In this document: one piece after another, positions 1 to 64,000 of the stretch
How positions within the stretch are numbered: the first letter of the stretch is position 1
Layout: every line of letters begins with the position of its first letter
Origin: Sipunculus nudus
Lineage: Eukaryota; Annelida; Sipuncula; Golfingiida; Sipunculidae
Length of the DNA stretch: 64,000 nucleotides
Direction of reading: 5' to 3'
Assembly (NCBI GenBank): GCA_026874595.1
Contig: CM049310.1
Location: forward strand, 2,976,001 to 3,040,000
Position numbers and translations under genes: made by a program
Notes under the pieces: generated by a model
The model's input: the letters and a program-made list of their open reading frames with translations, nothing else
What the model was told of the DNA's origin: nothing
The model's database searches: none

Positions 1-287
1 AATACTGACTTAATATCTGGCATTTACATAGGAACTATATAGAGGAATATTTATGGTAAATATGAAGAAAACCAGATGAGTGGTTTTGATATTAGGCAGT
101 CCTGAAGTGTAAAAATAGATTTCTAATAAAAATTGAGGTTTTTCCTTAATATCTCGAAGGAACGAAGTCCTATAGACCCAATTTTCGGCATGGTTGTAGA
201 TTTTGGGGACATCTAACTGTATGCCGAATTTCAGATTCGAAGGTCCAACGGTGTCGAAACGTGCCAGTCTTACAGACAGACATCCAG

Positions 288-322
<35 letters not shown>

Positions 323-382
323 GACGGACGACGGACAATGGACCATGACTATAGCTCAGATGACTTAAAAAGCTGAGCTAAA
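1..382 (+). mobile_element. T1 copy G, 3' end only
   Basis: The window opens inside a T1 element. Bases 1-260 match the 3' halves of copies D, E and F (the CTGACTTAATATCTGGCAT block, then CTTAATATCTCGAAGGAACG). An ACAG/ACGG microsatellite follows at about 270-335, then the terminal CTATAGCTCAGATGACTT and GCTGAGCTAA. The final hairpin is degenerate here because the AGTCA arm has become AAAAA. Confidence 0.75.
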
Positions 383-419
383 AATACAGGCAATTGGCCA
401 GGTCAATGGAGAAGGGGTG

Positions 420-1352
420 CTGTGGTACCTTCACACTAAATGTGGTGCCAATAGTATCCCCAGACAATTAACCCCCCCCGCCCCCTCCCCCCAGCCTCGA
501 AGAATAGGATCCCATCTTGAATTCAGATGCAGAGACTGACACTTGGCAAGCCACCATGGTTTCATATAAGTATGGGCATATTTAAGGTAAAGGTCACTCT
601 CATAGGAGAGGTCATGATCCAAAGATGCATCAAACTTGTGGGTTTTGTGACTGTACCTCAAATTTTTACATAGTTATTGCATTAACATCATTTTAACAAG
701 AAAACAACACAAGGTAGCGCCACCAGTCTTCTGCAAAAGACAAAGCTATCAAAGATCTTCGGTCAAGTTGATGTTTGGATCATTCCATGTATCCCTTACT
801 GAGATATTCAAGATTTTGTATGAATTTCACCAAATATGGGAATATTCAAGGTCAAGGCCACTCTCATAGGAATGGTCATGGCCCCAATTTAAATAAACAT
901 CATCCCATAACCCATATCTATGTATATGCATAATATAAAAGAAATCTGTCCATTAGTTTTTGACTTATAATGCTCACAGTACTGCCAAGTGGCAATTTTG
1001 GGGGTATTAAAAGGCAAGAAAACAAGTAAAGAATAGTAGGTGGTGCCACCAGTTTCTGGAACATGACAACCCTATCCATGATCTTCGATCAACTTGATTT
1101 TTGGATCAATCCATGCAAGATTTCTTGAGATATTTAAGAATTTGTGTGATTTTCCCCAAAATTGGACCTATTCAAGGTCAAGGACACTCCTAGGAAAGGT
1201 CATGACCTCATTTTAGATAGGCGTCGTCCTTTCACCCATATCTATACATATACCCTGTTTGGTAAAGATCTGTGAAATATTTATATGCGGCAGCGGCGGC
1301 GGTGGCGGGACCGTCATGAAAACATAAAACTTTGTCTGGGGATACAATAATG
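420..1352 (+). mobile_element. T3 element, copy 1
   Basis: AGTATCCCCAGACAATTAA near 450 is the inverted counterpart of TTGTCTGGGGATACAATAA at about 1331-1350. The interior holds two core units with GGTAGCGCCACCAG and GGTGGTGCCACCAG, each followed by AAGATCTTCGGTCA-type sequence. A GC-rich run GCGGCAGCGGCGGCGG precedes the 3' end. The build matches the copy at 34.7-36.4 kb. The exact 5' border is unclear. Confidence 0.65.
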
Positions 1353-2480
1353 GTTTAATGGGTAAATTATTTGATAATGCTTCATTGAAGTTGGACATGC
1401 TAAACATTTTCTTCTCTTTATGCACTGCCCATGGGGTAAAAGTACCTTTAAAAGCCTGGGAAAAATGTTCCTACCAGTAAAGAAAACAGGTTTGCAGGAA
1501 CCCTGGACTTGTCCCCAGTTAATGTGTTGTCAAAAACAGATACTGATGACGATATGATAAATCATATTTTCTGTATTTATGTAAATGGGATCTGGTCATA
1601 TTATAGGATTTTAAATGTTTGATTGATCCTGTAATTCATTCATCCAATATATTTATCATTAAATTCATTATCATTTAACACATTGCAAATATGATTTCAG
1701 CTTCTAGAATTTCACCCAATTCTGTAAAATTTACACATAAAACAAACAGCTAAATAAATGGAATAAGATAAAAGTTAACTGATGATTTCAGCATACATAA
1801 AAAAAGGGAAATGGAGAAGATTAATTATACTAGTTGGTTCTAAGGTAAAGATGTGTATCTTTTCAACAGTTTACAGTCAGTCTGCAGGGAACACTTAACT
1901 AATATTCACCTATTGGCCAACGTGGAACTCAAAATGACTGGGATTACTTGAATTTTGATGAAACAATGGGACAATGAGACAAACGGAAAACTGGAATACT
2001 GTAAGCAGTGCTTTCAGGAACTTCGGGTAAGTATCAGAGATGTTCAGAACCTCTTACGGATGCTTGGTTTTGAGGGTCCAAGCGTCTGATGGGACGCGTA
2101 AATTTCTGGCTTTAGCAGCCTGTAGCAGTCACTGACCTTTACCAGCTACTTAAGTGAAATTGTCAGCTGTGTAAACATTGCGCTGATAACTGAGGCTTAC
2201 ATTTTGAAATAAGCAAATATTCATATAATGACACAATTTCTTATCATTTAATATGATAATTAAATAAAATATGGAAAAGATTCTATTTTACTTTAAACCC
2301 TTCAAAATATCATCTCCCCTTGGGACACTCTAAACTCAGATCTCCCCAAAATTTTTTAATGAGGGTCACGGACTCTTCAAATTTTTCTTCCTATTGAAAG
2401 CCCTGTGTAAGCCAATCCCTAATTATCAAAAACAATCAAGTACACTTTGTGTTTACAATATATAAAGGACATAAACTTAC
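1353..2480. other. No feature recognised
   Basis: AT-rich sequence without convincing exons. The next MEGF8-like exon was looked for on the minus strand and not found. I see no repeat family member here. Confidence 0.5.
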
Positions 2481-2729
2481 TTCAAGACAAGAATGACAAT
2501 GAACAAACTGTTCACATAAGGCACACTGGTTTTCTTCCAGAATCAAGTGCTGTGAAGACCCAGCATCTGTGCACGAGCCAGAAGGTGATGTATCATTACG
2601 AAGCATGCAGCGACTTTCACCTTGGCACCAGCCGCATGACATGTCTGTCATACACGCCAGACAAGTCTGGTAACCTGAGCACTGACCACTGCTGTAAGGC
2701 TCCAGAAACTCTGCTTCAATGAAATCATA
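2481..2729 (-). CDS. MEGF8: MEGF8-like exon: PSI domain
   Basis: A 249-nt, 83-codon exon, acceptor ATTTCAG, donor GTAAGT, phase 0 to 0. After YDFIEAEFLEPYSSG comes a textbook PSI core, CSGYQTCLACMTDMSCGWC, then ESRCMLRNDTSPSGSC (sequon NDT), and a second cysteine run NQCALCEQFVHCHSCLE that starts the next module. MEGF8 carries a string of such PSI units, and the 'C-x2-C-x5-C-x2-C' spacing matches them. The donor sits inside the next cysteine cluster, so the following exon must begin with the rest of that module. I did not find it in bases 1-2480, and it probably lies left of the window. Confidence 0.85.
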
Positions 2730-5700
2730 CTGAAATAGAGGGAAAAAAATCACAGGATATATACATCATACAAGAAGCTGCATAGCATTTACATAAGTTT
2801 ACAGCCATTACCATTACACAATACCTTTTCATCTTAATATAATGGAAGTGATTAAATATTAAAGCTAGTAAGTACATATCAGAGGTTTGCAATCATCAAC
2901 CGATCGTGGACAGCTTGTTGCCTGTACCTAAGTGACAGTAGGGGATAGGCATCAAACACACTTGAAAATTGGGTATTGGTGAAAAATAAATATCAAGTGG
3001 AAATTTTTCATCAAGTCTGCCAGGAATAGGTAAGTTTATATCCTTGCAGCTTGTGTTTTGTGAAGAGGCAGAAACCTGTAAAACTCTACCCTAATGAAGC
3101 ATTCTCAGTCCCTGTTACTTGAATGCAATGTAAGTTATATATTTTGAGATGTTTGCAGACACTGACAACATATCAGTCATTTTTGGTATATTCTGAACAT
3201 AAAAAGGACCTGATTTTCTTGAGTTTATTGATCTGCTCTTTCTGGAGCAGCAGTTAAATTACAATTATAAAGGTGAATATTCAGACACTGGCACACTGTT
3301 TCCGTTTACTTGGAACTTCTTGTGTTAGTAAATTTACTTTCAGCTATTTACTAAATATGTAATTAAAGAGTCTGTAAATTTAATGGTGATCCTGTGAAAT
3401 GGGAAAACTGTTGCCTTGTGGCCTGTAACCTTCCAAAGAACCCTAATTAACCATACTGGTGACTCTGTATACAAATAAGTTTCATACAACAAAGACATAT
3501 GTAATCATCGCACTACAATACCAGGATTACATACATCTTTTAAACATTAAGACTATTTAGTTATGTACAATAAAGTGTCCAGTAAACATACGGCAGGTGG
3601 TTCAGGGTTCCATTTCAGTGTAAGTCTCCAGTGGTTAGAAGAGCTGGATAGATGAGACAGGTTGCTCATGGCTTCAATATAGTAGCGGCTGTCTGGAGAA
3701 TCTGATGGAAATACATCACCGCCAGATGGCCGTGTTGACGTGATTTTTTTGTCCGGTGTATATAAAATTTTTTCCTGAAAGTAAAGATATCAGCTCTTAA
3801 CTATACATGACCTAATATTATTATTCTTCAAATCTATGCTTGACCTGAGATTAATTTATTCTTTAAATCTCTGTCAGTCTCTCTCTCTTTTATAAACTCA
3901 TTTTTGTTTTCTGTCGATTCTCCAGGTGTGCAGGCATGTGTGTGCAACATACCTGAGGAATGGTTTCAAGTATTTTAAGAAAAGTGCTATATACAGGCTG
4001 GGAGTGTGAACTTCTCAAGCTGATATAATTTTGGTGCAAGCCCTCTCTCATATATTCCAAATATGGGCCTCTTATGGGTTTGACACCACTCTTTACCTCC
4101 AAGAAGGATCATACAGCTATGAAGCATCATTTGTCAGTAAGCATGATGAAATCACACCTGTTTAGTGAAGTTGGCTGTGGGCCTGTTAGTATACAATATA
4201 ATGATAGGTGTTGATTTTGTGTACATGTTAACCAAGCTAGGAACATCCTAGTGCACAGGCTTTGTGTTAAAGTCACATTTTCATTATATTTAAATAATAA
4301 CAAGTGACCCATGGGTCATGACGCTCAGCTGACTGGGAAGAGATTCGCAAAAGGAAATTTTATCATCTGAATGGTAGTATATACCCATTCAACTGAAGCA
4401 TCAAACAGATTAACCAACAGGCCAAGATTGTGTCTGCATTTATATATATTTCAAAAATAGAGAAAAAATGTGTAAACTTAAAAAAAATACAGGTGGCTCC
4501 TCCAGTCTGCAGAAACTAATAAAAACACTTAATGGTCAATATACATGCAAAGAATCATGGTGATCTCTGCATTAGTTGTTCAGATACTTCAGCTTTTGTA
4601 TCAAATTTTCCATTATTCTGAGGGATACTTCAGAGTCCTATAGCTTGAATGAAATGGGAAACAAGAGACCTAATTTCAGGTTTCCACAGACACTTTTCAC
4701 GGGCCTCCTTGCATGACAAGAATGAAGATTCTAGGTCCAGTTGTTACTATTTGTACCCTGTTGACAGATTACCACATCTTAAAAGGTCTCAAAAATAGAG
4801 AAAAAAATTTGTAACAATTTGAAAAAAATAGAGGTGGCGCATCCAGTCTGCAGAAACTGATGGAACACCTCATGATCAATATGTATGTGAAAAATCATGA
4901 CCATCAGTGTTGTAGTTATTGAGATACTGCAGTTTTTTTTATCAAATTTTTCATTATTCTGGGGGGTATTTTGGAGCCATACAGCTTGAAGGATATGGGT
5001 AACAGAGACCTAATTTCAGGTTTCCATGAAGACTTTTCATGGGTCTCCCTGTGTGTCAAGAATGAAGATTCTAGGTCCAGTTGTTATGATTTGTGCCCTG
5101 TTAACAGATGTTCATATCTTTAAAGATCTCAAAAATAGAGAAAAAATGCGTAAACTTAAAAAAAATACAGGTGGCTCCACCAGTCTGCAGAAACTAATAA
5201 AAACACTTAATGGTCAATATACATGCAAAGAATCATGGTGATCTCTGCATTAGTTGTTCAGATACTTCAGCTTTTGTATCAAATTTTCCATTATTCTGAG
5301 CTGTACTTTGGAGTGCCATAGCTCAAAGGATATGAGTAACAGAGACCTAATTTCAGGTTTCCATGGAGACTTTTCATAGGTGTCTCACTGTGTCAAGAAT
5401 GAAGATTCTAGGTCCAGTCTTTACAATTAGTGCCCTGTTAACAGATGTTCACATTTTTAAAGGTCTCAAAATTAGAGAAAACAATTCGTAAAGAATCGAA
5501 AAATACAGGTGGCGCCACCAGTCTGCAGAAACTGATGAAACATCTCATGATCAATATGTATGCCAAAAATCATGACCATCAGTGACGTAGTTAATGAGAT
5601 ATTGAAGTTTTTGTATGAAATTTTTGACTATTCTGGGGGGTACTTTCGGGCCCCGTAGCTTGAAGGATATGGGTAACAGAGACCTAATTTCTGGTTTCCA

Positions 5701-8700
5701 TGGAGACTTTTCATAGGTCTCTCACTGTGTCAAGAATGAAGATTCTAGGTCCAGTCTTTACAATTTGTGCCTTATTAACAGATGTTCACATATTTAAAGG
5801 TCTCAAAAATAGAGAAAACTAGATGTGTTGGAACGACACGAATGCCCCCGCCTGGGGCAAATTAGAAACATTTGTAAAATTTTGAAAAAATTTTTAAGTT
5901 CAGGAGGTGTCGTATGGTCAAAAGTAGGTCAACAAGGGCAAAATGCAAACTTGATCTGTAACGGGTCATTATCAAGCAAAACACCAAAAATCATGCCAGT
6001 ATATGCAGGCATTGTGAAAAAAAGTCCATACATGTGCATTTTCCATAAAAATTTCTGTCTTTCATGAAATTTTCTATGTTTAGGAGCCGTAAAACAATCA
6101 AAAGTAGGTCAACCGGGACGAAACGCGAACTCGATCTGTAACTGTCATTATCTGCCCACACATAAAAAATCAGGGTGGTATCTGCAGGCATTGAGGAAAA
6201 AAAGTCAGTACATATGCATTTGTTATGAAAATTTCTATTTTTCATGAAACTTTCTATGTTCAGGAGCAGTCAAATGGTCAAAAGTACGTCAACTGGGACA
6301 AAACAAGAACTCGATCTGTAACTGGTTATTATCTGCCTACACAAAAAAATCAAGCCCCCATCTGCAGGCACTGCGAAAAAAAGTCCATACATGTGCACTT
6401 TTTTATGAAATTTTCTATGTTAGAGCACCGTCAAACGGTCAAAAGTAGGTCAACTGGGACAAAACGTGAACTCGATCTGTAACTGGTCATTATCTGCCCA
6501 CACACCAAAAATCAGGCCAATATCTGCAGGTATTGCGAAATCTGTACAAGTGTATTTGTCATGAAAATTTATATTTTACATGAAATTTTCTAAGTTCAGG
6601 AGCCGTAAAACGGTCAAAAGTAGGTCAACCGGGACGAAACGGGAACTCAATCTGTAACTGGTCAATATCTGCCCACACACCTTAAAACCAGGCCAATATC
6701 TGCAGGCATTGCGAAAAAAAGTCTGTACATGTGTATTTGTCATGAAATTTCATATTTTTCATGAAATTTTCTATGTTCAGGAGCCGTAAAACGGTCAAAA
6801 GTAGGTCAACCGGGACAAAACACGAACTCGATCTGTAACTGGTCATTATCTGCCCACACACCAAAAATCAGGCCAATATCTGCAGGCATTGCGAAAAAAA
6901 GTCCGTACATATGTATCTGTCATGAATATTTCTATTTTTCATGAAATTTTCTAAGTTAAGGAGGCGTAAAACGTTCAAAAGTAGGTCAACCGGGACCAAA
7001 CGCAAACTCGATCTGTAACCGTTCATTATCTGCCCACACACAAAAAATCAGGCCAATATCTGCAGGCATTGCGAAAAAAAGTCCGTACATGTGTATTTGT
7101 CATGAAAATTTCTATTTTTCATGAAATTTTCTAAGTTTAGAAGCCGTAAAACAGTCAAAAGTAGGTCAACTAGGACAAAACGCGAACTCAATCTGTAACT
7201 GGTCATTATCTGCTCACACACTAAAAATCAGGCCAATATCTTCAGGCATTGCGAAAAAAAGTCTGTACATGTGTATTTGTTATGAAATTTCTATTTTTCA
7301 TGAAATTTTCTAAGTTTAGGAGCCGTAAAATGGTCAAAAGTAGGTCAACCGGGATGAAACGCGAACTCGATCTGTAACTGGTCTGTATCTGCCCACACAC
7401 AAAATATCAGGCTAATATCTACAGGCATTGCAAAAAAAAGTCCGTACAACTGTTTGATTTCGGAAGGACGGAAGGACAGAATGACGGACATGGGTAAAAC
7501 TATATGCCCCGGCCACATTGTGGCGGGGGCATAAAAATTCATAAAAAATCGAAAATTACAGGTGGCGCCACCAGTCTGCAGGAACTGATGTAACATCGCC
7601 TGATTAATATGTATGCCAAAAATCATGACCATCAGTGATGTAGTTAATGAGATATTGAAGTTTTTGTATGAAATTTTTTACTATTCTGGGGGGTACTTTG
7701 GGGCCCCATAGCTCAAGGATATGGGTAACAGAGACCTAATTTCTGGTTTCCAAGGAGATTTTTCATGGACCTCTCAGAATGTCAAGTAACAAGTTTTTAC
7801 GTCCAGCGGTTAGGATTTGTGCTAGGTTAACGGACGGACGGACAGACAGACGGATGGACGGACAGACGAATGACGGACAAAGGGTGATTGCTATAGCTCA
7901 GATGACTTACAGTCAGCTGAGCTAAAATTTGAGTATCAATTAAACAAAGTAGATTTATTTATTGTGGACCCCAGTGGAATGCGGGAAACCTTTGTACTGA
8001 CATTTTAGGATACTAAACTTATAATATGATCACTACTTAATTAATACCATACCTTGTTGGCTGGCTGGTCATCAGTGCTGACATGCACTGAGGCAGTGTT
8101 ACCACTCGGCCCGCTTGTTTCCAGCGTCAAACTGATGGGCTTCCCGTCCTTCTGTTTGATACCTAGCGGGTGGATGTACCCACGCAGCACTGCGATGTAC
8201 CCCTGAGGTCCCCCTGCATGTCCCTCTGTCTTTGACTTGTAGTAGTTGAAGATATCAGACATGGACATCATTGTAAAAGCCTGAAGTGAGACACGACCCC
8301 TGTCAACTTGATTTCACATTTTTACAGGGAATTCAGCTGATTTTTTTCTGTACATGATGAATCAGATAATACATCAAAAGAATACTGGTAGTCAACAAAT
8401 GACTTCGTGTATCCTCCGAAATCAAAGTGGGACAGTAGGTGAGGCATGGATTGAATGGCAAGGGGAAATAGAGTGAGATGTGTAGCATTTAAGTATGGAT
8501 GTCTGCCACGTAAACATGATTGTAGGTGGCACCACCTGTTATTTGAAAGAGAAAGCTATCCAAGATGTATACATATGCACAATTTTAGGCAGATAAGTCA
8601 AAACACTGCCGAGATATGAGTCATTTTATCCCACGCCAGACAAACAGAATGATGCTGTGCAAAAATGGTTGCAAGTGGCACCACCAGTTTTGCCTATGAT

Positions 8701-11700
8701 AAAGAGCTGCGAGATCTATAGATACACATGCAAAATTTCAGGTCAATACATCTTACCAGTCATGAGATATTAGCCACCAGTTTTGCCTATGATAAAGAGC
8801 TGCGAGATCTATAGATACACATGCAAAATTTCAGGTCAATACATCTTACCAGTCATGAGATATTAGCCACCAGTTTTGCCTATGATAAAGAGCTGAGATC
8901 TACATACATGCAAAATTTCAGGTCAATACATCTTACCAGTCATGAGATGTTAGCATGGACGTCTACAGCTTAACCGTAAATGTAGGTGGCACTACTTGCC
9001 ATAAAATCGAGAAAGCTATCCAGGATGTATACACATGCAAAAATTTAGTGTACAAAGACTTACAGATGCAGAAAGGAAAAGTCAAGGGTCAACGCAAAAT
9101 TGTTAGGCACCAGTTCACGGGCCGCGATAATGGGGTCAAGTTTTGTAAAAATCAGACGAGTGGTCTCAGAGGAGTTCTTCAGACAAGAACACAGCGGCCA
9201 TGGAGACTGGGATGGGAGCAGCAGAACCCAGTCAAAACATAGTATCTGCAAAACTTTGTTTTGGTGGATACAATAACTGAAATTAAACAGATACCTTACT
9301 TTCTTTGAAATTCCTATAGAAAGATTAAATGCATATGACAAAACAGTTTGTGTTTGCCAGTATATAAGCCATAAAACAACATCATTAGTCTGTTTGCAGA
9401 ACACACAATGTCAGCGTGTCTACTAGGTTGGGAACTTTATTTACAGAGTCTCTGATATGCAACTCAACACCATTCAGAATATATGACTCAATTACAGCAT
9501 TTTCAAAGGACGCCAATCTTCACACTGTACTTGTTTATAAATTTAATTTTCTAGGCTAAATTAATGTGTAAGAAAACTTTGGGGTGTTGGAACAGAGTAC
9601 AGATATTCTAGAAAATATACGACATATATTGTATCACATATTTTATCTTGAGTGAAGTATGGAGATATGTTACAGGAAGTACAAGGGCAATACACCTGGA
9701 AGGACTGAGCACATTTAAGCAGGACTTCCGATTACCTTATCAGGATAGTTGAGATTCATTGGGCTTCGGTAGCGGACTGACTGGACACCAGCTCCTTGGT
9801 TTTCTGTGCGACATTTGTCAAACTCTGTCAGCTTCAGGCTCACTTTTCCCCACCACGGCTCTTTACCAGATGATGATGTGGTGTCAGGGCTGCACCAGCC
9901 TTTTGGATCTGAAATATCATCAAATCACGCTAAAAATATCTGCTCAAAATGGTAAAACCCTCAAAATAATTACTGACAAAAGCCTTATCTGGAAATTATG
10001 TACACAGTTATGATGAAATTCAGGGGCTGATTTTCTTTACTAATTTGCATGGTGAAAGGAATAAATGTGGGAATGATGCATATTCCTTTGTCTTATAAAA
10101 CAGACATAAACTGTTGTAAAACGAGGCCTACAGGCCTAATGCGAACCTGTGCAATTGGATGTACACCAGGTATAATGCGTCAATGCTGGACGGTTACTTT
10201 TCAAGTACATCTGTAACATGTACATGAACAATGCAAGTACTATACATTTTTAAGAAGGACCAATTACACAAACATCACAGCTGAAATGCTGGCACGGGTG
10301 CACACAAAACAAAAAAATGATGGTAAGTGGTGACACCAGTTTTGTGAACAAGAAAGCCAAAGCCATCACAGCTGCATGGACAAAGGCCTCCTAAGAATCA
10401 TTTTTGTGCAATGATACAGAAGCTGAAACAACAGTTTTGCAGAAGAAGACTACTGCAGTCCTCAGTTTGAAATAGGCTTACTAAAATTATGAGGTTTTTG
10501 TCCATGAAATAACAGTTTGATTTAGGTGGCACCACAAAAAAAGCAATTCCAAATATGAGTCATGTGACAAACATTTGCACAAAACTTGGTGATGCTAGCT
10601 CCTGTCGTTTCTGAGATTGTTAAGTCAGTATGCTTACTTGGCCAAATGACTAAGTTCAAATTCCTGTAACTTGGCCAAATTTCATCAAAACCAAACCATT
10701 TGAACAAACTTGAAAGAGCTTATCTCTGGAATTATTTTTGTGAAATATTGAACAATTTCACTGAATGATTTCAGAGAAGAATATTTTCAAAGGTTCTTTT
10801 AGCTTTCCCCCGTAAAATAAAAGTTAAATCAGGTGGCACCACAAAGCGCTCCATCCCACAACATTTGATATGTGACAAATTTTTGCATAAAATTGGGGGT
10901 GCTAGCTCCTGCTATTTCTGAGAAATTATGGGTAAATATATTGATGCCCATTACCCCTAGTACAGAAAAGGATGATGCAGGTGATGCCACCAATACTTAA
11001 AATTCATATTTGAGTCATGTGACCAATATTTGCATAAAATTTGGTGAAGATAGCTCCAGCCGTTTCTGATATTGTAATTTTTGTAACCTTTTTTGGCCAA
11101 ATAACTAAGTCAAGCTTCCTGTAACTCGGCCAATATTCACCAAACAGGAACCATTCGAACAAACCTGAGAGACTGGACAATTTCAGAGAAGAAGATTTTT
11201 AAAAGTTTTTTTAGCCTTTTCCTTATAAAATCTAAGTAAATGCAGATATCAGATATAAGCAAAATCGGATAGAGTTTTTTAATGACTGATCTTTTGCAAA
11301 AAAACTGTTGATGCTAGCTCAAATGATTTTTGGGATACCATGGGTAAGGTACAGACAGCGCTGCACTTTTCACTGATCATTTGCAAATAATTTGGTGATG
11401 CTAGCTCCAACGGTTTTTGGGATATCATGGGTTAACTACAGACAAAGCTGCCCCATCGCATAAGCTTACAATTTCACTAAAAATTCAGCAATCCAACTCG
11501 GAGCTAACCCTCTCACCAAATAAAATCAATGCAGTTAAGCATGTGGATACAGTTTGTGCTACTTTACTTTTATCTGACTACCCTGAAAACTAACAGATGA
11601 CAATGGGGGGAGATGATGGCCGCTGAGCAATAACTTTAAAGTGATGTAATATAATCACTTACCACTCCTGGGTTGGCAGTTGTTGGCTTTTACACACCAT

Positions 11701-14700
11701 GCACACTCCTGTTTATAGTAAAGTCCTGGGGGTGATGCACTGGTCAGCCCCACCGCCTGACCCTGAGAGGTACAAGCCCCACAATCATGCAGGGCAGGGC
11801 AAATACCCCCACACTCTAGTGATCTTATAGGTTTAATGCACTCCTGGAAAAAAAGATAGTAATACACACTTTCACTTCTCCTACTTAAGATTACTTGTCA
11901 TCAGACTGTAAACCCACACAACCTTGACCTTTACTTTCTAGAAAGGCAGGCCTTATTTCCACTCCCCCTCACGGTAAAGGCTGGTGCAGTGTATAAGTAT
12001 TTTGGGGAAAAAGTCACCAAAATGTTTTTTTCAGTCTATTTCACTTATAAATGAGCAAGTCTATGTATTACCAGTAATTCTTGTTCAAAGATATTCAGTG
12101 AGTGTGCATTATACTGTATAATACTGAGACATTAGGGGCATATATAAATATATATATATATATAGTTTTACATGTGTGCACTTAAAAAAGGTTTAAGTTT
12201 TTACATTGAAATGCATTTTAAAGTGAAATTGATTCTGTATTAAACATATATGATTCACCTGAGTAAAACTTGCAGTTTACTTACATTCAAATTTCAGGCC
12301 AGATTTTTAAAGACATATAAAATGTATTTTTTTCTGCAAATAGTTACATTTGTCAATTAGTTTGTTTCATAATTGTATAGGTTTATATATTAGGCATGGG
12401 TGGAAGCTTTCAGTAGCTCAAACATGGTGTGAATGGTTTTGACAACACTTACTCCTGGCTCAATACTTATCAGTTGATGGTTAGCACCTCATCAGTAGGG
12501 CCAGTCACAGTAGAGTCTGTGTCTCCATTTGCCCAGACTAGTGCTGTCAGGTCTTAGCTAAGTGTACAGGTAAAGTCTAGACAGTTGCACAGGACCATAC
12601 ACTCTGGTTCACAACTTCATTAATTTATCCCACCACTAGCTGATTTTATCCAAAACAATTTCAATGGCATGACAAATAAGTTAACTTTGTTTGAAAGAAA
12701 AACTAGATCTACACGAAATATAGGATGCATACATGTAAGAGTAATAATAAGACTGTTGTCACCAGTGTTTGACATAAAAAATTAGACAAATAACCATGCA
12801 TCTTCTATTATATTCTATACGGCCTACATGGCTGATGAAAGTGGATTTCTTAACTTTAAAACATTTAACATTTCTGTAATATATACAGGGTGTGGAAATA
12901 AGTATTCTTTATTTAAACTTCCAGGGGGAGTGGAAAGAAGCATCCCTTATTTCCACTCCCTGGGGGAGTGGAAATAAGCACTTCCTTCTAGAAAATACTA
13001 GGTTTATCACTGATCAGAAATTAGTTGAACAGCTTATAAGACGCACAATTAAATCTAAAGAAGAGCCTGTTTCAAATGTGTCACAAAGTTTACAGACAAA
13101 AACACTGAATTTTATTTCAGCTCTGGAAATAAACTTTGACTGCCAATTTGGTTATCTTTCTTTGAATACTGAGGAACACTCACTTGGAATCTAAATTTGA
13201 TTATACCTCAACGATATTTTATCATGTATGATAAAATGAGCCAAGTTTTGTGATATATGCATCTTGCTTAAAGAATACATGAATTAAAGACTTAGTATTA
13301 ACATGTGAAAATAATTCTAAAATCTCACATATGACATATACATTACATGTTTTATATCATTAGCTTATATATATCTAATAATTCAAATTGTGAGTTAGAG
13401 TATCATTAAAATCAAACTTATTACTTGTGATATCTGTTATGAACCCTATCTGTGATTGCCTACCTGTTGTTGGCTGCGGTGGATACACTGTGGGTCCTTG
13501 TCTGGGGCTACTTCCTTTGTGCACCATACACATTCTGGGTCAAGTTCACAGTTAGATGATACAGTGTAGCCTGGGCAATGGTCAGCGTTGATCCTGTACT
13601 TCTCATCATTCTAAAAAAACAGTATGCAAGAGAAATGAAACTGTGTTGTGAAACAACCTGTGAGCAATATGATGTTTACATTTCATACACAGCTATCATA
13701 ATCTGTAAACTGCGATAAAAACTAAGCTGCCAAATACTAAAATGTCCATTTGGGGAATGGGGATTTACAGCAAAAAATAACCTATGTCACTATTCATTTA
13801 AATCCATAAACCCAGTCTTCAGATATCATGTGGACACAAATACATACAGAATTGATAAAAAAGAAAAATTCCCACTTCAAACAAGGTAAATGAATTGTGT
13901 TATCAACCATTAATAAGGGTCTAAAGAACGACTGAAATGTTGATGTTCTAAAATAATTTTTACACTCATGTAAAATTCAAACTCTTTCACTGCATCTCTA
14001 ATTTTAAATTAGTCAATATTTTTTTTAAAATATTTTAGTTATGACAGATTGAAAGGCTTGGATGGCTATAAAAGAAACTATTGCATTTCCTACAATATAT
14101 GAAAAGTAAATGAATAATTTGGTCAGACTACTGATTTTCTATAATTATGTTAGGTAGGCAGAGAGATTAAAATAAAGGTGAGATCCAGTAAGCCCCATTG
14201 AGTTAGCAACACCAGTGGTGGTACATGCATAACTGTGCTTTGACTAACATCTGTGCCACCCTTCTGCTCAACCCCAGTGAGAGGGTTTTCATGGCATGGA
14301 AGAAGGGAAGGGCACAATTAAGCTACCACCACTTAGGGCACTTTCTACCATAGGTCCGGGGACTTTTCCCAAGGAATAAACTCAAGAGTAACAAGTACTC
14401 AGTAATATCCTCGAAAGCATGTCTAGATATCACCCCTAACTATAATGTATTGTTTTGTTAAATATATACCTTCCAACGTGATTTATTTTAATATTTGGAG
14501 TCCATAATTTATGATTTGACAAGATAAACATAAAATATCTTCATCTGCAGCTTCCAATAGAGCACAGAAATTTGAAAATATAATATATATTAACTTTTAA
14601 AATAAATAGGAATGCACTGTATGAAGATTTAAATGAGCTGTTCCTTTTAATCATACCCCCGATAATTACTGGTAAATGATGTGAATGATAATATGTCATC

Positions 14701-17700
14701 ATCAGTTCAACAGAATAAGCATTTAAAGGAAACACCCCAGCGTGACTGACTTATTCAGATTATTTAACAGACAGCATGGTGCCACACTGCCAGCAGATTG
14801 TTCCTGGGCATGCTAATCATGTGCAGCTCTTCTCATTAAGAAGAAATAGAAAATAAATGATCATTGGTGCCCTCTTGTGGCAAATATTAACATTAGCTGT
14901 CAACATACATATCAGAGAAAGTTTTTAACCCCCAAATCATTATATGAATATCAATTTGACACCAAACATATAATAGGTTTAACTGTAAATTATGTATAGC
15001 ATTTAACATTTTATCATATACAGTTAACTTTCAACTCTTGTATTTGGGACAAGTAAACAAATGTTATTCAGAATCATTCCTCAAATGAGTTATGACAGCA
15101 GGTGGATTACATTTAATTTAATTAAGGATCTGGACACTTCTAACAAATCTTTATTTATTCTGTCTTTGTATATCCACTGAATGTAATCAAGTGGCTCTGT
15201 CTGTACTTTTAACATTTGTTTTAGTTAGGTTGGCAGGTGGGGAACCCTAGATTTTATCATAAATCTTGCTAAAACAGGTGTCTCAAGCTTTGTTGATTAT
15301 AAAACCTTGTGGGTTGAGTGTATCAAGTTCCAGTAATTAAGTTCCAGTAATTTAGTGAAGAAGACAGTTTAGCCTGAAATTCTGCACAAAGTGGATCCCT
15401 TCCTTTCTGGTATGGATGACACACAAATATCAAATTTATTATCATTGGCTCTAGTATTAAAGGTCAACAGCTAAACTTTTCTACATTCTGCACCAGTGCT
15501 TCTGCTGCCCTAGTTCTATTGATTAAAATAAATCTTACTACAGTGTCTGAATGCTAAAGCAAATGTGTGCCTTACATTAAATGGGTTGACTGAAGTACCA
15601 ATGGCATGTACCTGTTTGTAAGCTGAGCAAACTATGCCTGGGATCAAAAGTCCTGACATTATGAGGGAAGCGCTCCTAGAGAGCTCCTTAAGATACAGGT
15701 AGTCGGGTCAATAAAATCTCAAGTAAATGAGTCGTGCAGTTTGTTTAAAACATGTCATGGCATAACCTGCTTCTTAGGTCCAGGAAGTGCCCTGTAAACA
15801 CAGGTAAATAACACCCCTATAAAGCAAGGCCAACCCTGCCCTGTGCTTACCAGTGTCAGTTTTTACACTGGTGTGATTGAGGCAGGGATTACAGACTTTT
15901 ATGAAAAGTAGACATGCAATTCACTTGAAACCTGAGGTGCAAATTTTGCATGCTCCTTCCCTTGTAAAATATTCAGAAGTGTGCTTTTTGCAATGGTCAC
16001 ATTATTAAATAAATTTATGGATTTTAATGAAGAAGTACCAACATGTAAATAACATATAAATTGTACTCTATATAACATGAATTTTCAACACATAAATAAA
16101 TATTCAGAAAACACTTTGAAATTTGTATTCACTGTGCTGGAAGAACTGGGACTAAGACAAATGGCCTAATGATGCACCATATGTACTGCAAAGGTCAAAC
16201 ATGAGCTGACACCAAAATCATTATCTCCCATTTCTCATGCAACATCCAATGGGAAAAATGGACAGCTGTAAAAGTTTAGACGATCCAAAGGTTCAGATAC
16301 GTATCGTTTTATGAGTGAGTGCTTTAACTGATTTCCATGCATGGTTTGATGGATATTTCAACTTAAAAGCCTCACCTTTCCTGGTCAAAGGTCAAAGTTC
16401 CAAGTGAATGACAGGTTTAGACCTGGATATACTGCGCCATATTTTATAAAAAGGATATGACAAAGTACGTACCATATAACCCAGGAAGCACCATTTTTAA
16501 GTGAAAGAAACAACATTAAAATAAACCTGGACAAAGCAAGCAAAAGTAAAATAAACCCACAACCAGAATGATCAGTCTGCCTGACCTATATACAAGGAGT
16601 TCTGAATGTGACATTTACATGTAATAACAATGCTGTATTGTGAACCTTATTACCCTGCTCTGGGCAAGTTTACTGCTAGGAACAGTCACTGAACCAACAA
16701 ATGTCTAACAAACAAGGGTCCTTCAGGGGGCTGTGAATTGCTAATGGTTCTTCCTTTAAATTCAATTACTGGTTACTTCCCTTTAATTTTATTTGTTATT
16801 CAAATACAGTGAAACCTGTGTGAAGGACCATCAGCCTAATGTGACCACCTGTCTATTAAGACCACCTTTGAATGGGCCAAAAGTAAGCACAATTTGCACA
16901 TTGGCTATGACTAACCTGTCTAATAAGACCATCTGTGAATTAAGACCACCTTTGTCCAGCCCCATGGGGGGTGGTCTTATTACACAGGTATCACTGTTTT
17001 ATAAACTTAATTTTCTGTCACAGGCATACAGGTATATCCAGAGGTAGTTAGGTGATGCAGAAATGAGTCTTGCAGTATAACTAGGCATATGCAAAGACAA
17101 TGAAATATCCCTTATTTCTTTATATGTTTTCATCTATTACTTTGCCAACATTTTATGTAGGATATAAGGTGACTTGTTCTGTTATATAACAGTGTTTATT
17201 ACATCATGTATATTGTTTATCTGTCCTTAGGTATAAACTAGATATGAAAAAGATGCAGGTAACTGTAAATGCAATAAATGAAATTATATGATTATTGCAA
17301 GGATGATTTGATTATCTATTAATCACTGGCTTCAATTCAATGCACCAACTGTTTGATGCATTGTTACATCCCTGCCCCTTATCATGGAGTTTTCTAATTT
17401 TATATCTCACCAAAGAACAACTAAAAATGTAAAACTGTATCATATATCATAATAAGTACATTCCTAGTCTAAAACAACAACACACCTGAGCACTGAAAGT
17501 GTGAAAAGCAGAAAAAGCAGGAAGTGACATTGAACCTAAGTCTTTATTGGTTTTATCAGTGACACGTACCTGCAACCCTATTTTCAAAGTACACTGGTCA
17601 AAGTATTATGCCAAATGGTCCCAATTTAAACATATTCCACACCAAAGTAGGGGGCTACCCTACTGTCTCATGTGCATGCGTTGAATTAAAACTTCAATTT

Positions 17701-20700
17701 TCAGACATATGATTATCTGCTCAGAGTTAAGACAGATAAGCCTATGGACCTGTGGCAAGTCTACTGATCCTGACAGTCTGGTCCAGCAAGGACATGTCAT
17801 CATTGTGATCAATCAAGATGGAGACATGCCTGATACCTCCTGGCTGTTTTATCTCTGCTCCACCCTGTCCAAACAATCAGTTGTGGCATATTTCTATTAT
17901 ATAAGTGTCATAGCTGGTTTCATATTAGCAACGGTTTCCAATTAACAATATTCACTTGAGGGATAAAATCATTAAAAAGAGAATACAGTCACCGCATCAC
18001 CGCAGTTGAGCAGTTATCTATACAAGACAAAACTGGTCTTCTTATCCGTCTTGACAGGTGAGTTATTAATAAAACACTGACCAGCCCAGGACAGCATGGA
18101 TTAGTTACTACCTATATATGTTTTTCAGTTAATTTTCGGGTGGATAGACATTAGTAATCACGGCAACTGGGTTGTTAAATAAGGAAACCCAGGACAGCAT
18201 GGATTAGTTACTACCTATATATGTTTTTCAGTTAATTTTCGGGTGGATAGACATTAGTAATCACGGCAACCAGATAACAATAATAAACATGGGACCAAAA
18301 GGTCACGTCGCTCAGCTGAATTTTGGGAAAAAATATTAGCAACGGCAAAATATTTTTATTTATTTTGGTTTTTCATGTATATTAGCATCTGAAAAGCTAA
18401 AAAAAAGGCCTTGCTAAAATAAAACTCTGTAAAATTACAGAATAATGGCCATAAGCTAAAGCATATGCACTGTGTAATAAATGAAACCTGTGGCCTGAAA
18501 CAATTTAGTGATTCACCAAGGGAAAAATGGGCCAATGATAAGTGTTATATTAAAATTACATTTCATAACCAAATAATGTGTGAAGGTAATTAAGTTTTCA
18601 AAAGTTAAATATATGGCCATATAAGTTAAAAATTAATCCCACAAAGTTTGACCAATATTCCTGATTTTAAAACTAAGTTTAACAGTGTTATTCACATCTA
18701 GCATAGGCCAGGCCAACTTTAAGAGATATGAATGAAAAGCTGCAAAGTATTTATATCATCTTAAATCTTGTCAGTAAGCAGTTACATTGGATCCTAATAT
18801 TTTATCACATTTGAATATTAGGATCAAATAAATCCTGAACATTTTTTTCTTTAAAATATCAAAATTGTCCAAGTCTCAACAAAAAGAATTTATAAAACAT
18901 TAAAATTATAAGATTTGTCTTGTTTATTAGTCCTGTGTATTGAAGGGAGGGGATGGGGGAGGGGTCTCTGTTGTTACTGCTTGTTGCTGAAAAATATGCG
19001 AATTAAAAGATTCATCTAATTTAAAGTACAGGTCTGTCAACAGAATGGAGGAGGGGGAGAAAGGCTCCTTGTGGTATTAACTGCAGACAGCCTGATCAAG
19101 CTCAACAAGAGAGAGGGCTTGCCCTAGTGATGGGATTACATAACAACAGCCTGGGGAGCATAGAGAGCTGCACTGAATGACCTACAGTGACCAAAGTGGA
19201 CTGCTCGACAATGTAAGGTTATACAACATGAGCCTGCAAAAAAAAAAAAAAAAAATTAATAACTAGCCTAATTTTGCAGCTTTTATTTTCAAATATCAGA
19301 TTTTAACAGGTTAAATCCTTATGTGTTCATTCTGTGAATTTAAATCCACAGAAATTACAGGAAAAAATGTGCCGGGCCAAAGTTAGGCAAAATTTAAGGT
19401 ACTGATTTAATATTTAAGCTAATAACTTAAAAAAATTGCAAAATTCAGACCTAATTTTTGGTATACAATTGAACCTTGATTAAATGAAGTTATATCCCTG
19501 AAAAAAAGTCTCTAGCATTAGCAATGCTTATGTTAGAAGAGTAAATATATTTCCTGATTTTTTTAAAAGGTGAATTATGTTTTTGGACCTTAACTTCAAC
19601 AAATTACGCAGTACTGAAATAATTTTTTGTATGTACATAAAAAATGTATGGAAGAATATGAATTTTAACTATGATCACATTCATATCTGTGGTTTGATAT
19701 TTTTGAGGCAGTCTTGAACTGTAACAATGGGTTTTTAATGGAAAACAGAGGTTTTTCCTTAATATCTTGAAGGAACAGTCTTATTGACCAAATTTTCAGT
19801 ATCGAAGGAGATTTGCAAAATTTTGGATTCATAGGTCCAACGGTTTCAAAACGTTTCCTGTTTACGGCTGGATGACCGGACAGACGGACAAAGGACTACG
19901 ACTAAAGCTCAGATGACTTATAGTCAGCTGAGCTAAAAATTCATATCATCTGATACTCTACTATAGATTTTTTGTGAGATCATGGAAAGGAAACACAAAA
20001 CAAAGAAAACAAAATTTTGAAATTTTCAACTTTACAAGATGAAATATTAGACTCAAACATATTTATTTTGCACTTCTTATTTTCTGAGAACTAAGCATGC
20101 AGCAATAGTGTCTTTTAGCAACCATTTTATTAATATTAATGGAACTTAAATCCAGACAAATGTCAGTAAAAATTGATAATTTATGCAGGGATTCAGTGTC
20201 TGAGACCCTGTACCTTCAGTCAGCATGACATGATGTCTGTTTTATCAGATACTTAAGTTATTTTTTATCCATGTTCTTCAGTGTTAGTTTTCTGTTTTGC
20301 ATAATTATCTACACATCTGATTGTGTGAAAGTAATGATTTGATTTCAATCTATACTCTTAAATATTAGAAAAATACACAGAAACAAGGCGACAGATTAAA
20401 TGGCTGCCTAAGGAAACCCTGATTATTGATGCCCATTTTCCTTTCCAGCTACCTTGTTATACATTTTATTAAATCAAGAAGCCTGATCTGTGACCATAGA
20501 AACTATCTTTGACAACTGTATCAATAGTTCAGCTCTCAGGCATGTAGACATTTCACAAATCTGCAATAAAATAAGTCCCTACGGACCATATAGACATTAC
20601 AACAATATTTATATGTCTGCATTGTTAAAGTTTATCAGTAACCATGTTAGATGGGTCCCTGGCTAACCATAGAGACCCACGCTTTCCACATTAAATACTT

Positions 20701-23700
20701 ATCTTTTTTACTTCATAGAAATCTTGCTCTGAGCTAATTCCTATAAAACTCTATGAATTATACAAATCATAGTTAAGTTATGCAGCAAAAACTCAAAACT
20801 TTATAAAGTATGTATGATAATTTACAAGGTATTGGTGGGGATTAACCAGTGGTTATTTCCCTGGAGAGCCACAGCTTTTGTTAGTTTTCCTACTAAGATC
20901 TAAGAAAGTGTATAATAATCCTTTCATTTAAAGAAATAATACAAGCAATGGCTCTAACAAGAAATGCTTTCTTTTATTGTTTTTGAGCCATTTCAAATGA
21001 AAATTTGTCTCAGTTGATATCAACATTTAAAGTACAGTAAAACTGGTTTAATTCAGTGATGCTGGTCTTGAAAATTCCTGGCAGCAATAAATGTTGCAGC
21101 CAGACGATTTAGGGGATCCATCAATGGCAGTAATAATGACTGGCGATGCATGTCAACAATATTTTATTATGCTGTATTTAGAACTCTTTTGTTTGTAGAA
21201 ATCATAAGGTAAACGCATTTGCTACCACTCAAAAGCTGTGATTACCACTTGTAAACTGATTGATTTTTCTCTGCATGATTTTGGCTTCCTTGACACTAGA
21301 AGCAAATATGGCAGTTTCCACACAATGCATTGGGGTGACAAAATCAATTTTTGTTCATGCATACATCTGGATGAGTTTTCTTTGAGAAACAATGTGTCAC
21401 TGTTTAGAGTCATATATATTTATTTTTTTCTGAAAGTACTTATTGTGCCTAGCCTTCTTACAATAATGCATCTATCTTAGCTTTCTTGTGGCTTGTTGAT
21501 ATTCCCCAGTTGGTTCAAAATGCTCAAATGTCATGTATGCCATTCCCAATCTTGAGTCTAACTGTGGATGCCCTAATAATGCAATTTAAAATCAGAGAAA
21601 GAGATTAGAATGGGTACCAATTTTCTTAACTGCTGGGTATATGATTCTGAGGTATAATTCTGAGTAAAATAACACTTGGTAGTTGAGGAAACCTATGAAT
21701 GGTGACAGAAAGGGATAAACGCATAACAAGAACATAACATAGCAAGGTGACAAGGTAAGACAAGGTACGTAGATGACAGGTTGGTAAACAAGGGACCCAT
21801 GGGTCACGGCGCTCAGCTGATCGTGATTGGACTATCAATGTTTCTCCACTGTGATACTATATCGAGTCGATAAAGCTTATGAATATCATGGACATGTTGG
21901 GCTATTATAAAGGAATGTAATGTAATATGTGAGTAAATGATAAATGAAATAACCTGACTGATGGATTAATAGAGTCAAATATAGTGGTTTTATTTTTTAT
22001 TTATTTAGGAGGGGTTGAAAACTGTGATATATTTGAGCAAATATGAATGCAATGACAGCAGTAATAAGCAGTAGTAGAATGATGATAAGGCTATTTGTTG
22101 AAGGATCTAAAGTGTATGGTAGTCTGCAAGCTTTCAATTTGACAGATATGATGTTATGATTAACTATGCTGATGAAGTGATTTATGAATTAGTGACTGTA
22201 TGACACAATATCTCTTTAGTCTTGACAGGGTACATTATTGTGATGCCCACTATGTCTACATATTACACAATATTGACATAATTTCTGGCATGTACATAGG
22301 TACCTATGGACGAATAGTCATACAAAATATTAATGTATGAATATATCTGATTCATCTTGTTCTTGCTTACTGAGGCTGTCTTTGGGATGGGGTTCGGAGA
22401 AGGGAAAAGTGAGGGCAGCACGACGGTGGATGTAGAAATATTCTATTGTAATGTTTTTCATTTATATAAGAATATGAAAAGCTAAGAGGAAAGGGTCCCT
22501 CCTACTTGGTTATAGTAAAGTTCTAAATATATGATTGCAAACTAATACTCTGACAAGACTGTCATGAAGTAAAACAGTAAAAGTTTTGGGATACTGTGAT
22601 GCATATGAAAATTTACAGATGGACAGGCAAGTGGACAGAATGGACTTATACCTTTATTTCACTTTCAAGGGAATAATGCATTTAAGTTTATATATAATCC
22701 TATTTTTTTTAAACATATCCACTTTTTCCATTAAGAAGTTTTATCTGAATCATTTTTTTTATTTACAGGTTTTATTAATTTTTAATAAAAAAAACCTGAT
22801 ATTATAAGTTAAAATATTAGAATTGTTGCAAAAGTTGCAATCATTATATATACAGAGTAAAAAACTGAAACTAAAAGTTAAAATATTAGAATTGTTGCAA
22901 AAGTTGCAATCATCATATATCCAGAGTGTAGCTCATATTGGGTAATATTATGCATACACATATATTTTATTAATTTTAAATCATAAATGTTTAAACTGAA
23001 TTTAAAAGAAAATAATGCCACAACATGGCAACTACAAGAATATTCCTTGAATCACTATTAAAAAGTTTTGCACATTGAAGTTTTCAGTACATGCTTAATT
23101 TTATTCACCAAAATAAAATAAGAGATTCAGTAAATTTGATAAAATGAAACATCTTTTCAAATAAAGTATACACACCATTGGTTGAATGCTAATTACTATC
23201 CCTGTTTTAATTTATTACTGGAATTAATAGTCAATTTCACACCTGGTGAAGTTTTTACTCTTCTGAAGTAAGGAATTACTTATCTGATGAACATCCACAC
23301 TTTCATAGCAATACACCACTTTGTGGACACAATTAAATGTACACTTTAATCATTGTAACCCTGGTGTTACAATACAAAATCTAAAATGTAGCATAGCCTA
23401 GAATAAGAATGAATCAAATACAGATAATAATATCATTCATCTAGTTTATGAACAACCGGGGGGGGGGGGGGGGGGGGGTGGGGGGGGGGGGGGATAGTGC
23501 AGGGCAGAGGGGAAGCCTGCTGGTAGTGGCCAAGCTGACCCAAGGCAAGCTGCCTGGGGTGGGTTACATAATGCAAGTGAAGGCTGTACTACTAGGTGGG
23601 CTAGATGTGAACAACACTTGACATGGTGTATGAAAACATGAATAAAAGCTATTCTTTCCAATCAATTTCTTTGAAATTTCAGATTTTAAAAGATTAAATC

Positions 23701-26700
23701 CTTATGTATATATGCTGTGAAAATTGAATCAACAGTGCCAAAGTTGGACAAAATTTAAGGAATTGATTTTTTATTTATGCTAATAACTTGAAAAATATGC
23801 AAAATTCAGATCTAATTTTGGGTAAACAATTGAATCTTGATTACCGGTAAATAAAGTTGTATTCCTGAAAAAAAGTCTCTGGGTTCAGCAATTCTCATGT
23901 TAGGTGAGTAAAAATATTTCCTGATTTTTTAAAAAATTGCATTATGTTTTGGCCCATAACTTCAAAATAATACCCAATACTGACCTAATTTTTGGTATGT
24001 TCATAGAAAATGTATGAAAGAATGTGAATACTAAATAGGATCAAAAACAGATCAGTGGTTTTGATATTAGGCAGCCTTGAAGTGTAACAATGGCTTTTTT
24101 TATGGAAAACAGAGTTTTTTTTTCCTTGATATCTCGAAGGAACAAAGTCCTAATGACCCGATTTTCGGTATGGTAGGAGATTTTGGGGACATCTAAAATT
24201 ATGCCAACAGCTTGGGGAGCATAGAGATGTGCACTGAATGACCTACAGTCATCAAAGTGGACTGCTTGACAATGTAAGGGAATACAACAAGAGCCTCCAA
24301 ACAAATTCAATAACTAGCCTAATTTTGCAGCTTTTATTTTCAAATTTCAGATTTTAACAGATTAAATCCTTATGTATAAATGCTGTGAAAATTAAATCCA
24401 CAGTACTCACAGGAAAAAAACGTGCCGCGGCCAAAGTTGGGCAAAATTTAAGGTACCAATTTTATATTTTTGCCAATATTTAAAAAAAATTAACAGATTT
24501 TGATCTAATTTTTTGGTATACAATTAAATTTTGATCAATTAAAGTTGTATTACTGGAAAAAAGTCCCTACCTTTAACACTTTTGGTCTTAAGTGACCAAA
24601 TATCTTCCTGATTTTTTTACAAAGTCCATTATGTTTGGGCCCGTAACTTTTTTAAATTACATAATACTGACTTAATATCTGGCATGTACATAGGAACTAT
24701 ATAGAGGAATATTTATGGTAAATATGAAGAAAACCAGATGAGTTGTTTTAATATTAGGCAGTCCTGAAGTGTGAAAATAGATTTCTAATAAAAAATTGAG
24801 GTTTTTCCTTAATATCTCGAAGGAACGAAGTCCTATTGACCCAATTTTCGGCATGGTAGGAGATTTTGGGGACATCTAACTGTGTGCCGAATTTCAGATT
24901 CGTAGGTCCAACGGTGTCGAAACGTGCCAGTCTTACGGACGGACATCTGGAAGGACGGACAGACGGACGGACGACGGACAATGGACCACGACTATAGCTC
25001 AGATGACTTACAGTCAGCTGAGCTAATAAAGCAGGTAGACTTTTAACTCAATTTTTTACAGTCCAAATGTGGCTTGTAAAACCTGTGTGTTTTCAGTATG
25101 AAGGTGGTCAATGCTGTCATTTTCCACTAGTATGGTTTATAAATAGGATTTCAGTAGATATGAGCTGATGAGGTGGAGGGAGGGATATCAGTATATATGA
25201 GCTGATGAGGTCGGGGGAGGGATATTAGTATATATGAGCTGATGAGGTGGAGGGAGGGATATCAGTAGATATGAACTGATGAGGTGTAGTGAGGGATATT
25301 AGTAGATATGAACTGAAGAGGTGGAGGGAGGAATATCAGTAGATATGAGCTGATGAGGTGGAGGGAGGGATATCAGTAGATATGTGCTGATGAGGTGGAG
25401 GGAGGGATATCATTAGTTATGAACTGAAGAGGTGGAGGGAGGGATATCAGTAGATATGAGCTGATGAGGTGAGGGAGGGATATAAGTATATGGGAGCTGA
25501 TGAGGTGGAGGGAGTGATATCAGAAGATATGAGCTGAAGAGGTGGAGGGAAGGATAACAGTAGATATGAGATGATGAGGTGGAGGGAGGGATATCAGAAG
25601 ATATGAGCTGATGAGGTGGAGGGAGGGATATCTGTAGATATGAGTTGATGAGGTGGAGGGAGGGATATCAGTAGATATGAGCTGATGAGGTCGGGGGAGG
25701 GATATCAGTAGATATGAGCTGATGAGGTCGGGGGAGGGATATCAGTAGATATGAGCTGATGAGGTGGAGGGAGGGATATCAGTAGATATGAGTTGATGAG
25801 GTGGAGGGAGGGATATCAGTAGATACAAGTTGATGAGGTGGAGGGAGGGATGTCAGTACATATGAGCTGATGAGGTCGGGGGAGGGATATCAGTAGATAT
25901 GAGCTGATGAAGTATGTACATATTGTCATATGCTTTGGTAGAAATTAATAAAATCTATATATTGGCATGCCATGAGTAGGGTTAAGGCTAATTGGGACAG
26001 TCTGTTGCTGTCTGATATAAACATTTGAAGTGCTCCACAGCCTTAAATACTTTACCATGTCCAAAACATTACTTAGTGTTTCATTTAATTACGTTGCAGT
26101 CTGTTTGTAGTACTTATACATGGAATCTCCCTAATAGATCTTAATTTTATTTAAAGGTACTTCACTCATTAGAAATTGTAAACTTTTTTCCCAGGTCTCT
26201 CTCAGGAAGCAGACAAACAACCAAGCATATATTAAGAGAATACTAAAACATCCTGTTAATATCAGGGTGCCAGTCAGTTTAACAGGTAAGACATGCCTGC
26301 ACCTGAGTGTGAGTATCAACCAAGCGGCTGAAACATTTCAATGTAAAGGAGTCATTATGAACAGAAATCTTTTGAAAAACTATCAATACCAGATTGTGTC
26401 GGGGCAGAGGACATAGCAAGAAATTGCCCACAATCGTCACCATTATTGTCCCTTTTTTTTCCAAGGTCATGAACACTGCTGTATAAATGGGATGGTGTAC
26501 TGAATGATGAAATGATGTTGAGGTAATGTGACATAATAATTTATCATTAAATTGCAGTATGAATGTATTTCAGTATGCTGCAAGTGGGTACTGATACAAC
26601 TATCCTCATCTTCCCCACTCATTACCCCCCTGCCAAACAAATGTAGGTTAGGAATTCATCCCTGTTTGTCTGTCTGTTTGTTCACACAATATCTCAGAAA

Positions 26701-26994
26701 GTTCTGTATGAATTTCAATGCATTTTAATAAAAGGTGAGCCATGGAATAGTTGCTCAACTTTGGGGACTGATTGGAAAATTATTTGTAAATATTGCGTTG
26801 TTTGGGTAATGTGCTGTGTGTGTGTGTTGTCATACTAACCACATTCTTTGCCACAGGTATAGGCACTTTGTATGCAATGAGGTCACTGAGTACATTTCCT
26901 CTGTAACCACCAGCTATAATGATCGTGTTACCAAAAGCAGTGCTGGCAGCATGCCCAAATCTAGCAATCCTCAGGCCTGGTGGGTCCGGGAATC
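2481..26994 (-). CDS. MEGF8: MEGF8-like transmembrane protein, partial gene (7 internal exons)
   Basis: Join, in transcript order, complement of 26840-26994, 13464-13610, 11663-11843, 9736-9908, 8053-8280, 3592-3774 and 2481-2729 (1316 nt). Every border has AG acceptor and GT donor and all phases agree, including one split codon (G|AT) between exons 3 and 4. The product runs from a kelch blade through PSI-like cysteine clusters to a PSI domain, as in MEGF8. In vertebrates MEGF8 is a large single-pass membrane protein that acts with MOSMO and the ubiquitin ligase MGRN1 to lower surface Smoothened and damp Hedgehog signalling; that role is known for the family and only inferred here. Signal peptide, CUB, EGF and transmembrane parts are not in the exons seen. 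Attractin, a relative with kelch and PSI domains, is the main alternative. Family confidence is high, MEGF8 rather than attractin moderate. Confidence 0.75.
2730..3591 (-). other. MEGF8-like intron without recognisable repeats
   Basis: AT-rich sequence between two exons with canonical splice borders. I see no repeat family or ORF of interest. Confidence 0.6.
3592..3774 (-). CDS. MEGF8: MEGF8-like exon: linker before PSI domain
   Basis: A 183-nt, 61-codon exon in phase 0 to 0, acceptor CTTTCAG, donor GTATGT, too short and open-ended to stand out as an ORF. The peptide begins EKILYTPDKKITSTRPSGG, includes RYYIEAMSNLSHLSS (one N-glycosylation sequon, NLS) and ends WRLTLKWNPEPPA. The alternating aromatic and aliphatic residues look like a beta-sandwich edge. 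I do not recognise a named domain. It reads straight into the PSI exon. Confidence 0.72.
5817..7534 (+). mobile_element. T5 element nested in T1 copy A
   Basis: It begins AACTAGATGTGTTGGAACG with palindrome TGCCCCcgccTGGGGCA and ends with hairpin TGCCCC-GGCCACA...TGTGGC-GGGGGCA. Inside are about nine tandem units of roughly 179 bp marked by GTAGGTCAACCGGGAC and CGAACTCGATCTGTAAC. A short GGAAGGACGG microsatellite (about 7462-7490) precedes the 3' hairpin. Sequence before and after the element rejoins into one continuous T1 unit. Confidence 0.75.
5920..7440 (+). repeat. ~179-bp tandem units of T5
   Basis: The motif AAAAGTAGGTCAAC recurs at about 5923, 6103, 6281, 6440, 6617, 6797, 6977, 7157 and 7336. 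It is followed by ATTATCTGCCCACACAC and TCTGCAGGCATTGCG. Short ORFs on both strands here are by-products of the repeat. Confidence 0.75.
8053..8280 (-). CDS. MEGF8: MEGF8-like exon: conserved ectodomain linker
   Basis: A 228-nt, 76-codon exon, phase 0 to 0, acceptor CACTTCAG, donor GTATGG. The peptide runs from AFTMMSMSDIFNYY through GYIAVLRGYIHPLGIK to STDDQPANK. It has no cysteines and alternates hydrophobic residues, suggesting a beta-rich ectodomain segment between cysteine-rich modules. The domain name is uncertain. Membership rests on phase continuity with the exons on both sides and on good codon structure. The downstream intron holds T1 copy A. Confidence 0.75.
8379..9278 (+). mobile_element. 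T4 element, copy a
   Basis: It starts AGAATACTGGTAGTCAACAA, with TGTATCCTCCGAAATCAAAG soon after. It ends ACTTTGTTTTGGTGGATACA, which is close to the reverse complement of that 5' block. The interior has GGTGGCACCACC and GGTGGCACTACTTG cores and ACATGCAAAATTTCAGG blocks. It lies in the intron between two MEGF8-like exons. Confidence 0.7.
8681..8953 (+). repeat. 93-bp direct triplication inside T4 copy a
   Basis: CCACCAGTTTTGCCTATGAT begins at 8681, 8774 and 8867, an exact 93-bp period. Copies 1 and 2 look identical and copy 3 has small deletions (GAGCTGAGATC). Near identity implies recent tandem expansion. Confidence 0.85.
9279..9735 (-). other. MEGF8-like intron, nothing recognised
   Basis: AT-rich spacer between the T4 element and the donor of the W-W-G exon. 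No repeat family or open frame is convincing. Confidence 0.5.
9736..9908 (-). CDS. MEGF8: MEGF8-like exon: W-W-G segment after PSI
   Basis: A 173-nt exon, acceptor ATTTCAG, donor GTAATC. Completing the split codon gives DPKGWCSPDTTSSS, followed by PWWGKVSLKLTEFDKC and a tail with RYRSPMNLNYPDK. The GWC and double-tryptophan motifs and the closing 'N-x-P-D' resemble the stretch of MEGF8 after its first kelch/PSI block. That comparison is from memory of the family, not from a search. The plus-strand frame over the same bases is only a shadow. Confidence 0.75.
10120..11484 (+). mobile_element. T2 element, copy a
   Basis: It starts AACGAGGCCTACAGGCCTAA with GCGAACCTGTGCA and ends CGCATAAGCTTACAATTTCACTAAAA (written here in parts: CGCATAAGCTTACA, TTTCACTAAAA). 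The interior contains repeated blocks: GGTGGCACCAC, GGTGATGCTAGCTCC and TAACTCGGCCAA. No coding frame is visible. Confidence 0.7.
11663..11843 (-). CDS. MEGF8: MEGF8-like exon: cysteine-rich PSI-type segment
   Basis: A 181-nt exon, acceptor TTTCCAG, donor GTAAGT, phase 0 in and phase 1 out. The peptide starts ECIKPIRSLECGGICPAL and carries HDCGACTSQ, then ECAWCVKANNCQPRS. This is the C-x2-C ... C-x2-C layout of a PSI domain with an inserted glycine/serine loop between the halves. The last base, G, joins AT of the next exon to make an Asp codon, which supports the pairing of these two exons. No stop codon interrupts the frame. Confidence 0.8.
11844..13463 (-). other. MEGF8-like intron with a (TA)n run and a fragment of an inverted repeat
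   Basis: Contains a TATATA run at about 12147-12164 and CTTATTTCCACTCCCCC near 11950, which matches the hairpin at 12946-12978. Otherwise AT-rich and without supported genes. Confidence 0.5.
12946..12978. repeat. Perfect 15-bp inverted repeat
   Basis: Arms CTTATTTCCACTCCC and GGGAGTGGAAATAAG with a 3-base loop TGG. Related sequence GGGGGAGTGGAAAGAAG lies just upstream (12924), and CTTATTTCCACTCCCC lies about 1 kb away. This suggests a small MITE or the joined ends of one. Confidence 0.7.
13464..13610 (-). CDS. MEGF8: MEGF8-like exon: first PSI-like cysteine segment
   Basis: A 147-nt, 49-codon exon in phase 0 at both ends, preceded by a T-rich tract ending in TAG and followed by GTAGGC. The peptide begins NDEKYRINADHC and contains CELDPECVWC, the Cys-x5-Cys-x2-Cys spacing of a PSI (plexin-semaphorin-integrin) core, then DPQCIHRSQQQ. 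Small disulphide-bonded PSI modules orient neighbouring beta-propellers, which fits its place right after the kelch blade. It is shorter than a full PSI domain because the domain continues in the next exon. Confidence 0.78.
13611..16806 (-). other. Left part of the 13-kb MEGF8-like intron
   Basis: Low-complexity AT-rich intron. A moderately GC-richer stretch at 14190-14400 has no open frame and no family that I recognise. No exon with both splice borders could be found. Confidence 0.45.
16807..16996. mobile_element. 190-bp MITE with CAGTGAAACCTGTGT ends
   Basis: It starts TA-CAGTGAAACCTGTGT and ends ACACAGGTATCACTG, an inverted repeat with few mismatches. Inner inverted blocks AAGACCACC and GGTGGTCTTATTA extend the symmetry. 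The CAGT ends and TA flank fit Tc1/mariner or pogo-type MITEs. The right-hand TA is degraded. Confidence 0.7.
16997..18084 (-). other. Intron, nothing recognised
   Basis: AT-rich. The short plus-strand frame around 17709-17945 shows no domain, splice site or homology that I can defend. Confidence 0.45.
18085..18271. repeat. Tandem duplication, ~84 bp, offset 103 bp
   Basis: CCCAGGACAGCATGGATTAG begins at 18085 and again at 18188. Both copies run unchanged to ATTAGTAATCACGGCAAC and are separated by a 17-19 bp spacer (TGGGTTGTTAAATAAGG). The lack of differences suggests a recent event. Confidence 0.85.
18286..19937 (+). mobile_element. T1 element, copy C
   Basis: It starts AACATGGGACCAAAAGGTCA then CGTCGCTCAGCTGA, and ends AAAGCTCAGATGACTT and AGTCAGCTGAGCTAA. 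The 3' half has the GTGCCGGGCCAAAGTTAGGC block, then CTTAATATCTTGAAGGAAC and a short ACGGACA run. The terminal palindrome has decayed (GACC-AAAA-GGTC). Confidence 0.7.
19938..21786 (-). other. Intron, nothing recognised
   Basis: AT-rich spacer between T1 copies C and D. A CAGTAAAACTGG-type fragment near 21037 may be a decayed MITE end, but no partner end is evident. Confidence 0.45.
22803..22926. repeat. ~68-bp tandem duplication
   Basis: AAGTTAAAATATTAGAATTG and GTTGCAAAAGTTGCAATCAT occur twice, about 68 bp apart, the second copy differing at a few sites. It lies inside T1 copy D. Confidence 0.8.
23458..23493 (+). repeat. Poly-G tract
   Basis: About 36 bases of G with one T. Such tracts are prone to replication slippage and sequencing error. 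The proline-rich minus-strand frame here is an artefact. Confidence 0.9.
25150..25915 (+). repeat. 37-bp minisatellite, ~20 copies
   Basis: The unit is GATATCAGTAGATATGAGCT followed by GATGAGGTGGAGGGAGG. Variants include GGTCGGGGGAGG and GAACTGAAGAGG. It begins about 125 bp after the 3' end of T1 copy D. The G-rich strand is constant over the whole array. Confidence 0.85.
25916..26839 (-). other. Intron adjoining the kelch exon
   Basis: AT-rich. No exon or repeat family is recognised between the minisatellite and the kelch exon donor. Confidence 0.45.
26840..26994 (-). CDS. MEGF8: MEGF8-like exon: end of a kelch repeat block
   Basis: The exon opens after a pyrimidine-rich tract ending TTCCAG and closes before GTTAGT. 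It starts with two bases of a split codon, so the preceding, unseen exon must end in phase 1. The peptide holds a kelch blade: RFGHAAST, then the diagnostic double glycine in IIIAGGYRGNVLSDLIAY, then KVPIPVAKNV. In MEGF8 a blade of this type is followed directly by a PSI domain, which is what the next exon encodes. The following intron is about 13.2 kb, the largest seen in this gene, and contains T1 copies C and D, a MITE and a minisatellite. The donor choice (GTG before GTTAGT) is the best site but not proven. Confidence 0.8.
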
Positions 26995-27741
26995 CTGGAA
27001 TATACAAAAAGAAATGGGTGAAGGTACACTGTTTGATTGGAAAATTAATCAGCCATACAGGTACTTCAGACATACCTGATCTGTCTGTGTGTATAGCATT
27101 AATGTGGTTTGAACTAATAACCCTCCTACATGGCAGGTTAGAGAAATCTGGTGTATATAAACAACTGGGCACATGTATAATTAGGAAATATATCAACCAT
27201 ATAACCTGTCCTGCCTTTCATACTACATCACACTGTATATATATCTGATAATAATAATATGATGAATGCTAATTGAATCTTTAGTCATGTGCTGGTCAAC
27301 TATGGGTCATACATGTATAAATAACCATTGTTTCTTGTTCAGAAATGTGTGCAATCATGTTAATTTGTAAACTCATAATGACATTGTAAAGATGGTCCAT
27401 GGAACGTCACTCAACTGAGTATTATATACAGATATGAAGTCTACAGTGAGTTGCAGGAAAATAAAACAATACAAAAATAAAGGTATGTTTCCCAGGCACT
27501 TTTTTTCATATATCAGTGCAGCCAGGCAAATTATTTTTACCTTTTTTCTTTTAGGTTTTCGATGAACATTTCGGAAGACCAGGGGAAAACATGATAATGA
27601 TATTATAATATTTATAATTGTTTTGTTACACACATAAAAATATCACATACAAAGGAAAATTTTATCACTTTATTTTCTTGAATGACATATCCAAGCAGCT
27701 AGAACTCAATATTGGTAAACAACTACTGAAAATCAAAATGA
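26995..27741. other. Sequence upstream of the kelch exon, nothing recognised
   Basis: A preceding exon ending in phase 1 was sought on the minus strand and not found. Confidence 0.45.
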
Positions 27742-27917
27742 AACAAGGCCTACAGGCCTAATGCGAACCTGTGCAAAGTTTAGGAGTATAAATTGAGGTT
27801 TATTTTTTAAATTTAATGTTGTTCCTCTTAAGTCCTACATATCTACCTTAGTCATTATGATATCAGCAAAATGGATGTTTCCAACCTGCAAGTTTCAGAC
27901 TAGGACATTTTAAAACC

Positions 27918-29640
27918 AGAATATGGGTAGTGGACAAGCGACTATGTTTATCTGCAGAAATCAGAGTGGGACGGGTGAAGTGAGGCATGGATTAAGTGAC
28001 AAGGGGAAGAGTGAGGTGTGTTGCATATTAGAATGGATGTCTGCAGCTTGAACGGGAATGTAGGTGGTGCCACCTGTCATAAAATTGAGAAAATTGTCCA
28101 GGATGTATAAACCTGCAAAATTTCAGGTGGATAAGTCAAACCACTGCTGAGATATGAGTGATTTTATCCCAAGGCAGATGAACAGATGGACGCTGTGTAA
28201 AAGTGGTTGCAGGTGGCTCCACAAGTTTTGCCTATGATGAAGAGCTATGTGAGATCTATACACAAGCAAAATCTTGGCCCAATCGGTCAAACTGTTCAAG
28301 AGCTTTGATGTCTGCAGAGTAAATGTGAATGTAGGTGGCTCCACCTGTCATAAAATCAAGAAAGCTGTCAAGGATGTATAAACCTGCAAAATTTCAGGTC
28401 AATAAGTCAAACCACTTCTGAGATATGAGTGATTTTATCCAAAGGCAGATGAGCACATGGTTGCTGTGCATAAGTGGTTGCAGGTGGTGCCACCAGTTTT
28501 GCCTATGATGAAGAGCTCTGTGAGATCTATACACAAGCAAAATTTTGGCCCAATCGGTCAAACGGTTCCCGAGATATGAGCTTGGATGTCTGCAGAGTAA
28601 ACCTGAATATAGGTGGTGCCACCTGTCATAAAATCAAGAGAGCTCTCAAGGATGTATAAACCTGCAAAATTTCAGGAGGAAAAGGCAAACGACTGCAGAG
28701 ATAAGAGTGGATTTATCCCAAGGAAAGTGAACAGATGGACGATGTGCATAAATGGCTGCAGGTGGAGCCACCAGTTTTGCCTATGATGAAGAGTTATGTG
28801 AGATCTATACACATGCAAAATTTTGGCCCAATCGGTCAAACGGTTCCCAAGATATGAGCTTGGATGTCTGCAGAGTAAACCTGAATGTAGGTGGCGCCAC
28901 CTGTCATAAAATCGAGAAAGCTGTCGAGGATGCATAAACCTGCAAAATGTCAGGTGGATAAGTCAAACCACTTCTGAGATATGAGTGATTTTATCCAAAG
29001 GCAGATGAACAGATGGACGCTGTGTAAAAGTGGTTGCAGGTGGCCCCACATGTTTTGCATATGATGAAGAGCTATGTGAAATCTATACACATGCAAAATC
29101 TTGGCCCAATCGGTCAAACGATTCCCGAGATATGAGCTTGGATGACTGCAGAGTATATGTGAATGTAGATGGCGCCACCTGTCATAAAATCTAGAAAGCT
29201 GTCAAGGATGTAAAAACCTGCAAAGTTTCAGGTGGAAAAGTCAAACCACTGCTGAGATATGAGTGATATTACCTCAAGGCAGATGAACAGATGGAGGCTG
29301 TGCAAAAATGGTTGCAGGTGGCGCCACCATTTTTAGTGTATGTTATAAAGCTATCAAAGGGCTACATTTGTGCAAAACTTTTAGCCTGATTGGTCAAACG
29401 GTTCCCGAGATGTGTGGGTTTATGTGTGGAAACAGACGCACAAATAGACGCTGGCCAACCAGGAAAGGTCAGAGGTCAACCAAAAATGAGGGCGCAGCAG
29501 TTCACATGTGACCGGTCATAATTCTGAATTTTAAAAATTTCTGCCCAGTGGTAATCGAGGAGTTCTCCGGAAACCTATGGGGTGATGGCGTCTGACTGAA
29601 AACATAGTATCCGCAAAACTCTGTCTTGTAAATGAGAATA
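27918..29640 (+). mobile_element. T4 element, copy b, nested in T2 copy b
   Basis: It starts AGAATATGGGTAGTGGACAA and ends near CATAGTATCCGCAAAACTCT. Within are alternating core units: GGTGGCGCCACCTGTCATAA and GGTGGTGCCACCAGTTTTGC types, each with TGCAAAAT blocks and GAGATATGAG. Short ORFs on both strands are read-through of these units. Confidence 0.7.
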
Positions 29641-29781
29641 CCATCAAAGACGCATAGACAGGTCAAAATATTAGTCCAAAACATCAAACTTCCCCAGAGT
29701 TTGATGCACTGGGCTGACAAGGCTTAGGTGAGTAAGGCACTTGCCCCCGAGTGACCTGTGACAAATTGCTGCCTAAAGCTA

Positions 29782-30030
29782 CTGCACTGAGTGATCTCTT
29801 GACCTGCACCTGGCTAGACTGAGTGAACTTCTGACCTGTACCTGGCTGAACTGAGTGAAATCTTGACCTGTTGCATAATCTGACACAGTTGGCAGTCTGC
29901 CAAAGCTATAAATAGATTCAGGCTGAACTTTGGTGCCAAATATGATGCAGTGAGCAGTCTGCCAAAGCTATAAATAGAATGCAGCTACTGCACTGAGTGA
30001 ACTCCAGACCTATACCTGGCTGCACTTCTT
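29782..30030 (+). repeat. Short degenerate tandem repeats within T2 copy b
   Basis: ACTGAGTGA followed by (A/C)TCTTGACCTG(C/T)ACCTGGCT recurs at about 29785, 29820, 29856 and 29993, a period near 36 bp at first and then broken. It is shared in part with 58858-58885. Confidence 0.6.
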
Positions 30031-31785
30031 CCAATCCTGGCACTGTGCCAAAACTATTTATAGAGCTAACATCATCTTGGCTAATGGCCAACATCAAGGT
30101 TCTGGCAATCTGCCAATGGTAAACCAAGTGCTGCCATCTGTACACAAAAGTGGTCCCTACTTGCAATAACTTAGAAATTTATTTTCCCAATACAAAATGC
30201 TTTTTAGCGGACTTTTTATAAAAAAGAAATCAAGAATATATGTAAAATTAATACGGATGCATACTGAATGCAAAATTAAAATACAGATATATCTCATTGA
30301 TGGAAAATTCTTGAATTAAGTTGAGTAGGGATACCAATAATTTATAATCCACGTAGTTGTCTTATATAGCCACAGAGAGCTGAATATCCATGATTGTTAC
30401 ATTGCCTGGTATGATGAATAACTTAAATCATAAGTCTAAATTTTTTAAAAGCTTTTAAAAAAAATTTCTTGTCAATATTAACCAAAGATAACCTGAAATC
30501 TAAATGTCTAGTGGCATGATGTAATAGATGCTGATAAACCGGTGCCAGGCTAGATGTAACAGCATAACACAGCTAACATATATGGTAAAAGACTCAATTC
30601 AATCTCAATAATTCAGCCAAAAATCATTCATGTGGAACCATTAAAGACAATCATTATAAGAATTATTGTAGGGATTATTCTTGTAATATATTTAACAAAC
30701 TGGCTTCAGTGGCATAAGTTGAAAAAGTTTCGCAGGTTTATAACTCATATAGGAAGATAGAGCAAACTGGCTAAGTTCCGCTTCCCGTAACTCAGCCAAA
30801 ATGCTCTGAACCAAAACCATTTGAAAAAACTTGAATTATCATCAGCTGAGGATAATTAATGTGTGAGATTTAAGAATTTGGCCCAGTGGTTTTTGAGAAG
30901 AAGATCTTTGTTGCCACTGAGCTAAAATGGGCTGTTATGGCATAAGGCTAAATTCAGCTTCCCATAACTTAGCCAAAAGTCACTGAAAAGAGACCATTTG
31001 AACAAACTTCAGAAAGCACTACCCTTGGTTCATTTCTGTGCGATATTATACATTTTGGCCATATGGTTTCAGAGAAGAAGTTTTTTGTAGCCTTTAGTGT
31101 GATACAGGTGACCCCATACAAAAAAGGCCGATGCAGGTGGCGCCACCAATACCTCAATTTCAGATATGACCCATGTGACCAACATTGGCATAAAATTTGG
31201 TGATGATAGCTCCAGCTGTTTCTGAGATTTAAATTTTAATATGCTTTTTTGCATAGTTAACAAAGTTCAACCTCCTGTAACTCGGCCAAAAATCTCTGAA
31301 CTGGAACCATTCGAACAAACTTGAGAAAGATTGTTCCAGGGATCATTTCTTTGAAATATTGAACAATTTGGCTGGACAGTTTTTAAAAGAAGATTTTTAA
31401 AACTTTTTCAGCTTTATCCCTATAAAATCTATGAAAATGCAGTTAGAAAAAAAAATAAACAAAATCCGATATAGTTTTTTGGATGTCTGATTATTTGCAA
31501 AAACTTAGGTGATGCTAGCTCCTGCCGTTTTTGAGATAGCTATGGTTAACGTACAGATGACACACGATGCACGACATACGAAGCACGACACACGACGGAC
31601 AACGCCGCACCATCGCATAAGCTCACAGGTTCACTAAAAATTAAATGCTTGGTGTCAAAATTAACAAGGATGGTATCTATGAAACCAACCTTTTATTTTT
31701 TTGGCTAAAAGATCATTAAATTTATTTTTATGTCTGGTTGTCAAATTTGCGCTATTCGAAAAATGGAAAAATATCGCGAAACTGA

Positions 31786-34404
31786 AACAAGGGACCTATG
31801 GGTCACGACGCTCAGCTGTTATATATGATAAAAAAATATTTTTTAGAAATGAGGCACATGCTGGTTTTGTGTGGTAATAAATATAAGCTGTATTATGAGT
31901 TGTGGGTGTTTAGCTTATGTATGATTTTGATAGTATCTTTGGAGACAGGGAAGAGGATTGATTTCATTTATTTTATTAACAAATGGAGTGCTATTGTTAC
32001 ACAGATTTTGACTTGGCCATATAACTTATAAGCAGAACATATAATATAAGAGTTTAACTATTTATTAAAAAATTTACAAATATTGTCCCAAATATAATTT
32101 TTATTAAAAATAATAAGAGAATCATATGATTTTTTAAAATGAAATATAACTGATATGATTATTAAAATAATATTAAAGAATATATTCATGAATGCATTCA
32201 TGAATACATTTTGAAAGTATTTGCACAAGTATTCATATACTTTCATTTTTACCTGAATTCCCATTCTTTATGCAAGAAATTTTATAATGGAGTACATAAT
32301 CATATTCGTATTTAAATACAATTACAATGTATTTGCACCATGTCTGGTATTTATTCAGTTTTCACCAAACAATGATTTTGAGAATCCAGAATATACAAAA
32401 TTCACACATTTAAATAATGATCATAAGTACCTGGTTTTATGGCTTTTATTTATATTAAAAAATAACTGTAAAAAATTCATTTTGGACTAATTTCACATCA
32501 ATGTACACACTAGACACAGTAGGAATCTAGATTAATATTATCAACTGCATCTTTGTCTATCATTAATTTCCTTCATATAATCCCTAATGATTAGTAATGA
32601 AAAATATGATTTACTTCTTTATCATTAAAAATGAACTGAAAAATGCCATAGGTGACTGCATGGTGTTATTTGGAATATGTGACATTCTACCCATTGATAC
32701 AAGATTCTTATATCATCAGTAACTGCAAGTTAATTTCCTGTTATTATAAACTAACAAATTCCTTTTCTATTTTTCTTTAATTTGTTATTAAAAACCAAGA
32801 AAAATTTATTAATTTACTGTTTATTGTTATGTTGTTGGTTAAAACTACTAGATGAGTTGGGTTGGACACCTAGATCAACTGTGGCTGGCCATAAGCTGCC
32901 TGGATTCTCGCCTCAAGCGTGCATAATTTGATGAAAGGTCAACAAGGTCAACATACAGGTGACTCAAGAGGGGCTGGAGAGAGCCAAAGTCTGACAGGGT
33001 CTCATAAAAAACATTAATAAAAGCTACAATATTTGGCCAATTTCTTTCAGCTTTCTAAACTAAAAAGCTGAAATCCTTATGTGTGCATGATATGAAAATT
33101 ATATCAACAGTGCTCTCAGGAAACAAACGTGCCATGGTCACAGTTGGGCAAAATTTAAGGTATTAATTTTATATTTATACTAATAACTTATAAAATTTGA
33201 AAAATTCAGAACTAATTTTGGGTATTCAATTGAATCTTGATTAAATAATGTTACATCCCTGACAATAAAATCTCTAGCTTCAGCAATGCCCTTGTTAAGG
33301 GAGTAAATATATTTCTTGATTTTTTACAAAGTGCATTATGTTTGGGCCCATAACTTAAAAAAAATACACAATACTGACATTATTTCTGGCATGTGCATAG
33401 CGAATGTATAGAAAAATATGTATATTATATATGATCAAAGTCAGATCAGTGGTTTTGATATTAGGCAGTCTTAAAAAGTAACAATGGGTTTTTAATGGAA
33501 AAATGAAGTTTTTCATTGATATCTCGAAGGAATTAAATCCTAGTGACCAAATTCTTGGAATGGTAGGGGATTTTGGAGAAATCTAACTGTATGCCAAATT
33601 TAAGGAACTTAGAGCTGAAGCTCTGGAGCTGAGCTCTAGCAAACTGCATAACACTAGCAATATGTGACATGGTGCTTGAAAACTTGAATAAAATCTACAG
33701 TTTTTGATCAACTGGTTTCAAATTTTTTGGTGTTAACAGTTGAAATGCTAACAAAAACATGCTGTGAAAATTAAATCCACAGCAATTACAGCAAAAAAAC
33801 GTGCCATGGTCAAAGTTGGGCAAAATTTAAGGTACCAATTTTTTATTTTTGCTAATATTTTAAAAAATTTAAAAGATTTTGATCTAATTTTGGGTATACA
33901 ATTTAATTTTGATTAATAAAAGTAATATTACTGGAAAAAAGTGCTTAGCTTTAACAAGTTTTGTGTTAAGTGATAAAATGTCTTTCCTGATTATTTACAA
34001 AATGCATTATGTTTGGGCCCATAACTTTTTTAAATTATATAATACAGACCTAATTTCTGGCATGTACATAGGAATTATATAGAGGATTATTTATAGGAAA
34101 TATGAGGAAAAACAGATGAGTGGTTTTGATATTAGGCAGTCCTGAAGTGTGAAAATAGGTTTTTAATAAAAAATTGAGGTTTTCCCTTAATTTCTCAAAG
34201 AAATGAAGTCGCAAAGACCCAGTTTTTGGCTTGGTAGGAGATCTTGGGGACATCTAACATTATGCTGAATTTTGGATTCCTAGGTCTTACGGTTTCAAAA
34301 CGTGCCACATCTACGGACGGACGGACGGACGGACGGACGGACAGACGGACGACGGACAATGGACCACGACTATAGCTCAGATGACTTATAGTCAGCTGAG
34401 CTAA
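31786..34404 (+). mobile_element. T1 element, copy E
   Basis: It starts AACAAGGGACCTATGGGTCA with CGACGCTCAGCTG and ends AGCTCAGATGACTTATAG and TCAGCTGAGCTAA. Two homologous blocks, each with ACGTGCCATGGTC and TTGGGCAAAATTTAAGG, begin near 33127 and 33799. (ACGG)n at 34313-34340 precedes the terminal hairpin. The 5' kilobase is very AT-rich and non-coding. Confidence 0.75.
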
Positions 34405-34682
34405 TAAAACCTTCATGAATAAGGTTCCCAAACAAAACACATGAAGATTTGTTTTTTTGTAACCTCATAGACATCTCATATACATTAACTATGTTTGAGG
34501 CACAATCAACTTTTGATATTATTAATGTTACAAGATTGTTTATGCTATCCATAATGTATAGATTGATATTATGAGTAATATGAGATCTTTTACATTATCT
34601 GCCAATAATGAACAGGAATTTTTATACTTATTTGAAGTCCCCTGGGTCCTTTGCAATTTGAAAAGAATTTGCCGACATATAA

Positions 34683-36436
34683 AACTAGACATTTCTTGGC
34701 ACTGCAGGTGCCAGAGTATCCCCAGACATAGTAGGCCCCCCCCCCCCCCCCCTTTAAGAATAAACCCCCATTTTTAGCAGCGTATACTGACACTTGGCAA
34801 GCAATTATTGTTTCTTCCATCTATCAATCCATAATCTTTTTGAAGATGTTGGTCCTGTGACCTTGATCTTTTTAAAGATGTGTCCTGTGACCTTGACCTT
34901 TGACCTCATGACCCCAAAATCAATTCGGGTCTTGCTTTTCCAATGGGACATATACAAGTCAAGTTTGAAATCCATACATTAATAAAAGCAGGAATTATCA
35001 TCCAGAAACTAATTTTTGGACAGATGGCTCCTGTGACCTTCACCTTTGACCTTGCGACCTCAAAATTGATAGGGGTCTTCCACTCTTGGCAGGTGAACTA
35101 TATGTGCAAGATGAAAGATCTGAGATGAATTGTTTGGCTCAAAATGCATCCACAATCTTTTTAAAGATGTGTTCTGTGACCTTGACCTTTGACCCCAAAA
35201 TCAATTAGGGTCTTGCTTTTCCAATGGGTCATATACAAGTCAAGTTTGAAATCCATACATCAATAAAAGCAGCAATTATCATCCAGAAACTAATTTTTTG
35301 ACAGATGGCTCCTGTGACCTTCACCTTTGACCTTGTGACCTCAAATTTGATAGGAGTCTTCCTCTATTGGCAGATGAACTATATGTGCAAGATGAAAGGT
35401 CTGAGATGAAATGTTTGGCTGAAAATGCATCCACAATCTTTTTAAAGATGTGTCCTGTGACCTTGACCTTTGACCTCATGACCCCAAAATCAATTGGAGT
35501 CTTGCTTTTCCCATGGGTAATATACAAGTCAAGTTTGAAATCAATCCATCAATAAAAGCAGGAATTATCATCCAGAAACTAATTTTTGGACAGATAGCTC
35601 CTGTGGCCTTGACCTTTGACCTTGTGACCCCAAAATTGATAGGGGTCTTCCTCTATTGGCAGATGATCTATATGTGCAAGATAAAAGACCTGGGATGAAA
35701 GTTTGGCTTAAAATGTATCCACAGTATCTTTTACATAGGAGTCCAGTGACCTTGAACTTTGACCTCATGACCCTAAAACCTATAGTGTTCTTTCTTTAGT
35801 GGTGGGCCATACATAAGTCACGTTTGAAATCCATATGGCTATCAACACTGGAGATATCATAAGAGGTGTGTGATTTTCACCAAATATGGACACATTTAAG
35901 GTCAAGGCCACTCTCATGGTAAAGGTCATGACCCAAATGTAAACAGACCTCATCCCATAACCCATCTCTATACATGTGCATAATATGAAAGAAATCTGTC
36001 CATTAGTTTTTGACTTATAATGGCTACAGTACTGTCAAGTGGCAATTATGGGGGTATTAAAAGGCGTATAAACAAGAAAAGGATAATAGGTGGCGCCACC
36101 AGTTTCCGGTATATCACAAGGCTATCCAAGATCTTTGGTCACCTTGATTTTTGGACCAGTCCATGCAAGCTTCCTTGAGATATTTAAGAATTTGTGTTAT
36201 TTTCAGCAAAAATGGACCTATTCAAGGTCAAGGTCATTCTCCTAGCATAGGTCATGACCCCATTTTAAATAGGCTTGGTCCCCTTACCTATTTCTATACA
36301 AATGTAAAGTTTGAAAAAGATCAGTGAAATATTTTTTGAGTTATCCCGCTCACAAGGTTTTTCTGCGGTGGCGGCAGTGGCGGCGGGACCGTCGTAAAAC
36401 CATATAGTATCCCGACTTTGTCTGGGGATACAATAA
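34683..36436 (+). mobile_element. T3 element, copy 2
   Basis: It starts AACTAGACATTTCTTGGCAC with hairpin GGCACtgcaGGTGCC and AGTATCCCCAGACA, and ends TTTGTCTGGGGATACAATAA, the inverted partner. It contains a C-tract (34737-34752), four ~286-bp units, a perfect GGTGGCGCCACC (36092-36103) and a GC-rich GCGGTGGCGGCAGTGG run near the 3' end. Confidence 0.75.
34880..35775 (+). repeat. ~286-bp tandem units with TGACCTTTGACC motifs
   Basis: Units begin near AAAGATGTGTCCTGTGACCT. TGACCTTGACCTTTGACC-type runs start at 34888, 35177, 35458 and, degraded, 35747. A second set within each unit reads GACCTT(C/G)ACCTTTGACCTT (about 35037, 35317, 35605). Confidence 0.8.
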
Positions 36437-38640
36437 TTCATTCAGTAAAAGATATACTTTGTGTAGTTTACTGTCTGGTGAGATTGCAAACTTATGAACC
36501 CTCGCAAAACACTGAAAAATGGAAATCGCAAAGTTATAACAGCGCGAACATGAAGCCAACCACAGTATCATATTGTGAAAGAGGAATTGTGACATTTGTT
36601 CAAAAAGAAAAATAATACACCAGCAACAGAGTAGGACAAAACCCTGAACTACATCACTATTGATGTATAAGGTCTTACAATGAATTATATAACCTATTTA
36701 CTGATTCTTTACTTGATATAATATTCAACCGAGGACAGACCCGTTACATGTTTATACAACTAATTATGACACAGCAGAGCTATTGGCATCCCTACATTAA
36801 GTGTGGATTATTGACTGGCCACGTGCTGGTGAAGGCTGTAACTGACTTGACCCGGCTGACACAGCAGCAGACAGAACATCATTTCCATCATGGAGTATTG
36901 AACATGGAATGAATAACATTCATCATAACATTTGCTCCGGGAAACAGTGGTCCAAGCATGAATCATGAGAATATTATTCTACACAAGAAGGATTTTTAAT
37001 ATACTTCAAACATATTAAACTGATCACTTCCTCAGAGGAGAGGAGGCTTTGATAGCAAACAGGAAGAACTAGATCAATGCTGAGAAGGGAACATACTCCC
37101 ACTATGGCATAGCAATCCTACTGTATCTATCCTTTTGTCCAAATCCTCAAAAAAATTAAGGCTCTTTTTGCCCATATTCCATCAAATTTAAGAGATTACA
37201 GTATTCATATGAAACACTGCTGACATACAAACAGATAAAGGTGAATGGCAAAAATCCACTATCAGAGCTTTTAGGGAAGAGTTTAAACTCATATAGCACA
37301 TGTCCAAAGGGAATTATTTAAATCATTTTGTTTACATTCATTTTTAACAAATATTCTACTGTTGCAGTTTAATAATAATATGTAGTTTTAAATATCTGAA
37401 GGACTGCTTAGGTCTATATTTACAATTTCTGAAATTTTGGTCAATGATAATAATTTTTATTAATACTGGATCATAAATATCAAAAAATATTTAACTTAGA
37501 TATGCAAATTTCCCTTTTACAAAATTTGTGACAATATTTGTTTTAACCAATTTAAAGAATGTGCACAGCATCCCCATGGCAGATACATCAATGCTAAAAA
37601 TCCTCATTTTTTTTCATAATGAACCAAACACTAGTACAATATATACATGTTGTTTATATATGTATGAATAAAAGACAGGAAAAACACAAAGCAAGCTATA
37701 AAGATACAGCTGCAGCTGCCAGTTAAAAACCACAATTTGATAAGGGAACTCCACCGGAGACCTCTGATCCTAATTGGTCTTCCTCTGCAGTACCAAACAG
37801 ACACCAAACATAGTAACCTTAATCCGCAGGGCTTTCGACGTCATCTCATGGAATAAGGACCGCTGGAGGATCTCATTGATTTACTACGGCAATCAAAGCA
37901 AGAAGGACACTCTACGGACCTGCTGTAACCAAGTGCTTGCTGGATAAATATTTCGAGAGTTAATACTGACCCAAGTACTTGTATCAATATTTCAAGTGTC
38001 TATAGACTTGGCTGGCTTTTGGACTTCAGTAAACTGCTCCATGTCGGTCTGACCTTGTAACTAACTAGCTGGAGAAATTGCCAGAGATCAGCTTAAGCAC
38101 AAACCTATTTGCGAGTTACATGAGATAGGTCTTGACATTTCAGTAAAGTAGGACGCACCCAGAGGATGAGGAGAAACTAAATATGACTCATCCTTACAGT
38201 ACATCCACTGGTTTCAAAACGAATTTTGTTAGTTATTATTTGTTTACAACAAATTAAAAGGTACAGTTTGGATAACTGAATTGGTAATACCTGTTCCAGT
38301 AATGAACGTTTATTTAATCCTGTAAAGTTTTAATTTCATGCATTACACTGATACAGTTGTAAAAAAAGGTCAGCTTTAGTCTTTGTCAATTCACTGCATA
38401 TCAATGAATATACAGAAATTAAACCAAGGAAATTTCTGTCTTTTTTAATTTAGTATAACCACAATGGTTTAGAAAAAGTTTATAAAACAATTTCAAATAA
38501 TCCAAACAGATTGACTAAACATGATCTTAAAGTATATCTTTGTTAACATGTTTGGGGAAAAATGAGAATCTCGAAAATCCAGAATTTTCCTTGGAAGAAT
38601 GTGATTTCTTGTTCCTCTAAGCAAAAATAAACAATATGTA
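36437..38640. other. 2.2 kb without a recognised repeat or gene
   Basis: Mostly AT-rich. The segment 37740-38180 is less AT-rich and shows no match to the window's repeat families. It could be an untranslated exon or a conserved non-coding stretch, but no open frame or splice pair supports that. Confidence 0.4.
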
Positions 38641-41600
38641 TGAAATGATTCCTGTTCTTCTCAGGATAAAACTGAAATCATGAGATGGTATGAAATGATT
38701 CCTGTTCTTCTCAGGATTGAAATTAAAATCACAAGATGGTATGAAATGATCCCTGTTCTTCTTAGGATAAATATGAACATCATGAGATGGTATGAAATGA
38801 TTTCTGTTCTTCTCAGGATAAAAATTAAAATCACAAGATGGTATGAAATGTTTCCTGTTCTTCCGAGGATAAAAATTAAAATCACAAGATGGTATGAAAT
38901 GATTTCTGTTCTTCTCAGGATAAAAATTAAAATCACGAGATGGTATGAAATGATTTCTGTTCTTCTCAGGATAAAAATTAAAATCATGAGATGGTATGAA
39001 ATGATTTCTGTTCTTCTCAGGAAAAAAATTAAAATCACAAGATGGTATGAAATGATTCCTGTTCTTCTCAGGATAAAAATTAAAATCACAAGATGGTATG
39101 AAATGATTCCTGTTCTTCTCAGGATAAAAATTAAAATCACAAGATGGTATGAAATGATTCCTGTTCTTCTCAGGATAAAAATTAAAATCACAAGATGGTA
39201 TGAAATGATTCCTGTTCTTCTCAGGATAAAAATTAAAATCATGAGATGGTATGAAATGATTCCTGTTGTTCTCAGGATAAAAATTAAAATCACGAGATGG
39301 TATGAAATGATTTCTGTTCTTCTCAGGATAAAAATTAAAATCACGAGATGGTATGAAATGATTCCTGTTCTTCTCAGGATAAAAATTAAAATCATGAGAT
39401 GGTATGAAATGATTCCTGTTCTTCTCAGGATAAAAATTAAAATCATGAGATGGTATGAAATGATTCCTGTTCTTCTCAGGATAAAAATTAAAATCACAAG
39501 ATGGTATGAAATGATTCCTGTTCTTCTCAGGATAAAAATTAAAATCACAAGATGGTATGAAATGATTTCTGTTCTTCTCAGGATAAAAATTAAAATCACA
39601 AGATGGTATGAAATGATTCCTGTTCTTCTCAGGATAAAAATTAAAATCACAAGATGGTATGAAATGATTCCTGTTCTTCTCAGGATAAAAATTAAAATCA
39701 CAAGATGGTATGAAATGATTCCTGTTCTTCTCAGGATAAAAATTAAAATCATGAGATGGTATGAAATGATTCCTGTTCTTCCCAGGATAAAAATTAAAAT
39801 CACAAGATGGTATGAAATGATTCCTGTTCTTCTCAGGATAAAAATTAAAATCACGAGATGGTATGAAATGATTCCTGTTCTTCTCAGGATAAAAATTAAA
39901 ATCACAAGATGGTATGAAATGATTCCTGTTCTTCCGAGGATAAAAATTAAAATCACAAGATGGTATGAAATGATTCCTGTTCTTCCGAGGATAAAAATTA
40001 AAATCACGAGATGGTATGAAATGATTCCTGTTCTTCTCAGGATAAAAATTAAAATCACAAGATGGTATGAAATGATTCCTGTTCTTCTCAGGATAAAAAT
40101 TAAAATCACGAGATGGTATGAAATGATTCCTGTTCTTCCCAGGATAAAAATTAAAATCACGAGATGGTATGAAATGATTCCTGTTCTTCCCAGGATAAAA
40201 ATTAAAATCACAAGATGGTATGAAATGATTCCTGTTCTTCTCAGGATAAAAATTAAAATCACGAGATGGTATGAAATGATTCCTGTTCTTCTCAGGATAA
40301 AAATTAAAATCACAAGATGGTATGAAATGATTCCTGTTCTTCTCAGGATAAAAATTAAAATCACAAGATGGTATGAAATGATTCCTGTTCTTCTCAGGAT
40401 AAAAATTAAAATCACGAGATGGTATGAAATGATTCCTGTTCTTCTCAGGATAAAAATTAAAATCACAAGATGGTATGAAATGATTCCTGTTCTTCTCAGG
40501 ATAAAAATTAAAATCACGAGATGGTATGAAATGATTCCTGTTCTTCTCAGGATAAAAATTAAAATCATGAGATGGTATGAAATGATTCCTGTTCTTCTAA
40601 GGATAAAAATTAAAATCACAAGATGGTATGAAATGATTCCTGTTCTTCCCAGGATAAAAATTAAAATCATGAGATGGTATGAAATGATTCCTGTTCTTCC
40701 CAGGATAAAAATTAAAATCACAAGATGGTATGAAATGATTCCTGTTCTTCTCAGGATAAAAATTAAAAACACGAGATGGTATGAAATGATTTCTGTTCTT
40801 CTCAGGATAAAAATTAAAATCATGAGATGGTATGAAATGATTCCTGTTCTTCTCAGGATAAAAATTAAAATCATGAGATAGTATGAAATGATTCCTGTTC
40901 TTCTCAGGATAAAAATTAAAATCATGAGATAGTATGAAATGATTCCTGTTCTTCCCAGGATAAAAATTAAAATCACGAGATGGTATGAAATGATTCCTGT
41001 TCTTCTCAGGATAAAAATTAAAATCACGAGATGGTATGAAATGATTCCTGTTCTTCTCAGGATAAAAATTAAAATCACAAGATGGAATGAAATGATTCCT
41101 GTTCTTCTCAGGATAAAAATTAAAATCACAAGATGGTATGAAATGATTCCTGTTCTTCTCAGGATAAAAATTAAAATCACAAGATGGAATGAAATGATTC
41201 CTGTTCTTCTCAGGATAAAAATTAAAATCATGAGATGGTATGAAATGATTCCTGTTCTTCTCAGGATAAAAATTAAAATCATGAGATAGTATGAAATGAT
41301 TCCTGTTCTTCCCAGGATAAAAATTAAAATCACGAGATGGTATGAAATGATTCCTGTTCTTCTCAGGATAAAAATTAAAATCACGAGATGGTATGAAATG
41401 ATTCCTGTTCTTCTCAGGATAAAAATTAAAATCCTGAGATGGTATGAAATGATTCCTGTTCTTCTCAGGATAAAAATTAAAATCACGAGATGGTATGAAA
41501 TGATTCCTGTTCTTCTCAGGATAAAAATTAAAATCCTGAGATAGTATGAAATGATTCCTGTTCTTCTCAGGATAAAAATTAAAATCACGAGATGGTATGA

Positions 41601-43110
41601 AATGATTCCTGTTCTTCTCAGGATAAAAATTAAAATCCTGAGATGGTATGAAATGATTCCTGTTCTTCTCAGGATAAAAATTAAAATCACGAGATGGTAT
41701 GAAATGATTTCTGTTCTTCCCAGGATAAAAATTAAAATCCTGAGATGGCATGAAATGATTCCTGTTCTTCCCAGGATAAAAATTAAAATCACAAGATGGT
41801 ATGAAATGATTCCTGTTCTTCCCAGGATAAAAATTAAAATCACGAGATGGCATGAAATGATTCCTGTTCTTCTCAGGATAAAAATTAAAATCATGAGATG
41901 GTATGAAATGATTCCTGTTCTTCCCAGGATAAAAATTAAAATCACAAGATGGTATGAAATGATTCCTGTTCTTCTCAGGATAAAAATTAAAATCATGAGA
42001 TAGTAAGAAATGATTCCTGTTCTTCTCAGGATAAAAATTAAAAACACGAGATGGTATGAAATGATTCCTGTTCTTCTCAGGATAAAAATTAAAATCATGA
42101 GATGGTATGAAATGATTCCTGTTCTTCTAAGGTTAAAAATTAAAATCATGAGATAGTATGAAATGATTCCTGTTCTTCTCAGGATAAAAATTAAAAACAC
42201 GAGATGGTATGAAATGATTCCTGTTCTTCTCAGGATAAAAATTAAAATCATGAGATGGTATGAAATGATTCCTGTTCTTCTAAGGATAAAAATTAAAATC
42301 ATGAGATGGTATGAAATGATTCCTGTTCTTCTCAGGATAAAAATTAAAATCATGAGATAGTATGAAATGATTCCTGTTCTTCTCAGGATAAAAATTAAAA
42401 TCACGAGATGGTATGAAATGATTCCTGTTCTTCTCAGGATAAAAATTAAAATCCTGAGATGGCATGAAATGATTCCTGTTCATCTCAGGATAAAAATTAA
42501 AATCCTGAGATGGTATGAAATGATTCCTGTTCTTCTCAGGATAAAAATTAAAATCACGAGATGGTATGAAATGATTCCTGTTCTTCTCAGGATAAAAATT
42601 AAAATCCTGAGATAGTATGAAATGATTCCTGTTCTTCTCAGGATAAAAATTAAAATCACGAGATGGTATGAAATGATTCCTGTTCTTCTCAGGATAAAAA
42701 TTAAAATCCTGAGATGGTATGAAATGATTCCTGTTCTTCTCAGGATAAAAATTAAAATCACGAGATGGTATGAAATGATTTCTGTTCTTCTAAGGATAAA
42801 AATTAAAATCACAAGATGGTATGAAATGATTCCTGTTCTTCCCAGGATAAAAATTAAAATCACAAGATGGAATGAAATGATTCCTGTTCTTCTCAGGATA
42901 AAAATTAAAATCATGAGATGGTATGAAATGATTCCTGTTCTTCTCAGGATAAAAATTAAAATCACAAGATGGTATGAAATGATTCCTGTTCTTCCCAGGA
43001 TAAAAATTAAAATCACAAGATGGTATGAAATGATTCCTGTTCTTCTCAGGATAAAAATTAAAATCACAAGATGGTATGAAATGATTCCTGTTCTTATCAG
43101 GATAAAAATT
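38641..43110 (+). repeat. 51-bp minisatellite, ~88 copies
   Basis: The unit reads ATGATTCCTGTTCTTCTCAG then GATAAAAATTAAAATCACAA then GATGGTATGAA. The array spans about 4470 bp, close to 88 units. Variant sites are few: CACGAG/CACAAG/CATGAG/CCTGAG, TTCTCAGG/TTCCCAGG/TTCCGAGG/TTCTAAGG, and ATGGTATG/ATAGTATG. Because 51 is a multiple of three and the unit lacks stops in several frames, long spurious ORFs occur on both strands. The right edge coincides with the start of T1 copy B. Confidence 0.95.
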
Positions 43111-45337
43111 ACAAGTGACCCAGGGGTCATGACGCTCAGCTGACCAGGAAGACATTGACAAAAGTAATTTTATCATCTGAATGTCAAATTTGAATAAATA
43201 CTTTTTCCAAACTTGACCTTTTGTATAAAATCATCCAATATTCATTGGGGTACTATGGAGCTCTGTAGCATGAAGGATATGGGTAACAGACACCTATTTT
43301 CAAGGTTTACAAGATGACTTTTCAGGGGTCTCCCAGCATGTCAAAAAATAAAATTCTAGGTCCAGTTATTATGATTTGTGCCCTGTTAACAGATGACCAA
43401 ATGTTTATTCTGGGGGGTATTTCAAAGCCGCATAGGATGAAGGATATGGGTAACAGAGATGTAATTTCAGGTGCACAAGGAGACATTTCAGGGGCCTCCC
43501 AGCATATCAAGAAAGGAGATTCTAGGTCAAGTCATTATAATTTGTGCTCTGTTAACAGATGACCAAATCTTTATTCTCGGAGCCATAGCATGAAGGATAT
43601 GGGTAACAGAGACCTAATTTCAGATTTCCAAAGAGACTTTCCAAAGGCCTCCCTGCATGTCAAGAAAGAAGATTCTAGGTCCAGTCATTATGATTTGTGC
43701 CCTGTTAATATATGACCAAATCTTTATTCTGGGGGTACTTCAGAGCCCCATAGCTCACAGAATATGGGTAACAGGGACCTTATTTCGGGTTTCCATGTAG
43801 ACCTTTTATGGGCTTCCCTGGAGGTGAGGACAGAAGATTCTAGGTCCAGTCATTATGATTTGTGCCCTGTTTACAGATGACCAAATGTTTAAAGATCACA
43901 AAAGTAGAGAAAAAAAATCGTAAAAAATAAAAAAAATATAGCTGGCGCCACCAGTCTCCAGAAATTGATGAAACACTCCATGATCAATATCCATGCAAAG
44001 AATCATGGTGATTAATGCTTTAGTTGTTCAGATACTTGAGCTTTTGTATTAAATTTTGCATTATTCTGGGGGGTACTTCAGAACCCCATAGCTCGAAGAA
44101 TATAGGTCACAGTGACCTAATTTCAGGTTTACAAGGAGAATTTCCATAGACCTCCCAGGATGTCAAGTAAGAAGATTCCAGGTCTAGCGGTTACGATTTG
44201 TGCCCTGTTAACAGACAGACGCCTGGATGGCCGGACGGACGACGGACAAAAGGTGATCCCTATAGCTCAGATGACTTTCAGTCAGCTGAGCTAAAAATTG
44301 AAAAAATACAGGTGGCGCCACCAGAATGCAGAAACTGATGAAACATTTCATGATCAATATCCATGCAAAGAATCATGGTGATCAATATAATAATTGTTCA
44401 GATACTTGAGCTTTTGTATCAAATTTTCCATTATTCTGGGGGGTACTTCGGAGCCCCATAGCTCAGAGGTTATGGGTAACAGAGACCTAATTTCAAGTTT
44501 TTAAGGAGACTTTTCATGGGTCTCTCAGCATGTCAAGAGAGAAGATTCTAGGTCCAGTTGTTACGATTTGTGCCATGTTAACAGATGACCGCATCTTATG
44601 AGGTCTCAAAAATAGAGAAAAAATTCGTAAAAATAAAAAAAAAACAGGTGGCGCCACCATACTGCAGAAACTGATGACACATTTCATGATCAGTATCCAT
44701 GCAAAGAATCATGGTGATCACTGCAATAGTTGTTTAGATACTTGAGCTTTTGTAACAAATTTTCCATTATTCTGGGGAGTACTTCGGAGCCCCATAGCTC
44801 AAAGGTTATGGGTAACAGAGACCTAATTTCAGGTTTCCAAAGAGACTTTTTATGGGCCTCCCTGCATGTCAAGAGAGAAGATTCTAGGTGTAGTCGTTAC
44901 GATTTGTGCCCTGTTAACAGATGGCCGCATCTTAAGAGGTCTCAAAAATAGAGAAAAATATTGGTAAAAATCGAAAAAATACAGGTGGCGCCACCAGTCT
45001 GCAGAAACTGATGAAACACTCCACGATCAATATCCATGCAAAAAATCATGATGATCAATGCATTAGTTGTTCAGATACTTGAGCTTTTGTATCAAATTTT
45101 CCATTATTCTGGGGGGTACTTCAGAACCCCATAGCTCGAAGAATATAGGTCACAGTGACCTAATTTCAGGTTTACAAGGAGAATTTCCATAGACCTCCCA
45201 GGATGTCAAGTAAGAATATTCCAGTTCTAGCGGTTACGATTTGTGCCCTGTTAACGGACAGACGCCGGGACGGCCGGACGGACGACAGACAAAAGGTGAT
45301 CCCTATAGCTCAGATGACTTACAGTCAGCTGAGCTAA
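43110..45337 (+). mobile_element. T1 element, copy B, with two 3' termini
   Basis: It starts ACAAGTGACCCAGGGGTCA then GACGCTCAGCTGACC. A complete 3' end with microsatellite and hairpin occurs at about 44210-44297 and another at 45255-45337. Cores start at 43941, 44311, 44647 and 44984 with the same unit as copy A. No coding capacity. Confidence 0.8.
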
Positions 45338-45880
45338 AAAGCTGAGTCATACAACGTTATCGTGTTCACAAGAAATGACACAGACAACAGACCAAACATT
45401 TTATGCCCCCCCCCCCAATGGCAGGGAACACATAAATATGTGAATAAAATATGAAAAATACAACTCCAAATAGTATAATGTCAAATTTCTTAATTTTCTT
45501 TCAGTTTTTTGGTACCAGCATTTTATTAATAAATTTAAGAACAGGTTCTATGTGTGTGCTGTGTAAGTACATGATGTATATGAATGCAAGAAAAGATAAT
45601 TGTGTGTCACAGTTAAACAATCCAATAATTTCCTTACAGGTGAGCTCTGCCCAACAGAACAAAGGACGCCCCTGACATCCCCGAATGACTCTGACCCTCA
45701 GTTGGATTATTATTTAAAATGCCCATCTCATAATGGTAAATCCTTCATACAAAAACATAACATGGTGAACTTACATCCCACCAAAAATTAAATTTTACAG
45801 ATTGTTTCTCTGTGTTACCCTATACCTCCACAAAATATCATCAAAATCTATTCTTAACTTTTTGAGTAAATATGCAAACA
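45338..45880. other. Spacer with a C-tract, no supported gene
   Basis: Contains a 9-C tract at about 45407. An exon-like segment at 45640-45738 is discussed under rejected items. Confidence 0.4.
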
Positions 45881-45899
45881 AACAAGCAAATTCGTGGAA

Positions 45900-47106
45900 T
45901 TAATGTCCCCCGCTTTGGGATCTTGTTGTTTTTCATGCTTGATAAAGGACGGACAGACAGAGTGACAGACAGACAGACAGAAGCCAGACACCCCATAACA
46001 AATCCCAACCAGGGTAAGCATGAGAGCAATCAATGACCAAAATTTGAATGAAATCGGGTAATATTTAGGAAAGTTATCCCACAGAAACAAAAACCTGACA
46101 AACTGACAGAGTGACAGACAGAGCGATGGACATAAGCCAGACACTTCAAAACAAATCCAAACCAAGGTAAACATGAAAGCAAACACTGACCAAAATGTGA
46201 ATGACATTGGATAATATTTAGGAAAGTTATAGCAGGAAAACGAAAACCTGACAGACTGACAGACAAAGGGACAGACAGAGAGAGAAAAGCCAGACCCTCC
46301 AAATTTAATCCCAACCAAGGTATGCATGAGAGCAATGTCTGACCAAAATTTGAATGAAATCAGATCATATTTAGAAAAGTTATCACATGGAAATGAAAAT
46401 CTGCCAGACTGACAAACAGGGTGACAGACAGACAGACAGATGCCAGACACTCCAAAACCAATCCCAACCACAGTAAGCATGAGAGCAATCACTGACCAAA
46501 ATTTGAATGAAATCAAATAATATTTAGGAAAGTAATGGCACAGACACGAAAACCTGACAGACGGACAGACAGTGTCAGAAAGACAGAGAGACAGAAGCCA
46601 GACACTCCAAAACCAATCACAACCAAGATAAGCATAAGAGCAATCACTGACCAAAAATTGAAGGAAATAGGATAAAATTTAGGAAAGTTATCACATGGAA
46701 ATGAAAACCTGACAGACAGACAGACAAAGTGACAGACATACAGACAGACAGAAGCCAGACACTCCAAAACAAACCCCAACCAAGGTAAGCATGAGAGCAA
46801 TCACTGACCAAAATTTGAATGAAATCAAATAATATTTAGGAAAGTAATGGCACAGACACGAAAACCTGACAGACGGACAGACAGAGTGACAGAAAGACAG
46901 AGAGACAGAAGCCAGACACTCCAAAACCAATCCCAACCAAGGTAAGCATAAGAGCAATCACTGACCAAAAATTGAATGAAATAGGATAAAATTTAGGAAA
47001 GTTATCACATGGAAATGAAACCTGACGGACAAACAGAGAAACAGACAGACAAACCCACAACAACTCCGCATCTGCGGAGCTGGGGACAACAAAGCAACCA
47101 ACCAAG
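45900..47106 (+). mobile_element. T6: ~155-bp tandem units ending in a hairpin
   Basis: Seven units are marked by AGCCAGACACTCCAAAAC-type sequence at about 45982, 46134, 46288, 46440, 46595, 46752 and 46909. Each carries GACAGACAGACAG and GAGAGCAATCACTGACCAAA. The right end has hairpin CTCCGCATCTGCGGAG followed by GGGGACAACAA. TGTCCCCCGC...TTGTTGTT at about 45904-45930 may be its inverted partner. The LSVCLSVCPSV-like minus-strand frames are repeat translation. Confidence 0.65.
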
Positions 47107-48641
47107 TGATCAGCTAGAACTAGCAGAAGGCAAAAAAAAAAAAAAATCCAGGACGACCTAGCAGAGGAAAAATTATTGAAACCTTTCTTTAAATATGGTA
47201 AAGATAAATGAATGTGCTTATTTTCCAAACTCAATGATAACTTTAATCTTGATCTCCGACATCTGAATCAGATTTAATCAAATCATGGCTTACCTTAACA
47301 CAATACTCCAGCCCAAGTAATTAATTGAGTATAGAGGAGCACGTTAAAATTAATCTTGGCAAATCAACATAAAATATATTAAGGTTTCATTTAAAACTGA
47401 TTTAATATTAAGAGAAATCAAGGTATGTACCTATTTTTCAAATCCAATTGAAAAATTTCATGAGATCTGGGTGAAAAATTAAATTTCATGAAAATCTGAC
47501 TACTCTTACAATACTGCTCGTGTGACAGTGGGTGGGTTAAACTAATCCTTGCTAATCTATATTTAACTATTAAAACACATTTTTATTGGGTATTCAGAAC
47601 ACTTCATCCTTTACTGAAATATGCCACATTTAAAAGGATAAGCCTGTATATATCCTGGTGGTCAAGTCTAATTAAGATGAAACTTCAAGCCCCGTTAACA
47701 CGACTTTCCAAACAATTTTGAACCCTGCAATATCATAACATAAACACTAACAAATAAAACGGAATATTTGCTTATCACAAAAATCTATTGCTTATTATTT
47801 AGATTAAAAGCTTGTATAAACTGACTTTAATGCATCAATTTAAAGGTTTAGTGATATATCTGTAGGGTAATGTTTACTGGAAGTCTGAATATATACCAAA
47901 TAACATGCATGTCCTACACTGTATGAATTTGTATCCGCAAAAGACATACGTATGCTCCATGGTGCGCAGTCCGCAAAAACTGTTTCCATAAGTACGTACA
48001 TTTTTCTTGCGGATACCCTTCTGCGTGCCTCTTTTGAAACTGCAAGGATGACAGCCAGGAAGAAGGTCAATGTCGCATCTCACCTGGCGCCAGGGCACTG
48101 TTGGGAAATGTGGGCATTTTTGCCATCCGCAAAATGGATGAATCACTCACCGATCCATTTCCATGCAGTCAGTTTTTGCAGATATGCATGTGGAGCACAT
48201 TAAAAGGTACACATGGAAACAGTTCATCTTAAAGAGAGGGATGCGATTTTTTATGTAAGAGACGTACGAGATTTACGGATATATGGAAACACAGCTTCAA
48301 TCTTATTTCCCAGGCATGAACACCTGCACATAAAGAAAAAACATCTACCAGCTGAAATGGAAATTTCAAGCTTATGCATTGTAATAATGTAAGTCATAAG
48401 TGTATAAACCCTGAAGACAGGTTTATATGGTTCACCCACTCAGCTCAACCCAATGAATGTATTTAATGTGACATTTGGTCAGGTCTGCACAGCTGATAGT
48501 ACACAATAATAATACACTGTTTGATTGAACTATATTTTGCATCCCTCAGAGATCACTAACAACCCAGAGAACCATTCAGCCCCATGGATTTATCACAACC
48601 TAAGTCAGGGTTTCTACCACAGTCTAAGTCGTCAAATGAAG
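47107..48641. other. Spacer with a small inverted repeat
   Basis: GTATCCGCAA at about 47931 and TTGCGGATAC at about 48010 form 10-bp arms, perhaps a decayed MITE. Frames on both strands over 47840-48200 show no recognisable domain. Confidence 0.4.
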
Positions 48642-50044
48642 TACCGTAAAATCTCCACTTAAAACCGCACTTCCGATTAAAACCGCACCCAGACTTCGCC
48701 GAAATTCCAGGCGAGACACCGCGAGGGGCTCAAATACGAAGAACCCCCCTTTAAAACCGCACCAACTTTCGCTACGGAATGATTTGACAAAAGACACAAT
48801 CAAGCAATCATCTAGAAATGAACACGCGTAGGTTGCGACTCGGCCATTCCTGTCCACTTTAAAAATTCCTTGGGCATTTTATTTAAACACATAACACTTT
48901 TTTGCAGGGTCACTCAAGCATGAAGTTTGGGAAGACGTAAGTGCCGGTGAACCTCTGCCTGTTTATACAGATTTTATATTCCGTGCCGTATTCTTGTTTG
49001 CTACTGATTTGTCATTATATTTTGGAAAAAATATTCTGCTGATCCATTTCAAGTCACTGTATATTTTAATTCTAAAAGTAATATTTTGAAATCTTAATTT
49101 TTGATGAAAATTCCATTTTCTGGAATTACTCGGAAGATTCAAATCATTTTCATACCGGTTACTTCGGTATTATCTTCGTCACATCGTACGTTGACATCGC
49201 TCCATGTCACAATTTGCTGGTGCGTTTGAAAACATCGCTGGTCAACTTAATTAAATATCGAAGTAACTGAAGTTACCTTTTAGAGATACGCACGTATAGG
49301 AAACATGACGCTTGAAAACGAGTGATTTTAAGGTAAAATTAAAGTGGCCAGTCCGGGTTAGCAAGTTTTTTTCCTGAAGAAAGTTTCCGTGTGGAGAGCC
49401 ATTTTGTCAAGGCAGTGTTCGCGCAAGGCACGCTGGGACGAAATAGGTGGCTGTTCTATTTACCACCCACCGCTTACAGCCGTTCAAAATATTCTTAGCA
49501 GAATACCGGGGTGTTTCAGCACATGGCGGCACTCAAACTTGATTTTAAAACGATCGTCTGCCATTGTGTGACTCTTTACGATGTCAGCTTTTTATTCATT
49601 TTACGTTTTAAACAAATAATCATTGCTAAATAATGCCGCAAATGGGTTTAAAGTAGGCTTTTATTTCAATTTTGCTTGACCATGCCCAACGAAGTGGACC
49701 GCTGTGTGTAACAGCAGGGTTGTTGTAAACGTATTATTTGGTGACAATTACCAAGATTTTATAACAAGTTTTATATCACACGAAAACTTATCAGCAATAT
49801 TTAATTTATAAATAACAAATAATCGTAAATAATACATTTACACACGGCTCCCATGCATGCTAAGAACAGCCTTCGAAAGTTGCAATATTATCGCCCACGC
49901 GCCGGCCCAAAAACGATGTCTGTCAGGAAGATATTCAGGAAACCCTTCTAGTATAAACCGCACAGTGCTTTCAGGAAATCAACCTGATTTCAAGATTTTG
50001 AATTTCTTGATTAAACCGCGGTTTTAAGTGGAGATTTTACGGTA
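48642..50044. mobile_element. 1.4-kb TA-flanked element with 27-bp perfect terminal inverted repeats
   Basis: The left end TACCGTAAAATCTCCACTTA is repeated, inverted, at the right end; identity continues for 27 bp to ACCGC. The TA at each end fits a TA target duplication (IS630/Tc1/mariner/pogo type). Three GCGGTTTTAA sites lie in the first 110 bp and two at the right end, as expected for transposase-binding sites. No transposase frame remains. The interior is CpG-richer than its surroundings. Confidence 0.85.
49398..49438 (-). promoter_or_regulatory. Promoter-like cluster: YY1-type and ZNF143/Staf-type motifs
   Basis: Reading the minus strand, TCCCAGCGTGCCTTGCGCGA (49419-49438) matches the ZNF143 (SBS) consensus, and CAAAATGGC (49398-49406) matches YY1. 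ACATGGCGGC lies nearby at 49521. These are typical of TATA-less housekeeping promoters. Activity is inference. Confidence 0.45.
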
Positions 50045-51767
50045 GGTAAATATTCTCCCAAGGCCTGATCCACTGACTCGAGACTAATAACTCCCCATCA
50101 ACCTAACAATATTTATATAACCAGACTGACAATGAGGCCACTACATATATTGCCTTATATTCCTCTGGTCCAAAATGACGGTAACTATATGGTACATAAA
50201 CACCAACCTGTTTTGTAATCCATAATGTCCAAAGTGACCTTAATTGGTTTGTACCTGAGCAGTCTCATGTACTGCTTACTCCACACTTTTGTGACTGAGA
50301 AAGCCCATAGAAATAACACAGAGGATATTAAGTTGTCAGCTGAAAATTCAACTGTTGATTACGTTTAGAAAAATATGATAACAGATCACATAAACATTTG
50401 TTCTAGTTTGATGTTTAAGTTGGCACAAATGTAAAATAATGCATTTGAAACAGCCCTTTCTACTGGATTAATCATGTGGCAATTAGCCAATCAGTTAATG
50501 GTCACCTCATTCCAGACCAGTTAAGGTTCTTCTTTTATGTCTCCCATGGCCTTTAGAGGCCCCCAGATTATGACCCTAAGAGAATATTAAATACTGAGTT
50601 ACCCAATACCATCAATGTATCAATAAAAGTACAAATAATGATTACAATGATGGATATTTGACTTGAGATCACAGGGCAGCATGGATATGTGTGTGGGGGG
50701 GGGGGGGAGATAGAGAAAGAGAGAGAAAAAAAAAGAGAGAAGTACGAGGGAACAACTGACCTTCAGCATAAAATTTCAGTGCCACTATGCACTAAAATCA
50801 ATGTCTGATAGGGTTATCTGTTTATTCACATTATCTAAATTCACTGGTCTTTGTCAAGGTCACTGGTAATATGCACAAAGAACTTGATGTGAGCGCTGCA
50901 GCTATCAAAGAGAGGTTGGAAACCCATGGGACAAAATGTGTTGCTACCACACAGGACAGAGAAGAAGCCAGCAAATTGTCAAATATAAATGATGGTTCTT
51001 GTAATGGAGTTTTTCGTCTCATATTAGGCCTTTAGTCCTTCATCCATTTTTGTGTCAAACTACATGAAAACATTTAAATAATCCACAAATTCAATGGGCA
51101 CCCACTGGCCACCAGAGGAATAAACTTATATGCATCTCCAGGCCTATCTTAAGTGTCTGAGACATTTTTTATCAAATGACCAGCAAGTATTTTAGCAAGC
51201 TCAGCCTGACTGCTCCGTGTGGCTTGTTCAGTGCTGTCATCAGCGCCATGGATTTAATATCTCAAACGATCAATCCTCCTTTGAACCAAGCAGCATCTCT
51301 TTGATGCTAGGTTTGCCTCCTGAGATGAAAGACAACCTCTCTCTCTGTACAAAAGACTGAGATCCGCCAGATTATTCTTCAGAGTTATCAATCTAGGATT
51401 TGATTAGTGTTTGTGTATTAGTCATATATAGATACAGTACTGTACTTTCAGGTCAGTAGGTCCTCTGGTTGAGCTGTTATTCCAGCAGGATCAGGTTTTG
51501 TCTCACCTTACTAGATGCTTAATGGAAATGAAAATATGGATTAATAATGTTTTTATTTCTTGACAAAGCTTAAATAAAGTATTAATGAGTAATGATATAA
51601 CCTATGAACAAATCCATACCAAATATGTATACCTATACAGACATTTTCCAAATCTTCAGTCTGAACCTGGTTACCACAGAGGCATAATAGGGAAATCTCT
51701 AAAGAATTTCAATGATTGACTCTAATGCCTTAACAGCATATAGAAGATTCTGGATTACTCCTAGCAT
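50045..51767. other. Spacer with G and GA tracts
   Basis: A G-tract and GA-rich run lie at 50694-50742. No gene or repeat family is supported. Confidence 0.45.
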
Positions 51768-52352
51768 TACCATATTTGACTTAATAAGCGCCTCTCCCGT
51801 AATAAGCGCCCCCCCCCCTTTTTTTTCACTTTAAGAAAACAAAGGGATGAGCCATCCTAACCTCTCTTTTCTCCCTAGCCAATGTAACATGGGGCAACAT
51901 AATGCTTTCATTTCTCCCCGCCAAGCTTAAAAGTTACTGCCAGTTTTTATTCTATCTCCGTTAGGCTTTAATATCTAATGTAATAATAATATTAGTTACA
52001 CACAACAGAATCAGTGGTCAAGTGTGTCATAGATAACATTGACTGACTGTGTCCGTGAAGGTTGATCCTTGCAGGTGGCCATGCTGATTGGGTGACCTGG
52101 ATTCAGGTATTTGGATGTAATGAAATATATATACTTACACTATTTGCTCATGTACTGGACAATAAATTTTGTTTTTGTTTGTATTAATCGTTTATACATC
52201 AGATTTACATGTGCACATAGTTAAATAGAATGCAGCAATTCACTTGAAACATGTATACAGTGATATGACTGTTGATGCCGCAGACAGCATGCGGGGCTTA
52301 CCCATTTGCTCAAGATCCCAAAGCCCTGGGTTTATTTGTGTGTATAGAGCGC

Positions 52353-52372
52353 TCGCGCAAGGGATGCTGGGA
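52353..52372 (-). promoter_or_regulatory. ZNF143/Staf-type motif
   Basis: The minus strand reads TCCCAGCATCCCTTGCGCGA, nearly the same as the motif at 49419-49438. It sits at a comparable place inside a TA-flanked element. Confidence 0.5.
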
Positions 52373-53008
52373 ACCTACTAGCCTACTTGGCTTAATACCG
52401 TCCAGAAGCACATAATATGCATATTAAAACAAGGATGATTTTTTCATATGGTGCCTTATTTACTGCGTAAAATGTTCACGAGTCCAGTGAATGCAGAAGC
52501 TGTCAGCTGGCTCGCACAGTAACATACATGGAGACTCGCACATGGCACTTTGATTACAATACAACCAGTAGTGTGTTATAACTATAAATATGAAGCGGCC
52601 TTTCCTCAGGTGACGCAAAATTCAATGTTTGTCAAGCTTGTATTATTGGACTACATCAAGAATTGAATGTATTATAACGGGACCGTGTTTCCGCAGGATA
52701 TAAATATGACCAATTTCCTCACAATTTTAAAACAAAACCCCAGATTTGGTGCATATACGCACTGAAGTTAATGTAATTTGTTGGAGTCAGAGGGCCGGTA
52801 TTTCAGCTTTTATTAAACAAGGCTTACAGGCCTAATGCGAACCTGTGCAATGAGATTACACCAGGTATAATGCTTCAATGCCGGACCATTACTTTTCAAG
52901 AACATGTGTAACATGTATATGAACAATGCAAGTACTATACACTTAGAACAAGAAACAATTAAACAAACATCACTGCTGAAATTATGGCATGGGTGCACAC
53001 AACACAAA

Positions 53009-54354
53009 AACAAGGGACCCATGGGTCACGGCGCTCACCTGATCATGATTGGACTATAAATGTATCACCGTTGTGATACTATATTGAGTAGATAAAGCTT
53101 AGAATATCATGGTCATGTTGGGCTTTTATAAAGGAATATAATGTAATATGTGAGTAAATGATATATGAAATAACCTGACTGATGGATTAATATGGAGTAA
53201 AATATAGTGGTTTATTTTTTATTTATTTGGGAGGGGTCGAAAAAAGCAATTTATTTGAGCAAATATGAATGCAATGACAGTATGCTAAGCAGTGGTATAA
53301 TGATGATAAGGCTATTTGTTGAAGGATCTATAGTGTATGGAAAACTGCAAGAGTTCAATTTGACAGATACAAGGTTATGATTAACTATGCTGATGAGGGG
53401 ATTTATGAATTTGTGACTGTATGACATAATATCTTGACAAGATCGGTCTTGACAAGGTGCATTATTTTGATCCCCCTCACATCTACATTTTACACAATAT
53501 TGACATAATTTCTGGCATGTACATAGGTACCTATGGACAAATGGTCAATAGTACTGTACCACCTGGAAGGTTAAAATCTTAAAAATATGATGAAATGTAG
53601 ATAATGTTTGAGAGGAAGAGGTAATCTGGGCCATGGTTGGTTTATATGATTGAAGAAAATGTTGCAAATAATATTTGAGACCTGACCATGCCTTTCCACT
53701 GGTTACCTTTTTGATAAGCTGTTGACAGTTCAACAGTTTACACATTTGTCTGATGAGATCCAATTTATTTGGTAAACCTTTATGATATGTATACAGTTGC
53801 CATAATGTCCCCATTCCACTGGTGAAATGACTTGATGGGGGGGGGGGTGTTATGATAAGAGTTACAATGCCTCTGTCTCTCTGTAGATATTTTCTTTAAT
53901 TATTAAATTTTATGCTATAGCCATAGAACTATTGTTCACAGTGCCAAGGAGCAAAGCCTCAGTAGGATGAAGAAGGGGATGGTGAGAGTTACAACACCCT
54001 TGCATATACATACAGGATATGAAATTTAATTCAACAGTGCTTATAAAACAAAGTTTATTCATGAACATTAAATATTTAAAACAGACAGAAAGATGGAGAA
54101 ACAAAGCAAATAATTTTTTCCCCATTCTACTGAGCCAAGAAAAAATTAACAATATTTGCATTTATTCCTTTTTTTCATTACATAATTTTAATCCAAGTTT
54201 CCGAATGTTACTATAAATTTACAGTATAACATACATGTGATTGTGAATATTTCAGTTGATTCACATTTTTAAATTGCATCAACATTTATAGCTAATGTAT
54301 CTAGTTTATAGTACCTGTCAACAGAATGGGATGGAGGGAGGAAGGGAGGCAATT

Positions 54355-54405
<51 letters not shown>

Positions 54406-57021
54406 AAGATAGAGAAAGAAAGAGAAAAAGCAGAGGAGAGAGAGAGAGAGAGAGAGAAAGAGAGACCTAGACTGCCAGAGAGAGAGAAAGAGAGGCTCTC
54501 TGGTAATTACTGCCTGACCCAGCCTGACCCAGACACAGTGGCAGTAGGTCAGACCTGAAGGTGTTATGTAACTGCCCAGTACACTGCATTTATACTGATC
54601 TGATGTAAACAATGAAGACATGGTACCTTGAAACTTGAATAAAATCTACAGTTTTTGATCAATTGGTTTCAAATTTTAGATTTTAACAGATGAAATGTTA
54701 ATGTGTACATGCTGTGAAAATTAAATCCACAGCACTAACAGGAAAAATTTGAATATTTATATTTTTTTAAATGGTATCAGGAAAAAAAGAAAAGTATTCT
54801 CAGCTATAAAACTAATACATGTGTTAAAATTAATCCAAGGATCAAAACACCCAATATATCATACCAGGAGCAAACTGGAGTTGGGAATGTTTAATTTTAT
54901 GAACTGAAATAAAGGACGAGTAATACAAATTTTGATTATTTAGCCAGTATCATGTAACAACTGATACAACCATGAGTTATAAGTCAAACAAATTAAAATC
55001 TTTAATGAGCACTTGTCTGAGTAATATTTTAAATTTTTGACATATTTATTTATTATTTTAATTTGGTAATAGATATAAACCAACAAGTTAAACACCTGGA
55101 AAAGACCTGGAAATTTAGATTAATTTAATATAATCAACTGCATCCTTGTCTATCATTATCTTGCTTCATATAATCCCTAATAGTAAACAACAATTTATTT
55201 TAATTATTTATTTTTCATTTTTATGGTTGAAATGAAAAATACCCAATGGTGACTGCATGGTGTCATTTGAAATACAATTTTGGCCATCCATGGAAGATCC
55301 ATAAATGATCAGTAATTGCAAGGTAATCCCCTGTAACTCATTAACTATAAATTCCTTTCCATTTATTTTTTTAAGTTCTTATCATAAACCAAGAATTAAA
55401 AAAAAGTTTATTGTTATGTTTATGGCCTAAACAAATACTAGTGGAGGGGGTTGGACAGTTAGATCCAGTTGAAGCCACCCAAGAGCTGGCTGGCTGCAGA
55501 GTGCCTCGCTTCAAGCATGCATAATTGGCCTGAAAGGTCAATGTGGGGACATAAAAGAGGGGCTTCAGTACAGCCAAGGTGTGATATGGTCTCATAAAAA
55601 CTTTCATAAAAGCTAGTTTTTGACCAATTCCTTTTAAAACTTCAGAATTTAGAAGCTAAAATCCTTACGTGTGCAAGATATGAAAATTAAATCAACAGTG
55701 CTTACAGGGAAAAAACATGCCATGGCCAAAGTTGGGCAAAATTTAAGGTACTGATTTTATATTTATGCTAATAACTTATAAAATTTGAAAAATTCAGAAC
55801 TAATTTTCAGAATACAATTGAATCTTGATTAAATAATGTTATATCCCTGGCAAAAAATGTCTACCTTCAGCAATTTTCATGTTAAGAGAGTAAATATATT
55901 TCTTGATTTTTTACAAAGTGCATTATGTTTAGGCCTAGAACTTAAAACAATTACACAATACTGACATCATTTCTGGCATATGCATAGCGAATGTATAGAA
56001 AAATATGTATATTATATATGATCAAAGTCAGATCAGTGGTTTTGATATTAGGCAGTCTTAAAGTGTAACAATGCGGTTCTAATGGAAAAATGAAGATTTT
56101 TCTTAATATCTCGAAGGAATGCAGTCCTAGTGACCAAACTTTTAGTATGGTAGAGGATTTGGGGGACATCTCACTGTATGCAAAATTTAAGGAACTTAGA
56201 GCTGAAGCTGGGGAGCTGAGCTCTAGTGAACTGCATAACACTAGCTTGATGTAAACAATATGTGACATGGTGCTTGAAAACTTGAATAAAAGCTACAGTT
56301 TTTGATCAACTGGTTTCAATTTTTTTGTTTTAACAGTTGAAATGGTAACAAAAACATGCTTTGAAAATTAAATCCACAGCAGTTACAGGAAAAAAACGTG
56401 CCATGGTCAAACTTGGGCAAAATTTAAGGTACCAATTTTATATTTTTGCCAATATTTAAAAAAATTTAACAGATTTTGATCTAATTTTTGGTATACAATT
56501 AAATTTTGATTATTTAAAGTAGTATTACTGAAAAAAAATTCCTACCTTTAACACTTTTGGTCTTAAGAGACAAAATATCTTTCCTCATTTTTTTACAAAG
56601 TCCACTATGTTTGGGCCCATAACTTTTTTAAATTAAATAATACTGACTTAATTTCTGGCATGTACATAGGAACCATATAGAGAAATATTTATGGTAAAAA
56701 TGAAGAAAACCAGATGAGTGGTTTTGATATTAGGCAGTCCTGAAGTGTGAAAATAGATTTCTTATAAAAAATTGAGGTTTTTCCTTAATATCTCGAAGGA
56801 ACGAAGTCATATTGACCCAATTTTTGGCATGGTAGGAGATTTTGGGGCCATCTAACTGTATGCCGAATTTCAGATTGGTAGGTCCAATGGTGTCGAAACG
56901 TGCCAGTCTTACATCAGACATCCAGACGGACAGACGGGCGGACGGACAGACAGACAGACGGACGGACAACGGACAATGGACCACGACTATAGCTCAGATG
57001 ACTTTTAGTCAGCTGAGCTAA
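53009..57021 (+). mobile_element. T1 element, copy F, nested in T2 copy c
   Basis: It starts AACAAGGGACCCATGGGTCA with CGGCGCTCACCTGA and ends AGCTCAGATGACTTTTAG and TCAGCTGAGCTAA. The 5' 500 bp match copy D and the 3' 1.4 kb match copies D, E and G. Repeated blocks with GTGCCATGGTCAAA or GCCATGGCCAAA occur near 55710 and 56398. ACGG/ACAG microsatellite is at 56925-56970. Confidence 0.8.
54355..54500 (+). repeat. (GA)n tract
   Basis: A nearly pure AG run followed by degenerate GAAAG repeats inside T1 copy F. The RERERE and LSLSLS frames are artefacts. Confidence 0.95.
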
Positions 57022-57023
57022 CT

Positions 57024-58795
57024 AGAATACGAGTAGTCAACAAGGGACTATGTGTATCCGCCAAAATCAGAGTGGGACGGGTGAAGTGAGGCATGGATTG
57101 AGTGGCAAGGGGAAATAGAGTGAGGTGTGTTGCATAATAGCCTGGATGTCTGCAGCTAAAATGTGTATGTAGGTTGCGCCACCTATCACAAAATCCAGAG
57201 AGCTGTCCAAGTTGTATACATATGCAAAATTTAAGGCAGATAATTCAAGCCACTACTTGTTTATGAGTGATTTTATCCCACACCAGACAAACAGAAGGAC
57301 GCTGTGCAAAAATGGTGGCAGGGTGCCACATATTTTGTGTATGATTAAGAGCTATGTGAGAAATATGCACATGCAAAATTTCAGTGGGATATGTCAAACC
57401 AGTCCTGAGATATAAGCCTGAATGTCAGCAGTGTATACATAAATGTAGGTGGCGCTACCTGCAACAAAATCAAGAAAGCTATCCAAGATGTATAAACCTG
57501 CAAAAATTTAGGCAGATATGCCAAACCACTGCTGAGGTATTAGTGATTTTATCCCACGGCAAACAAACAGACACACGCTGTGCAAAAATGGTTGCAGGTG
57601 GCGCCACCAGTTTTGCATATGATAAAAAGCTATGTGAGATCTATAAACATGCAAAATTTTTGCCTAATCCTCAAATGGTTCCTGAGATATGAGTTTGGAT
57701 GTCTGCAGCATAAATGTGAATATAGGTGGCGTCACCTGTCATAAAATCAAGAAAGCTGTCAAGGATGTACAAACCTGCAAAATTTCAGGTGGATAAGTCA
57801 AACTACTGTAGAGATATGAGTAATTTTATCCCAAGGCAGATGAACAAATGGACGCTGTGCAAAAATGGTTGCAGGTGGCGCCACCAGTTTTGTGTATGAT
57901 GAAATGTAGGTGGCACCACCTGCCACAAAATCAAGAAAGCTATCCAAGATGTATAAACCTGCAAAATCTTAGGCAGATATGTCAAACCACTGCCGAGATA
58001 TAAGTGATTTTATACCATGGCAAACAAACAGATGGACGCTGTGCAAAAATGGTTGCAGGTGGCGCCACAGTTTTGCGTATGATAAAGAGCTATGTTAGAT
58101 CCATAAACATGCAAAATTTTTGCCCAATCGGTCAAATGGTTCCTGAGATATGAGCTTGGATGTCTGCAGCATAAATGTGAATGTAGGTGGAGCCAACTGT
58201 CATAAAATCAAGAAAGCTGTCAAGGATGTATAAACCTGCGAAATTTCAGCTGGATAAGTCAAACCACTGCTGAGATATGAGTAATTTTATCCATGGCAGA
58301 TGAACAAATGGACGCTGTGCAAAAATGGTTGCAGGTGGCGCCACCTTTTTTGCGTATGATAAGGAGCTATGGGAGTTCACACATGCAAAATTTTGGCCCA
58401 ACTGGTCAAACGATTCCTGAGATATGAGCTTGGATGTCTGCAGCTTAAACGTGAATGTAGGAGGTGCCACCTGTCATTAAATCAAGAAAGCTGTCCAGGA
58501 TGTATACACATGCAAAATTTCAGGTGGACAAGTCCAACCAATGCAGAGATAGGAGTGAGTTTATCCCAAGGCAGATGAACAGATGGACGCTGTGCAAAAA
58601 TGGTTGCAGGTGGCGCTACCTTTTTAGTGTATGTTATAAAGCTATCCAAGGGGTACATTTGTACAAAATTTTTAGCCTGATTGGTCAAACGGTTCCCGAG
58701 ATATGTGGGTTATTGTTTGGAAACAGATGCAAAAATGGACCCTCGGCAGAGAGGAAAGGTCAGAAGTCAACCAAAAATGAGGGAGCAGGGGCTGA
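57024..58795 (+). mobile_element. T4 element, copy c, 3' truncated
   Basis: It starts AGAATACGAGTAGTCAACAA and TGTATCCGCCAAAATCAGAG. At least eight core units follow with GGTGGCGCCACC or one-base variants, for example at about 57597, 57877 and 58337. The expected GGTGGATACAAT end is missing: sequence passes from AAAAATGAGGGAGCAG straight into T2. Confidence 0.7.
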
Positions 58796-60620
58796 ACTTT
58801 GGTGCCAAACCTGATGCAGTGAGCAGTCTGCCAAAGCTATAAACAGAATGCAGCTAATGCACTGAGTGAACTCTTGACCTATACAATCCAGGCACTGTGC
58901 CAAAACAAAGCTGACATCATCTTGGCTAATGGCCAACATCAAGGCACTGGCAATCTGCCAATGGTAAACCAAAAATCATTCATGTGGAACCATTAATGAC
59001 AATTATAATAAGAATTATTGCAGGGATTATTCTTGAAAAATATTTAACAAACTGGCTTCAGTGGCATCAGTCAAAAAACGTTTCGCAGGTTTAAAACTCA
59101 TATAGGAAGATACAGCAAACTGGCTAAGTTCAGCTTCCCGTAACTCAGCCAAAAAGCACTGAACCAAAACCACTTGAACAAACTGGAATTATCAACATCT
59201 GAGGATAATGAATGTGTGAGATTTAAGAAATTGGCCTAGTGGTTTTTGAGAAGAAGATCTTTGTAGCCACTGAACTAAAATGGGCTGTTATGGCATATGA
59301 CAAATTCAGCTTCCCATAACTTAGCCAAATGTCACTGAACAGAGACCATTTGAACAAACTTCAGAAAGCACTACCCTAGGATCATTTCTGTGCGATATAT
59401 AACATTTTGGCCATATGGTTTCAGAGAAGAAGTTTTTTGTAGCCCTCAGTGTGATACAGGCACTGATGACCCGATGCAAAAGAAACCGATGCAGGTGGGG
59501 CCACCAATACCTCAATTTCAGATATGACCTATGTGACCAACATTGGCATAAAATTTGGTGATGATAGCTCCAGCTGTTTCTGAGATTTAAATTTTAATAT
59601 GCTTTTTTGGACAGATGACAAAGTTCAACCTCCTGTAACTCGGCCAAAAATCTCCAAACTGGAACCATTCGAACAAACTTGAGAGAGAATGTTTCAGGGA
59701 TCATTTCTGTGAAATATAGGACAATTTGGCTGGACAGTTTCGGAGAAGAAGAATTTTAAAGCTTTTTTAGCTTTTTCCCTATAAAATCTAAGAAAATGCA
59801 GTAAGAAAAAAAAATAAACAAAATCCAATATAGTTTTTTGGATGACTGATTATTTGCAAAAATTTTTGTGATGCTAGCTCCTGCCATTTTTGAAATAGCT
59901 ATGGTTAACGTACAGACGACGTACAACGTACAACGCACGACGCACGACACACGACGTACGACGCCGCACCATCGCATAAGCTCAAAAAGTGATGTCGCAC
60001 AAGTTCGCTAAAAAACTTCTGCATGTAATATCATGCACAATGAAGGTCAAAAAGGACAATTATTGGCGATGCCATTCCATGTCATACATCGGCTCAGCTG
60101 TCAAAGGTATTTGCGCATGGTGTCTGACTTAATCGGGGTATTGACGTCCCGTATTATATTTTTTCATCTTTCAAATAAATACTGTTTTACAAACCTTTAT
60201 AAGAAAATTTTATATATTCTGCTACCTTATTAGGCGGCGACTTTTATTAAAGAGTTAATTTATAACCATCCTTATTTTTTCCTCTTTACCAGCAAAGGAA
60301 ATCTCAAACTGCAGTCATTCATACAATTCTCTCAAACAACAAAAAATAAAAATCATCTGCAAATCAGTATCACTTGGATTAGTTATTATTTTTCAAAACT
60401 TTACAAAACCGCTAAAAGATCGTTGGTCTTTCTTAATTGTCCTGAATGTGCTGTGAAGTCAAACATGTGTACACAAGCCGCAGGGTTTAATTAGAGGATT
60501 GTAATGCACTTTGGAAGTTGGCAGATGTGGGCTGGGGGAGGGGGGCTTATTAGGATATAAATATTTGAAAAACTTTTAATTTTTATGAGCGCCAAGGGGC
60601 TTATTATGTCGAATACGGTA

Positions 60621-62194
60621 TGCATACATAACCTGACATGAAGAAGGTTAAATAATAAAGCTCTCAGTAAACTAAAAGTTCTCAACAGAATATGCTGCCT
60701 CATTTGGATACACACCTTGTTTTTGCCCAGAATGTTCCCATATAACTTCCACTAAAGTCTCTAACAGGAAAAACAACAAAATTTGGCTCAAATATGCCCC
60801 CAACTCCTACCTTATATAATAGTTATCATCCAAAAATCCCAGATCACCATGTATTCACATTTAGCTCTAATAAGCCCCCAACTCCTACCTTACATGATAG
60901 AATTCATCCAAAAATCTTAGATTACCATGTATTCCCACACAACAAACAATAAATACTTTTAAATGTTATATTCTTCAACAAAACATTCAGCATACTGATG
61001 GATGATCTGAGGGTACAATGGCCGGGGATGTGGTCACGCCACGCAGCCACAAGCAGGTGCCCTCAGCAGTTTTTCCTGCCATCCAGCACATGACTGGAAA
61101 GCATGAATGTCTGCAGTAATTTTTACAAACCATGAAAAAAAAGCATGCATGTAAATATACCTGGCGATGTTTTACCTATATTACTATTTGTGACCCCTAT
61201 TGGATATATCTGAAGTGTACCAAGCTAGATGACATCCAGTTGGCTAACTTAAAATGAATATTTAATTGAAGTATTCTTTCACAATGTGCAATATTTAGTT
61301 AATGGTAATGAATAAAATTTGCCTAAAACGGTAGTGAATGTAGCCGTCAGGATAGTGCCACCATGTTTGAATAAAAGACTAATGCTGATATGCCGACAAA
61401 AATCAGATGACATGCAAAGCAACATGTGTTTGGTAAGTGATGATGAACTACGTGAGGATAGCTTAAATAAAATATTTTACAACTTTTCAACTGAACATAC
61501 TGTAAAAGTAGTTTAAAAATTAAATTTAAGCCTTTCATACAGAAATAAGCTTGGTATTTGAAAGAAAATACAGTGAATTTCAAAGAACTAAAAGCAAAGA
61601 ACTACCTGTGAATGTCCCTATTATTGATCACTACTTGTCATTTTTCATGACACTCTGGATAAGATTCACAGTGCTGCCTCAAATATACAAACCAGGTGGA
61701 CTCCATACAAATTTCCCTTATTTGTTAATGACATTATCCTAATATAATACACATATTATGTTAGGAATTTTATGGAAACACATCTTACTTATCACACAGT
61801 ACTTCCATTTACCTTCAATAGACAGTGCCACCTACATCACTAAATAAAACAAACTATAAAATTAATAAACAAAAAAACCACAATATCAAATATTGGTGGA
61901 GGAAACTGTCCACACTGCAAAGCATAAAGAAGTCATATTATTCAAAAAGACAAGGAGGGCAAATAGGCATAAAGAAAGCTTGACCGTTATATCTTTATAA
62001 TAACTTGAACCCAAACTGGAGTCAACCTCATGCACTAAGGTAATTTCCCTGGGGAAAGCCTTCATAAAACCAAGCACCGGTACTATGGTGTACTTGGTGA
62101 GTGTTTGGTAAACAAATCATATTTCTTCTATTCATTTTCTATTCATTTTATAAGAACTTTCAACATCAAGAACAGTAAAGTTTGGTTGAATTTC
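60621..62194. other. Spacer, no gene recognised
   Basis: AT-rich. AATAAGCCCCCAACTCCTACCTTA occurs in two similar copies (written in part: GCCCCCAACTCCTACCTTA) at about 60797 and 60874. No coding exon is supported. Confidence 0.4.
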
Positions 62195-62640
62195 AGTAAT
62201 ACAACTGGCATAGTTTAAATTCTGATTGGCTATTAGTAATACAATTGGTAGAGTACAGATTCTGATTGGCCACCAGTAATACAACTGGCACAGTACAGAC
62301 TCTGACTGGCTTTCAGTAATACAAGTTATCATTAATTATAACTGATACAGTACAGATTCTGATTGGCTGTAAGTGGTTAAGAGCATATCATAGAATTTGA
62401 TTTGCTTTAAGTGATGTATTTGACATGGTGCATATATTCTGATTGGCTATAAATGATGAATCTGGCTTGGTACAGATTCCAACTGGCAATCAATGATGAA
62501 AGTATCGAAACTGGCATGGTACTGATTCCAACTGGCTATCAGCAGTATCAAGCATCTCACATAATTTGATTAGCTATCACAAATGTGAAACAGAATCTGG
62601 AATGGTCATCAGTGATTTAACATTTGAAGGGCTATCAGTG
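62195..62640 (+). repeat. 40-bp tandem repeats decaying rightwards
   Basis: AGTAATACAACTGGCA-type starts lie at 62195, 62235, 62275 and 62315, an exact 40-bp period. Each unit includes CAGATTCTGATTGGC. Degenerate copies of about 55-60 bp continue to 62640. Confidence 0.8.
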
Positions 62641-63410
62641 AAAGCTGCATTATGGAACAGCAAATAACAAGTTGAGATACATATCATCTACCTGAAGATG
62701 GATATATAAATTATAAAAACAATTAACAAGGACGGTCCTTGCCTATTTATTCTGATTAACAACATCCCATGAAAAAATATGAAGCGATTTTTTAAAACAA
62801 CTGGTAGACAAATTCAGCTTGTTCTATACTTGGTTCAGAAATATTTTTCATCGAACAGACACAGTTTCAGCACTGCTGGTAAAACATACAAGTGTCTGAG
62901 GAGTGGAGCTACTTCATAAATCACTAGTTTTGTTTTGTTGCAAGACCCCACTAACAATCAACCATAAAATCAGTCGTAAAACAATAATAAATCCCTCTGG
63001 GAGCAATAGATTTTCATCAGCATGCTACAGAGACGATCAAGATTATGTAGTCCAGTCATGTATCATAATAAGCAGTGACGCAATTTGTTATGGGGATAAA
63101 AAAAAGTCCTTCAGTATCCTGTGCTCCGCAGGGGACAAACACTGATGAGCATTTCATTAGCTGAACTCTTTGACGGTTCCATCCATGGATTCCTCCAGAA
63201 AGTCTGCCTGAATGGTACCTTCCTCTCATTATTAAAGTATACACACAGGCCTCACAGGAAAACCTCTGTTCTACTAGATATGTCCTGTGCATCCAGGATA
63301 TAGGACTCAATAATACAACAAGTATAATTTATCATGACTGAAACAATTCATACAATATATTGTGGTCTAAATTCATTGTGAAAGCCGGGGAGAAATTTGT
63401 AATTAATCAA
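62641..63410. other. No feature recognised
   Basis: AT-rich sequence. Short frames on both strands (62903-63310) show no recognisable domain or splice structure. Confidence 0.4.
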
Positions 63411-64000
63411 AACTAGATATTTCTTGGCACCACAGGTGCAATAGTATCGCCAGACAATTAATTCCCCCTTTAAGAATAATTCCCCCCATCTTCAGTAGCA
63501 TATACTGACACTTGGAAAGTGACTATGGAACATCTATCAACTTGAGAAACAATATTCTTCATCAAATATGGGGGCCAATACAAAAACCACTCTTATGAAA
63601 AGGGGATAAATTTTTACTAGAAAAATGGTAAGGTAGGTGGCGCCACCTGTCTGGTTGAGATGAAAACTCTCCAAGATGGATTTACATGCCAAATTGGAGA
63701 CCAACACATTGAAGGACACCTCAGATATGAGCAATTTTCATCTAAAACAAATGTACAGATGGATAACACATAAATAAATGGCAGATGGCGCCACCATTCT
63801 TTCATACAAGATGGAGGAGGCCAAGATCTATGGTTAACGCACAGTTTGAGACCAATACAGCACACCACTCAGGCCAATAGGCCAAATCACTCCTAAGTAA
63901 AGGGCATTGATTTATTCTACAAAAACGAGGAGGTAGGTGGCGCCACCTGTTTGGTTTACAAGAAAACTTTCAAAGATGGATGGACATACCAAATTCCATT
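63411..64000 (+). mobile_element. T3 element, copy 3, 5' end, runs off the window
   Basis: It starts AACTAGATATTTCTTGGCAC with hairpin GGCACcacaGGTGC and AGTATCGCCAGACAATTAA. Three core units follow with GGTGGCGCCACC or GATGGCGCCACC at about 63636, 63785 and 63936, a period near 150 bp. Confidence 0.75.

Follow-up and report, generated by a model that had tools for sequence, protein, structure and literature searches.

We found that the palindrome-led module in the 64,000-nt stretch of DNA analyzed here (the window) is very probably (roughly 85%) one homologous satellite-like repeat. It is about 150 bp long in its simplest form and occurs in the central arrays of several HINE-type families. 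With the same confidence, its units can be placed in the central, satellite-like arrays of non-autonomous Helentrons (HINEs), which read on the minus strand. This figure covers common descent and element context, and it does not extend to constraint on the palindrome, which is weighed separately below.

Occurrence and spacing of the module

With up to two mismatches allowed, the palindrome GGTGGCGCCACC was present at 44 sites in the window (14 of them perfect), compared with a mean of 0.38 and a maximum of 3 in 100 shuffles. Spacing was scored on a hand-chosen list of 44 units, composed of 42 of these sites and two sites with three mismatches (8985 and 10326); the list omits 1301, which lies in a G-rich tract, and 63936, where the window end cuts the unit. 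The search for the other two anchors was limited to offsets of 35–65 and 70–105 nt. Filtering at no more than four mismatches in the ATGC block and two in GAGATAT left 40 of the 44 units scorable. GAGATAT started 85–90 nt past the palindrome start in 39 of these 40 units, most often at 88 nt (18 units) or 86 nt (13 units). The gap from palindrome to block was 38–41 nt in 31 units, and the block preceded GAGATAT by exactly 36 nt in 29 units and by 35–37 nt in 32.

These counts confirm the original prediction of a palindrome-led module with near-fixed spacing, and its exact 36-nt distance between block and GAGATAT applies to 29 of the scorable units and fails in the other 11. All five units cited as examples hold. 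Two had been placed correctly (31136 and 63636), and three are better placed at 5508 (instead of 5509), 28890 (instead of 28897), and 36089 (instead of 36092). In the last of these, the palindrome and GAGATAT are present, but the ATGC block is hardly recognizable.

In a comparison of family consensuses, the palindrome had a mean between-family identity of 1.00, GAGATAT one of 0.82, and the ATGC block one of 0.60, versus 0.44 for the rest of the repeat. The ATGC block is the weakest anchor, and the distance from palindrome to GAGATAT is the tighter constant. Coding constraint on the spacing was considered and rejected because this distance differs by 2 nt between families.

A literature search for GGTGGCGCCACC returned one match in main text, in a chitinase paper. 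Since figures and supplements were outside its scope, the search does not in itself make the motif unpublished.

Common descent of the units

The units can be aligned over their first 100 nt, and we used 35 of them for alignment, consensus, and fold work. For a more stringent comparison, we built leave-one-family-out profiles from 37 units, with the palindrome omitted, all T4 subfamilies removed together, and matches accepted up to an E-value of 10. The profiles recovered 34 of the 37 units with an offset error of −3 to +1 nt, and 25 of the 37 at E < 0.05. Three T1 units and three T2 units had E-values above 0.05, and T5 was recovered at 0.33 and 1.1 only, with its third unit missed (zero of three at E < 0.05). 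Ungapped identity with the three anchors masked exceeded that of shuffles in 12 out of 21 family pairs (p < 0.05). Likeness outside the anchors is thus in register across families and supports the earlier proposal of a single core repeat ancestral to all families, with the qualification that the other nine pairs, taken alone, did not exceed shuffles at that level. The anchors keep their distances because the units share an ancestral repeat and have accumulated few indels, as the alignments support.

A profile of the rest of the repeat, itself made from palindrome-bearing units, recruited 44 units, of which 40 had the palindrome with up to two mismatches. The remaining four had three or more mismatches, and two of these are the inner copies of a 93-bp triplication (Table 1); its junction lies inside the palindrome, leaving the inner copies without one. 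Matches that cover the second half of the module and lack the palindrome (∼4 to 17 bits) adjoin simple-repeat tracts in a group of elements denoted X and at the left end of T2, and also occur in a 180-bp array. This half-module might represent an ancestral form, a lead suggested by these weak matches.

No relatives of the repeat were found in pattern scans of viral and genome contigs. Two of the three patterns scanned on viral contigs had no match; the third reported two loci, and one scan of genome contigs reported 13. Neither the repeat profile (E up to 1) nor blastn against the window (E up to 1e-3) matched any of these 15 loci, and we therefore took them as chance.

Elements carrying the repeats

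The module had been assigned to four families (T1–T4). Sharing of the module is borne out, and the carriers fall more naturally into three types of element: T4 and T2, which seem to form a single element whose arrays keep one order in all three copies; T5, with T3 sharing its right end; and T1, which is separate (Table 1). We compared these elements with the HINE layout as described in the texts of PMC4067079 and PMC7492417. Using a HINE criterion of ∼11 bp or more for subterminal inverted repeats (subTIRs), we found repeats with at most one mismatch of 14 nt in T1a, 12 nt in T1b, and 17 nt in both T5a and T5b, and none of 200 shuffles was as good. In each case, the left subTIR was followed by an inverted repeat (degenerate in T5a), a simple-repeat tract, and then the central tandem repeats. 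The right-end stems were 7 bp (T1a), 6 bp (T1b), only 4 bp (T5a), and 6 bp (T5b), counts made without a shuffle comparison. The right end of T1b has TGACCCCTGGGTCA where T1a has TGACCCATGGGTCA. Many element ends abut runs of T.

The T4+T2 element is similar in layout to the T1 and T5 elements in other respects, with left end AGCTTATGCGATGG and a GTCGTGC-like tract in two of its three copies. The best end match was 7 nt in copy c, a length that 199 of 200 shuffles attained, and 8 nt in copy b (137 of 200). We refer to this element as only HINE-like because these two copies have no matching subterminal repeats. The ends of T1, T5/T3, and T4+T2 differ, and related central repeats therefore occur in elements with different ends.

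The X elements have T1-like ends, with matches of 10–12 nt in the four copies tested; between 4 and 16 of 200 shuffles did as well. No GGTGGCGCCACC site with up to two mismatches lies inside them. At 57018–57024, a T4+T2 right end meets an X left end with zero bases, or at most shared T's, between the two. The 180-bp tandem array (5888–7448) is located within the T1a element.

Each of the 13 elements delimited by eye has minus-strand orientation (two-sided p = 0.00024 assuming independence, which tandem insertion or duplication may break). Self-matches of the window were on the same strand in 620 cases and on opposite strands in two (E up to 1e-3, excluding pairs within a 51-bp array).

Table 1. 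Coordinates of the repeat module, its arrays, and the elements that carry it
Feature	Position	Strand	Details
12-bp palindrome GGTGGCGCCACC of first T3 unit	63636..63647	none	
ATGC block ATGCCAAATTG of first T3 unit	63686..63696	+	50 nt past palindrome start
GAGATAT-type anchor (CAGATAT) of first T3 unit	63722..63728	+	36 nt past block start, 86 nt past palindrome start
T3 central-repeat array	63584..64000	-	palindromes at 63636, 63784, 63936; runs past window end
T3 right end (RF)	63405..63460	-	GTCTGGCGATAC, then hairpin GCACC-TGT-GGTGC; left end beyond window
T5a element	425..1355	-	units 713, 1039; same end class as T5b
T5b element	34680..36440	-	left end GTATCCCCAGAC, inverted repeat, GCC-rich tract, palindrome unit 36089
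T5b second array	34866..35835	-	within T5b element
T5b right end	within 34680..36440	-	GTCTGGGGATAC and hairpin TGGCACCTGCAGTGCCA
T1a element	4285..7935	-	left end AGCTCAGCTGAC, inverted repeat, GTCC tract; units 4492, 4833, 5170, 5508, 7561
T1a right end	within 4285..7935	-	matching repeat and palindrome TGACCCATGGGTCA
T1b element	43100..45345	-	units 43941, 44311, 44647, 44984; second left end inside at 44265-44295
T4+T2 copy a	8379..11470	-	T4 units 8525-8985, T2 units 10525-10980
T4+T2 copy b	27912..31650	-	T4 units 28063-29317, T2 unit 31136
T4+T2 copy c	57018..60022	-	T4 units 57172-58609, T2 unit 59494; left end AGCTTATGCGATGG and GTCGTGC-like tract
93-bp tandem triplication	8681..8954	+	junction inside palindrome (TTAG/CCACC)
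Weak palindrome-less matches to second half of module	19814, 24881, 34259, 56857; 11383, 31496, 59855		adjoin simple-repeat tracts

Conservation of the palindrome

All 12 palindrome positions were identical in the seven family consensuses (one of which is a single unit and one of which represents two units), against a background identity of 44% (0.443). None of 67 other 12-column runs was as conserved in the alignment of 35 units. We then considered change within families, using 39 units from five families and excluding T3, the two-unit T4C, and the two inner triplication copies. The ten non-CpG positions of the palindrome had changed in 23 of 390 cells (5.9%), compared with 369 of 2964 cells elsewhere (12.4%; column test, p = 0.0012). 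Changes were seen in 25 of 273 cells of GAGATAT and in 21 of 78 cells of the central CpG, as expected given that CpG is mutable. The p-values are optimistic because the units share ancestry, and most units were recruited via the palindrome, which could bias its conservation. Homogenization within arrays could also account for its slow change. On balance, we lean toward the palindrome being under constraint.

A simpler reading is pure copying, in which the palindrome, the block, and GAGATAT are functionless and merely what is best preserved of an old repeat. It agrees with the within-family identities obtained when all 12 palindrome positions are counted, which show no consistent excess over positions 12–50 in the five families (.873 vs..846 in T1,.835 vs..876 in T4A,.875 vs..874 in T4B,.808 vs..708 in T2, and.889 vs..728 in T5), and with pooled gap rates that are similar within the module and beyond it (see below). 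Yet it leaves unexplained why change within families is half as frequent at the ten non-CpG positions as elsewhere, and why all 12 palindrome positions are identical across consensuses that otherwise share 44% identity. We consider pure copying a real possibility that nonetheless falls short of even odds.

Because the non-CpG positions change more slowly and the palindrome is unchanged in every consensus, active source elements probably retained it for a reason. The likeliest roles would be a dyad-symmetric site for a protein on double-stranded DNA, or a junction for the gain and loss of units. The elements themselves would be copied by rolling-circle transposition, with the Helentron protein supplied elsewhere, and their arrays may lengthen and shorten through slippage or recombination. 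In its specific form, GGTGGCGCCACC would be a selected dyad-symmetric site for a host factor or the transposition machinery, shared by unrelated Helentron families with different ends and helping their arrays to spread; we put this forward tentatively, as a rather unlikely proposal. A possible likeness of the palindrome to CTCF-type sites was also considered.

Spacing, folding, and array junctions

The near-constant anchor distances across diverged families could also indicate that the three anchors are bound or folded as one unit, such as a structure in RNA or single-stranded DNA that depends on fixed spacings of 36 and 88 nt. We counted indels in 30 units of five families. Gaps per substitution, pooled over families, were 30/1341 inside the module and 29/1704 outside, showing no depletion inside. 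T4A (0/620 inside vs. 9/334 outside) and T5 (0/62 vs. 2/98) differed in direction from T1, T4B, and T2. Two single-pair controls, the X copies (17 gaps/270 substitutions) and a T2-element flank (4/37), were above both the module and its outside; we do not read these higher rates as constraint because the pairs behind the array counts are not independent. Special avoidance of indels in the module, for which an anchor-aligned comparison had been suggested, is therefore unsupported by the pooled counts of the window units, and the spacing requires no special constraint.

A 4–5 bp palindrome hairpin was present in three of five minimum-energy single-strand DNA folds, and all five were somewhat better than shuffles (z from −0.88 to −2.29), but the folds otherwise differ. 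The consensus RNA fold of the 35 units has only three pairs (−0.66 kcal/mol) without covariation, and none of 32 changed palindrome pairs was compensated. The proposed covariation check thus yielded neither a shared fold nor compensatory change, and we rejected RNA or single-stranded structure as unsupported. In addition, T5 has hardly any trace of the block. Taken as one bound or folded unit, the three anchors make a highly improbable explanation; the part of that idea that stands is the slower change of the palindrome alone, at its ten non-CpG positions.

Another explanation is that a hairpin or breakage at the palindrome drives the gain and loss of units, so that surviving arrays retain it. 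This overlaps with our preferred explanation, a palindrome kept for a reason, of which it is one mechanism. The triplication that breaks inside the palindrome is in agreement, as are two cases described in the text of PMC5139131 for bivalves: 13 of 16 phBglII400 junctions at a 12-bp palindrome, and, in DTC84, a conserved palindrome close to the junction between repeats. On the other hand, the same text describes no such clustering at DTHS3 palindromes. Within the window, the palindrome was hit by one of three rearrangements inspected by eye; the 57874/57909 junction is ∼6 nt away from it, and the short unit at 28212 reflects a deletion elsewhere in the unit. We regard a junction role as doubtful.

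Other features of the window

Outside the elements, 10 chosen reading frames were searched against Pfam. PSI-like and attractin-type kelch-like reading frames were found at 2439–2765, 11658–11897, and 26783–27217, all on the minus strand. The PSI matches had E-values of 2.6e-7 and 0.045 (the latter below the cut-off), and the attractin-type kelch match had an E-value of 1.8e-4, also below the cut-off. A comparison with solved structures likened 2439–2765 to plexins and 26783–27217 to LZTR1, with nothing convincing for 11658–11897. Perhaps these frames belong to one gene, whose name we infer as attractin/MEGF8-like, with the elements in its introns in sense orientation.

The window also has an RNase MRP RNA gene (14177–14435, minus strand, 110.6 bits), which marks it as eukaryotic, and two further tandem arrays. 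By their ends and repeats, the elements would suggest a bivalve or related mollusc as the source. The 51-bp array (38638–43111; 87.7 copies) has long open stretches in several frames on both strands. The 37-bp array (25146–25910; 20.7 copies) has a strong bias of G over C (GC skew of 0.42 in 24001–26000).

Comparison with known systems

Among the closest known systems is Cg_HINE in the Pacific oyster, as described in the text of PMC7492417. As here, its left flank has a subTIR, an inverted repeat, and a simple-repeat tract (GTCY/GTCC in some elements), and its right flank has a subTIR and a 3′ palindrome. The center is occupied by satellite-like arrays, with oyster monomers averaging 140–180 bp; some elements have two consecutive arrays, and some repeats keep conserved segments in common while the rest has diverged. 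Two differences stand out from that text: the oyster repeat clusters are each tied to one flank pair, whereas related repeats here have different ends, and the oyster elements occur in both orientations, whereas all delimited elements here are on one strand. GGTGGCGCCACC was not found in the text of PMC7492417, excluding its figures and supplements. A later review notes that arrays of one type recur in different Helitron elements (PMC12628747), and by that account, related repeats under different ends are not new in kind.

Other families are similar by description. DINE-1/HINE elements of flies, mites, and others are described with subTIRs, an inverted repeat (in DINE-1), a simple-repeat tract, central repeats, and a 3′ stem–loop, as here, and with T-rich insertion sites (text of PMC4067079). 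Pearl-family elements of bivalves are modular and contain as many as six internal repeats of ∼160 bp, again resembling the elements of the window, and DTC84 has a conserved palindrome close to where its repeats join (as described in PMC5139131 and PMC7492417). Monomers of the BIV160/Cg170 satellite are described as keeping two conserved motifs despite divergence, as the units do here (PMC5139131). Two BIV160 primer sequences had no match in the window closer than 6/21 or 7/25 mismatches.

The feature is thus of a known kind, and constraint on the palindrome is the part worth pursuing. As we read this literature, bivalve satellite biology raises the question of why central repeats keep short motifs while the rest drifts. 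The window offers a testable example, with one type of repeat in elements with three kinds of ends and a palindrome whose change can be measured against that of its neighbors.
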